Shown piece by piece: positions 1 to 64,000 of a DNA stretch of 64,000 nucleotides. This DNA is from Mugil cephalus (taxonomy: Eukaryota > Chordata > Actinopteri > Mugiliformes > Mugilidae), in contig NC_061787.1 of assembly GCF_022458985.1 (NCBI RefSeq), positions 419,501-483,500 on the forward strand, read 5' to 3'. A program made the position numbers and the translations under genes. Positions within the stretch are counted from its first letter, which is position 1. Every line of letters starts with the position of its first letter. The notes beneath the pieces were generated by a model. It worked only from the letters and a program-made list of their open reading frames with translations, searched no databases and had not been told where the DNA came from.

Positions 1-345
1 ACGGTCAGAAGGTTTAAAACACCCCGAAGTTTGTAGGTTTTTGTAGGAAAGAACTGTTTGTGGGGCTGTTAGGTGTAAATGTGATGAACTGTGGCAAACA
101 AAGAAGAAGGTTCACAATTTAAAAAGCCTTTAAAAGTGGCTAATACAGTGTAAAAGTTAAGGCACACTGCCTTCATCAGGGTGACGAATGTATTGAAATT
201 AAAGCAGTTCAAGTCCAGTGAATAGAGTCATAGTGGTGAACGACCACAGGTTTAAAAACCAACCCAAATAAATATGTGTATTTCACAATTATACAATAAG
301 GCCTTTTTCAGGGAACAGAAAACGGGTTAATAACTAAAAGCTGTT

Positions 346-470
346 CTACACTGGATCAAAAGTTGGTGCGATATGATTCCTGTATGTGTCCCAACGTTTC
401 TTTAATACGTCAACCTGCTCTGTCTGTGTAAATGTAGCATCGGCACATGATGAGGAGCACGTAAAACAAC
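346..470 (-). CDS. frrs1: Possible last exon of frrs1
   Basis: A pyrimidine-rich acceptor (TCTCGTCTTCAG) precedes 41 codons open in the phase required by exon 11, stopping with TAG at 348-346. The peptide starts GCFTCSSSC and ends IAPTFDPV; it is hydrophilic and I do not recognise it. The family usually has one more hydrophobic segment here. If exon 11 instead read through its donor, it would add a hydrophobic tail (HFFFFILRLLMVL) and stop at 1154. I cannot decide between these, so treat the 3' end as open. Confidence 0.35.
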
Positions 471-3400
471 CTGAAGACGAGAGAGACACCATCACAACAC
501 TTAGAAATGTACGTCTTTCTACAGAGACACCATCCAAAGGCCCTCAGAGCTCAGACAGGAGGAGGTCTGACAGGAGGAGGTGTGACAGGAGGAGGTCTGA
601 CAGGAGGAGCTCAGACAGGAGGAGGAGCTCAGACAGGAGGAGGTTTGACAGGAGGAGGTCAGACAGGAGGAGGTCTGAAGGGAGGAGGAGGTTTGACAGG
701 AGGAGGTTTGACAGGAGGAGGTGTGACAGGAGGAGGAGCTCAGACAGGAGGAGGAGCTCAGACAGGAGGAGGTCTGACAGGAGGAGGAGGTCTGACAGGA
801 AGGAAGTCTGACAGGAGGAGGTCAGACAGGAGGAGGTCTGACAAGAAGGAGGTCTGGCAGGAGGAGCTTCAAGGATGGATGGAGGATCTGACGGATGTGT
901 GTTCTAATTAACAAACTGAAGAGAACGTACAAATCAAACATGTTCGCTGGGAGATTTCAAAGAACCAATATGGCACCAAATAAAAATGGATTTGTATCAT
1001 CAGCAGCATCAGCATCATCCTGATCCCAGAAACATGGATCTAAGTAGGCTACACATGTGGTTTCTCCTGGAAACCATTTTAGTTTAGTCCCCTGACAGTT
1101 GTAGTACTGATACCAGTACGACTATCTAAATTACTACAACTACTACCACTACTTCATAACACCATTAACAGTCGTAAGATGAAGAAGAAGAAATGCAACG
1201 GTTTTCCTGGAGTCCAATTACCTTTGGTGTAAACCTTCCACTTTGAATGGGCCTCCAGCAGCACATAGAGCAAAGCTTCCCAGCCAGTAAAGCCTCCCAT
1301 CACTTTCACCAGCCATCGGTCCATCGTGCTGTCAATCAGCCTCAGTCCTGTGAATATGGCCGCCACTGTGTCGTGTCAGGCAACGAGACGGTTCAACACT
1401 TGTGATGGTTGAAATAACGGACTATAAAGGTCTATAAAGACTATTTTACTGATTAAAGAATCTGCATAATAAAAGAAAAGCTCACCAGCTAAAGCTTTTA
1501 TTGTCACTGCATTAAAAGCGTGCGACCAGTTGAACAGAAACCGCCTGCCAAGGAAAAACCATGAATTAATCATAGAGCACAAAGGACGGTGTCTTCTCAT
1601 TTAAACAACAAGTTTCATGTCAAACAGTTACATCAGAGCAGTAACATGGAACGGTTAAAGGTGCGACTGGAACACGTTGTACATTAGTGAAGGAATTCGT
1701 CATGAATTCATATGTGAACCATATGAATTCCAGAAGCAGCTGTTCAGCATTTAAATGATTCAGGAAGCTGAAGAGCTGCAGACGCGCCTTTGGTCGTGAT
1801 GACGCTGCAGTATTTAATGCCTCCAACCACAGATCCAGCTGGATATGATCTGTGGCAACACAAACCTTGTCCAGGGATTAGATCACTTCATGCACGGGTT
1901 CATTTCAAGTCAGTCTGTAAAACTTAGAAGCTAAAGTTCACCTTACAAATGTCACATTATCCAATGAAGAAAACTCATTTTATCTTGTCAAATAAACTCA
2001 CAGTTCCTGACTAGTTCAGCTCCAAGTTAAGATCAGTTTAACTAAATTCAAACCAGCTGCCATTTGAAGCGGAGAACATTAATGTTTCTGTTTCTACTCT
2101 GTTTCTCTTCTTGATGACTAAGGACAAGTTTTAAAGTTCATGTAAACTTCAGACTCACATCTTGTTCAATTTAACATTCATGTTATTTGGGCCGTTTAAA
2201 GAGGACGAAATTAAAGGTTGGTCCAATAAAAACAGACACTTTGAGATTCGTTCCTAAAATCCACCCATCCTTTACGCTTATGTTTGCTGATGTTTAATCC
2301 TGCGCTTTAATCCTCTTTAGTAGAGCCTTGTTTCAATGGTTTCACCATTTTATGGTAACAGTTCTAATTAGGACTCAGGGTTACCAGGGGATTACTTTAA
2401 GTTTAGACCTGAGATCAATATATAACAATGTATACGTGTATATTGAGTTGTTTTGTATCTTAACTAGTAGAAGTATTTATATGTGGGGCACACACAGGAC
2501 TGTACTTACAGCGGATGCTGGGGTCCACAGCGCAGCAGAGCCACGATGGGCTGGAGGAATGTGAGGATCATAACCAGGCAGCCCAACACAGGATGAGCTC
2601 CCTGGAAACCACACGGCAACACTGATGTTTACTCATCTATCGCCATCACACTGACTACATCACAGGTAAATGCATCTGAAGACAGTATAGTGGGACCAAA
2701 TAAGAACCACCTGGGCTATAACCAGGTCAAGCTAAAGCTTTGCTACCGTGGCAACTTTTTTACTGTAAAACTAAAAATAAATTCAGTCAAAAATAATACA
2801 AATGTTCCATTGGACAGTGACGTCTCACAGCAGCATTTTTCCATTCACATTTTTCCATTGACAGCACGGACGTCTGCAGTTCTGTCCTCGGTGCTAGGGA
2901 CGACTAGTCTGTATAATATTGATCTCTAACAACAAATAAAACACAAAAAATGACAAGTGTTTTAATTCTGCTTCCAGGTGGAATGAGCAGACGTGTTTAG
3001 TTACAGACACAGCTTGAGACGGCTGGGCCTTTATGGGCCTTTATGGGCCTTAAGCGTAACCAGTGTTTGTGTGTCGGACACAATAACTCTGTAGGTGAAG
3101 CCTGACAGAGAAAGTCGTGTCTAGATAACTTCTGCACCAACTATTGTTACGGCCGCCGTTCGTGTTTTATGGAAATAAAGTTGTGTCGTGGCCGGCACGT
3201 CGTTACAGTCCTCCTCCTTCTCAAGATGTACCAGACCTTAGCGTGTTAGCAGCTCCCCTACGAGAGGAAGCACTAGACTAGGGAACAGTCTCCAGTGAAA
3301 CACAGACATGTTGTTCTATTACAATTAAATGTGTATGAATAGAAAACAGACAGATCTAATGACAGACTGCTGAGAATAAAACACATGGTCTTATCAGTAT

Positions 3401-6400
3401 TTATCACAAGTCTGAAGACACAGAATATTAAAGAGAAGGATGAGCCATGTTCTTATGAGACCGTATCATAATCACACTTTGTCTGACTCTCTTGGTTTTG
3501 GTGATGATTAGTGATTAGTTAGCACCGGTGCCTTTGGGTCTGGTTGGTGGGAGGTTCAAGTCTGTTTAAATATTCTGCATTTAACCACAACACGTCTCCA
3601 CGTCCTCTCACTGGCTAAACTGGAGATAAGGGCGGCGCCATCTTGAATCTTGAGACTTTGGAGCCAGAGTCTGATCAGTGCGGTCTGGGGGTGGAGCTAC
3701 GATACTGATGCCCCGCCCACACTTCCTCCAGATGTTAGTTTATAGACTGAACCTATTTTTCATTTTGTTTATCTCTCACAGTCCCACAGTCCAGACCTCT
3801 TCATGGAGTAAATATGGACAATGTGTCCCCACTGGTGGTCACCATTATATCACATCCTCTTTATACAGCATCAAATAACAAACTAAAATGAAACTCGCAC
3901 AAAATTGACACTTCAATATTCATCAACATTATATTAACTAATTAAAATGACTGAACCCTCCTCCATCTAAAGAGTTTTAGTTCAGTCCAAGCCCTATCCA
4001 CTAATACAGAGGAGGTGGAGCTTATGAGCTATACTACAGCATCCAGTCTCCATCCACCAGGGGGAGCTCTACTTGCTTTAGCTTCACTGTTGAGGAGCAG
4101 TTCATCTTCATGCTGTCTATGGTTTGGACAGTTTTTGCTATTTCATCAGCTTACCAAAGCACACTTCTTCACCTTTGAAGACTTATGGGGTTTGGGCCAC
4201 GTCCACCTGTCAAAGCAACTTTCCCTAATTGTTCTAAACAGTAAACAGACTGGATCAACATGGGGTTTCCATGTCGAGGTATCAGGGATTGAACCGCTAA
4301 CCCCCTGGTTAGTGGACAACCTGCTCTACTGGAATGGATCCTGAGTTCGTCCACCATTGTTGTCTGCTGGTGTCCTATGTTTTGAACATGTGGTTTTACC
4401 AATGATCTGAACTACCTGAACTGCACTGCCTGGTGTTACCTGGGTCTTTGCTTCAGCCTCAGTGGGTTGTTGGGTTTAAAGGGAAGCACACAGGCTCAGC
4501 ATTTCTTCCATCACTCCAAAGATTTTGACCTTGTCACTACACAGTTTATTGTGGGCATATTCAAAACAAACAATATCCAAAACAAATCCAAAAATGCTCA
4601 ACCCTGACAGTTCTGTCTAATGAGAAGTAAAGACTCTAACAACCACTAGAGACAGAACGGTCCTGGTACTGACCTCAGACCATCCCTGGACATATGAGAA
4701 GGACAGGATGAAGGCAATGACTGTGGCTGCTACTGTTACACTCATCACTGCAACGTGGACCTGGAGGAACACAAAGGGAACACAAAGGGAACACAAAGGG
4801 AACATAAAGGGAACACAAAGGGAACACAAAGGGAACACAAAGGGAACACAAAGGGAACATAAAGGGAACACAAAGGGAACATAAAGGGAACACAAAGGGA
4901 ACACAAAGGGAACATACAGGGAACACAAAGGGAACATAAAGGGAACACAAAGGGAACACAAAGGGAACATACAGGGAACACAAAGGGAACATAAAGGGAA
5001 CACAAAGGGAACACAAAGGGAACATAAAGGGAACATAAAGGGAACACAAAGGGAACACAAAGGGAACATACAGGGAACACAAAGGGAACACAAAGGGAAC
5101 ATAAAGGGAACACAAAGGGAACACAAAGGGAACATAAAGGGAACACAAAGGGAACACAAAGGGAACATAAAGGGAACATAAAGGGAACATGAAGGGAACA
5201 CAAAGGGAACACAAAGGGAACATAAAGGGAACACAAAGGGAACACAAAGGGAACATAAAGGGAACACAAAGGGAACACAAAAGGAACATTATGAACAGCT
5301 CATTCCAGAACATATTTGATGTGACTTTTATTTTACAGTTGCACATTTGCATGGCTGACATAGTTGGCAAAGCTTTTGCTCCTGTGTTGTAAAAATAGTT
5401 TTCCGGTCCATCTTTATTACTGTCTATGGTTCCAGCCTCTGTAAGCACCTGTCTGAAGCTGCCCAGTTATTCTGCCATCTCTAAATATTTCTCACGTTGT
5501 GTTTTCTGTCTTTTGATTGGACTCTTCCATCAATGTGCCAGTGTTTGGGTCCAACTTTGAGTTTAAAGGAAATCTAACTGATATTTTATGTGTGAAGTCT
5601 CACCACAAACCAGACGTCTTTGCTGCACACCGTCCGTCCTGTGGCCACTGCTTTCAGATATCGAGCTACCAACATTCCCAGAGTTCCCGTTGTCATCCAG
5701 GCTATCAGCATCAGTGCTCCTGAAAAACAACTCCATGTCTGAATTCCCTCTACATTTCTGTTCTGTTATGAAACTGTGTCCATTTTGTCCTCTAGTCCCA
5801 ACATTTGATAAATCTCAGTGAACAACAGAAGCAGAACAATACGGTGCAGGGCAGTGGAGCTGCAGTGGGCGTGGCTTCATGACCAACACATATAACAAAC
5901 AGAGCTCTAATATATAAGAGAAAGATGAGAGATAGGAAGGAATCCATGCACCAACAAGGATTTGTGGCTCGCATATAGTGCACGTCATCTGTAAGATGAA
6001 GATGAAGACTACCTCAACAAAAAGTACAAAAAAGGTAAAAACTTAATATAACAAGTCATATCTGTCTCTGGGTTTTATAAATACGACTCAGGCCAAGAAG
6101 AGCAGAATTGGATTGTTCATCTACCATCAAAAGGGGGCTTGACAGAAAAAGTTTGGGAACCACTGCACATAGTGGTCCTGCTCTGTGTTTAAAGTGTGGT
6201 TTAGCTTAATTATTTCTGCAGAAAGGATCTTACCATGTGCTTTGATGATGTGAGGCCGTCCAGCTTTCTGGACAACCTGAGGGCTGGAGATGTCGATCTT
6301 ATCAGTGCTGATGAAGGTACCTGTGTGGAACTCGATTTTATCTGGAAGACAAACACAACCGTGAGCAGCTCATTAGGTTCATGTAGAAGCATTAGGTTAG

Positions 6401-6629
6401 AAATCCAGGCAAACAATTCATCTGTCAAAGATTAAAAATTAATTAATTAATTAATTAAAAGATGCAGATGGTCGTTTGCTGTTTTATTGTGATTATACTT
6501 CTCATAGTGTGTCCATATAGTTACTGTGTTGGTCTGTTTGGTTGTAATTGATCATTTTCTATCATGTTGGTTGTTTGTGTCCACTCGGTTTAATCCTTTA
6601 CGATCTGTAGTTTGTTCAGCATGTTGTAA

Positions 6630-6693
<64 letters not shown>

Positions 6694-9600
6694 GTTGTTG
6701 TTAAAAAATCTGGTTAAATGTGAAGAAGCTGTTTTCTGGAAAGTTCCATATAAAATGGATTTGAAATGTTTTTTACTACGGTCACTGATCTCGGGGAACC
6801 AGTGGGCCGACAGGACTTCATGGTGGATGTATAAATGTGTCATAATCACTTATTCATGAGTGAATGATTTACTTCTGTTCTACTCCACAGAAGCTTCATC
6901 TCCCTGTTTTCAGGACATGAAACAGGGTCAGGCAGGAGTTCAGAATCCATGGTAGATGTTCATGAAGTTCATATAATATCTTTTGCATATATTTTTGCAT
7001 GTGACTAAAACCTTTGCTCATAAAAACATATGATGAACAGGATCTAACAGCATTTTTTTTGTTTTGGTCTGTGGCCCTACGTTACTGCTCCCACTAGAGG
7101 TTATATTTAGTGCAGTGAAATTAATGACTGGTGAAGTTAATGCAATGTACAAAGTGTACAAACTATTCTCTCATTGAATAACCTCAGAAATGAATATTTC
7201 TGAAACTTAGTTTGAATTATCCTGGAAGCCAGTCCAAACTTTCCCACCTGTCAATGAAGAATTGACCATGTCCCAGCAAAGACCTGCTGGGCCAATCAAA
7301 CTGTTTGGGTGGGACACTGTTTGACAACAACATGGTTGGGATCCGTCATAGGAATATCCAGTTACCTCAATAAAATCCCAATGGTGTGTTACCAGACTAT
7401 GCTGATGGCCTAAACTACATCCATCACTCATCAGTATGATTTTTTCATGATGTTTTCGATACCATTGCTGCTGGGCCCATGTGCAAATAAGATAAAGTAG
7501 GTTTGGTTGAAGCCTGAAGTCCTCTGAGTTGAAATAGTGTTCATGGAAGTAAAGGAACAGCTGATCACTCCATCCTGAGTCCAGGCTTTTACATCAGAGA
7601 TACCGTCCTGTTGGATGGAAAACAGAAAAAAGAAAAGAAAATGAAACATTATATAACCCTATAAGCAACTTCACAGCCTTAGATCTTAAATCATTCGTAT
7701 TAATAGAACTTAGATGCCTGAGGAAGAACTTGTGGAGCCATTCGTCCAAATGAGAAGGCATGTTGCACCCGCACCAGCCCGTCGCTGCCGAGGCCACAGA
7801 TATAGATGTCATCATTTCCCTGGGCAAAGGAACAATTAAAGACTTTAACTCAAGAACGGGATTGAAAGGGACTCATATCAACCACTAGCTTCTCATGTTT
7901 TTTCTGTCACTACAAATCTACTGAGATATAAAGAAAGAAAAATAAATCTGTGTCTGCTGTGGTCTCTAAAAGCCTCTTAAAAACAAGGAACGAGACCTGT
8001 GACTCCTTTAGTCACTCTGTTCTTTAGGAGGATGATAGTTCATTGGTTGGAAGGACTCATTCCATTTAGATAAAGCTTAGGCCTAAATTAGACACTGCTG
8101 GCACTGATATAATTCTTAGATAACAGGAAACAAATCAAGCTTCTCTTCACATTACCATCATCTGATCATCTGAGAATCCAAAAGAAATGTATCCCTGAGA
8201 AGGACCGGTCATCTCATAGCGGATGGAAGCTCCGGAGGGAGACTGGATCATGGCTGACATGAAATAACAGTCTGAGCCGACTGCAGGATCACACAGTGGA
8301 GGTTGACTGAAGCACGTCTTGGTGACTCCACACTCTGCGCTGGTGATGCTCTTTAAGAGGGACAAGACCAGAGCTGTTACCATGACAACATGGACACAAT
8401 TTGCTTCTAGTTTTGATATTTAATGCTCTAAACCATAGACAGTCGCAGACTTCTGAAGTGAAGCTAAAGCTAGTAGAGCTCCCCCTGGTGTCTGGAGGCT
8501 GCAGTATAGGTCATACGCTCCGCCCCCTTCATGTTAGTGGGTGGGACTAAAATACACATCACATGATTTTTTTCATGGATGGTTTCTGTCTTTTCTGTCA
8601 AGGAGGTGGAGCTAGAGCAGAGCACAGTGTCAGTTTGGTCAATGCAAGGAAGTGGGGACACGTTGTCCATATTTATATACAGTCTATGCTCTAAACAGTA
8701 GGAAGCCATTGTAAGGACAACCTGGAGGTCAATGGCTCCAGTGTCTTTCAGACTGCACTGTGAAACTGTTTGTAAAACCTTGTATACCACTGCAGGATAA
8801 GACAATATTAATGTCATGTCAGGACAAAAAGCAAAGACCTGATAGACATGTCCACACTTTCTACCAGACACGGTTCCAGTTTAACTCCCAACCAAACACA
8901 AATCTGGTTTATTTCAGTGCAGCAGAGCACCCATTACCGGGGACATTAATACTGTTTAGTGTGGCTCCTCGTTGCCCCCGGATTTCTGAAGTGGAGAATG
9001 TAAAGTTGGCATGAAAGAGTCACCACAGCCAGGTTGACATGAACCAGGGTGGATGCTGATCTGCCAACTTAGGAGGAGTTGCAGAATGTTATAAACAAAG
9101 GCTACATCTTCATTAGCCTCAGATATATAAATATATATTTTATCCTTTGATGATGTGCATGTTTGTCGTACTTGGATTCTGGGTCAGTTCACCAACCTGC
9201 TGGTTCGGTAGTGAAGGAGCTTGGTTCATCGCTTGCTGTTAACGGACATTACTTACAGCATGTGTTGTTGTGAGAGGACTTGGAGACACATCATCGCTGC
9301 CTTTAACCAAGCTCAGTGCAGGGCTCGTAACATCGACCCAAAACGTTGTGTAATTTTGCACAAAAGACGCACTGTGGAGACACCAAAACCCCTTTTTCAT
9401 GAATCAGCGTTAGAACACTTTGTGTTTTGTGTCAAGTAACGACCAGCTTTGCACAGTTATCTTCAAACTTACTGGAACTGAACAGCTTTCACGTGTTCAG
9501 AGTCTTCTGGCCTCCACGTCACCTCAATATAACTCTTTGCAGAGTCTGATGTGTGGGACACGGCCGAACTCTGAACACACACAGAAAATATCATCATCAC

Positions 9601-11298
9601 GTGTTCTCCCTGAAGATGTGACCATAATCCTCATTATTACCTTTCATTCATTTGAAGTTGTTTTATTTATCCTTTGTGTTTGTACATTGACTTTATAAAG
9701 GGTTTACTGCTTTGTGCTGATACACTGTAATCTGTATTTCCAGATTATTTTTGAATTTAGACGTAAACTTTGTTCCATGCATCATGAAATCTGCTGAAAT
9801 GCAATCAGTGTCTTGATTTTCATCGTCTCTGCGCCACTGCATAACAATTAAAGAGGGAAAAAGAGAAATAATAATAATAATTTACACTGAATAATGTCAT
9901 AGTGTAGTGACCATAAAATGAAAAATTAGATGAAATACATCATTTGGTTCAATACTTTACTTTGATTTTAGACATTTTAAATTTTAAGATGCATCATTAA
10001 TTTTATGTTCTCACAATTCAACACATTTAACAAAACCATAGACTGTATAAATATGGATGGAGGAACTAATAGAGTTCCCCCTGGTGGCTGGAGGCTGCAC
10101 TATAGATCACAAGCTCCACCCCCTCCATGTTAGTGGGCGGGATTTGGGCCAAAATAAAACACTAACATACTCTCTCATTTTTTCTTTTTCAAGGATGGTT
10201 TCTCTTATTTTAGGTAGAAGTTGATGCAGAGTGAAACAGGATATGACATCATACTGCTACCTAACTGGTCTATGAAGAGGTCCTGATGTAGGGAAGTGGA
10301 AGTATATTCGTTTTAAATGGATATAAAAAAAATGTGATAACTGGGATTTCTTCCATCTGCTGCACATGTTTTTAGGCCAATGATGAATCAGTCTTTCACT
10401 TTATTAATCGTGTTGGAACAAAAGCAAACACCAACAAATATCAGTTGGGTACACACAGTAACACGGACACCGTCCTCCCTGGCACAGTCTGACTGTGACA
10501 GGTAACTCACAGGTCTTTTACTGCAGGTGAGGACTTGAACGTCTTCTGTGATCGTGTAATATTTTCCCACCGCCACAGACTGACCCCCTACTTCTCTAGC
10601 TTGGAGCAGGAAACCAGAAAACGTTGTGGAATCTGGAGCCCAGAGCTGAACTAAGAAAGAAAACATGAATGAATAAATGTGAAAGCAAACACTAAAAACA
10701 GTTCTTCACTAGTAAAACTGCATGAAGTAACATTTCTGTCATGATATTTGGTACCTTTTTGTAAGAAGCTTTGCATTTAACTTTTTACTTCCTGTCCTCT
10801 ACTGTGTTTTGGATTTATCCTGCAGACCCATGCACGGCCTGAGGAGATGCTCATTCTGTTTATTTTTCATTCAGTATTTTCACACAAGCCTTAACTCCTC
10901 CTTTTCATGACCAGGATGTCGGACTTGTTGTCTGTGTCTGAAAATCTTTTCATTTGTGTTATTGATTGGCGAAGTCTGAATACATTTCTGAATTTACTGA
11001 AGCATATATAACTATGAAAATAGAAAAACTCTATGAATTATATTACAGTGTGAGGGAAACATCTGGATAAAGTTTTTTAAGATAAAGTGAAGTAGTTTGT
11101 GTTATCCCTCTGTGACTAACCTGTGACGTCCTGTCCCGGTGTGTAGGTGGTGTTGTCTGTGGTGATGCTGAAGGGTGATGGACTCGTCTGAGGCTTCGTC
11201 CCATGGTGAGGGTGCATGTCTTCACAGCTTTCTGTAACTCCTCCCGAGCTGTAGCTCTTAACCACCGGAAACACACACAGCAGCAGCAGCAGGTCCAT
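346..11298 (-). CDS. frrs1: Ferric-chelate reductase 1 (Reeler-DOMON-cytochrome b561), multi-exon
   Basis: Membrane oxidoreductase of the cytochrome b561/DOMON family, thought to pass electrons from ascorbate across a membrane to ferric iron. Twelve minus-strand exons chain in frame: 11298-11121, 10650-10511, 8350-8156, 7819-7718, 7607-7463, 6341-6234, 5719-5604, 4760-4674, 2601-2510, 1544-1486, 1365-1222 and, less surely, 470-346. They give about 496 residues, roughly 95 fewer than I recall for vertebrate FRRS1. The start ATG at 11298 has G at -3 and +4 and opens a leucine-rich signal peptide. Junction phases agree throughout. Oddities: the end of the Reeler domain is missing between exons 2 and 3, intron 4 has a GC donor, and the last exon is uncertain. 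The Reeler domain separates it from the brain paralogue frrs1l. The family call is very secure; exact ends are not. Confidence 0.88.
549..868. repeat. 15-bp minisatellite (tgacaggaggaggtc unit)
   Basis: About 20 imperfect copies of a 15-bp unit, with variants tgtgac, tttgac and agctcagac. Because 15 is a multiple of three, long open frames run through it on the plus strand (Asp-Arg-Arg-Arg-Ser repeats in one frame, Thr-Gly-Gly-Gly in another). These are by-products of the repeat, not a gene. It lies just upstream (minus-strand sense) of the possible last frrs1 exon. Confidence 0.9.
1222..5719 (-). CDS. frrs1: frrs1 exons 7-11: cytochrome b561 transmembrane core
   Basis: Exon 7 (5719-5604) encodes ALMLIAWMTTGTLGMLVARY, a transmembrane helix directly after the haem-ligand-like His of KAHG. 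Exon 8 (4760-4674) gives VHVAVMSVTVAATVIAFILS. Exon 9 (2601-2510) gives GAHPVLGCLVMILTFLQPIV. Exon 10 (1544-1486) gives RFLFNWSHAFNAVTIKALA. Exon 11 (1365-1222) gives VAAIFTGLRL and a last helix ending VLLEAHSKW. The four His in KAHG, VHVA, GAHP and WSHA sit in the expected places for two haem pairs. Phases run 1, 0, 0, 2, 1, 1. A 521-bp minisatellite fills most of the intron between exons 7 and 8. Confidence 0.88.
4009..4105 (-). mobile_element. Partial copy of the gctccccctggtgg short element
   Basis: Reversed, this reads gtgaagctaaagcaagtaga, then gctccccctggtgg, then a tail ending cataagctccacctcc. It matches the better preserved copies at 8434, 10036, 18437 and 54355. It lies in the frrs1 intron between exons 8 and 9. 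Confidence 0.7.
4768..5288. repeat. 11-bp minisatellite in a frrs1 intron
   Basis: About 47 tandem copies of acaaagggaac and the variant ataaagggaac, with occasional tacaggg and tgaaggg units. Since 11 is not divisible by 3 and the unit holds no stop on the minus strand, all three minus frames read the same 11-residue peptide period (FPLCSLCVPF-type) for more than 170 codons. It begins within 10 bp of the exon 8 acceptor. Confidence 0.95.
6234..8350 (-). CDS. frrs1: frrs1 exons 3-6: DOMON domain
   Basis: Exon 3 (8350-8156, 65 codons) contains CGVTKTCFSQPPLCDP and ends GYISFGFSDDQMM. Exon 4 (7819-7718, 34 codons) reads GNDDIYICGLGSDGLVRVQH onward. Exon 5 (7607-7463) contains WTQDGVISCSFTS and YFILFAHGPSSN. 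Exon 6 (6341-6234) has TFISTDKIDISSP and ends in KAHG, where the b561 core starts. DOMON domains of this family bind haem or sugar and pass electrons to the b561 core. Exon 4 ends CCTCAG followed by GCATCT; only this GC donor both keeps frame and gives an uninterrupted family-like sequence into exon 5. Confidence 0.88.
6434..6459. repeat. (ATTA)n microsatellite
   Basis: Six attaatta-type units in the frrs1 intron between exons 5 and 6. Confidence 0.85.
6631..6702. repeat. (ATT)n microsatellite ending in (GTT)n
   Basis: More than 20 pure att units followed by three gtt units, inside a frrs1 intron. The poly-Ile/poly-Asn open frames across it are not genes. Confidence 0.95.
8434..8690 (+). mobile_element. 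Short TIR element (MITE-like), copy 1
   Basis: It begins with catagacag and ends with tatttatatacagtctatg, which are imperfect inverted repeats of each other. Inside are aagctaaagctagtagagct, the ccccctggtgtctggaggct core and a cgcccccttcatgttagtggg block. It lies in the frrs1 intron between exons 2 and 3, with no coding capacity. Confidence 0.75.
8700..10030. other. frrs1 intron interior, no feature identified
   Basis: I saw no coding exon here, although the last Reeler segment should lie between 8351 and 10510. Reading the minus strand I found no Trp-x-Ala-Pro motif with splice sites. A plus-strand 72-codon open frame at 9221-9439 has no recognisable domain and is probably chance. Confidence 0.5.
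10036..10260 (+). mobile_element. Short TIR element (MITE-like), copy 2
   Basis: It opens with catagactgtataaatatgg, the inverted form of the end of copy 1. The shared core follows: gttccccctggtggctggag, ctccaccccctccatgttag and aggatggtttct. The 3' end fades near the gaaacaggatatgacatc block. It lies in the same frrs1 intron as copy 1. Confidence 0.75.
10511..11298 (-). CDS. frrs1: frrs1 exons 1-2: signal peptide and first part of Reeler domain
   Basis: Exon 1 (11298-11121, 59 codons plus one base) begins with a hydrophobic signal peptide (MDLLLLLCVFPVVKS). It continues with the Reeler signature: a Cys followed by DMHPHHG, a serine/proline stretch, then YTPGQDVT. Exon 2 (10650-10511) joins in phase 1 and reads VQLWAPDSTTFSGFLLQARE, the core Reeler motif, ending near LTCSKRP at a consensus GTGAGT donor. 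The domain folds outside the membrane, on the lumenal or extracellular side. The usual third segment, with a Trp-x-Ala-Pro motif, is not visible downstream. Confidence 0.85.
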
Positions 11299-11401
11299 CA
11301 CTTTCCTCTCAGCACACAAACACAACTGGTGACAAAACGAGAGCCGAGAGCGACACTCAATGCTGCTGTTCAGCCGAGAGCAGCTCGAGTGGTCTGAACA
11401 C

Positions 11402-11476
11402 AATGGCTGGAGGAGGGAGTGGAGGAGGGGGGGTGGGGGAGGAGGGGGGAAGAGGGGGGAGGGAGGGAGGCACAGG
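11402..11476 (+). promoter_or_regulatory. G-rich tract with G-quadruplex potential upstream of frrs1
   Basis: Many runs of three to seven G separated by one to three bases, about 100-180 bp upstream of the frrs1 ATG (11298). The G-rich strand is the template of frrs1 transcription. It satisfies the simple four-run G-quadruplex pattern several times. A role in the frrs1 promoter or leader is inferred from position only. Confidence 0.55.
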
Positions 11477-12787
11477 TCGGACACTGGCAGGTTCCTACGG
11501 GGGTTTAAACACAGACAGACCAGCGTCTGTTTTGTGTCACTCTGGGTTGTGTTTGTGTGATGAGATGAGAGACGGTTTCTCTGGTGAGCGGAGCCTTTAA
11601 ATCTCTTTGTAAAGTCTTAACAGGCACAGATGAGGAAAAATAATAGAACCACTTAGTGTTTTATTACTACCTGGATTAGTCATGAATTACAGTAAAAACA
11701 CATGTTTATAAAACATATGAAGACACTCAGTGACTATTGTCTGGATAAATGAGTATTAATCATTTACTGACACTATGTGGCCTCATGAATCGCTGGTAAC
11801 TGAAATAAATCCCTGGAAAACTGATCATTAGTAGATTAGAGCCTGAATTCTGTGTTTACTGATGCGTCATGGTGAGCAGTTATTTCAACCTCCTGAGGCC
11901 CTGTATCGTCATATTTAGGTTTGTGGAACATTATTCTGCTTCATTTGGACCTGGTGTCCTCAGAACTGGACACTAGTTGGTGTAAAAACATGACAGGGGA
12001 CGTTTCACTGGATTCAACCTGCAGCCGATCAGGGGACAAAAGTGGACAAGTTAGAAAACCTCGTTAAACTCTACAGACGAAACTTGATTATTTATGTTGA
12101 ACTAGTTTGATATGATGCAAAAAAATGTATCAAACTCTATGGATAGAAACAAACTACGACTTCACTAACTAGCACGTACTCGAATGAGGACGTTGGGACT
12201 TCATTGTTTGCTGTCCTGCTCAGATATTAAAATAAACCGTTTTTTCTACTCATCCCAAACACCTTGGAGAAATTACAACAGCTCAGTAGGTTAATGTGTT
12301 ACCATGACGCCCGTCTCCAGTTACCGTTTCCCTGTATTCACATTTCTGTCCATAACACTGAGGTGGGTCCATGACACCTGTCAGAACTGTATAATGGGAG
12401 CTGGTGTGACATTACAGGAGTTCTGGGAAAGCACACAAAGCCTCACTTTTATTCACCCGCAGTAAAACAACAGAGGGCTGAACATGTGGCCACACCTCAA
12501 CAATATCACTTTATTCCCTTTAAGGAGGGAGGCACCTCTCTCATTACCTGGTTTGTAACCTGAGCGACTGGAGTGGTGGCCAGACAGGTTTGTGCTCAGA
12601 ACGTCCGGCCACAGCAGAGCTGTCTTATCAGACTCCTCCTTACTGAGCTATGTCACTACCACCAGCCACGTTACAGCTTCCGTCCGCTTCCATCCAGACT
12701 TATAAAATAAAATAACAATAAAATCTGCTGCACAGTGCTAAACCAAAGATAAGACAATTCTAAAAAATGTAAAAGCACAAAAATCAA

Positions 12788-12862
12788 GGGCGTGTCTCTA
12801 GTGGGCGTGTCTCCAGGGGGCGTGTCTCTAGAGGGCGTGTCTCCAGTGGGCGTGTCCTCTCG
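12788..12862. repeat. 15-bp minisatellite (gggcgtgtctccagt)
   Basis: Five tandem units alternating gggcgtgtctctag and gggcgtgtctccag, directly before a dispersed element. Confidence 0.85.
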
Positions 12863-12879
12863 GCCTGGAGCAGACCCCA

Positions 12880-13080
12880 GCGGAGGGGCGGAGCGATGAG
12901 CCATGAAGCCAAGGCGGAAGTGCAAAAAACTGCAGTTCGTCGAGTGGCCGCTAGAGGCTGGTTGCAAAAGGGAGCAGATCCCCATAGAGCCCCATGTTAA
13001 ACAGCCCAACTTTACAACATTATTAAACACGTTTACAGCCTGGTTCAAAAACGGTTTTGGTCTCAATGTTTAAGGTTTAA
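12880..13080 (+). mobile_element. Dispersed short element (gtggccgctagaggctgg type)
   Basis: It contains gtggccgctagaggctgg, a caaaagggagcagatcccca block and acagcctggttcaaaaacgg. I recognise this as a common short repeat of percomorph fish genomes from general familiarity; the class (MITE or SINE) is not settled here. No coding capacity. Confidence 0.55.
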
Positions 13081-13358
13081 GATTCTGCATAATTAAGGGC
13101 GTTCCCGCTTTGAGCTAGCTGCTAGCTGCTAGCTGCAAGTCCTCCCCTGAGCTAAAGACCACCTTTCGGCTAAGTTTGAGGTTTTGGTCCATTTGAATAA
13201 TAATTGTCTGCTTTGCTGCAACTCCCACAAGACCTTCCGGTAAGTGAGTTTGGAGAATTATTCTTATGGTGTCAGTGCCCAGTACAGTCAGTCGGGAGCA
13301 GCGCATTGGTAACAGCCCCAACCAGCTGTAAGAGCCGGCTGGACCCGACGGACGCTGG

Positions 13359-13438
13359 CGGACACGGTCCTACATGGACACCGTCCTCCGTGGACACGGT
13401 CCTCCGTGGACACCGTCCTCCATGGACATCCTCCTCCA
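13359..13438. repeat. 16-bp minisatellite (tggacaccgtcctccg)
   Basis: Five imperfect copies in tandem, with c/g swaps and a final tcctcctcca variant. Confidence 0.85.
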
Positions 13439-13478
13439 TAACTGCTGTTGAACATAAGAGTGAACTAGATCTAATGCG

Positions 13479-13479
<1 letters not shown>

Positions 13480-13566
<87 letters not shown>
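13480..13566. repeat. (GT)n microsatellite
   Basis: About 43 dinucleotides with one interruption (gtgtgggtgtgt). Cys-Val and Thr-His open frames over it are not genes. Confidence 0.95.
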
Positions 13567-13567
<1 letters not shown>

Positions 13568-13989
13568 AGGGTAAGATCTGATCCTGCCACTGATTCTGGT
13601 TTTGCAGTCACGGTTAGTTTCCCTGATTGTTCAGACCAGGTCCAGAGATGCTGGTCCCTTGTAGTTTTGGTTACACACACTAGAGCAGCCAGATTTTTTT
13701 TATGTTTTGTTTGATTGATTTAACAGAACCTGTCGGTCCATTTCTGTCGTCCACGCTGTCTTTTAAATAAATACGCACCTTATCTCAGTCCTTTGTCTGA
13801 TTGTGTGTGTGTGTTACCTCCCCCTTCTTGCTGGGGTCCGTAACCTTTAAGCCTTTAACAGATTTACTCACATGTACAACTTTATTTACTTACATGTCCA
13901 ATATTTGTCCCGCTGTGCAACACCCCCCATATTCAGTGTTATTATAGAGCAACAGCTCAGAACTTAGACATGTTTGTCTATATTTTTAC

Positions 13990-14105
13990 CATGATGTGTG
14001 TATTGCCTGCTTATTCTTCCATGTTCTTGTTGCCTACATTGCTCTGAACACTTTGAGTAGAAGCTGCTGTAATGAAAAACTAATTTCACCCCTGGGATCA
14101 ATGAA
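13990..14105 (+). mobile_element. LINE-like 3' tail fragment
   Basis: It ends in aatttcacccctgggatcaa followed by tgaagt, which matches the characteristic end of many fish LINEs (a caatgaagtg/caataaagt terminus). No reverse-transcriptase frame survives. Confidence 0.5.
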
Positions 14106-14528
14106 GTGATTGTGTTTGTCTGAGTTTAACTGCAGGAGTTTGTTGTTCATCCAGTCTTTAATGTGGTGCAGGCAGCTGTGTATCAAACTTCCATGTGTGG
14201 TGAGTTAAAAGGCAGCGATGGTTGGGTATCGATAAGATGAGGGTTAGAAGTGTGGAGGAAACATTTAGGAACCTTTTAGTCTGATACATCCCACCTTAAA
14301 CCAGCAGACTGCAGTTTGTCGCCTGCACCACTAGAGGGAGCTGCAGGCTTTTCCTACAACCTGAACAACTCGGGCTGCATTAGTTTCCCTCTGTTTAACT
14401 GTTTGAAAGTTTTCTGTTAATATCCTGGAGAAATTATCTTCAGTGTCTCACAGTTCATCCTGAGGTTGGAGTGACTTGAATTATTGTGCTTATTTGACAC
14501 CGTGGGCAGTTATGGGACTGGATGAAGG

Positions 14529-14623
14529 CTGGATTGTTTGATTGGTTGTTTGATTGGCTGGTTGGCCGGCTGGTTGGCTGGTTGGTTGGCTGGTTGGTTG
14601 GTTGGTTGATTGGTTGGTTGATT
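14529..14623. repeat. TTGG/TTGA-rich simple repeat
   Basis: Imperfect tetranucleotide tract of ggttggttgattggctgg type. Confidence 0.85.
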
Positions 14624-15875
14624 GGGAAGCAGCTTCACACAAAGCTGTCCTGACCAAGGTTTAAAAAAACAAGATCAAACTGAACCTAAAGAAACTCGCT
14701 GAAAACATAGAAATTATTTCTGTTACATTGAACTGTTCTTTAATGACCATTTTAGTGATTAACATTCGATCCATGTTCTTTCCTTTTAGAACCATTCAGA
14801 GAGAGAACCTCAATAACAATCTGACCTGTGACTCTGTCTCTTAGTCGTGTTGTGATGGCAGGAAACACCAGACCAGACAAGCAGGCAGCCGGCTGGACTT
14901 TAGACATGGGGAGTAATGTTTTTGCAGCATCGATCCATTTGGTGCAGAGTTTGACTGCCACAGTTCTAAGGTGCCACTGGTTGTCAGCAGAGTCCGTCGG
15001 ATTAACCTCTCGGCCATGACAGCTGACTTTTAGAGTTCTGGATCAACACCTCAAACCCACGATCCTTCACTCCCAGTCAGACAAAATGAAGCTAAGAGGA
15101 AGATGTCTGACTCCCCTTTGATCGATGAGCTGGGATCAGGATCCCAGTGGCAAAGAGATCAGCCAAAAGTCATCAAACTCTACCTGGTCCTGGACCTGGG
15201 ACACAGGGTGAACATTACTGCAGGTTTTCGTCTCTAACAGAGCCCCAAAACATCTTGTCTACCTCCTCCTGACTACTTTCTACCCTGGGGGGACCAGATG
15301 TGGGAAACAGGACGTGAGTCCGACACATTTTCAGTTCTTAGAAAGAGGACGTCTCTAATCTAATCCACTCTGATCTGAATCAGATCTTTGATTTCCAGAG
15401 CTGCTTCTAATCCCCTGTCTTCAGTTGGAGCTTCTCTGTGTCATAGCTCTGTGTCCTCGTCCCTGCAGAGGACAGAGTCCCAGTTGTGGATCAGTTTCTA
15501 CAAACTGCAGATGACGATCAAAGAAACGTGTTTTTATCTCGTCCTCTGAGGGACGCTGCAGGACAGACTGCATCATGAAACAGGTAATTATAGACGCTGA
15601 AACATAAGTGTGTGGTGTTTGTGTGGTGGTTTTGGGCGTGACTCTTTAACGACGTGAAGTCCTGATTCTTGTGCTCTGACTCATCGTGTTCCTGGTTTAA
15701 GTCTCAGGCTGATTCCATAAGAGGAGGAAAAGAAGGACGGAGCAGCGTCTCCACCATCCAAATGTCCATAACCCACTGTTACCTGTCCCACACAGACACC
15801 CAGACCCGGTCCCACACGCTGGAAAAGAACATTTTATTATATTATGTACATGTGTAAGTAGAGGGGAGGAGCAAC

Positions 15876-15885
15876 GAAAGTGAAA
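15876..15885 (+). promoter_or_regulatory. IRF/ISRE-like element upstream of the NLR gene
   Basis: GAAAGTGAAA fits the IRF-binding consensus GAAANNGAAA exactly. It lies about 70 bp upstream of a strong GTGAGT donor that ends a likely non-coding first exon, and just downstream of an AT-rich stretch (ttattatattatg, about 15834) that could serve as a TATA box. Interferon control of the NLR gene is an inference. Confidence 0.45.
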
Positions 15886-15889
15886 GCGT

Positions 15890-15952
15890 CCGCTCAGTGT
15901 GTTCCTCCTCCATTTTTAGTCAGTGTGTGGATGAAGGAGGAGGCTGGAGCTG
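15890..15952 (+). other. Likely 5' untranslated first exon of the NLR gene
   Basis: The start is approximate. The 3' end is a consensus donor (GAGCTG then GTGAGT at 15953). A second candidate leader exon is 17084-17129, preceded by tgttgcttccag and followed by gtaaaag. Joining it to the exon starting at 17700 closes its small upstream frame at once (ATG ATG CTC ACA TGA). Confidence 0.4.
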
Positions 15953-16489
15953 GTGAGTAGAGGGAACAACAGTCACAACAATCTGATTTGAATTTGAACA
16001 TTTGCACAAACTTGTGATCGATGGTTCTGTTGCTTCTTTAAACGGTGTCACGCATGTGTCGCCTCCTGTTCTCACTGTGCCCCTGAACGCACCACAGAGA
16101 CTTCATTTCTTGGTTTTACAGAACTTTTTGGTTTTGAACTACGGCTCAGTCAAAGTCTTGGATGCTGGAATATTTGTGGCTTCTGCCTTTTGTTGCTCCG
16201 TCTTCTCCAGAAATACATTTTGTCTCTGTCCATACACACACACTACACACACACAAAGCAACCCTTCATAATTCTGTTCATAAGACAGACTTCTGTCATG
16301 GGGCTGTAGACGGCTGACCTGTGCTATTTACTGCAAAACAGAGGTTTTTCTTTGGGTTCATGCAGCAATTTACACACAAAGGTAATAAACAAAGTATCAT
16401 ATGTGCTACTGTAATACACGGCGTATTTCAACTTGCAGTAATATGATGTATGCTGGGTCCTGAGGTGAGTGAATGCTCCACATTTACTC

Positions 16490-16710
16490 TACACATCTGC
16501 CGCCTAGATCCCTCAATGAATTCTTACCTGTTACAAGACAAGACACGACATGCCGTCAAACTTCATCCTTCCCTTTGTTTAACCCAACAACGCCGATCAT
16601 CTTTTACTTCCAGAGGTTTGTTACTTTGGAATTCACATTTTCATTAATGAATTTTAAATCCAGACTGAAGACTCACAGCAGCCTTCACTTTACCTGCACT
16701 AAGTTTTAGA
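16490..16710 (+). mobile_element. Degraded LINE reverse-transcriptase C-terminus
   Basis: One frame ends in NFKSRLKTHSSLHFTC, resembling the FKSRLKTHLF tail of L2-like fish LINE proteins. It is short and not intact. A (A)-rich taaataaataaatttcaatt stretch follows at about 16885. Confidence 0.5.
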
Positions 16711-17202
16711 GTCACATTAAGACCTTTACTGTTGTTTGTTATTGATTATTCTTTTATTATTGAGTATTTTAATTTTTTGGTGGTACCTTGAAAAAGCCCA
16801 GTTAGTTTTTTTCTACCTCTCCAGCTCTTTGTGTATCTTGTTATTTTTCTATCTTTTTGTTTTATAAATTGTTTTATTTGTTGTTGCAAATAAATAAATT
16901 TCAATTCCAAACCTAGGAGACACTGCTGCACAGAGAAGCTCATTAGAAAAGTCACAAGCACAACTGCACTAAAGTCACTGTTGTATTCGTCTGTGTTGGT
17001 TTAATAAACTGTCAGCTGTAGAAATGGACTGAATGTACCGTGTTAATCAGAACTCATCAGTCTCTGTTTTCTGTTGCTTCCAGGGACCGTGTTACAGAGG
17101 AACTCCTCCACACTGATGATGCTCACATGGTAAAAGCTGTTTACACATCTGACAGAAGCAGATGTTCTCTTGGAGAATTCTTCCATTTGAAATCATGTTT
17201 CT

Positions 17203-17500
17203 GTAGTTTAGTTTAGTTTAGTTTAGTTTATTAGTTTATTGTGACGTGGACAGTCCCCATTAATCTGTACACGGTGCCAGTAAATAGGGCAGCTTTAGCT
17301 AATGTCCAGCTGTGGTCCCAGGCCAGGTGGTAAAGAGCATCCTGAAAGTGAAACACAGTACAAGATATTATCAACACAGGTTTAAATGGGGAAATAAAAC
17401 CATAGTTCAATGCAGGTCAAGCCAGAACATAAGAGACACAATAGTGCACAATTAACAAACACCACATCACAGAAAGCATGCATCAAACATGGAGGGGGCT
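17203..17500. repeat. (GTTTA)n tract and adjoining dispersed repeat
   Basis: Six or more gttta units, then a stretch beginning tagtttattgtgacgtggac that reads like an old interspersed repeat. It lies in the intron between the two leader and coding exons of the NLR gene. Confidence 0.45.
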
Positions 17501-17699
17501 ATTAGAGCCGTGCAAGCCCTTCTCCAGTCGTATCAGCACCATAATCACTGGGAGTATGTCATAATACACAAGCACAGCACAATGCATGCACCAAATACGT
17601 TTCCTAACGGCTTAGTGATGGTTAGGAAATCATCTGGAGAAGGACTAGTGTAACCAAAGCCCGTGTGAACTCATGTAGTGTTTCTGCTTTACCTCTCAG

Positions 17700-17816
17700 A
17701 CAGATGGAAGTCTAGAAGATGGAGGACGACGGGGACAGAGTGAGCTGGTCGCTGAGTCGCTGGTTCAAACGTTTTAATCCAGACATCAGTAAAAAACCTG
17801 CACCCTCAGACACAGG
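17700..17816 (+). CDS. NLR gene exon with start codon
   Basis: Acceptor tttacctctcag at 17699. The first ATG (17704) reads Met-Glu-Val-stop; the second at 17719 opens the coding frame ([19 protein letters not shown]) and runs 32 codons plus two bases to GTAAGA. The peptide is short, basic and Trp-rich. Its last bases and donor (CCCTCAGACACAG then G/C and GTAAGA) are nearly the same as those of the linker exon at 27391-27483, suggesting duplication of this segment. Confidence 0.7.
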
Positions 17817-20800
17817 GTAAGAGAACTACCGTAACCTGACCCGAAGGAACATGAACATTGTTTGCTCAGTGGTTCACAGTGACAGGAAGCTGAGGTGCTG
17901 GTCTAGATCAGGACCAGGAGTCCAAGCTGAACCAGTGAAGGACATAATCAGCTCTGTTTTACGGAAGACTTTCACCGTGAAGTCTCTGTAGGCTGCAGTG
18001 AGTTTGTATCAGTTCAATAAGACAGACAGAAACTTAGGAAAAGAAGTTCAACTGTGTCAGAGAAAGCTGGAGAGTTGAAATCAAAGAAAGTGAATTCAAA
18101 TGTTGATATTTGTCACCAGCAATGTGCAAATGATTTTAGTGATGCAGAAATGTGTTGACAGAGAGAGGAAGAGGAGTCCTGTTTCTGTGGAGGAGCAGCC
18201 GTCCTGCTGTGCTTTGTGTCAGGACGTCCTGAAGGATCCAGTCTCTACCAGCTGTGGACACTGGTTCTGCAGACAGTGCATTACCTCATACTGGGACCAG
18301 TCTGCTTCATCAGGACACTCCTCCTGTCCCCAGTGTGGAAAAAGACCCAGGACAAGTAAGACTGTCCATCTGTCTGCTGACTCTTCTGGAAACCTCCAGA
18401 TCAAAGAATGTATAATATACGTGAAACTTCTCCTCTAAAGTGAAGCCAAAGCTAGTAGAGCTCCCCCTGGTGTCTGGCTGCAGTATAGGTCATAAGCTCC
18501 ACCCCCTCCATGTTAGTGGGTGGGGCTCGGGACAAACTAAAACACTAAAATACATAACAAATATTTCTTTTCAAAGATGGTTTCACTCATTTCATGTAGT
18601 TGATATAATGATGATACATTTTCAAGTGTCATTTTTTCGTTTTAATTTGTTATTTGATACTATAGAAACAGGATGTGACATAATGGTGACCACCAGTTGC
18701 CATGCCAACTTTGGCCAATGAGAGGAAGTGAGACAAGTTGTCCATATTTATACAGATACATCGTTACATTCTACATCATAGGAATTTAAGATCATTACAA
18801 ACATCATTACAAATGAAAGAACATCAAACATTCCATTGCATTGTTACACAACAGTGGTTTGAAGAGCATCCATATATTAGTATTAGAGCTGTCAGTAGAT
18901 TACCTGCATGATTTCCTCTGTTCACACTGACGGTTAATGCAAATACCCTGATTTCACAAACTATAGTTGGGCTGAGGTCATAATAATCGAACGTAGGTGC
19001 ATTAATCACATGTAAAATTTCTTTTAACACTGTTAAAAAGAGAATGCATTCATTTGTTTTTAAATGATGGTCACATTGTGCATGACTTCATAGGTGGATC
19101 GGTATTAAATATTCCCAGTGAGCTGTAAGATGAAGCCCAGTCTGCTGCCTCTGCTGTTAATCAAACACTTAGACCCCAGTGGCTTTAAAAAAAGAACAGT
19201 ATTTATAATGTTTTACCCCCAAAATGTGCTTGATATACACTATGGGTCTAAAGTTCTAGACCAGCATCAGTCTCCTCTGGTATAGTTGGTCAGAGCTTCA
19301 TCCTACAGCAACATAATGACCCAAACCTTTAGTCCGAGCTCTACCAGAACTACCTCAGGATAAAAACCAGATGGAAAGCTTGAAACCATGGAGGGACCAC
19401 GTCCCAGTCTCTAGACTTTAGCCCCATGGAGCTGGTTTCAGAAGAGTGAAATCAAAGCTCCCTACAAGAGACAGGAACTCTCTGGAAAATATCTTATTTC
19501 CATTTTAAAAAGAAAGAACGTCACAAGTGTGTTCACATCAGACAAAGATGAGGTCAAAGTTTAGAATAGATTCTGGGTTAAATATTGATTCCATGATTTT
19601 CATTTCAGAGTAAAATGAGACTTTAAACTACATACATTTCAATAAAAAGAAATAAATATTGGAGTATTCTCTTTACAAAACATTTAAAGTCACTTTTCAT
19701 TTTTTTTTTTTTGCCTTAATGTTTGTTCTTCTTTCCAGATGATGTTGATCTGCAGGAGGTTTTAGATGAACATAAGATCAGTCTGAGGAGGAGATGTGAA
19801 CATGTGACTGAAGGAACTGATGTAAGAGGAAGAGGAACCCTCCTCAACAGGATCTACACTGAGCTCTACATCACAGAGGGACAGAGAGAGGAGGTTAATA
19901 CCCAACATGAGGTGATGATGAAGATGAAGGCCCTCCATGACACTCCAATCAGGTGCCACGACATCTTTAAAGCCTTACCTGACCAACAGAGACACATCAG
20001 ACTGGTTCTGACCTACGGCGTCGCTGGTGTTGGAAAAACCTTCTCAGTGCAGAAGTTCACTCTGGACTGGGCAGAGGGTTTGGAAAACCAAGATGTCAGT
20101 GTGGTGATCGTGCTTTCGTTCAGGGAGCTGAACTTGATCAAAGATGAGCAGTACAGTCTTCTCAGGCTGCTCCATGTTTTCCATCCAACATTACAGAAGG
20201 TCACAGCAGAGCAGCTGGCTGTCTGTAAACTTTTGTTCATCTTTGACGGCCTGGATGAAAGCAGACTTTCACTGGACTTTAACAACAGTGAGGTTGTGTC
20301 TGATGTCACACAGAAGGCATCAGTCAACGTACTGCTGACAAACCTCATCAAGGGGAACCTGCTTCCCTCGGCTCTGGTCTGGATCACTTCCAGACCTGCA
20401 GCAGCCAATCAGATCCCTCCTACATGTGTTGACAGGGTAACAGAACTACGAGGCTTCACTGACGCCCAGAAGGAGGAGTACTTCAGGAAGAGGTTCAGTG
20501 ATGAAGAGGTGTCCAGCAGAATCATCTCCCACATCAAGACCTCCAGGAGCCTCCACATCCTGTGTGCAGTCCCAGTCTTCTGCTGGATCACTGCTACAGT
20601 TCTGGAGCACATGTTGACTACAGAGCAGAGAGGAGAGCTGCCCAAGACCCTGACTGACATGTACTCACACTTTGTGGTGGTTCAGACAAAGAGGAAGAAG
20701 AACAAGTACCATGAGGGACATGAGACGAGTCCACAGGAGCTGATGGAGGCTGACAGGGAAGTTCTTCTTTAAGCTGGGGAGGCTGGCGTTTGAACATCTG

Positions 20801-23800
20801 GAGGAAGGAAACATCATGTTCTACCAAGAAGACCTGGAGCGCTGTGGTCTGGATGTGACAGAGGCCTCAGTGTACTCAGGAGTTTGTACAGAGATCTTCA
20901 AAAGAGAGAGTGTGATCTTCCAGAAATCAGTCTACTGCTTTGTTCATCTGAGCATTCAGGAGTTTCTGGCTGCAGTCTACATGTTCCACTGTTACGCCAA
21001 CAAGAAGACAGAGTTACTGAAGAACTTCCTGGGGAGAGACCACCAGGTCTCTGCTAAGTCTCTGGATATCTTTCTATGTGGAGCCATGAAGAAATCTCTG
21101 CTCAGTAAAAATGGTCACCTGGACCTGTTAGTTCGCTTCCTTCATGGCCTCTCTCTGGAGTCCAACCAGAGACTCTTAGGAGGTCTGCTGGGTCAGACAG
21201 AGAACCGTCCAGGAATCATCCAGAGAACCATCAACAACCTGAAGAAGATGAACACTGATAACATGTCTCCTGACAGAAGCATCAACGTTTTCCACTGTCT
21301 GATGGAGATGAACGACCTCTCAGTTCATCAGGAGATCCAAGAGTTCCTGACGTCAGAGAACAGATCAGAGAAGGAACTCTCTGAGATCCACTGCTCAGCT
21401 CTGGCCTATATGCTGCAGATGTCAGAGGAGGTTCTGGATGAGTTGGACCTGGATCAGTACAATACATCAATGAAAGGACAACGGAGACTGATCCCAGCTG
21501 TGAGGAACTGCAGAAAGGCTCAGTGAGTCCTTCAGTAGAAAGCAACACAACACTTAGTATATTCTTTACACCCTCATGTCAACACTACTCTCTTGCCAGA
21601 TTGACCTTTTTGACTGAAGGTGGAAGAACTCAGTAGCCACAAGTATAACAGGGTCAAAAAACATCTTGTTATACATACACAAAATCTGTTGTACTATCAA
21701 AGTGTGTCTTTACTTGGCTATTGTTTTTTGTGTATGCCTTTCTTTTAATCATCATTGTTAAATATGTTTCTGCCTTACCACACAAAGAGTTGAATATGCG
21801 TTTATTGCTAGAGGAACTAGCATAAAAGTCACTATATGACTGTGCATAAGTTATTCACATAGGACCATTAGTAGGCATCTGAATTAAATGGTAGTTTGTC
21901 TTGTTGTTATTTAAATGTGTCAGTGGCTAGAATAAGTAGAGATCGCCTCCCAGATCTTTTTGAAAGCTGAATATGAGGAGAACTGTCAGTGACACAGAAC
22001 ACGCATCCAAATCACAAATTTATGGGGTGGCAAAATCTCTGGATGAAAACATTTGACATATTAGGATCAATGTGTGTATGGGTTGTTCTGAAATTATTTG
22101 TGTTTTGAGTGACAAAAACCTGCTGACCTGTGTTTGTTTTCTAATCACAGACTAACTGGATGTGGACTCTCAGAGACTCACTGTAAAGTTGTGGCCTCAG
22201 CTCTGAAGTCCAACCCTTCCTACCTGAGAGAACTGGACCTGAGTGGAAATGAGCTGCAGGATTCAGGAGTGAAGCATCTGTCTGCAGGACTGGAGAGTCC
22301 AAACTGTAGACTGGAGACTCTGAGGTCAGTTCACTGACTGGAGCTGTTGTGAGTTTTATTTATCCAGTTCAAATCATTGATGTGATAATCGTTCAGTATT
22401 GCCATTAACACAAACCTGAACATGTTTTTTTAAGTGTTCTTCCAAAGGCCTGAGCTTTGGTTCCAAATAGAAGAGGAAGGTACAGAGCAATGAAATGCAG
22501 TTTAGCATCTAACCAGAAGTGCAAAAAGCACAAGTACGTGTAGCATAAACAGTATGAGATTTTTAGTTTGTCACTTTAAATCACTTTAAATATGAGGTTA
22601 AACACAGGCTCAAACATCACAACGAATTAGGATTCAGGGTGAGGAGGTGAAGATAACTATGTTAACGTATCTACAAAGGCCTGACAAACGTTTGTGCACC
22701 ACCAATAACATCAATATAAACTAATTCTGATTGTTAAATGGTACCCAACCCCAATATATCCTAAGAGACAGTCATTCTACAGCGGCACCATCTCCACTAC
22801 CACTTTCACCAGAGGAAGAGCAAAATGACTGCAAACACAGAGACAGGAAGACATACAGAGACCCTTAGAAAAAGATTTTCATTTCATCGCTTTTAAAAAC
22901 ATGAGGTCAAACACAGACCCAAACATCACAACCAAGCAGGATTCAGGGTGAGCATGTCAAACAGAAGCCGATGAAGAGACAGGACTCGGTTGGAATGACT
23001 GCAGAAAGATGGCAGGTGAGACCAGGGTCTGTGATTTAGTTTCTGTTCCTGAACAAATCACATCATTCCAATAACCACTCTGTCTCTAACAAAAGCCTCT
23101 GGTATCGCCACCCAATCCTGGTGTCACAAACATAACCATAATCATCTCATAAACTTAATTCAAGACTTTTATCTGCATCTTTTATTCTTCATTCAGATTG
23201 ATGGACAGCAGTTTGTCAGAGATCAGCTGTGATTCTCTGGTCTCAGCTCTGAAGTCCAACCCCTCCCATCTGAAACATCTGGACCTGAGCTACAACAACA
23301 AGCTGAAGGATTCAGGAGTGAAGCAGCTGTGTGGTTTTCTGGAGAGTCCAGACTGTAGACTGGAGACTCTGAGGTCAGACTCCATGTTTTCTTTGTGTGC
23401 TCAGATTAATATGATGTTGAAGTTGTGCAGACATAAAGCTCATTTTATAGTGGTCGATCGCTTAAAGCCCACATCAGAAAAAACTGGAATAAAACAGAAT
23501 TCCAGCTCTGAACAGGTTGTGAAACACTGAATGAGTTCAAGCCAGAACTTTCTCTTCTACACTGACAACTTTTATTTTTCATTCAGATTGTGGCGCTGCA
23601 GTTTGTCAGAGATCAGCTGTGATTCTCTGGTCTCAGCTCTGAAGTCCAACCCCTCCCATCTGAAACATCTGGACCTGAGCTTCAATGACCTGCAGGATTC
23701 AGGAGTGAAGCAGCTGTGTGGTTTTCTGGAGAGTCCAGACTGTAGACTGGAGACTCTGAGGTCAGTGCACTGACCTTTACTGTTGTAGATCTTATGACTT

Positions 23801-26800
23801 TGATCCGTGACTGAACCTCATTTATTGTCATATACTACGATCAGACATGACCACTTCCCTTATATTGTCCAGGTCTGCCTTGTGATTACTCATCAGAGAA
23901 TGGACATGAGCCTTCTGAGTAAATTGACTTGATTTACAGAATGAATATTGTAACAACACAGACTATTGTTGTTTAATCTACAGGATAAAATTGTGCAAAA
24001 AGTTGCCTTACTATTTTAAGTAGATGGCGCTCCGTATTTTTATTAGTGCATGACCGACTTACAGCTAAAACCTAGCTCCCTAGCTCTGTAAGCTAATGTT
24101 ACGTAGAGGAAAAACACATCTCTGCTTACTTTAAATTACATTCAGAGCTTTAAATTTGAATCAAGTATTTTAAAACAACTTGCCAACAATATAAAGCAAT
24201 ATAAAACGTCAAAGACCACAGTAATTCATCAACTACATCACTAACATTATCTTAAATCTTACCTTAAAGTCCAGACTGGAGCTGGTTGGTTGGTGGGATT
24301 TACCCAGAATTCATTGCATCAGGCCACGAAAATTGTGTGTTATGGGGGTCTTCATAAGAGGATTTGTTGGGCCACTTACATATTAGATTGTCAATGAAAA
24401 AAATCTAAATTACTTGTATTTTGAACAAGTGTAGACGAATTTAGAACATGATATATTGTCGAAGGAGGATATTTTCCTCCTTCAGCCCAGGATCTTTATA
24501 CCTTCTGGAAAGGATAGTCCATCTACGCACAAGTCACGAGACAATTTCTCACATTTAGGTAATTTATTTGGTTCACAGAGAATACGTATTGATTTCAGCG
24601 CTGAGACTTCAGTCAATCCACCTTAAGGGTAGAAAAACAAGCAGACACAGTGGCCTTGTTCTACCTAGGCTCTGCCCATAGAGAAGGGAGGAGCGCTGCC
24701 TCTCATGTGTCAGTGAGTTTCTATGTGTAGCCAATTAGCTTTATATGGTTTTCATCTTATGAAATGTTGGGGTGTGATGTGTCCTAGTCTGTGAGCAAGC
24801 TGCAGCAAAGCAGAAAACAACTCTTATATGGTGAGATTCTTCCCAGTGCTATACACAGGCTGAAGGCCTTTCTTAACCCCTTAAAACCCAACAAAATTCA
24901 TGTCAAGAGAAAAACTGTTTCTTTTGTTATTATCACAGGATTAATTAGGTTATTTTTTCAGTGTGAGATCTTGGGTTCAGATGCATGTGTTTGAGCTTCC
25001 TGTTGTTTCTTCATCATTCAGTCACATTTGATTTGGAGGAAAACCTCCTCTGATCCATGTATCGGTCCACACATAGATACACTCTGTGATTAGGACACAG
25101 CTGATTACAGTTTTGACTATTTTATCTGCATCTTTTATTTGTTGTTCAGGTTGATGGACTGCAGTTCATCAAAGATCAGCTGTGATTCTCTGGTCTCAGC
25201 TCTGAAGTCCAACCCCTCCCATCTGAAACATCTGGACCTGAGCTACAACAACAACCTGAAGGATTCAGGAGTGAAGCAGCTGTGTGGTTTCCTTCAGAGT
25301 CCAGACTGTAGACTGGAGACTCTGAGGTCAGTTCACTGACTCTTACTGTTCTGATTATCAACTGAATCTAATTCATGTTCATTAACAGCTTAAAGGCTGT
25401 TAGGACACAGTGAAGTTGAGCTGCACATTTAAAACCTGAACACATCTGATGGAATTATTCATGATTTAATCTGGATCTTTTGTATTTTGCTCAGACTGGT
25501 TTACTGCAGTTTGTCAGAGATCAGCTGTGATTCTCTGGGACCAGCTCTGAAGTCCAACCCCTCCCATCTGAAACATCTGGACCTGACATTCAACAACCTG
25601 AAGGATTCAGGAGTGAAGCAGCTGTGTGGTTTTCTGGAGAGTCCAGACTGTAGACTGGAGACTCTGAGGTCAGTCTCCATGTTTTCTTTGTGTGCTGAGA
25701 TGAATATGATGTTAAAGTTGTGGTGACATCAGGCTGATATTCTACTGACCAACAAGGAGGATCTTCAGGATGTTTTCTTCTTCTGTGGTTTACTCTGTTG
25801 ACTGGGGCAGAATCATGTTGATGATCCAAATTTAAACCTTATTAGAAGAAGGAAAATCCTCCTCAGGATAATTCACACTGACACACTTGATATTCTGTCA
25901 TGATATGTGAATGTTTTCTTTGTGTTTTCTCTTTTGAAAGTTTCTTCCATGGTGTTTTGCTTCTTGCTTAACTTCCTGTGTTTTCCCTCCTCGAGTTTCA
26001 CCCTCATTAGTGAAATAAATTCTGGTTTAATTAAATATTTTTTCAGGTAGCGCCATAAAGTGCATGAAAACACAGGTAGTTCAAAAAGACAGACCTTGGG
26101 AATCCAGATGGAATCACTGGGATACTGTTGAGTTACCTGCCTATTCATGTCCAGAGTCTTCAGATAATTTCTTCTAGATTCGTCCTGACATTTGGAGACT
26201 TTAGGAATAGTGGAATCAGGGATGGATTAGTCTGTAGGACGTGGAAGAGTCTTTACTGATGCAGCAGCGTCTCGTCATGAAACACTGAAAGATTTGTCTT
26301 CTAACCTGAGAACCTTTGCTCTCTCTGTTCAGATTGTTTCAGTGCAGTTTGTCAGAGATCAGCTGTGATTCTCTGGTCTCAGCTCTCAAGTCCAACCCCT
26401 CCCATCTGAAACTTCTGGACCTGAGAGAAAACCAGATTCAGGATTCAGGAGTGAGGCAGCTGTTGCACCTGGTGGAGAGTCCAGACTGTAGACTGGAGAC
26501 TCTGAGGTCAGTTCACTTATATTTAGTTTGAGGTGTGTCACCATCCTCTGAACCACAGCTACTGGAATGACCTCTCACCTCACAATGTTTTATTTCCTCA
26601 ACTCCTAATATTGTGTTTTTTCTGTAAAAGGATGATGATCCACAATAACAGAAGGTTTTAGATTCAGAGATTTAGATTCAGATTCAGATTTAAACAGGAA
26701 TTTCAGGGCTTATCATGTTATCATATATATTTACATGTTATTTCAGAGGTAGTATAGGTAATAAAACTAAGAATTAATTTAAAAAAAGGTGCTTGTGGTA

Positions 26801-29044
26801 AAACGTCACTCTACTGCTCCACTGTTTCTAACTGATTTAAACTATACTTTTCTTTTTCAGACTGTTTCAGTGCAGGTTGTCAGAGATCAGCTCTGATTCT
26901 CTGGTCTCAGCTCGGAGATCCAACCCCTCCCGGCCGAGAGATTTGGAGCTGAGAGGAAAGGAGGTGCAGGGTTCAGGAGACATTCAGGAGAGGCCACTCT
27001 GTAGTCTGACTCTGAGGTCAGTTCACAGCCAGGAATTATTTTCAGGTCTGGTGTTTGCATTTAGAAACCAACTTTAATAAAGTTAGCATGACACCTAAAA
27101 AACATAGACACACAAAATAACTTTTTAGAGCCCTTCAACATCCACGACAAACTCATGTCAGTCACCCACATCAGCAGCTCCCATTGGCTCACTGGTGTTG
27201 TCTCAAAACCGAGATCAGATCGACACGGGACCCGACTAGTCCATGTTGTCAGATACTTTTTTACCAAACGTTCAGCTCGCAAAAGCCAAAACACCAATCC
27301 CTTTTGCTTTAAAGTGTAAAAATGTACCCTTGAATACGTCTGTGTTTTCTTGCTTTTAACAGCTACTTGAAAACATATTTGCTTTTGCAGAGGTCAGCAC
27401 CACAGACAGAGAGCAGAGTCCGTGACCGGGTGCTTGGCCATGGAAGGCGGCTGGTCTGAAGAACCTGGACCCTCAGACACAGCGTAAGACACTGAAGGAT
27501 TTCCAGTCATAATGCAGACCTGTAAACAAACACTGGTTTCATTCCTGTAGCAACACTTCTCCACCTCTGTGGGAGAATTTTAGACATTAGCACCTTTTCA
27601 AACTGGCCTACGCCTTTAACTTCTCTTTATTTTTTAACATTTAACTAGTTTGTGCACCTACACTAAAATAATGAAGGCAAACTTTGAGCTCAAGGGTCCA
27701 TTTACTATATATTGAATGACATATATTGAATAAGTTGACTTGGGACATGTATCTATTAAATAAGCTGCTCTTTGTCTCCCAAACAGAAAATACCCATGTG
27801 ATGGAGGCCCTGGTCTGGAGGAGGCTGATAGTTCTCCTGTAGCTGTGGACCCACCAGCCCCCTCTGACCTCCAGAGTGGACCAGGCTGCAGCAGCGCCTC
27901 CTTCATGCGACCTGCAAGCTGCCCTGAGAACTTAAGAAGCAGCTTTGAGGAGTTTCTACCTGACATCACTGCGGATGAAGACGAAGAGACGTTCACGTTT
28001 CGGTGCTCGTTTCCAGGTCTGTACCGGTGCAGAGAGACCGGTCTGCTGTTTGACATGAAGGGAGGGGGGGACGTGGTTTACAGTCTGGTCCCCTGGAGCA
28101 GGAAGCTCCTGGCCCAGCATCACAAGAAGCCTGCAGGACCCCTGTTTGACATCAAATGTCTGAAGCAGTCCATGCGCCAGCTTCATCTCCCACACTGTGA
28201 GATCCGCTCCACGGGGGGGGGGCGCCACCTGTCAGTGGCTCACGTCAACGACGAGGGCGTGGAGTTCATCCGGCCTCGTCAGGTAACGGAAACTCATGTT
28301 ATCATCAGCATCACAGGCTTCTCAGGTTTTGGTAACGTCAAGGATGAAGACTCCCCCCCGGACCCGGTCCAAGCCTTGGTTCTGCTCTTCTACACCCCCC
28401 CTCACCCCCCTGACGTCATATCCTTCCTCAAAGTGCTGCTGCTTCCAAGAAACATCGTGCTCCGTGATTTGCTGCGCACCAGGAAGAAACTAGTTAAAGA
28501 AGAGAGATACATAGACGCCCCCCCGCACTGCAAGCTGCACCCAAAGCAGCTCTACACTCTGTCCACGGCTCCTGAGGACGACCTGGTCAAAGTTCAACCC
28601 ACAGAAATAGAATTCGATGACGAGTCCTATGACAGCTACTTCACATCGTCCCAGGTGATTTTAAAAAGCGTCCTCAGAGACATCTCCCTGAGCCTGAAGG
28701 AGGCGACCAGCTCTCAGCCTGTTTGGGAAAGAGACGTTTGTCTTTTTCCAGAGAGACCGAAGACTCTGACTCTTCCTCCGGACGAGAAGCTGCTGGACGT
28801 ACGGAGAGGCTTCATCGACAGGGTGTCAGTGCCGGTCCTCGACAGCCTCGTGGACAAGCTGTTTGAGGGGAAAGTGCTGAGCGATTCTGAGAGGGAGTCG
28901 GTGAAAGAGAAGCAGAGCAGACGGGACAGAGCTGGCTTCGTGATCGACACGGTGAGGAGGAAGGGCCCCGCGGCCAGCGCAGAGATGATCGACTTCCTCC
29001 ACCAGGCCGACCTGTACCTCTGCAAACAGCTGGAGCTCAACTGA
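17719..29044 (+). CDS. NLRP1-like sensor: RING-FISNA-NACHT-LRR-FIIND-CARD, one frameshift
   Basis: Cytosolic inflammasome-type receptor. Exons: 17719-17816, 18162-18355, 19739-21522, 22151-22324, 23197-23373, 23587-23760, 25150-25326, 25495-25668, 26333-26506, 26861-27016, 27391-27483, 27787-29044. Every junction is phase-compatible. The sum is 4633 bases, one more than a multiple of three, because the NACHT exon has an extra T at about 20768-20770. As written, translation stops at 20772 after 441 residues (RING plus FISNA-NACHT); without the extra base it would be about 1543 residues. Domain order from NACHT onward matches NLRP1 of other fish, while a RING at the front is unusual. In mammals NLRP1 cuts itself in the FIIND, and degradation of the N-terminal part frees the UPA-CARD fragment to recruit caspase-1. 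It could be a true pseudogene, a null allele or an assembly error. Confidence 0.85.
18162..18355 (+). CDS. RING finger exon of the NLR gene
   Basis: Encodes a C3HC4 RING with spacing C-x2-C-x11-C-x-H-x2-C-x2-C-x15-C-x2-C (residues 49, 52, 64, 66, 69, 72, 88 and 91 of the predicted protein). It is close to TRIM-type RINGs: [18 protein letters not shown]. All eight zinc ligands are present, so ubiquitin-ligase activity is plausible. It enters in phase 2 and leaves in phase 1 (ACAA then GTAAGA), exactly matching exon 1 and the FISNA-NACHT exon. The acceptor could be 18161 or 18119; both keep frame. A single poorly placed exon might belong elsewhere, but the double phase match argues it belongs here. 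Confidence 0.75.
18437..18755 (+). mobile_element. Short TIR element (MITE-like), copy 3, near full length
   Basis: It contains gtgaagccaaagctagtaga, gctccccctggtgtctggct, ctccaccccctccatgttag, and the 3' block atagaaacaggatgtgacat. It ends gacaagttgtccatatttat, the shared terminal repeat. It starts 80 bp after the RING exon donor. Confidence 0.8.
19225..19500 (+). mobile_element. Degraded Tc1/mariner-like transposase fragment
   Basis: With several frameshifts, one strand reads in pieces like QHNDP, LYQNYLR and [10 protein letters not shown], the order found near the last acidic catalytic residue of Tc1-like fish transposases. It lies in the intron before the NACHT exon and is not functional. 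Confidence 0.55.
19739..21522 (+). CDS. FISNA-NACHT exon of the NLR gene (frameshifted)
   Basis: The single large exon typical of fish NLRs, about 594 codons. FISNA comes first ([14 protein letters not shown]). The Walker A motif is GVAGVGKT (residues 191-198), the Walker B motif [10 protein letters not shown] (262-271), with GKLLPSA-like [20 protein letters not shown] and [11 protein letters not shown] following. The frame breaks at GTTCTTCTTTAAG: a TAA at 20770-20772 ends it. One base less restores [15 protein letters not shown] and the winged-helix/HD2 part ([35 protein letters not shown]), which stays open to the donor at 21523. Acceptor ttcttctttccag. No other stop was seen in either half. 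Confidence 0.9.
20764..20772 (+). pseudogene. Single-base frameshift and premature stop in NACHT exon
   Basis: CTTCTTTAA shifts the frame between the NACHT and winged-helix segments. Upstream and downstream halves are both well preserved, so the change is recent, is an allele, or is a sequencing error in a T run. Confidence 0.8.
21530..22130. other. NLR intron, nothing recognised
   Basis: AT-rich intron between the NACHT exon and the first LRR exon; no repeat or coding exon was identified. Confidence 0.5.
22151..22324 (+). CDS. NLR LRR exon 1
   Basis: 174 bp. It follows NACHT in phase 2 and reads [20 protein letters not shown], then [20 protein letters not shown]. Donor CTGAG then GTCAGT, as in all exons of the series. 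This copy is the most different from the others and keeps the two-repeat ribonuclease-inhibitor LRR pattern. Confidence 0.88.
22590..22960. repeat. Intronic partial duplication
   Basis: A block of about 65 bp at 22588-22650 (atgaggttaaacacaggctc) recurs about 310 bp later at 22895-22955 with scattered changes (atgaggtcaaacacagaccc). It lies in the first LRR intron. Confidence 0.6.
23197..23373 (+). CDS. NLR LRR exon 2
   Basis: 177 bp, one codon longer than the 174-bp type (YNNKLKDSG). Contains [20 protein letters not shown] and [15 protein letters not shown]. Phase 2 in and out. The donor is GTCAGA instead of GTCAGT. Confidence 0.88.
23587..23760 (+). CDS. NLR LRR exon 3
   Basis: 174 bp; begins [16 protein letters not shown], then [19 protein letters not shown]. 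It is nearly identical at the base level to exon 2, with only 213 bp between the two, indicating recent tandem duplication. Confidence 0.88.
23800..25140. other. NLR intron between LRR exons 3 and 4
   Basis: About 1.4 kb with no exon recognised. A 67-codon open frame at 24791-24994 shows no domain. Confidence 0.5.
25150..25326 (+). CDS. NLR LRR exon 4
   Basis: 177 bp; begins [16 protein letters not shown] and carries [18 protein letters not shown]. It shares the extra codon with exon 2 and is probably its duplicate. Acceptor ttgttcag. Confidence 0.88.
25495..25668 (+). CDS. NLR LRR exon 5
   Basis: 174 bp; begins [20 protein letters not shown] and carries [18 protein letters not shown]. Only 168 bp separate it from exon 4. 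Confidence 0.88.
25700..26330. other. NLR intron between LRR exons 5 and 6
   Basis: No coding exon or clear repeat was recognised in this 0.66-kb intron. Confidence 0.5.
26333..26506 (+). CDS. NLR LRR exon 6
   Basis: 174 bp; [20 protein letters not shown], then [20 protein letters not shown]. The second repeat has drifted more than in exons 2-5. Confidence 0.87.
26861..27016 (+). CDS. NLR LRR exon 7, degenerate
   Basis: 156 bp, 18 bp shorter than the standard unit but still in frame. [20 protein letters not shown] is followed by [17 protein letters not shown], where key leucines are lost, and then a shortened end (LCSLTLR). It keeps the acceptor and the CTGAG/GTCAGT donor. It looks like a decaying repeat that may no longer fold as LRR. 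Confidence 0.75.
27391..27483 (+). CDS. NLR linker exon before FIIND, with internal strong-context ATG
   Basis: 93 bp, open in the required phase (30 codons plus two bases), acceptor gcttttgcag, donor GTAAGA. It links the LRRs to FIIND. It holds an ATG at 27440 in an excellent context (ttggccATGG), from which 433 in-frame codons run to the CARD stop. It could serve as a second start for a FIIND-CARD protein. Confidence 0.65.
27787..29044 (+). CDS. FIIND (ZU5-UPA) and CARD exon of the NLR gene
   Basis: One 418-codon exon with acceptor ttgtctcccaaacag and TGA at 29042. After a Pro/Ser-rich lead come the ZU5 part ([18 protein letters not shown]), the UPA part ([20 protein letters not shown]), and the CARD ([20 protein letters not shown] onward to the C-terminus). 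The self-cleavage residues are present: His in SVAHVNDEG (28241-28243) and Phe-Ser in ITGFSGFG (28319-28324), 26 residues apart, as between His1186 and Phe1212 in human NLRP1. Self-cleavage is therefore expected. It is GC-richer than its neighbours and includes a run of ten G at about 28213-28222. Confidence 0.92.
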
Positions 29045-29420
29045 CCCCAAACAGAGAACTGGAGAAACGGTGGTTAAAGAGAAACCTGATATTTGGCAGC
29101 TTGTTTAATTCTTCTACTGAGATATAAAATACACTTTTCATAATTACACTCACAACTGTTCCTTTGTAAAAATCATCATTGTCATAAGTAGATGTCTAAA
29201 AGTATCAGTAATGGGATGTCGGCCTTGAACTGGGATTATATCAAGTTCATTTAACAGAACTTTTGCACATTTCTCTTCAGCAAGATGTTGCAGCTTTCAG
29301 CAAATATCTGAGTCCTAAAAGAGATGAATGAATTTCATATTAGTCTCCACTTCATCTCTTTGTGTCATTTTCAGCATCGCATGACTAATGTTCTTAAAGG
29401 TCATGTCAATACTTGGGGTG

Positions 29421-29426
29421 AATAAA
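29421..29426 (+). terminator. Polyadenylation signal of the NLR gene
   Basis: AATAAA 377 bp after the stop codon, followed within 30 bp by a T-rich stretch (gatttttctttttgtacctg). It is the first canonical signal downstream. Confidence 0.65.
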
Positions 29427-29429
29427 GTG

Positions 29430-30180
29430 ATTTTTCTTTTTGTACCTGTTCTGACTCCATCTGAAAACAGTTTGTTCGTTCATCAGGCAGCAGAGGGCGC
29501 TGTTGGCTTGGTAACGGCCACAGAGTCAGAGCTTCATTTAATAATTATACACTAGAAATAAACTAATTAAACCGATCAGTTTGTAAGAGCACTTTAAAGA
29601 GAGCTGCGTTTCATCTAAAGTTTAATAATCCTGTGGTGTAAACCAGCTGATCAGCCACAACATTATGACCACGTTTGAACATCTTGTGACATTTCATTGT
29701 TCTTCTGGGAAACGTTTGGACCTGGTCTTCAATCAACTGTCCTTCCATATTACTGCAGCTCATCATTTATTTATTTATAGATTTGAAAGAATTTGTATTT
29801 TTTGTAGATTTGTGCATATACAATTATTATTATTATTATTATTTAGTTTTGTTTTTACGACCGATTTCCAACAAGATTTTTTTGTTATGTTTTATGTGCA
29901 TCTACTACTGTCACTAAGGAATTTCGCTTAAGTCTAAAACTGTGCTTTAATTTTGGAGGGAATGTAGATAAATTGTCCGTCGATATTATTGAACCTCATT
30001 CATTCTTCCTATGAATATTTATTTATTATTTTTACTAACGTATTCTTTGCACTATATAGATATTTTTATGATATTTTTATTCATTTATTTTTTATTTTTA
30101 CAAGCCGTTTCCTATAATGTTTCAAGTGTCGAGTCCTGAATCTATAAAAAGTGCTTTTATTTTAGAGGGAAGTTAAACCG
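29430..30180. other. Intergenic spacer, NLR gene to nebl
   Basis: AT-rich. It includes gctgatcagccacaacattatgacc (start at 29646), a phrase common in fish repeats; a related catatgaccac-type piece lies at about 37970. A short (ATT)n run is at 29822. No gene was seen. Confidence 0.55.
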
Positions 30181-30444
30181 TCCCCGTCTTCCTGCGCCCT
30201 AAATGCCGCTAACTTACTCTCATGGAGTGATCGGTCCCGGCGCAGCATCCAGCCTCAGACCGGACGGTGCTCCGCTGAGCGTCAACACAGGACTCTCTCT
30301 CTGTCTCTGTCTCTGTCTCTGTCTCTGTCAGTTTTCACATCGTCTCAGGTGGACAGACTGCGTGGACAGACTGCGTGGAGCTTTCTTTACAGCGTCACGT
30401 CCCGGATAACAAGTGGAATCTAATCCAAGCAGAGGAGCTGGAGG
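30180..30444 (+). promoter_or_regulatory. nebl (LIM form) promoter and leader region
   Basis: A local switch from AT-rich to CpG-containing sequence, with a (CTCTGT)n pyrimidine run at 30293-30329 just before the coding exon. Upstream ATGs at 30203 and 30222 have stops at 30409 and at the third codon, respectively, so they would form small upstream frames if included. The transcription start cannot be fixed from sequence. Confidence 0.45.
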
Positions 30445-30513
30445 ATGAACCCACCGTGCGCCCGCTGTGGGAAGATCGTCTATCCGACGGAGAAAGTCAG
30501 CTGCCTGGACAAG
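30445..30513 (+). CDS. nebl: nebl exon 1 (LIM first half)
   Basis: 23 codons, [20 protein letters not shown] to AAG, phase 0, donor GTGGGC. Start context is gaggATGA with a purine at -3. It supplies the first Cys pair of the LIM domain. Confidence 0.9.
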
Positions 30514-30944
30514 GTGGGCACTTTTATTTGTGGACAGGTAGACGAGACACGTGGGAGACTGATTCACCTGTTTGAACCTTCACATGAGCGAGTTTAGAGT
30601 TGTTAGAGAAACTCTGTGTTTATGAGCAAGAACAGAGACGGATCCCAACTGATGAGGATCCTAAACATCCATCCTCCTCACATCAATCAGTTTTATCTGA
30701 AAAATCTAACCTGAAGCTGCTGCGGTTTGAAGGATTAGTGTCAGCAGGTTGTATGTTGTGTTGTAGAAGTTTTATTTAACACAAAAGACGAGAGTAGTGA
30801 TCATTTTATATGCGGCGCTGACGCCTCTGTAATAGCCTCTTGCATAACGGTGATAAATTATTAATTTATCTCCAGCAGCTTCGTTCACTGTCTGTCCTGA
30901 GAGGCTCCGATGACACAACAGCATGTAGGCACTGCCCACCTAAA

Positions 30945-30983
<39 letters not shown>

Positions 30984-33900
30984 ACACACAGACACACACC
31001 TGACAGGAGTTTATCATGAAAACCAATAGTAACTGGTGAAAACAGGCATTTCCCAGTGTCTCTAGGATGGTAGTGGGGTAGGATGGTAGGATGGTAGGGG
31101 GTAGTGGGATAGAGGGCTAGTGGGGTAGGATGGTAGGGGGTAGGATGGTAGTGGGGTAGGGGAGTAGGATGGTAGGATGGTAGGAGGGTAGGGCGGTAGG
31201 GAGTAGGATGGTAGGGTGGTAGTGGAGTTGGATGGTAGGGTGGTAGGGGGTAGGGGGGTAAGTAGGTAGGGGAGTAGGGTGTTAAACATAAACACAGGCA
31301 GCTCCTGTACAACTGAATGAGTGAAAAGCTACTGGACGTTAACGTCTTCTGCCTCCGTTTGTCCCTAAAATGTGTTGGATCCATGTTAACATTTACTTAA
31401 AGTGTATTTAAAGTGTATTTAAAGAATTAAATATATATATATTAATCAACCAAAGATCCTGGGCCCCCCCAGCAGTTCCTCTGTGGACGCTGATGCTCTA
31501 GGATCTACAGTGTAGATGAGCATCAGCCCAGAGGAACCAGCAGGACCAGGACCAGGACCAACCACGGAGAATTACTTTTATTAAAGTCTGAAAGCATCTT
31601 TCTGCAGAAATGTGTAAACAGGTCTAACAATCCAGGGCTGGTGTGTGACTGTGTCTCTACAGAACTGGCACAAAGGATGTTTCCACTGCGAGGTTTGCAA
31701 GATGACCCTCAACATGAAGAACTACAAAGGCTACGATAAGAAGCCGTACTGCAACGCGTGAGTCCTGACTCCCTGTGCCTCAGTGCAGCTGGAGTGTTTC
31801 CCTGTTCCACTGAAGAACTTTCTGAGTAAACACCATCCACAGGCTGCAGCTGCTGTGTTATTATCCTCGCCTGTGTTCGCTCTGCTCGTATCTCTGTGGC
31901 GACTCGCAGGTTTTTATAGCAGCGCTGGTTTTGGTGTTGGGTCGGTTTCAGTGATTCTGGTTGCGCGCCCAACCCTGTTGCACTTCCCACCGTTCACATG
32001 CTCTGCTTCTTATTATCTGTGCAGCTCAGAGCTGTGGAGGAGATGAAGTCGCAGGGTTAGACCATCACATAGTCTGAGCGATAGGAGTAAATCACAGCTT
32101 ATGGTGAAAACCTTCTTATGGAGGAGATTTGGCCACATTCGGTTCTGAGAGGAGGAGTTTTATTCCACCTGCTGAAAGAAAAACACTTTTCCATCCAGCT
32201 CAACAGACGTTTGTTTGATGCTGCAGGAAGTTAAACATTTGAGGGAGGAACTGAATAACTTATTTGTTATTTTTGCAGTTATGGCAAAATAAAAGCTTTT
32301 GTGCCTGAACAGTGAAGGGAACAAAGGCACATTTGTCCACATCCTGTTAGAAACCAGCACTAACCCGTTAGCTCTATGAACGAATACACACACACTTCTT
32401 AGTGAGGACACTCATGGCATAATGCATCCCACAGCCACAACCCCAACCAAAACCTAACGGGAACCTTCACAATAAAAGGAGTCAAACAGACGTGTAAAGA
32501 GATGAGGACCAACCTAAATGTCCTTGCTTTCCAAAAAAGACTTTACGTTGTTGGTTAGAAACTCTGATGCACAAACAAACTCACAGCGGTGGACAGTGAT
32601 AGTCTGTTAGCGGCTCAGGTTTGACGCTGTTCACACATACAAGGATTTATGTCAAAGGTGTCATTCCTCCATTCCAGTAGAACGTGGTGTTGACGGTAAC
32701 TAGCCGAGCACATGGCGATGTAGGGGACAGTTACAGCTCATAATGCTGTTGGTTAATTCAGGTCATCCACGCTCAGGAGCTAATGGCCTCAGTGAGTGTT
32801 TGTCCTGAACCCACACAGTCATGATTTCCACTTAACAGGACGGCTGTGAAAATGTGTCTGGTTTGAGGCCTGATGTTGACTTTTGTGTTGTGTCCAAAAA
32901 ATCAGAGAAGTGACCAAATGGCATATTTGAGAGTAACTGGAACAAACTCATGGTGTAATCTGAAATAAATCCAGTCACTTTGGTGAAAGGTCTGGATTGT
33001 AAAAAAAAATCCTGAGAAGCTGAAGCTTTACTTTCACTTCCTCAGTTTTTGACGTATGGTCAGAAAGTTTTCAGAGTCACTGCTCCTGCTCCGTCTTATC
33101 TGCGTCCAGCGTCAGTGTTTCTGGCTTGTTTGCTGAGCAGAGGACAGCTGCAGACTTCCTGCAGGGATTTCTTTCAGTCAGAGTTTTGCTTTTGTGCCTC
33201 GGTGTTACATGTAGCGCTCAGTGTACGAACGGGCGTCCTGTAATTAAAGAGTCTCAGCGAGGCTGCGTCTCCCTCTGGGGTTTTTGTGACACTGGTTGTT
33301 TTTAGTGTTGTATATAACTGGTGAAAGGCCCCGCGGCTCTGTTTTCCTTGCCTGTTTGTGGCATGTGTCTCCTCCGCTGGAATGACGACAGCTTCTTCTC
33401 CAGATGATTCTTAGAAACCAGCAGAGCCACAATCTGCACTTCATAACCTTATTGTAATTCTTTGGAAATGGAGTAAGAGGCGAGTTCTTTTTAATTTGAC
33501 GCCTTGCACTGAAAAGAGTCTGAAGAAGGATTCTGGCCTCTATCTAACCTGTCACTTTATGTCTGTTTTTACAAAACGATATAAGCTTCAATCGAATAAA
33601 ATACGTTAAGAGGACTTCACCACAGCGAAATGTTCCATCCACATGTGGTGCATTATCTCAAGGACTGGACTGAAGTACAGTTTCGAGGTACTTGTAGTTT
33701 TCTTGAGTGCTCTGATTATAACTCTTTATTTTTTATTTTTTGGCTCATACTTAAGGCCAGACTGAGGAAGAGACAGGGAGAGACCATGAATGTCACTGAG
33801 ATGATGGTGAAAAAATACATAAACCTCATAGATGCAAAGTCAGTGATACCAACTTGAACTAATTCCAGCTTTGGCGACTGAAGCAGGTGATTGGCTTTGG

Positions 33901-36900
33901 CTTGGGGGGAATTGGAGCGCTGGGTGAACCGAGCTGGAGAAGAGCGAACTCAGAGACACATCCAGACAGAGCTCATCCTGGAGTTGATATTCACATCACT
34001 GAGGTGAAAGCATGGACTGGTCAGAGGGACTTCCTTGGTTTTCTCGTCCAGCTGGAGAAGCCTCAGATGACAGGGAGACCTGGACGGACTCTACTCCGTG
34101 AAGTAGCACAGATACTGACTTAAAAGTCTTTCTCATTTTGCTTCTGTTTTAACCATAACATTTTAATGAACACGGTCTTGTGCTTTTCATAATCCTATCT
34201 GAAGCTGGAAAAGGAGGAGGGATTATAGAAGCACATGAGAGGCGACACACTCTAACACACAGGGCTCTCTGACTTCATTAAAGGTCTAATACTCCCAGAA
34301 AGAGATTTGTTTTAAACGCTAAGTATGGGAGGACACATGGCCTGGCATCCTCACGCTGTCACCTCTCATTTCCAGGTTCACTGTTCAAGGCAAAGACACA
34401 CAAAGATTCACATAGCGATGTATGGATTCCTACAGCAGGTCATGGAATTCCTTTTAATCTGCAGCATGTGACTGAACCCGGATGATGTGTGACCTGTTTT
34501 ATTAATGCAGCCCTTCTACACCGAACCTCCCTCAACAAGTCTTCACCTTTTACAGGCACGTTAGTCAAATTTCTCTACGGAAACATAGCGCACCCCCCCA
34601 CAACTACGACCACTACAGCTGTGATTGGTCCTCCTGGTAGTAGCATGTTTCCCCTTCAGTGTTTCTGGCTGCTTCTCCATCTCTGCAATCTTTTAATTGA
34701 TTGTTTTGGATTAATGAAGATGGAACACACTGAGGACAGGCCAGTAATGAAAAGTGGCAGCACACACCTGATGATGTCTGTGTCTTAAAATAAAGAAACA
34801 AAGCAGCAAGAACTCAGCATGGTGCCCAATGGGAATAATCTGGGCTACATCGGTGTTCAGCACAGGTCTTCCTTCGTCAGATGATTCAGTTTAATTCAGT
34901 CTTTTTTTTATGCAAATTAGTGTCAATCAAAGCTGGTTATGTAACACTGCACACCAGCTGCTCTTATGAACATAAAGACACATGTGAGTGATCTGGAAAA
35001 GAGCTCAGTCAGTTTGGTCTCATGCTCGTCATCGATGTGCATAGACTGACATGCGTTGACATGATTTCACATGCTGCGTTCAGCACTGAATAACGTTTCA
35101 TAGTGTTCTACCAGCCTGCGTTAAAGGCTGTGTGGTTATGTAACACTGCTGCCCACATAACCCAGATTACTCCCGTCTTATTGTGTGCTCCTCAGTAGTA
35201 ACGCTAGAGCAGCAGCGCAGAAAATACTGTTCACATCTCTTTCTCTGTGGCTTCGCTGGGGCAGCAGGAAGGCGACGGGATGTGATATCATTCACGTTTA
35301 AAGCATCTGAGACTCACTGACTGCACACAGCATCTGGAGAAATCAATCAGAGAAGGAAACACTTTGTAAAGATCTATTTTAAAAAAGAAAAGGCTTTGTG
35401 CTCCAATTCCTTCTGTTTTGAATCACAGTTACCGGAAACTTGACAAAGTCCAGCTGTTATGTCATGTCACTTGAACTGAAATTTGAAAAGTGGAAGAAAA
35501 CTCTTGTGTCTTTGCTGAAACCTCAAAAATAAACTAAAAACAATAAGCAAAGAAGGCAGCCTCACATTTACTCCGCTAGATGTTTTCTGACAGCTTTAGG
35601 TACTTTCCACATTATGTTTTTTAAATGAAACGTGAGACTAGGAGCATGAAGCAGCAGGTACCAGGAGCTGCACAGGAAGCAGTGTTATCAGTGGACCTGT
35701 GTTTGGAGAAATATGCCAGATAACTTACTGATTAATACTTTTCAAATGGCTGCTCTGCATGTGATACCTGTGCATTTAGTGCACATTAATAGAAGACACT
35801 AGGAACCAGTTTTAGTTTTTTTAAAGTCGACTTATGTGTGGTGAGAGTTGGCGTTGACGAATCGATGACGTCACTAATAAAAAATAAACAGTAGAAAGTG
35901 ATGCTTTGTTTTTGACCTGAATACATGTTGCAGCGTCTCATGCAAAAGAAACTTTTCTGCAACTTTACTGAAGCTTGAACACAAACTACTGTCGGCCGTA
36001 GCCCATGTCAACACCATAAACACTGATGACAAACTCTCGGCTTTACCATAAATTCCTCTCTCGCGTGGTGCATTCACTGACATCAAGGACAAAAAAAAAA
36101 ACACGCTCTACAATCACAGAAACAATTGCAACTAATAGAACTTAACATAAACACATGAGCTGCAGATATGTTTAGTCCATATATGTAGTGTTTAATCGTA
36201 CTTCACAGGGTTGTAAGACAACATAGTTTGACCAGGATAAAAAAAAGAAGCAGAGGTATGTCTCTGAAGCTTCATGCGTCATGGTGCTGTGGTAGAGTCG
36301 ACTACTTCTCCCTGCCGCTACCCCCCCTTTAAGACCAGGTAATAGTGTCCTGCATGAATGAGGCTGAACTTTCTGTGGCTGGATTATTGTCCAAATAGCA
36401 CAAAGCAAACCAGAAATCTGACAGAAGAAAAGGAGCTTTTGCAGTTATTTTTATTTTGTGTTGGTTCATCAGTGGAACTGATTTTCCAGTCTAGGGACAT
36501 TACAGAAACAGTGCAGAAGAGAAGGACAGAAACAGAAGAACCAGTCAAAGCTCAGTGAAAACATTACACAGATGTGAGGCATGCGAGAGGAAAGCTAGAA
36601 CATTCTCGTTTTGCCTGTTTTTATAATATTTCTGAGATTATGTATAAATTAAAAATGTGCATAAAAGACAAAATAGAAAATGATAACATGACCCTGAGCA
36701 GAAAACTTACTGCAGCAACTCAAAACAAGCTGCTGAAAAATCCTAACGAAGGGAAACTTATGCAACCTCCCGCCTGATCTTTCATGGTTGGCGTCTGCCG
36801 AAAGGGGACGAGAGGGGAATCGGGAGCAGGCGTAGGAAGGAGAGGCAGATAAAACTGAGTTAAACGCAAGTCGTTAAAAAAATAAATGAAGTGAAGAAGG

Positions 36901-38737
36901 ATCGGGGAAGAAGAGAGCGACCGGAGGAAAGAAAGAACGAGGGAGAGAGGACGGAGGGATGAGAAATGGCTCTATTGAAGGCTGGCTGGGAGCGTCACGC
37001 ATGAATGAGTGAACAGAAAGACAGAGGACAGTGAAGAGGGATGAGTGGAGACAGTGTCATGGTGTTAGAAACAGTCCTCCAGTGAGATGATCCTCTGTGG
37101 CCGTTGTCTTTTCATCCGAAGCTCTGTCATGTTGGGCCGATAGAGACTCAGGAGGCTCCTCATTTCCCTTTCTTCTCTGCTCTGTTTGTGTTTTCTTTTG
37201 CTTTGTTCCTAAGTTTCCCCCTTTTCCATGTGTTTTCCCTCCCTTTCCCTCGTCTTTGCTCCTGTTTTCTTTGTCCTTTCGTCTCAGTGTGAGAAAGATG
37301 TAGTGCTAAGGCCACCAAGGACACCACGGTCTCTTGTCTCCTGGAAGACATAAAACATCACAGTTTGCTGAGTGCGACTCCCCGTGAACCAGAGACAAAG
37401 TTCCCGTCCACTCAGCAACGTCCCCTGAGCTTGTCTGACTGCAGCAGAAGCCAGAGACGGGTTTAGTCCTGTGGTCATGTCCAACTTTAAAATTTGACCT
37501 CAGGAGGAAACGTGGAGACAATCCAGCGACTGCAGAGCTGATCAGGTTGTGACATGAGTGGTAGTGGCCCAGATTTACTTTACTCTCCTCACTTCTTCAT
37601 CTCCTCTATGAGACACTGTTAAAGTCTAATCTGAGCTGCAGATCAGCCCGGCAGCCTGCTATTAAATCCTCTGTGTGATAATATCTCGTACTTAAATTAG
37701 CACAGCCTGAATTAACTCCCCTCATTTGTCACGGCCTTTTATCAGCGCTGCCACCAACAGAAAGGCATGAGAGGTGGATGTAAGCGTTAAATGCTGCCAA
37801 CGAAGGCGAAGTAATTAAACACCAGAACTTCAGCCGTGAAAGTCGGTCGTGCTCAGAGCAGCGTTTAAGGCTTTTACCCAACGTGGTCACGTCTCTATGT
37901 GACTAGTGCAGGAGTCGCACTGTGCAAAATCAGGAATATCAATACTTTAATGCACAAACAGAATGTTGCATAAGATTATGACCACACCAACTTGTGACAA
38001 CTCGTTGTTCTGCTGGGAAACTTTTGTGACCTATGTTGGTGTCGGCTCTACGGAAGAGGATCAGGGCCACTGTTAAAAACACTAAACAAAAGGGAAATTT
38101 CAGTTTTTCTTTTTACTTCTGACTTTTATTCAGACTTTTTTCTCAGCATTCAGAGATTAATCTCAGAATAAAGTCAGAATTAAAAGAATCCGCTCTAACT
38201 ACATTTTTTTGTTTTTTAATCCTCTGCTCTGTGTGTTTTCAGGAAGTTCATTTTGTTTAATGTTTTCACTTCCTGCTTCACTTTTAACAATGACGACTGT
38301 AACTTTCGCTGGTAAAGATAAGTCGTAAAAATGTTTGCATCGAACCGAACCTCCTCGGTGAACCTTTCCTCCATGTTTTCCTTCGTAATGGATCCAAAAC
38401 AATCAATCTGAAAATGGTGGCGATGGAGAAGCAGCTGGAAACACTGAAGAGGAGACCTGCTCCTATTAAGCCGACCAATCACAGCTGTGCTACTGTAGTT
38501 ATATATCTGGGGGTAACGAAAACAAATACATATCCCTGTAGTCTCAGAATATGAAGCAGTTCTGTAACTGTAGTATAACGTGCAGTAGACGCAGGATGCT
38601 GCTGGTATTTCATGGTTTTCTGTCTTGTTCCAGACCTGTCAGCAATGTTTATTACGAGCCAAGTCTATCTCGGTCCCACACTGGGATTTTCATCAACACC
38701 TAAGCAGGAAGGTGGACAGCAGCCAGGCTGACTAGCA

Positions 38738-38786
<49 letters not shown>

Positions 38787-38797
38787 ACACACACACA

Positions 38798-38840
<43 letters not shown>

Positions 38841-40319
38841 CCATGCTGTAGCCCGGCCTCCGTACACCACTGGGCAGTTGCCCATTAAGGTGAAAACTAC
38901 GCCTGAATGACTACGGCACCGTTACCCTCCTGATCCATCACACCATAAAAGCCGATCAAGTGATATGATTGGCTTAGGTTTTTCATACATACCTGCTGGT
39001 ATGAGGGTCTCTTCTCTCGGGTGGGTAACATGCTGTATATATCCTCTGGTTGTTGACTGCAGTCTTTGTGGTGCGTTCAAGTGCACCAGACCCAGGTAGT
39101 TTAGCCTTTATTGGTGGTAGTTCTGGTGTGTGTGGACCTCACACATATGTATCATCCTGTGTCGTTGTGGTGGGCTGGAGAATGGGGCCTCGTGTGCTGG
39201 GAGTTTAACTGTGTAGATCAGAAAAACTGGACCTGCTGCTAGTGGGCGACTTCAGTTTAACACCTTAAAACTGTGGAAACCCTTCAGCTCATCATCCACT
39301 ATCATAAGAAGATCTAAACTGGGTGAGGTGTTATTCAGGAAAGCAAAGTTGCTCTGCATGTCCTCATTATATTTGGATTTGGATTAATATCTTTGTCACA
39401 ATAAGGATCAAACAGCTCGAACCCCAACTTTCTTAATACCAAACGTACAGAGGGATGGAAGCGACGTGGACGGTACAGCAGGAGGTTTTATTTCTGCCTG
39501 GAGCATCGTGGTTTTATGGGTGATGATAACTTTGTATGAGACACACAAAACTGTGACATCTAATGTGACCTCCATGAAGCTTTCACCAAAATCTCAGGAA
39601 TGATTTAGGTTTTGATAAAACAGTACGTCAGGGAACAGGGATCAGGGACGAAACTCTCTGACTGACCTAATCATCCGGTCAGCGTCTGTGTTCAGTCGGG
39701 TCCACACATGCTAAATGTTGTAGCCACACATGCTAAATGTTGTAGCCATTTAGCATGTGTGTGTCTGTTCTTGGTTCTGTTCAGTTGGCGGAGTTAGAAA
39801 ACCAAGTCCAGGACGGAAGGAGATTTTCATCATGTGTGTGTTCACGCCTTGTTTCCTTGAGTGTCTGCACTGGAGGTAAAAGGTGCAGCTTTGTGTGTGA
39901 CCCACAGACACACAATCAGTAGGAAATACAGTGGGTTCAAATAAGATGTATCCTCTCGTTATATACATATGCTTTATTAAAGTTGGTGCACGTTAGCCCA
40001 TTAAAGGTTTGTCATTCAGCTAAACTGGAACTTTACTGCAACAGAACGACTGTTTACTGTGAGATATGACATAATAATGCAACAAAAACGCCCCCCCACC
40101 ACACACACACACACACACACACAGTCTTTGTGTTTAAATGTCTGTAGCTTTTCTTAGGACTTCGCTCACTCTCACTGTGTCTCAGTGCTCGGTTGTTAGA
40201 TTAGTGTGCGTCACTGCTGCTGGGAGCAAGGAGACCGATGTCGTTTGGCAAATGCCACCGCAACGTGTTAGACAATGGTAAAGCTAAATCTGTATCCACA
40301 ACACACCCACTGTCCTGCA

Positions 40320-40373
<54 letters not shown>

Positions 40374-40437
40374 GTGTATTGTAAAGCTGATGTCTGAACA
40401 GAAAGGCAGGATGTGAAGGTATTATTGGGCTATTATT

Positions 40438-40496
<59 letters not shown>

Positions 40497-43400
40497 CTGC
40501 TCTCCTGGTGGAGGTTTTTTTTAGCCCGTGTTGTAGATGAGGGAGAAACAGAAACATTACATAAAGTCTTGATGCCAAACGTTTCCACATCACTGAGCTC
40601 TTTACAGTGGGAACCTTTGATTTAGCTTCTAACTTCTTTGTGTCATCACCTTAACTTTGATGCCGACACACAAGGTTGCACAACATTTAGTTGTTTTACT
40701 GACGAGGCTCGTATCTTAAACTGAGCGGCTGTGGCCTGAGTTACCTCTACGGGCTTTATTTTGCTAGGATCATAAAAAAGATATGAAAGAAGGAAGAGGA
40801 GCAGATTCCCCAAAGACTACGAGTGTAGTGCTACAGCTCAGGTATGAGATTGAAATGCTAGTGCATCAAGAAAAACCTCTGACCCTGCACCAAAAGGCTT
40901 TTAACCCAAGTGACACAATGTTAATGCCCATTACTGCCCCCTACTGGCCTGGAGAGTTCATCTGTTTCTTCATCTTTACCCTCCTCTGGTAGATTATGTG
41001 AGGTGATGCATTTAATGCTCCCTGATCTGACACGATAATCTATGTAATATCCTGCAGTGTGTCTACGTTTGACAGCTGAAGGAGCTCAGACTGGTGTCAC
41101 ATTACGAACATATACTGCACCAAACTTAAAGCAGTGCTGATTATCAACTTCAGTTCCTTTATTAACTCGTGCTCAAACGTGGTCGTAAGGATTTTAATCC
41201 ACGTCACCGCTGCTACTGTCTGATTTTAAACATTTCATTAAAACAGACACGAATATTCAACTGATTTCAGTGTTTTCTGTGACTGTGGTGGAGCCTTGTG
41301 AACATTGTCTGTCTTTGAATTGAGGACAACTTTTACAGAAACCTCTCATTGCAAATAGGAGGGTGTTAAGTTTGATTATGTGTCTATAACGTGCATGTGA
41401 TCCAGATATTTATCTGATTGCATTTCCGCTCTGTGCAGGTGAATAGTGTATTTTAATGGTTTAAGACGCTCCAGGTTTTCTCCCTAATGTGAGATTTGTC
41501 CGTGAGTGAATCTGACTTTGTCCTTAGTGATTAGAAACTGAAACGATGTGCAGGGCAGAGCACACTCGGCCGTTTGTCTCCTGCAGGCGTCTGGACGTCA
41601 GCTGGCTGTTAAAGACTCCACACAAACTGAGGTTTTGTCCCGCGCTGTTTGTCCAGCCAGAGCAGTTACCTTGGCTGTGTGTGTGTGCTTGTAAAATATC
41701 CCACAGAGCTGGTCTTTGTCTCAAAGGAATTGGGTTGCACCAAACGAACAAAGCATCCATGGTTGCCAGTAGCGACAGGAGCAGGTGAAGTGAAACTTAA
41801 ACCAAAATTAGTTTTGTGTGCGTGTAAGACTAAAACTAAGAGAGCAGAAGTAAAACACAACAACACGGCTGAGTTTCCAGCAGCTCGATGTTACACATGT
41901 TAAAACTTTGCTTTAAGGTTTTTAGAAAGTCACAGAGACACGAGTTTTAATGGATTCAGAGAGTTATAGTCATGAAGGAGGAAAGTCTGAGCTGATCTAA
42001 CCTCAGCACTGAGGTGATGAGTGCGAGTGCAGACAATTAATATGTGACACAGAAAACATTTATCAGGCCCGTTCACCATCCACCAGGTTCAGCTTGATTC
42101 TCTGGGAAACATCTGACAACAGGAAAACAAAGAATATTTATCCTGTTTTTCCTGGTATTATTGAAGCTGTTTCCTGTCGTAGCCACATGATGGTTTCAGC
42201 TTCACACACTGACTGTAGATGATCTCCTGCTAATCCTCAGTGAAAGGCCTCAGACATGGACAGACCACAGCCTGGGAGCCTTAATTACTGCCAGGAATCC
42301 AGAGAATCCTCTTCAGCAACAACTCTGTGATGCTGTTTGTAGTGAATTATGACAGAAACAGGACGACTCGTGCCACTTACAGATTCCTTTTAGATTTAAG
42401 AACAAATAAAGTTATTCACAAGACATATTATTAACGTGGACATAAAAGACTTTAGATTGTTCACAGGGTAAAGTTCATGGAAACATGGAGCCACACTCAA
42501 TCAATCAGTCTGACTTTATTTAAAGAGCACGTTTCATACAAAAGATGCAGCTGTAAATGCTTTATATAAAAACAGAAACAAACAAACAAAATAAAATACC
42601 GCCGAACACATTCCGACGTTCTCTAGATCCTGGTTTAGCTTCACTAACCACTAACCAGCGCCTCCTTTCCTCTGATAACTTTTGGCCGTCTGTATATAAA
42701 AGCACCGCAATAATTCACCATTTCATACTGTAATAACATTTCGTTTACCGCGTGTCTCCAACATGGACACGTCCAGATTTATGACACTTTGTAAAAAAAA
42801 AACTGTAGCACTTTTCATGCATGAAGATAAAGATAAAACAGAATATTCATCTCACATCCTCGTGGCTATAAAATGATTCTCTTAAATCTAAAGCTGAACA
42901 GCAGTGGGCATCGTCCTCATCCTCACTGAACAGACACGTTTACCTGCTGCTCTTCAGAGAATAACCTCCCTGCTCATACTGGATTCAGAGTGTGTGGGAG
43001 AGGACAGAGAGAAACGAGAGTGGGAGGAAGAAAGAGTGGAAGTGGGAGGCAGCGCAGAGAGGACGGAGGGACGGACGGATGCAGTGGTCAGACTGAGACT
43101 GAACATGATGCTGGAGCCATGATTCACTGGACAGACTTTCATTCTCGTCCATTTCTTTTATATACATGACGTCAAGACGACATGTCAGATTGATTTTGTT
43201 TCTCTAGAAACCAGTTTTTAAATGAAATCAAACTGGCTGAAACAAGCAGAGGACTGACACATATTAAAGATTTTCTCTGTTGGTTTTTTTCGCGTTTCTT
43301 GAAACTAAAATGACGTTCTCAAAAAACTCTAAGAGCATTAGGTAAAACATTAGTAGAGTTCAGCACATGACCATAGCTCACATGTAAAAGCTCATATCTC

Positions 43401-46400
43401 TGACAAAACCATTCAAAACTAAATTCCTTTCTCATATCCATCCATCCATCCATCCATCTATAAAATCCATCCATCCATCCATCCATCCATCCATCCATCC
43501 ATCGCTGCTTCACCGTCCAGTAACGCACCGAGCAGAGACACAGCTGATCAACCCCTCAGGAAATATTTCCAAACCAGTCAGTATTATCATTCATCCAGCT
43601 CCAGCAGGTTAATAATCCACTGATATTATCCCGTTTACATCTCGTTCTCGTGGTCAGTGCGTTTCAAACATTTGCATTTTGTGAAAGAAGGAAAAGTTTT
43701 ATCTGGCTGTAGCTCCAGGTGTCCTGATAGATAGAAGTCCTGATAGAAGCCGACAGGAGGAGCATCTCCGGACCTGGTACCGAGTCCAGACCACAGGTCC
43801 AGACCACAGGTCCAGACCACAGGTCCAGACAGGCCGTGACTGACTCACCGTGTCAGAACCGTGAAGCGGTCCGTGTCCCGGTGGAAGAAGACCAGGACCA
43901 GGACTAAACGACCGAAACAGATGACCACAAACAGTGCTACAAACCTTCTTTCACACAATGCAAATGGATGAAACGCTGACTGTGAGGAACGAGATGTAAA
44001 CGGGAATAATATCAGTGGATTATTAACCTGCTGGAGCTGGATGACTGATAATACTGACTAATAATAATACTGCTAAGAAACATTCCCTCCGTTAAACAGT
44101 GGTGTGCTGTGATGAGCTGCTGTGAAACCTGTATCCTGTGAACACAGGTGTGTCTGAGAGGGAGGGGCTGTTTTGGTCAGACAAATCAGTGGAGAAAAAC
44201 TGTAGTAATGAACAGAAAACAGTGAACAGGTTTCACTGCTTTTTAAATTGACTTTTGATTTTGGACTCAACATAAAATAAACTGTTTTCAGGCTAAGTCG
44301 TTTTACTCCTACATCAACATGTCTCTGGGTTCTGTTCTGTTCAGCGTTTCCATCTGAAACATGCTCGTCGCTATGACTGTTGGATTTTATGTCGTGATCT
44401 TGAAATGAGTCACGTTAGTCTAGTGCCCTTTGGGTCTGTAATTCACTTCTGTCTTGCATGTCCCTTTTCAGGCAGGAGTTTCGGTTTTGTCCACCTACAG
44501 TATGTCACATTAGTAGCTCCACAGGTCAACTACTAAAGTGTGACTTCCAGTTTCTTTCGATCCAGAGTACTGAGGTTTGAACCCAGATATCCAAACGCTT
44601 AAAGAACCATCTGATTACTGGGATACAGTTCTTCTGTCCATTTACTGATTAAGATAACATGACATAAGTCAATATGCTACGGCACCATGAATATTTACAT
44701 ATTACATCAGGTTTTTGTTGCTAACCAAAAATTAGTTTGGGGTCTAATTGATTTTTGGTTCAATATTCACCAAATCCTGCAAACTGAGGAGCAGTGGGGG
44801 AAGGAAAGGTCTGGAAGCGACGTGGAGTCATGTTCCAGATAGTAAAGCTGCATGAGTCACAGTAATTGAATGAAGGACCTTCAGGGACACGTCTGACCAT
44901 CGGTGCAGAGGAATTGCTTTATAACCCGGGCTGTTATCGATGGAGCTTGATGTGCAGCGCTGTGTATTTCCTCAGTGTTTAGACGGAGGTTTGGACTGAA
45001 CTCCTAAACTCTCACTGGTCCTTCTTTGGCAAACTCTTCTCTGGCCAAGAATAATACTAATAGCTGAAAGGTTGTTGGAGTGTGGAGTGTGGAGGCGTTT
45101 CCTTCTTCCATCTCCAGTCCTCGCCATCGCACTTCCCTTGTCCTCCACGCTGTGTCCCTGCTCACTAATTGTGTTCTTAGATCCAGAGAAATGTACACAC
45201 ACCCTTAGGCCACTATCAAGAGACTGAAAGGTCAAGTGAGATAACAAGTGTAATAGCAGGGGGCGCGTCTCTATTTAAGACCCCTCATTGTTTCTGCTAA
45301 TGTCATTAACTCGGGTTAATGTCGGGATAGGGAGGGGTCTGACCTTTAGCAGCCTGCAGCTTTCATGAGTTAAAGTAAAGGCTGAACATTTATTTAAAAC
45401 TCAAGTATTGCAGAGTTAGAAAAATGTCATGAATTTCCCCATGGGAGGGTTTCAGACTGTAGAAGAATGGCCTCCTTTTGTCTTTCTTTCTTCCTGAGTT
45501 TGTTTCTTTAGATGAAGCATCAGCTCCAAGTGGTCAGACATTAACTAACGCACCTCAGTTTGGACCTATGTGTCTTGTAACTGATGACACATCTGTCATC
45601 AAAACAGATTAGAAGCCACAGACGCTGCTTTCTGTCAGGGTTCTGCAGCTGGTCCGTCACGACTCCACCTAAATGTCTGCGGCTTATTTAAGACTGAAGA
45701 GGTGGACTGTGGATGGACACATCTAGAAACCTGTGAGGACATCCACCTGTCCCTGATTCTGCAGAGCTTTAATCCTTGGTATAATTTAAGGATTTCATTT
45801 GAGGATCCTCGGTTCTCTTTGGCATGTGCTACTTTCTGCTCGTTTCATTTGTTTGTTGGTGGCATTCCGCCTGCAGGCCTTTAACTACAGAATAGCTTTA
45901 ACATCATCACCATCCTCCTTTGCCTTCCTAATTCTCTCTAATCCTCCGCCTGTGCTCAGAGTAGTTTCGATGTGTAACTCTGCTCTCTTTCTTTTCAGAC
46001 ATTACCCCAAGACGTCGTTCACCATCGTGGCCGACACACCAGAGAACCTGAGACTAAAGCAGCAGAGTGAGCTGCAGAGCCAGGTAAACACACCATGTGC
46101 TCTGCTTTAAACTCTGACATGTCATTGAATCCCTGTGAAACAAATCCTTTTTTAAACCAAATATTTAGTGGCATCATATGTATTTACACATGTAATTTCA
46201 TTAACATGTGATATATACAGTACATAAGAAAAACCACAGTCACACAAGGAATGAACCATTAACAGTTCGGTTCATTAGATTGTTTCTGTTCAGGTTGACA
46301 ATGATCCACGTTGGTAAATATAAATATTCACTTCTATGGAAAATGTCCATCGTGAGATGAAGGTGTGTTGTCTTCATTACATACCATACATATTACACCT

Positions 46401-49400
46401 TCTTCACTCTCTCATGCCACTGAGGTAAAGCAGGAGGAGGTATCATCATTCTCGTTATCTTCCTGGTTGGAGTCAGAGATAAATCAGTGTTCAGTATTAA
46501 GAATAATTCCTTCTGAATTCCCTTCCAATCGTTTTTTAACTTGTGTGGTCTCCTATCTGATGACATTCCCTCCAGCACAAGTTCAGTTTAGTACTTGCAA
46601 AACAAATTCACTATGAATCTTAAATGTCCCTCTCCATGTTCTGGCCCATTGAAGATGTTAAAAATACCCGTATCCATGGTTTCCTCCTACTGAGACGCTG
46701 CAGATGACAGTTTGCCCCGATCCTCCTTCACCATCAAATGCTGAATTAGGACAGCACAGGTTTTATCTTGATCCTTGTGTACATGAAGGTGAAAGGACAT
46801 TTTGACAGACTTGTGCCTCTGCATTCAGCGTTTCTTTAAAGTAGCTCTCTGGCTCACATCTCCGCCCTCGTGGCACCACGTGGAGATGAAAACAAACGCT
46901 CAGGTGCATCAGGAGAAGCTGCTGGAGCAGCTCAGATGAGTCACTGTGCTGATCTACTGACACAGACTGATGGGAAGGACGTGAGGGAACCAGGGGATGT
47001 GTGTGCGTTTGTGTGTTTGTGTGTGAAATGTCAGGCCGGCAGACTGCAGCACAAAGGGACAGATGTCCACTCAGCAGTCTGCAGAAGGGGACATGCTGTT
47101 TGTCATGGGACGTGTGCTTAAGAGCTGCTCTGGACCAATAAAGATCCATGTATTGTCATTTACAGAGCAGAGATTTACACATTCGTCTGTTCTGGCCCCG
47201 TTTCTCTCTGCTGCTCGTTCTCCATCAGACGTCTTCGTTTTCTCTTGTTCAATCTTCTTCTGCATTTTTACAAACAGGCGGAGAGATTTTCCTTCCCACT
47301 GTTTCCCTAAATCCGACTTGTGTCCTGGATCCTGGATTAAGTCATATTTATCTCGGAGTTATCTTCCAAAATTCAGCATCCAAGCTCTCAGGGAAACATT
47401 GAAAATGTGATGGATAGAACTTCTTAAAATAATTATGCCTGTGCTTCGATAGTTTTGAAGCTGATTTTCTTGGTCTCTTTTGTTGTGTGCCAGGTTTAGG
47501 GTTAGTGTTAGTGTTAGTGTTAGTATTAGGGTTAGGATCAGGATCAGGATTAATATTAGGATTAGTGTTAGTCAGGGTTAGGGTTAGTTCCAGTTCCCTA
47601 AGTATCAGACTGCTGCCATCAGAACTTGTTTTTGTACATAAAGTGTAAAAACTGCAGAGCAGCAGAGACTAGAACATAAGTGTCTGCAGCCACTTACCAG
47701 CAGCACACACATGCAAAGCACATCATGGTGAATCACAACATGCAGCCTCATACATAGAAGGGGCTTCATATTCCCTTTATATTTCACAACTGGCTGAATA
47801 GCTTTGATCGAGTTTATAAAATTTCACAACGAAAGGACATTTTGATGTTCTCATCTTTTAGCGTGGAGCTTTGTAAAACCAGTAGGGGCTCGTTTAAATG
47901 TGCATTGATATGCATGGTCTCATTTCCATCGTGACCTCTTGAAGACAGACTCTCTCTTCCACTTCCTCATCCTTTTCATATTTTCCGGTCCACATGTCTT
48001 TTGTGACTCGAGGTTACACCAGAGCTGCTTCATGTTTGAACTGATTCTTGCAAGTTCACCTTCAGGATGGTGATAATAATTGAAAATGACACTGAGGCAT
48101 GAGTGTACAAACATACACAGTGGGAAACCCCCCATATGTTCATCTCTGACCCAGTTGTGTTAATAAAGAGGATGTGACATGACCGGGTTACGGTTGACGT
48201 GTAGAATCAAGCTGTGATGTTAATAATACATTTTTTCCAATGTGTTCATGACAACATATTACTGGTTGGACGCAAATGTTTAATAAAAGGTAGAATTGAA
48301 AGCTCAATCAATCAACCTTTATTCATAAAGCAGATTAAAAACAACACAGTGCTGAACACTGACATGGGAATAGACAAAACACAAGTTTAAATTAAAAAAT
48401 AAAATAAAACCACCGTCTTTTTTTTTTTGGATAAGTTTCATTTTACTTGTTTAACGCTATAGAAACAGGATGTGACATAATTAGATCTGGGTCTGATTCA
48501 GGTTTCATCTGGTACCGGAGCCAAACTGGTTCTTTTGAACATAGAAACTTTGTCCAGAAACGGACACTTTTTATTTTTAAGGCATTTTGTGACATGCAGC
48601 TGAAATAGAATAGAATATTAATTTAAGTAATATAAATACAACCGTTAAGTCGTGGGGTCTTTCAGGCATCAGAGACGCTACATCTCTGGTCCTTTAATAA
48701 AATACTATGCTAATGCTATGTGTGGTCAGATGCTGAATCTAATTCCAGGTGTTTCCTCCTTGTTGCATCTTTAGAGGTGAAGTCCAGACAAACTTTAGAC
48801 AAACGTTGAAGGACAAGTTGAAGCTTCACTTCCATCCATGCAGGAGAAAAACTGATTCGATGTCACAGCAGTAGAGCTAAGGATGCTAAGCTAATTAAAA
48901 ATTCAATAAAGCACCGAAATCATTGCTTTTCAGTCTGGTTACTACCGTTAGTGTCAGCATCTGTACCTTTATGGTCTCAGTATCGCTGACTACCAGTGCC
49001 ACGCCATCCAGTCATCAATGTGGCTGCATGTGACTCTACTCTCAGACCGGACTCATCAGACTCTCAAGATGGCGCCGCCCGTATCTCCGTGAAAATAGCA
49101 TGAGTTTGACCAATGACAGGAGGAAGAGACGTGTTTTATGTACCATATTTATGTACAGTCTATGGTTTATACCCACGTGAAACGGTCTTCATGGAGCCAA
49201 CATTTTATGGGGTCTGTTCTTACACAACTGCAACTGACATCAACACGATTAATATCTGAAAAACTTGGTCCATCTCGTCCGTTGCCTCGTCCTTCCTTCA
49301 CCATTTAGAGCAGTCAACTTTTTCCACTCAAGTGTTGCTGTCCCTCAGCTGCTTTCCTCTGCATGTGTTTGGTTTAGCTCATTCACTTGTCATATGAGCT

Positions 49401-51568
49401 AAGTAGGGAGCGCCGGACTGACAAATGTGGATTCAATCTGCTTCGTATTGACAAGGGGCACAATCAGTGTGAGGTAATACTGGAAGGCACAAAACCTGTA
49501 TGAGTCATATCTCTGCAGTTTACAGCCTTATACAAGTCTGTTCTGAGGACTAATGGGCTGTTACAGATGACTGATGGATACAAGCACGGTGCCATTACAT
49601 CTAAATGAGCCGCAGTGTTTCCTCTGAAGGTCGAAGTGAAGTGCAGGCAGAGTAAGGCCTGAGTAAGAAATGACCGTCTGTCGCTCATTTGTTGTGGTCG
49701 TCTGTGGGCTGTAAATTGGCCACTCCGCCGGCTGGTTGGCAGAGACACAGCACAACACACAACTGTGCAAAACTGTGCAAAACTGTGCACAACGGCAAAA
49801 TAAAAAACAAAAACAAAACTTTCCTAAAGTGAAATAGAGGAAAGTTAAGTTCTTCTGTCAGCATTCAGGAAGTAGCACCACCCTAGTGTTAACACTTGAA
49901 GCCTGAAATAATCTTTGTGGATCTTTAGATGTGATGTCTCTGTGGGACATAGTCTGCAGGGAATAAAGGCCGTCAGAAAGGTATTTCTCTTTTTCCTTTA
50001 TATTGCTGCTTTAAGTGCATCTGAATGGTGTATTTAAAGCCCCATTCACACTGTGTGAAGCTGACTTCAGTGCTGTAATTACTGTGTGGGCACATTCAGG
50101 GGTAAAATCCACCTTCATACATCATCGGTCGGTTTCATGATAACTGAACATGCTCATAGTCACTGTTTCAGTCTCTTTTTCAAAAACATAACATATAAAA
50201 GGAAAAACCACCGTTGGAGATTTTCAAACATTGTGTGTTTTATTTCAGCTTAAAGATAGTAGGAATAAAACTCCAACAAGTCAAACTTAAAGAGCTAAAA
50301 AGGACTGCAGGAGCCGACCAAACAGAACAAAAGAGGAAGTGGGAACATTTATTCCACTATTTACCTTAAAGAAAGAAACTAAACCTAAATGAAATGAACA
50401 GAAACTGAAAACAGGACTCCAGACCATCTCCAGCCCGAACTACAGTAGAAAGACAGCCAGGAAACCTCACATTCATTAACTAGGAAGTTAAAGTACACAA
50501 GATAAAACTTGTAGAGCTGTAACTAGAGGTGACTGTAATGTACCGAGGCGTACAACTAAATTCTCCTAAATGGTCCGATCTGAGGAACACATTCCTAGTT
50601 ACCACCACACATCAGAAACTGTGACAACTACTTACTTTTTAAAAGAAATATCTCAAACTCTGTTGTGTAGCTGCTCTGGGACTATGGCTGAAAAATAACA
50701 CAACCAACACATCAGTGGGGATTAATGTGCATTGTCCCAATTTAATAGACCAATAATAATAACAATTAAATAATGATAATGATAAGTAATAAAGATGATG
50801 AGGTTCTAATAACTGAAATGAAATAAAGATCCGTTTGAAGGAACCTGGCCTCTGGTGTTGGTGGGAAGTGGGATGGACCTGATGACATTAAGCTGTTAAA
50901 CACGACTGCCCAACTCACTGCTACCAGCTAGCTAAAGCCACCATGCTAGGCTAAGTGCTAATCTCTGTTGCTAGCAGCCAGCTAACCCAGCACCATGCTG
51001 CATCGCTCCTGTCTGGCAGCTAGCGGTTCTCTATTAAACTAGCCCAAAGCTAGTATCATTGAAGTGTTTTTCAGGTGATAGTAGTCAGTAGTTACTAGTG
51101 ATTCATGATTCACTAGTGACTAAAGGCTCATCATATCTCATCTCATAGAGATCTGGGGATCTGCACACTTCACAAATCCAGTGGATGACTTCATACAGTC
51201 AGTGATTGTTGATGAGGTCAATAATCCAGTTTGACTTCTCTTGCCTCTTAAGCCAGTTTTCTCAATAGATGTTTTATTCCTCCCACAAAGATTTAAGGGA
51301 ACACAGCTGAAAAAAAAGGTCTTTACTGAAAAACATACTTTTCAATCACAAAGTTTTTTTGAACTCTAATCCTAATAATCAGTCCTTCCTGGCTGGTAGA
51401 AGGTTTCAGTGAATTTTCCTTCTAACATCGAGTGTTTCTTTCTGTGTTCTGCAGGTGAAGTATAAGAAGGACTTTGAGGAGAGTAAAGGTCGAGGGTTCA
51501 GCATCGTGTCCGATACGCCTGAGATGCAAAGACTCAGACGGACTCAGGAGCAGATCAGCAACGTATGT

Positions 51569-51599
<31 letters not shown>

Positions 51600-54500
51600 C
51601 ACACACACACACACACGCACACACACACACACACACGCACACGCACACGCACACGCACACGCACACGCACACACACACGCACACACACACAGGTACACAC
51701 CACGTTCTGTGTGAGGTATGCATGTGAATTGTATGTGTGAGGGTGCACTTTGGTCAGTGAACACACACACACACAGACACACACACACAAAGCCGTCCAG
51801 TGTTGACACCATCGGATGTTTGAAGAGGAGCTTCGTCTACGACCATCAGTGTAAGTGACCAACACATTTCATTTATGTGTTCATGCTTTTCAGTTTCATT
51901 CATACATGAATTCATTTTAAAGGCACCAAGAACAGAGGCAACATGAAGCGCGGAGAAATCTGCTGCACAGGTGGAGCACAGCTTCCAAACAGGTCAGTAT
52001 TTATTTGGTGGAGCAGATCCTCTCAGAGCTTAGAGCAAGATGAGCCACAAGTAAATGATTGGAACTAGTTGGAGCTAATCGCAGACAGTGGAGGGGGCGG
52101 AGCTTATGACCCGTACTGAAATCACTTCCTGTTTGTCTGAGCTACAGTGCTAATAATGCTAATGAATGATATATATATACATACACATGTGTCCTGATGA
52201 CCCAGTGACCTCAGCACATGATGCTAAGCTAGTCTCCTTACATTTCTCCAACTTGTTAATGATCCTTTTATTTAGATATGTTATAAGACAGGAACTTCAT
52301 TTAAATGTCCCTTTATTGTCATATTTCTGTTGGTCTGGTTTGGAAAAGAAAAAGAGTCCAATGACTTGAGACACAGATTGAAGCTTCATTAAGTCACTCC
52401 GGTGCAGCTCATTAGTCTGATGGACGTTATCCTCCCCCCCCCCACATATGATCATCAGTGACTGCTATTATTCTTGGGTTTTCCTCTCTATCCCTCTGTT
52501 TACCTGACCGAGTGATCGCATTATTCCGCTGCGTTAATACGCCACCAATTCTCTCTCCTCATTTGCTCCACTTAATTAAAACACACACACCGCCTCGCAA
52601 ACGGAGTGACACTCAGCAGCCCACACATTTTATTTTATTACTCAGCTCTTTAAGGGCGACCTGGTGGTGGCAGAGAGAGGAAGCCAGAAGCTGGAGGAAG
52701 AGGACGGTAGTAGGAGTAAGATGTGACAGGAAGATGAGCTGAAGGGAGTTCTGACGGGAGTTGACCATGTTGTTGGTGTTGTTGACTGTGCAGTTCTGTA
52801 CCTGCTGGGTTTTAACTCCCTGTCTTTGCAGACTGTGGTCCCGGTCTGTTCTTGAGTCGGTCTCGGTCGAGCCTCTTTGCTTTGCTGTGGGAACCAGAAT
52901 GAGTTTATCTTTGGGGGCAGTAGCACAGCAACACAAAGCTGCTGCCACTCGGTCTGAGTCCATTGAACGTCTGATATTTGAATCCTTCCACGTTCTCCGT
53001 AAAGTTTCCTCTGCTGAACGTGTTTCCTTGCTCATTTTAACGTGGAAGCTGTGACATGGTCACATGGTTGTATCAAATAGAAACCGTCCAGGCTGCTTTA
53101 GCTCCGCCCCAGTATGACCCCATGTCCATATTTGGAGTATCTGAATGTGGGCGGAGTAAAGCTCATCCAACATGGCGAATACAGGTTCCGCCCACTTCAG
53201 GCTTCATTTTCAATGTTCAGAATCCGATGAGTGACGTCATGATATTTTAAATGCGTCCCTGTTCCTCTCAGTGAGGTTTATTGTCATGTGGTTTTCATTC
53301 AGCCAATCAGAGAAGATCAAGGAAACATTCTCTTATGTTCTAGATCCTGTTACTCCTGGAGTCTCTGAGGCCAAACCCTTATGGTCACCTATCCATCTAA
53401 TGAGCTGTGGTTCCTTTGCATGACTTGAAAACTAATTAGCAGCAGATCCTAAATGTCCGGTGCATGTGACGTCCCTCAGCAGAACCTTTTTCACAGGTGA
53501 CCCCCAATCCAGGCACCTTGTTGACCAATGTTACATCCTGGTGACTGGATGAAATTTAGCTTCATCCAAATCCATTTCACCTGCACACATTTCCATTGTG
53601 TCTGTGGTTAAGCTTAACGTCTGATGCATTTCCTCTGAAACAGAAGTAACTAGTTACTCTGTGTAGCTCTTAGCCTCGTCCTGAGGTTCTGGTTCAGGTC
53701 ATGAAAACAGGATACGGGTTTCAAAGATGGAACCACCGACCTGAAAGAAAAACGAGAAGCTATTACAAAAGAGTCTTGTGTAATTTATAAAGAGGTCACT
53801 TTTATTTTGTCAGTCCTAATATTTTCTGAGTATTATCTGGATGGATGTATCCATTGTGAACTACCATATTTCAAGTCTGAGTAGAATTTTATGAAGTGCA
53901 AAAGGCGTCTGGCAGTAAAGCAAAGGTTCACACCAGGACGAGATCACAGGGATTTCTCCCGGGAAAAGCTTTGTGTTCGTTAACAAGCTCTGAGCAGCAC
54001 GAGAACCAGAGACCTCCTGGTCTGTAAGGCAGCTTTCTTTTTCTCTTTATTATCGCCTATAAAACTGTGTATTCTGCTTCAGCTTCGAGTGGAGGCAGAT
54101 TATTCCCCAGAGTGTCTTGTTTACTGGTTGACTCTGGGTGACTCTGCCGGCACAACTCAGCTGTTAATCTGTGTTAAAAGGCCGGATTAATTAGACAGGT
54201 GAGGATCATTGGTTCGTTGAGGTATGTGGTGGTAAAAATAAAGACAACAGAAGCAAATGTCACCAGTATAAACGCTGGGCAACCTTATCCAAGGTAGTTG
54301 TCATGGTAACTGTTGTATCTACATCATAAAGGCAGCATGAAGATGAACAGCTCCTCTAGAGTGAAGCCAAAGCAAGGGGAGCTCCCCCTGGTGGCTGGAG
54401 GCTGCAGTATAGTTCATAAGCTCCACCCCCTCCGTGTTAGTGGGCGGGACTAAAACACTAAAATCATTTTTTCAAGGACGGTTTCTGTCATTATAGGTAG

Positions 54501-56759
54501 TTAATATAACGTTGATTTATGTTCAAGTGTCAATTTTTGCTAAGTTTCGTTTCAGCTATTTGACGCCATAGAAACAGGATGTGACATTGTTGTCATGCCA
54601 ACCGCTCTGTAAAGCAGCAATTTCTCTCACTTTCTAAAATGTACGTCTTATTGTGGGAAGGAAGTCTGCAGTTGTTCCTGGTTGTGATTTCATTAGCTCA
54701 CTGGAGACCTCCAGTAATTTGCTGTAATTGCAGAGTTTGTTTGTGTTCTTCATCCTGAGCAAATCAGCCATGTCTTCATTATGTGAAATAAAAAACTAAA
54801 CAGCAAACACAGAGGTGATGGTGGGATCACTACAGCATTTAGCTCTGATATGTAGCAGAGCGGAAGCAGAAAGTAAGAGTTTGACTTCATCTCTGCAAAT
54901 GCACCACACAGAATACAGATGCAGGAGGTGATTTCTAAATCATGTGATGCCCCCAGGAAACAATATTCTTGCGTTAATACTATTTAACCTCTCATCATTC
55001 CAACCTATTAGCAAAATAAATAAATAAAAAAAAACTCCTTTTCATGATGTAGCCAGAGTAACTGAATGCTGGTCATGGTCTCGGTCTCTTTTCAAAGACA
55101 AGACTCTGAAGTTTCTATGACCAAAGTCAGAATCTCTCTAAGTGGTTCAAGAAGCTGCTGCTGTCCCATAAACCGTCCTGGATGTTAAAGGGCTGATGTG
55201 TGCGTCCTGCAGTGTTTCCTCTCTACCTACGGTTCTAATGGTCAAAGCTGGTGTGTACAGGTCAGTGTCTGTGTTTTTGGCCAGTTAAGAGTGAAACCTG
55301 ATACCTGCCTAGATTCTGCTGAATTAACCAGTTTCCCAAGTTGCTCAGAGTTAAACTTTTGAGTGGATGTTGGAGTGGAGTTATTCACACGTTTCTTTTA
55401 TTTGCCCGTATGTGTCTGTGGTCTGCGTGCTGTATTATGTTAAAGACTGAGTGCGTAATAATAGAAATCTCTGTTGTTGTGTTGTGTTCTTAGCAGCAGA
55501 TGGTCACTTGGCTCTAACACAGTCAGATCTGCTGTGGTCGTCCGTGTCCTGTTTACCTCCACAGCCATCTGACACTGATGGCCCTGCCAGACTACCTGCT
55601 GCCTGTCACACTCACATAGCTGCATCATTTATATTTACAGCTTTGGGATATTTAAAAGAAATTATTTATTACTGAGAGAAGATTAAAAAAAAAAACCCTT
55701 TCCTCTCACATGCCCTTTGATTTTCTAATTTAACAGCGTTTTCAGCATAAAAGAAGAGACAAATATTCATTCATTCATCTGTTAACAACACTGACAGTTG
55801 TGTTTAACTGTGTTTTTTTAATTGTCTCTACAAACACAGTAGCTTCACTATGAAGAATCAAATCATCCTTTGAAAACAGACATATCAATAATCTTTAGGA
55901 CTTTTACTGTGTCAGACATTTTGAGACCAGTTCATGTTGTGTTTGGCGTGTTTGTTGCATCACTGTGTAATTTAGCATTGTGACCACAAGCATGCGGGCT
56001 GATACAGACGTACACCTCTTTTATTCTGGGACAACTCATGCTTTTAATCTTTACCACAAACTGACCTCTTACTAAATAATGTTAATACGTCAGTGTCTGA
56101 AGCTTGTTCCTAATGTGTGTTTGTAGTGTGTGATTTCATCTCATAAGCTGGTCACCTGGAAACTTAAAAGCACACGTCCAACAGAAAACTGGACTAAAAT
56201 ACATGGACACTAGAATTCCTCTAATAACCATAATAGATGTTTATGTGACCGTGGAGCTGTTGATAACAGGTCTTCTAATAACCAGGCTGATGCACCGTGA
56301 ACCTCACGTTGAAGGGTTTTATTCATGGAGGTAGAAAAACAGCCAGTTGTTAAAACAAGTGTTTGAAAAGATGAACCAGGCTGGAATCCATGGAATCCAA
56401 TGTTTTCAGGGTTGGAGATAAAGATGGAAAAACAGCAGCACCACTTTGTCAAAAAAAAAGAAAAGAGTTTCCATGGAAACAGTGGCATTATCCCATGTTC
56501 TGGTTGAAGAGGAGGCCGTGCAGCGTTGGTGTGTGGTATCAGTGAAGAGGGTCAGCGTCACTGGGTATTTTGAGGCAGAAACGTGAAGAACGCGTCTGTT
56601 GGTGTTGGCACAGTTGAGTCTTATCACCTGTAACTTGCTAACAAGTCGACCAGTGTGTTCGTTCATAGTTCTCAACTAAATCACCTCTGTGTGTGTGTGT
56701 GTGTGTTCAAGTTAAATTCCTTTCAGTGTACGACACTCAAAGCTTCATCCCCTCGGCCT

Positions 56760-56799
<40 letters not shown>

Positions 56800-59700
56800 T
56801 TACATGTAACTGACCCTGACCCTGATCCTGATCCTGATCATGACCTAATAGTGACCTTAACCCTAAAACCAAGTCTTAACCCTGAAACAACCTTGTATAG
56901 AAGTGAGGACTGTCTCGCTCTAATGGTGTTCTGGTCCCTAAAAGACAGCTGTACCCAAACCTGGCTCCCTGGCTGAGATGAAGGGCATGGTGGTGATAAG
57001 GTCTGGAGTGGAGGGCTAAATGTAGAAGCCAAAAAGTGATAAGAGACCTTCAGCCCTCACAGTAGACGGTGGGAGACTAGACGAAGCAGCTCGGCCGCCA
57101 GCGGGTTTATATCGTTGGTTAGAGGTCAAAGAAGAAGCTCAGAGCTTTACAAGAAAAAAAGGGGCGACACGGAAAACGCCTTGAAGAACCTGAAGTGAAG
57201 TTAACTGTGGGAAAACAACACGAGAGAAGACAAGAAAGAAGTTACGATATTCTAAACCAGTGAAACAGAAAATTAAAACCAAGACATGGAGATCCAACCA
57301 CAGAGCAGAGGTGAGTCAGAACTGGGTTTGGTGGAGGCGACTGACAGGGGACTGTGACCTTAAAGGATCCGCGGACGGATTCAACATGGTGACCAAAGAC
57401 GTGAAAACACTGACCTTGGTCATGTGGTGACTTTGAGGAAGTTGGTCGACCTAGGGACTGATCTGATCACCATCAGGAGACACTTCAGTGTTGGACCAAC
57501 TCTCCCATAAAGAAACTAACTCAGTGAAAACCGTTTGATGCCATGAACACATCATATGGAAACACTCTAATTTCTGTCTTTGAGATCTCAGGCCGCTGTG
57601 AATGCTGGTATGAAAACATACCAACTCTCCGGCCCTGAGACTTTGACTTTAGATACATTGAACTGGTCCAAATGTCTTTTGGTTCATAACCTGAACTCTA
57701 AACTCCACATACTGAGTCCTGGCTATGAGTCGTCTTTAATGGGTTGTGTCATCTGGACATTAGATTTCCCTGCTTCCTTTCTTTTTCTTTATCTGTTAAA
57801 TAAAAGTAAAGGTCATAAATAAAACTGACATAAACACAAATTGCCTTTTACCTCAGAGTCGACCAAGATGGAGGAGGGGGAGGTGTCAGCTTCTCAGGCC
57901 GTGGATGGAGAGATTGAGAAAGTTGTGACAGTGGAGGAAAAGGAAGAAGAGAATTTCCAGGAGATGACGGTAACGTCCATGACGACTGTTTACACGGCGA
58001 CAACCAGACGTGATGAAGAGGAGGAGGAGGGGGAATGTAAGGATGTAATGGAGGACGAGGAGGAGGGGGGAAGGGAGAAGGAAGAAGATGATGCAGAGAT
58101 GGATGGAGAGGATGAAGAAGAGGATGAAGAAGAGGATGAGAGGTCGGAACCAAAGAGGTTGTTGGGAGTTTGGGAATCTGAGGTAAGAACTTTGAAATTT
58201 GACTTCCTGCAAGTTTTCAGAAGCAAATTAAATATTCAGCCCAAATAATCAGACTAGAGAAGCAATTAGCAGCTTCACAGGCTCAATGATCCTGATGAAA
58301 GTAGTTAACATGTCCCAGTGAGACCAGAACCATCGGAACAGTTCAGCTTGTCAGTGCTGTTTATCGGGTTATTCTTTCTGCTGCATGTAACAGATGAACA
58401 AACTGCGTCCTGATAAATCTCTCTGAGTGTTTTTGAAGTTTGCTGAGAAACCTTATGTCCTGGTCCTCAGTCTTTCTCTTGACCTTGGTGTGGGCCATGG
58501 CCTGGCACCGCAGGTTTTTATGAGGGCTTAGAGAGGATTACTGAAACTACAAATGAAAATGTGCCGTTATTAGCCTTTGATAGTGTTTTTCTAGGACTGG
58601 ATCCGGCGAGTTAACAGAGGCGAGAGATTAACAGTGCTGGAATAAGGGAAGTTTCTCACTATTGTTCTCTGCTCTTTTAGTTTCCATTAGAAGTCTTAGA
58701 ATAGAGAGATTTAAGTTTTATATACAGGTTTGTTTGAGATCTTTCAGGAAACACTGGGCTTTCATTAAAGGTACAGCTGTAGAGCCAGTATAAGTGTTTG
58801 GGTACAAACGGACTTTTGAGGTCAATACGGACTATATCTGCAAAAAAGTCAACCAGAGACTGTTCTTTTTAAGGAAACTGAGGTATTTTAATGTTGACAG
58901 ATCACTGTTAAAAAGTTTTATTCATCCTGTATTGAGTCAATCCTAACGTTTGCAGTCGTACAGGAACCACAGCATCACTAATAAAAACAGGCTGAGCAGT
59001 ACTGAACTCAGAGCCAATCAGCTGTAGGGTTTCTAAATAAGTTCTCGTCACGTCCTTGTGTCCTTGCACTGTGGGTTACATATACGGTCATGATAACTCA
59101 CCTGGTGACATTTATTACTTACATCTGTGTTTCTATGTATTATACTGTAAATTCAATGGTTGTTGACTTCTGTTGCAAACCAAAAAACTTTCTAATCTAA
59201 TATAAAAATGATTTAATTAAGTCTCTACCTCCTTCCGTCTGGATAATGATGGTTCTCTGGTTCTCATGTGTTCCTGTATGTTTTCAGGCCTCCTCCGACG
59301 TGAAGCCTCCACTGCCAGACCCTTCCTTTAACAGGAGGTGCAGTTTGCTCGTCAGTGATGTGAGTTAATTCAGCGTCGGTTTGTTAAATGTGAACATTGC
59401 TTGTTTGTTCATGTTGTAGCTTCATGATGCTCAGGTATATTCATGAACACACTGATGGTGCTAGCATGCCAGGATAATGTTGTCATACTTAACATTTTAG
59501 CGTGTCACCATGCAGGTTTGGTGGGAAAGACACTTGGTGGTATTTAAGTTCCTGTACAGACCAACAAGTTCTCATGTCCATGTTCCATGTTTCAGCCGCC
59601 CTGATGCTGCTCCCAAAGACTCTTCATACACTCCTTCCAATCCAACCTACGACTCCTGTATAACCGCTCCAGTCTTCTATGAATAGAAGCATCTTCACTC

Positions 59701-62700
59701 ACAAACGTGATGTATCATGGCTATTGAACTCAAGGTTTGACAGTAAAACAATAAAACAAACCTGCAGCCTCTGAGGAGCCAAAACGTCAGGATTTCTAAA
59801 TCAAGTCATTTTTTCAGCTTCATTTTAAACTCATGAATAAACTGCTTTACCGTGTAAGACAGCAATGTGTCGTTCTCCTTTTTCACGCCTCTTCTGACGT
59901 GATGTGAAGGCAGTGTTGCCGTTGGAAACGTCCCCCAAAGAGGAATGTGTACTCACAGGACAGCAGCTTTTTGACCCTGATCGCCTTTTAGAGCTAAACA
60001 TCTCTCAGCATAACCGTCGCTGAATGGGTGTGAACATTGTTGTAGGATGTTGGCGGGTGAGGTATTGATTCCCTGGTGTGACTCAAACCTGGCAGCTCGA
60101 CTGTTTGCACAATGAGTCATCAGCTTTCACTGGCAGCGAGTCAATCCACTTTCCGCTTGTTCTCCAGCTGCTGCTGAAAACTTGCCTTCAGACGTCATTT
60201 TACTTTGTCACATGCAGGAAGATGATTCGCTTTCAGAAGTTAAACACTCACCTAGGACGTCAGCAACCCTCTGCTGAATCTTCATTCTCAACATTTCTGG
60301 TCAATTACACGCTCTGTTACCATGGCGACGTCAACCAGTCTGAACGGACATGGAGGAATAATGACAGCACAGTAAACCGCTCCTGAGAACTTGGATTCAC
60401 TTGCTGGTTATATGCAAAGGAACCAGTATTTAGCACCATGCTTTTATTTCTTCGCTTGTCTTCCTTTTTTGCCCACACTGGGTTCTACTCACAGATTGGA
60501 TACGACAGCTTGTCATCTGTGGATCGATTCCATTTCTCTCCCGGGTTTCTGCAGAAAATCTGCCACTCTGTTTGTTTGACCAAACGTCCAGTCAGTCTCA
60601 GCCAGAAGTGTTTAAAAGGAAGTCTGTCAGCACTGTGGAGCTCTGTCGCTCTGGGTGAAAATATACGTTGAATGGATGTAGGTGGCTTCACAAGCAAGTC
60701 ACAAGGACACACGTCCGGCTCTCTCCCCGAGCTTCATTAGCTTCAGTACAAGTTGACTCAGACGCTGCACAGAGAAACAATGTGCTCGGGAACAGAACCA
60801 CAAAAGCCTCTGCCTCCCGGCACTGTCGTTGCTGTTGGGTTGTGATGCTAGGTCAACCTACCAAGTACTTTCACATGAAAACCTAAGGTTTCTCAACAGT
60901 CCACTTTCGTTTACACCGGGAAACTCCCTCAGAGCTCATGTTATGTTACCGTATCAAATATTTGTCTGAAGTTTGATGTATTTTCCCCTAAAATATAGAA
61001 GAGGTCCCATTTGTCCACCTCATTCAGGTGAAATAGGAGGACATCATTACTGTTAGTATCACCCACTTGGTATTAGTGTATATGTGGGATGGTGGGTAAT
61101 ATAAAACAAGAGACAGTATTGGAAATTATAGACAAAAAAGAAATTGTTTTAAAAAATGTCAAACTAATAAATGTGTTTATTAGACTAGACAAATCTGGAG
61201 AAAATCTATTATGTTTGTCCTGACTCAGCCACGATAAGGTTCAAGGTCCAACTTGAGCAGAAGATATTTAAAAGTTCCTATAATAAATGATGTTTGCAGT
61301 AAAGAGGACAGCATTCGTCCAGAGGATGGAGCTGGAGTGCAGCTTGAACACGCATGTCTCCTTCCTCCCTGCAGGTCAAGTACAAGGAGGACTTTGAGAA
61401 GATGAAGGGCCAGAGCATGTTTGTTCCAGGAGCCGAGCTCATCCACTCCAAGAACATCAGCGCCGTGATCTCCGAGGTCTGATCACGTCTGAGGAACCTG
61501 ACTCTCTCTCTCTCATTGATCCGTCAGTCTGATAATTTGTCTAAATCGTGTAACTCTTCCAGTCAAAGTACAAGGAGGAGGGGAAGAAGGAGGCGTCGCT
61601 GTCTCTCTACTCCGTCCTGCCTCAGACTCCTGAGACACAACGAGCCAGAGAAGCTTCAGAGCTGCAGAGCGAGGTAGTTAACGGATGCACCTGTGCAGGC
61701 AAACTCACAACGCACGACCACACAAAACCAGGTTAAACTGTGAAGACAAGGCGTGTTTTGTTAAGTTGGTCGTAGGGATCATAAAGATGGCGTGTTTTTG
61801 TTTTTCAGATTAAATACAAGGGAAACGTGAAGACTGAGATTTCCTCCTCCCTTTATTCTCTGCTGCCACAAACCACAGAAACCCAGTTTGTCAAAGAGCT
61901 GACAGAGATCCTGAGCGAGGTCAGACTGGATGGATGGATGGATGGATGGATGGATGGATGGATGGATGGATGGATGGATGGATGGATGGATAGATGGACG
62001 GATGGATGGACGGATGGATGGATGGATGGACGGGACATGATGATGGTGAAACGATGAATAAATGAGTAGATTCACAGACAGATGGATTATTATGATAAAT
62101 GACAGATTCACGGGAGGGTGATTGATTGTGAGTTTATGGGATGAAGTGATGGGAGGATGAGTCTGTGAGCAGATGAATGGATGAGTGGGTTAAGATTAGA
62201 AGTGATTCATAGGAAGGATGAATGGATGAATGACTGGTGAGAGGCTGGATGCTGGTGGTGTAAAGGTGTAAATGGATGATGGAGGAACAAGATGAATGAA
62301 TCCCTGATGGACAGATTGATGGATGAATTCAGTGTATTAAAATATTTGCACATTGTAAAACCAATGACGTTGTGATATTTAAACTAGTGAAACATGTTTG
62401 TATTCCTTCTCCATGAAAGTAAACGGCTCCATGTTTTACAGCCCAGTTAAAATGATTCTTTTTCTTAAGTTCCATAAAACTCTCTCTGCTCCTCAGAACA
62501 AGTACAAAGAGGAAGGAAAGAAGGAGATGAGCAACAGTTTGTATTCTCAGCTTCCTGAAACCGCGGAGATGCAGCTGGCCAAGGCCGTCCATGAGTTTCA
62601 GAGCGAGGTACATTGGTTCTTAGTTGTGCAGCCAATGGGCATGTCTGACATATTTACTCTGGTAACTCCAGTCGGAGCATCAGCGCTGGGTTTATTTCAG

Positions 62701-63694
62701 TAGGGCTCCATGCTGGCTAACAGATAACAGATGTCAGGTCATCACTTGTGCTCTTGTTGCAGAAAAAATACAAAGAAGACGGGAAGAGGAAGGCCTCAAT
62801 CTCCCTCTACTCCCAACTTCCAGACGCTCCAGAAATACAGCACGCTCTGGAGATGTCACAGCTGCAGAGTGAGGTACTCTGAAGGAGGTTTTCTTTTTCT
62901 GTAATGACGTCTTTTTGTCCACTGAAGTGATTCCCCTGAAAGGATGAGTGCACCCTGTTCCTTTTCTGTAGCTCCTTGAAGTCACCTGCTCATAACTCTG
63001 AGTACAAACACAACTCATGCTTTCCTTTCTTTGTCCTGCAACGTGTCATTTCCTGCATCACTACAGATAGTTCAACTCTCCCTTTGGTCCTTGTACACAC
63101 GCTCACACCTTATAAATGCAAGTGTGTTGAACAGAAATGTGTAAAGGGCAACAAGCATCACTGCCACAGCTCATATTTGGTAACAGTTCTGCATTCACCG
63201 AGGTTAAAGAAATGTTTTGTTCTATTTGCTGAACCTTCTAGTGGACGGTCACTGTCAACCTTTCACGTTATCGTCCTTAGAATTCACTGGAAATCTTTCT
63301 CAGTGGTTTGATAGAAAGGTCTGAGACATAGTTTGGTTATTTGATCTCCATTTACATTATGTACTGTATATATTAGATTACATGATCATATTATATTGTG
63401 TGCCTGTATGACAGATTTAAAAAACCTGACTAATTATTGAACCCGGTAAGTCTAGTATCATAAATATTACACAAAACAAACCCAGTTCACCAGTAAACAG
63501 AAGAAAACCTGGACCGATCAGCGGCTCTCTTGGTGCATGTTATTAAACCCACCTTGGTTCAGTCATTCTCTCTGTTCCAGGTGAATTACCGTCCTAAGAT
63601 GCACGTCAGAGGAGCTCCGTCCTCTCTGTACTCTCAGCTCCCGGACACAACAGAGATCCAGTTTGCCAGAGAGATGACTGAGATGCAGAGTGAG
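30445..63694 (+). CDS. nebl: Nebulette, LIM and nebulin-repeat gene (3' end outside window)
   Basis: Actin-binding protein of focal contacts (LIM/LASP2 form) and of the heart sarcomere Z-disc (long form). LIM-form exons: 30445-30513, 31663-31757, 45999-46083, 51455-51562. Long-form exons: 57286-57310, 57857-58182, 59288-59359, 61375-61476, 61563-61673, 61809-61919, 62497-62607, 62763-62873, 63581-63694. The LIM domain has ligands C5, C8, H26, C29, C32, C35, C53 and H56. Two nebulin repeats follow, with [20 protein letters not shown] and [20 protein letters not shown], the latter closer to NEBL than to LASP1. The acidic exon enters in phase 1 whereas the LIM exons leave in phase 0, so the two starts belong to separate transcripts. 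The SH3 end lies beyond the window. Confidence 0.88.
30943..31000. repeat. (CA)n microsatellite
   Basis: Interrupted (CA)n with tcaca and gacaca breaks, in nebl intron 1. Confidence 0.95.
31061..31282. repeat. Variable 10-11-bp repeat (ggtaggatggtagtgggg type)
   Basis: Irregular tandem array of taggatggtag, tagtgggg and tagggggtag units in nebl intron 1. The Pro/Thr-rich minus-strand open frames across it are not genes. Confidence 0.9.
31663..31757 (+). CDS. nebl: nebl exon 2 (LIM second half)
   Basis: 95 bp, [20 protein letters not shown] to YCNA, leaving in phase 2. Acceptor ctgtgtctctacag, donor GTGAGT. It completes zinc site 1 and contains site 2. Confidence 0.92.
34597..34730 (+). mobile_element. 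Short dispersed element, copy A
   Basis: It contains acagctgtgattggtcctcc, cttcagtgtttctggctgct and tgattgttttggattaatga. The same sequence in the opposite orientation is at 38385-38500. Confidence 0.65.
35826..36140 (+). mobile_element. hAT-like non-autonomous element, copy A
   Basis: It begins with gtcgacttatgtgtggtgag and contains ggtgcattcactgacatcaa followed by ggacaaaaaa. The same order of blocks recurs at the right end of the window (63765). The hAT assignment rests on resemblance of the gtcgacta start to known fish elements and is tentative. Confidence 0.5.
38385..38500 (-). mobile_element. Short dispersed element, copy B (inverted)
   Basis: Reverse complement of copy A at 34597, with shared blocks acagctgtgattggtc, cttcagtgtttccagctgct and tgattgttttggatcc. 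The two lie 3.7 kb apart, so nebl pre-mRNA could fold back on itself here. Confidence 0.65.
38739..38839. repeat. (CA)n microsatellite
   Basis: About 50 dinucleotides with two tcaca breaks, nebl intron 2. Confidence 0.95.
39706..39746. repeat. 21-bp tandem duplication
   Basis: The unit cacacatgctaaatgttgta followed by g is present twice in a row, with a third, partial reversed echo (tttagcatgtgtgtg) immediately after at about 39748, giving a small palindrome. Confidence 0.75.
40319..40371. repeat. (CA)n microsatellite, left arm of an inverted pair
   Basis: About 26 pure CA units, 67 bp before a (GT)n tract of the same length. Confidence 0.95.
40439..40495. repeat. (GT)n microsatellite, right arm of an inverted pair
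   Basis: About 28 pure GT units. Together with the CA tract at 40319 it can form a stem of about 50 bp in the transcript or a cruciform in DNA. Confidence 0.95.
42496..42600. mobile_element. LINE-2-like 3' end fragment
   Basis: It starts caatcaatcagtctgacttt, then atttaaagagcacgtttcat and a distant aatgctttatat, the layout of the common atcaatcaactttatttata-type LINE tail in fish, reading out from its 3' end. A related copy is at 48299. Confidence 0.5.
43437..43503. repeat. (ATCC)n microsatellite
   Basis: Two blocks of atcc units separated by atctataaa, nebl intron 2. Confidence 0.95.
43783..43828. repeat. 15-bp tandem repeat (gtccagaccacag)
   Basis: Three perfect copies of aggtccagaccac plus a partial one. 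Confidence 0.85.
45999..46083 (+). CDS. nebl: nebl exon 3 (first nebulin repeat)
   Basis: 85 bp, one base completing Ala plus 28 codons: [20 protein letters not shown] to SQ. The His completes the second zinc site of the LIM domain. Leaves in phase 0; acceptor tctctttcttttcag, donor GTAAAC. Confidence 0.92.
47493..47590. repeat. Degenerate telomere-like repeat
   Basis: Mixed ttaggg, gttagt and gttagg units (for example agggttagtgttagtgttag), not a pure telomere array. It probably arose by local slippage. Confidence 0.75.
48299..48412. mobile_element. LINE-2-like 3' end fragment
   Basis: It starts ctcaatcaatcaacctttat, then attcataaagcagattaaaa, similar in layout to the copy at 42496. It ends in an A-rich run. 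Confidence 0.5.
51455..51562 (+). CDS. nebl: nebl exon 4 (second nebulin repeat)
   Basis: 36 codons, [20 protein letters not shown] to QISN, phase 0 at both ends. The actin-binding SDTPE-type motif is present. The donor GTATGT runs directly into a long CA tract. Confidence 0.92.
51569..51692. repeat. (CA/CG)n alternating tract beside the exon 4 donor
   Basis: About 120 bp of alternating purine-pyrimidine sequence with many cgcaca units, starting 7 bp after nebl exon 4. A shorter CA tract follows at 51761. It has Z-DNA potential. Confidence 0.92.
54355..54590 (+). mobile_element. Short TIR element (MITE-like), copy 4
   Basis: Same blocks in the same order as copy 3: gtgaagccaaagcaagggga, gctccccctggtggctggag, ctccaccccctccgtgttag and catagaaacaggatgtgaca. 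The outer terminal repeats are worn. Confidence 0.8.
56761..56800. repeat. (CA)n microsatellite
   Basis: Nineteen CA units after a short GT tract (56691-56706); the two are complementary. Confidence 0.95.
57106..57113 (+). promoter_or_regulatory. Candidate TATA box of the internal nebl promoter
   Basis: TTTATATC lies 180 bp before the second nebl start codon. No ATG occurs between it and 57286. A near-MEF2 sequence (ctaaatgtag, about 57016) and an E-box (cagctg, about 56946) lie upstream, as might suit a muscle promoter. These are short motifs and weak evidence on their own. Confidence 0.35.
57286..57310 (+). CDS. nebl: Alternative nebl first coding exon (long form)
   Basis: ATG GAG ATC CAA CCA CAG AGC AGA plus one base: MEIQPQSR, then a consensus GTGAGT donor. 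Phase 1 fits the acidic exon exactly, giving MEIQPQSR joined to [10 protein letters not shown]. The alternative is that translation starts at the Met inside the acidic exon. Confidence 0.6.
57857..58182 (+). CDS. nebl: nebl acidic exon (long-form N-terminus)
   Basis: 326 bp, acceptor gccttttacctcag, donor GTAAGA, phase 1 in and 0 out. [20 protein letters not shown] is followed by runs of Glu/Asp ([17 protein letters not shown]), ending [10 protein letters not shown]. The human long form also starts with an acidic segment. The minus strand is open too, but only as poly-Ser/Pro. Confidence 0.75.
58815..59030 (+). mobile_element. Degraded LINE reverse-transcriptase tail
   Basis: One frame reads [20 protein letters not shown] and [17 protein letters not shown] before a stop, matching the RLYFLRKLRSF-type conserved block near the end of many fish LINE reverse transcriptases. 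It is a short, inactive fragment in a nebl intron. Confidence 0.65.
59288..59359 (+). CDS. nebl: nebl small linker exon
   Basis: 24 codons, [20 protein letters not shown] to LVSD, phase 0 at both ends so it can be skipped. Acceptor gtatgttttcag, donor GTGAGT. It joins the acidic exon to the first nebulin repeat (LVSD then VKYKEDFE). Confidence 0.65.
61375..61476 (+). CDS. nebl: nebl long-form nebulin repeat exon a
   Basis: 34 codons, [20 protein letters not shown] to AVISE. Phase 0 at both ends, donor GTCTGA. Only 86 bp separate it from the next exon. Confidence 0.85.
61563..61673 (+). CDS. nebl: nebl nebulin repeat exon b (37-residue type)
   Basis: 37 codons, [20 protein letters not shown] to ELQSE, phase 0 at both ends. 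First of five like exons. Confidence 0.87.
61809..61919 (+). CDS. nebl: nebl nebulin repeat exon c (37-residue type)
   Basis: 37 codons, [20 protein letters not shown] to EILSE. The donor (GAG then GTCAGA) is followed 7 bp later by a GGAT microsatellite. Confidence 0.87.
61926..62032. repeat. (GGAT)n microsatellite
   Basis: About 26 ggat units with a few gatagatggac changes, beginning 7 bp after exon c. More scattered gatg-rich sequence continues to about 62330. Confidence 0.95.
62497..62607 (+). CDS. nebl: nebl nebulin repeat exon d (37-residue type)
   Basis: 37 codons, [20 protein letters not shown] to EFQSE, phase 0 at both ends. Acceptor tctctctgctcctcag, donor GTACAT. Confidence 0.87.
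62763..62873 (+). CDS. nebl: nebl nebulin repeat exon e (37-residue type)
   Basis: 37 codons, [20 protein letters not shown] to QLQSE, phase 0 at both ends. Acceptor tgctcttgttgcag, donor GTACTC. Confidence 0.87.
63581..63694 (+). CDS. nebl: nebl nebulin repeat exon f (38-residue type)
   Basis: 38 codons, [20 protein letters not shown] to EMQSE, phase 0 at both ends. It is the last exon in the window; the gene continues to the right. Confidence 0.87.
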
Positions 63695-63764
63695 GTACGA
63701 CACACACTTAAAACACACTTAAAACAAACTGAATTGAGCGTTGACTGTTCAGAATAAGGTCGGA

Positions 63765-63975
63765 CCTAGTTAAAGTCGACTAATATGTGTTGAAAGGTGA
63801 GTCGATGTCGACGAGTCAGTGACTTGTAATGCTTTACAGCAATCACAGCTATGTTTTTGACCTATTGTATAACTCCCGTCTCTGGCATGGTGCATTCACT
63901 GACATCAAGGACAAAAAAACACTACAAACTCTACAACCACAGCAACAATATCAACAAATAGAACACAGACCTGAA
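63765..63975 (+). mobile_element. hAT-like non-autonomous element, copy B
   Basis: It begins gtcgactaatatgtgttgaa and contains tggtgcattcactgacatca with a ggacaaaaaa run, in the same order as the element at 35826. It starts 70 bp after nebl exon f. Confidence 0.5.
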
Positions 63976-64000
63976 CATAGTCATGAGCTTATGAATACTG

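Follow-up and report, generated by a model that had tools for sequence, protein, structure and literature searches.

Organization of the Locus

The window (the whole 64,000-nucleotide stretch of Mugil cephalus DNA that was analyzed) carries on its plus strand, in this order, a start exon, a RING exon, a FISNA-NACHT exon, and seven LRR exons, and then a FIIND-UPA-CARD exon (Table 1). No tRNA was found in the window by ARAGORN.

Table 1. Positions of exons and sites at the locus, in window coordinates.
Feature	Position	Strand	Details
Start exon, RING-NLR gene	17719..17816	+	ATG at 17719; MEDDGDRVS...KKPAPSDTG; phase 2 out
C3HC4 RING exon	18162..18355	+	Phase 2 in, 1 out; Pfam PF15227, E = 1.2e-12
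FISNA-NACHT-winged helix-HD2 exon	19739..21522	+	Pfam and tblastn of P0325
Reading-frame break inside NACHT exon	20763..20772	+	In-frame stop 20770-20772
LRR exon 1	22151..22324	+	Phase 2-2
LRR exon 2	23197..23373	+	Phase 2-2
LRR exon 3	23587..23760	+	Phase 2-2
LRR exon 4	25150..25326	+	Phase 2-2
LRR exon 5	25495..25668	+	Phase 2-2
LRR exon 6	26333..26506	+	Phase 2-2; by eye like the terminal LRR of mullet paralogues
LRR exon 7	26861..27016	+	Phase 2-2; shortened, degenerate
NLR N-terminal-repeat-type exon ([10 protein letters not shown]...[15 protein letters not shown])	27391..27483	+	Phase 2-2; ATG 27440 is the P0121 start
FIIND(ZU5)-UPA-CARD exon	27787..29044	+	Stop codon included; Pfam PF13553, PF23679, PF00619; P0121 100%
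His167 of P0121	28241..28243	+	Aligned with H1186 of human NLRP1; spacing 27
Phe193-Ser194 of P0121, predicted FIIND self-cleavage site	28319..28324	+	Aligned with F1212/S1213 of human NLRP1

The upstream part (gene 1, 17719 to about 27016) would be a mullet NLR gene of RING-FISNA-NACHT-LRR architecture. Its start exon resembles, by eye, the MEQEEDRVS... opening of the mullet paralogue P0326, but lacks the SMKSD motif present in that protein. The sequence-only reading had described the RING exon as complete, with splice phases that fit the start and FISNA-NACHT exons, and both observations held. All eight zinc ligands are present in the C3HC4 order, and the 18355/19739 join is mirrored in annotated mullet paralogues by tblastn, residues 24–89 of P0325 mapping to 18160–18357 and residues 89–440 to 19738–20778. 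The window RING is 85.9–98.0% identical to the RINGs of 16 mullet paralogues. In RING-type E3 ligases, the last Cys is typically followed by a basic "linchpin" residue. The last Cys of the window RING is followed by Gly-Lys-Arg, with Gly at this position in 105 of the 109 RING-bearing proteins scanned.

The next exon matches the FISNA, NACHT, WH, and HD2 domains with Pfam E-values of 4.1e-24, 7.9e-32, 2.3e-20, and 9.8e-31, respectively, and P0325 aligns to it by tblastn at 94.0% (19738–20778) and 86.7% (20756–21523) identity, in two different frames. The RING, FISNA, NACHT, WH, HD2, LRR order and the joins are common to gene 1 and the teleost RING-FISNA-NACHT-LRR proteins (NLRC3-like/NLR-C). 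The mullet proteins P0325 and P0326 have the exon order of gene 1 and share 95.3% and 96.9% identity with the window RING and 94.8% and 94.6% with its FISNA-NACHT, whereas the NACHT frame is broken in the window copy.

At the break, the open reading frame 19720–20772 stops and the WH/HD2 part resumes in a different frame (20744–21526); P0325, P0326, and P0332 are open across the matching position. ORF analysis found no open frame across the NACHT-HD2 exon of gene 1, the HD2 lying in a separate frame. Because of this break, gene 1, as assembled, can encode only the start peptide-RING-FISNA-NACHT portion of 441 residues, and it is either a recent pseudogene or struck by an assembly error.

The downstream part (gene 2) would consist of the 27391–27483 start exon and the 27787–29044 exon and encode a 433-residue CARD8-like protein. 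The Pfam E-values of the larger exon are 2e-42 for FIIND, 2.4e-22 for UPA, and 5.6e-12 for CARD. The start exon was matched by tblastn of the mullet protein P0242 (E = 2.6e-5), and its alignment scores against two P0242 units were 73 and 92, compared with maxima of 33 and 41 in shuffles (2000 each). The sequence-only reading overlooked this exon, as it did the NACHT frame break. The M. cephalus protein P0121 (433 aa), publicly named "NACHT, LRR and PYD domains-containing protein 1-like", is identical (100% over 100% of its length) to 27440–27483 plus 27787–29044; it is therefore gene 2 itself, without difference, and the FIIND-CARD is annotated as its own gene, a status that comes from public gene models, which are predictions. 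P0121 contains no RING, NACHT, or LRR.

Human NLRP1 has the layout PYD-NACHT-LRR-FIIND-CARD, and human CARD8 is FIIND-CARD. Gene 2 has FIIND-UPA-CARD in common with CARD8 (best PDB match 7jkq_B, E = 8.1e-16), with the His and the Phe-Ser aligned; this match excludes the pre-FIIND sequence, where gene 2 has a short peptide with the NLR-type start exon. The FIIND-UPA of NLRP1 also aligned (E = 2.1e-14), and its H1186 and F1212-S1213 are conserved. Gene 2 is thus CARD8-like by annotation, having FIIND-UPA-CARD, no NACHT, and its own start, and NLRP1-like by sequence, having a FIIND with the catalytic His and Phe-Ser, a UPA, and a C-terminal CARD. NLRP1, however, carries NACHT-LRR and FIIND-CARD on one polypeptide, of which we found no evidence at the window locus. 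In salmonid NACHT-FIIND proteins, as in human NLRP1, the N-terminal domain is a PYD.

By analogy with mammalian CARD8 and NLRP1, the gene 2 product would cut itself between Phe193 and Ser194, and the two halves would remain associated. Degradation of the short N-terminal half would then free the UPA-CARD, which could recruit ASC or an inflammatory caspase. The gene 1 RING would have no physical link to the gene 2 FIIND.

One Gene or Two

Does the RING at this locus belong to the same protein as the FIIND-CARD? The sequence-only reading had placed it on an NLRP1-type sensor. The RING does stand before FISNA-NACHT, but the FIIND-CARD end could not be upheld here, given the annotation, the start exon, the phylogeny, the relatives, and the frame break: P0121 is annotated with a start exon of its own, and the NLR N-terminal-type exon intervenes. 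We consider it likely that the locus consists of two adjacent same-strand genes rather than one fused sensor, on the basis of the separate annotation, the NLR-type start exon, the FIIND phylogeny, and the relatives, as 16 of the 17 mullet RING-NLRs among the matches listed, including all 10 from a contig matching that of P0121 in length (23,450,896), are without FIIND. Both kinds of genes are already known.

The NLR N-terminal-type exon before FIIND appears to mark a gene start. In the collected set, 99 of 158 NACHT proteins have the NLR N-terminal motif upstream of NACHT, and 1 of 63 NACHT-FIIND proteins has it between LRR and FIIND. The motif occurs in 2 of 180 no-NACHT FIIND proteins, P0121 included, so that the start exon of P0121 is unusual for its clade.

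The FIIND tree was built from 243 matches after removal of 14 whose alignment spanned no more than about 300 residues; eight of these exclusions carry NACHT (six salmonid PYD-type proteins, P0118, and P0119). In this set, which is skewed to no-NACHT proteins by the short query and the length limits of the source search, the window clade comprises 177 sequences, four with NACHT, and the remaining 53 include 51 with NACHT; the window clade thus excludes 51 of the 55 sequences that bear NACHT. The window FIIND did not group with the NACHT-bearing FIIND proteins. Furthermore, Leu precedes the cut-site Ser in 51 of the 53 sequences of the non-window clade. The four window-clade proteins annotated as NACHT fusions are P0022, P0024, P0025, and P0027.

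In one variant of the two-gene reading, whose probability overlaps with that of the reading as a whole, the upstream RING-NLR would be a pseudogene in decay, and the 27391 exon would be a remnant captured from the start of another NLR, now acting as exon 1 of the FIIND-CARD gene. We regard this as a serious possibility, somewhat short of an even chance. The NACHT frame break and the degenerate seventh LRR exon are consistent with it, as is the lack of an intact public protein for the window's RING-NACHT copy among the 120 matches listed, where the highest identity was 94%. On the other hand, a lone break could be an assembly error, and no relaxed selection past the break was seen in protein identity to the 16 mullet paralogues. 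The post-break part is 82.9–89.2% identical to them, on par with the median identities of 86.9–88.4% between three of those paralogues and the remainder; therefore, no long decay is visible.

Another reading takes all exons as one RING-FISNA-NACHT-LRR-FIIND-CARD gene, whose transcript may arise by read-through or as an alternative form and whose RING would sit on the segment degraded before UPA-CARD release; in our judgment, this is unlikely. The order, strand, and splice phases are all compatible with it: phase 2 is common to all LRR exons, exon 27391–27483, and the FIIND exon, so that LRR-to-FIIND splicing is possible. Similarly, this architecture is predicted elsewhere (at least 35 among 120 matches listed), mullet P0242 is predicted to be NACHT-LRR-FIIND-CARD, and P0022 (Anableps) links LRRs to a window-clade FIIND. 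Against it stand the separately annotated FIIND-CARD, the NLR-type exon between LRR and FIIND, a FIIND clade mostly without NACHT, and the broken NACHT exon. Moreover, P0025 has a B30.2 as well as FIIND (Pfam), and the LRR-FIIND linker of P0022 aligns with a region of the no-NACHT protein P0001 at 50% identity across 128 columns (E = 1.3e-26); for these reasons, P0025 and P0022 may be merged neighbouring genes. The single-gene model, in frame except at the NACHT break, was dropped on the evidence of the annotation, the relatives, the tree, and the N-terminal exon. A polyadenylation signal, AATAAA at 27076, lies between the two predicted genes; it carries little weight because 10 such motifs occur on the plus strand between 17000 and 31000.

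The locus is thus mainly a correction, as adjoining NLR and FIIND-CARD genes with matching phases are easily mistaken for one.

Predicted RING-Bearing FIIND-CARD Proteins in Other Fish

The sequence-only reading proposed a domain search of fish NLRP1 orthologues for RING, and the full architecture is indeed predicted in fish. By Pfam, RING, FISNA, NACHT, LRR, FIIND, and CARD occur together in 35 of the 120 matches listed, plus P0242 and P0323 from a second listing; the RING ahead of FIIND in mullet P0242 is incomplete. Across both listings, the RING-FISNA-NACHT-LRR-FIIND-CARD order is predicted in at least 18 fish species among the matches listed. The Pfam and species counts are hand counts. 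Each of the three protein listings holds 120 matches, with 22 (Pfam architectures), 194 (gene 2 query), and 7861 (RING-NLR) further matches beyond; in the gene 2 and RING-NLR searches, scoring was confined to the candidates with the most words in common, and the 1544-residue query set length limits of about 849–2702 residues, which biases the proteins seen.

The Oreochromis protein P0089 has the very architecture first proposed for the window, but its FIIND is 34.9% identical to that of the window. FIINDs of this teleost class are mostly 31–38% identical to the window FIIND, which has Phe-Ser.

In the available portions of PMC12436146, PMC4852459, PMC10648357, PMC11508797, PMC9978379, PMC7483925, and PMC2268669, no RING with FIIND is described in a fish NLR, and the parts of the literature covered contain no report of self-ubiquitination for fish sensors. 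Some rockfish NLRC3 homologues have a CARD besides FISNA, NACHT, RING, and LRR, according to the available text of PMC10648357; RING-FIIND-CARD fusion proteins may already be in that set, with the FIIND unnamed.

Could these proteins form a genuine teleost NLRP1 class, with the RING in the N-terminal place of PYD and His-Leu-Ser at the FIIND cut site? Upon ligand sensing, the RING would ubiquitinate its own N-terminal half, the sensor would thereby set off its own functional degradation, and the UPA-CARD would be freed without an outside ligase; the window locus would then be a neighbour of this class, an NLR and a CARD8-like gene ready to fuse. We offer this as a long shot. The self-degradation idea is testable in the predicted RING-FIIND-CARD fish class rather than at the window locus. 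Should the proteins from at least 18 species exist as predicted, with an active RING, the idea of a sensor carrying its own NLRP1-style degradation trigger becomes directly testable.

On this long-shot reading, the annotated NLR-FIIND fusions in Anableps and Polymixia would suggest that neighbours of this kind can fuse.

Exon Structure and Domain Content

The exon anatomy and domains proposed in the sequence-only reading were borne out, with exon coordinates, splice phases and Pfam matches in agreement. Pfam scores were above the cut-offs for FISNA (4.1e-24), NACHT (7.9e-32), NOD2_WH (2.3e-20), NLRC4_HD2 (9.8e-31), FIIND (2e-42), UPA-FIIND (2.4e-22) and CARD (5.6e-12), and barely so for LRR_6 in the one LRR exon tested (23.7 vs 23.4 bits). 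These matches are not due to chance.

Features of the locus and of the rest of the window
Feature	Position	Strand	Phase	Evidence or description
Start exon	17719-17816	+	2 out	
RING exon	18162-18355	+	2 in, 1 out	Pfam PF15227 1.2e-12
FISNA-NACHT-WH-HD2 exon	19739-21522	+		
Seven LRR exons	within 22151-27016	+	each 2-2	
Exon of NLR N-terminal repeat type	27391-27483	+		between last LRR exon and FIIND
FIIND-UPA-CARD exon	27787-29044	+		
Reeler-domain protein fragment	11119-11616	-		Pfam PF02014 E=2e-6, first 35/131 positions
Weak NACHT-like match	37715-37834	+		40 residues, 35.0%, E=0.002 (64-kb search)
Minisatellite	554-866			15-base unit, 19.7 copies
Minisatellite	4766-5288			11-base unit, 47.5 copies

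One Gene or Two

Do the RING-NLR exons continue into FIIND-CARD, as was claimed earlier for a single gene at 17719..29044? We consider it likely that the locus holds two separate genes, and the earlier boundary is probably wrong, given a separate annotation, a start-type exon, the FIIND tree and relatives without FIIND. The stand-alone model (ATG 27440 plus the FIIND-CARD exon) is identical (100% over 100%) to P0121, a Mugil cephalus protein of 433 aa named 'NACHT, LRR and PYD domains-containing protein 1-like'; the window is therefore very likely from flathead grey mullet, and FIIND-CARD is its own gene in the public annotation. Among the matches listed, FIIND was absent from 16 of 17 mullet RING-NLR relatives, including all 10 on a contig of the same length as that of P0121. 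The exception, P0242 (2409 aa), comes from a contig of different length and is one public model with two NLRs in tandem, the first a NACHT-LRR-FIIND-CARD unit behind an incomplete RING and the second with a complete RING; it probably represents two merged genes.

The exon at 27391-27483, missing from the earlier reading, encodes a peptide ending in EEPGPSDTA and, on sequence similarity, belongs to an N-terminal exon type that mullet NLRs carry in repeated form. P0242 matched it at 52.5% over 40 residues (tblastn, E=2.6e-5), and against two exact P0242 units it scored 73 and 92, the shuffle maxima being 33 and 41 (2000 shuffles each). Of 158 NACHT proteins, 99 have the motif ahead of NACHT; only one of 63 NACHT-FIIND proteins (P0027) has it between LRR and FIIND. 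In P0326, a mullet RING-NLR paralogue, an N-terminal unit (GQYHRQRAES...GEPGPSDT) occurs in 11-12 tandem copies before the RING. An AATAAA (27076-27081) stands just past the last LRR exon, ahead of this exon; it is weak evidence because the + strand of 17000-31000 holds 10 such motifs.

In a midpoint-rooted FastTree phylogeny of 230 FIIND-CARD regions, the clade that includes the window's FIIND has 177 members and a local support of 0.98. Four of these members bear NACHT, and the window's FIIND is 54.7-57.0% identical to them; 51 of the remaining 53 sequences bear NACHT. Identity to other NACHT-bearing proteins was 31-38%, except for six salmonid PYD-type proteins (41-47% over shorter stretches), which were left out of the tree as too short.

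A single RING-FISNA-NACHT-LRR-FIIND-CARD gene has points in its favor: every splice phase permits joining, the N-terminal motif is rare in no-NACHT FIIND proteins (2 of 180, P0121 included), and P0022, P0024, P0025 and P0027 are annotated fusions bearing the window's FIIND type. The protein set is, moreover, biased towards no-NACHT proteins, because a short query was used in the search that found P0121. On the other hand, some annotated fusions resemble merged neighbors. P0024 and P0025 contain B30.2 as well, and in P0022 the stretch linking LRR to FIIND is similar to part of P0001, a protein without NACHT (50%, E=1.3e-26). The annotation of several fish joins CARD8-like FIIND genes to NLR or LRR sequence (P0021, P0022, P0024, P0025, P0027), hinting that NLR/FIIND-CARD adjacency or fusion is recurrent.

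Predicted FIIND Cleavage Site and Proposed Mechanism

Both human CARD8 (7jkq, 8.1e-16) and human NLRP1 (6x6c, 2.1e-14) can be aligned to the FIIND. By alignment numbering, His167 pairs with H1186 and Phe193-Ser194 with F1212-S1213 of NLRP1, positions that we take to be catalytic. The window's clade conserves His in 177/177 and Ser in 171/177; the other clade has His in 50/53, Ser in 53/53 and Leu in place of Phe before the cut in 51/53. The review PMC7483925 describes functional degradation; one of its cases is a bacterial ligase that ubiquitinates mouse NLRP1B directly. With two genes, the mullet FIIND-CARD protein would, by analogy, be a short CARD8-type tripwire, and any action of the RING would be within a separate NLR. 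The mechanism suggested earlier, a RING on the degradable part of an NLRP1-type sensor, is not supported at this locus.

Predicted RING-NACHT-FIIND Proteins in Fish

By hand counts of Pfam domains, 58 of the 120 matches listed carry NACHT and FIIND; among these, 35 have RING (P0022, P0025 and 33 between P0077 and P0119) and six PYD. Pfam predicts the triple combination in at least 18 fish species, counting P0242 and P0323; these include mullet, where the RING ahead of FIIND is incomplete, Anableps and Polymixia, whose FIIND belongs to the window's clade, and Semicossyphus, which is outside the tree. A pattern scan of the 51 NACHT-bearing members of the NACHT-rich clade gave a complete eight-ligand RING in 30, a partial one in two and none in 19. 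Similar LRR-FIIND linkers recur across species by eye and therefore argue for real single genes. Most of the predicted RING-FISNA-NACHT-LRR-FIIND-CARD proteins lie in their own FIIND clade, where Leu precedes the Ser of the expected cut site.

The salmonid NACHT-FIIND proteins P0056, P0058, P0061, P0063, P0064 and P0072 resemble human NLRP1 in having PYD; B30.2 is present in 6/6. The N-terminal domain thus seems to have been swapped between NACHT-FIIND lineages. In excerpts of PMC9978379, PMC12436146 and PMC11508797, fish NLRP1 is NACHT-LRR-FIIND-CARD, sometimes preceded by PYD or an unknown domain, and RING is not mentioned. Among papers listed in searches of the open-licence literature, titles and abstract openings gave no RING or zf-C3HC4 with FIIND in fish. 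An excerpt of PMC10648357 describes rockfish NLRC3 genes with RING and FISNA-NACHT-LRR; it may include RING-FIIND-type proteins because some have CARD domains. The general RING-NLRP1 idea is worth testing in fish with an annotated fusion.

Frame Break in the NACHT Exon and Other Features

A feature absent from the sequence-only reading is that ORF 19720-20772 ends at a stop (20770-20772) within the NACHT exon, and the winged helix and HD2 carry on in another frame (20744-21526). The mullet paralogues P0325, P0326 and P0332 have no break there. The post-break part shares 82.9-89.2% identity with 16 mullet paralogues, resembling the medians of three of them against the others (86.9-88.4%), so there is no sign of long decay; the interruption could be either a recent pseudogene or an assembly error. 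Among the matches listed (about 849-2702 residues), the RING-NACHT part had no counterpart at or near 100% (top identity 94%), which fits, without proving, an upstream copy that is not annotated as an intact protein.

Elsewhere, the long ORFs overlapping the two minisatellites are probably not genes.
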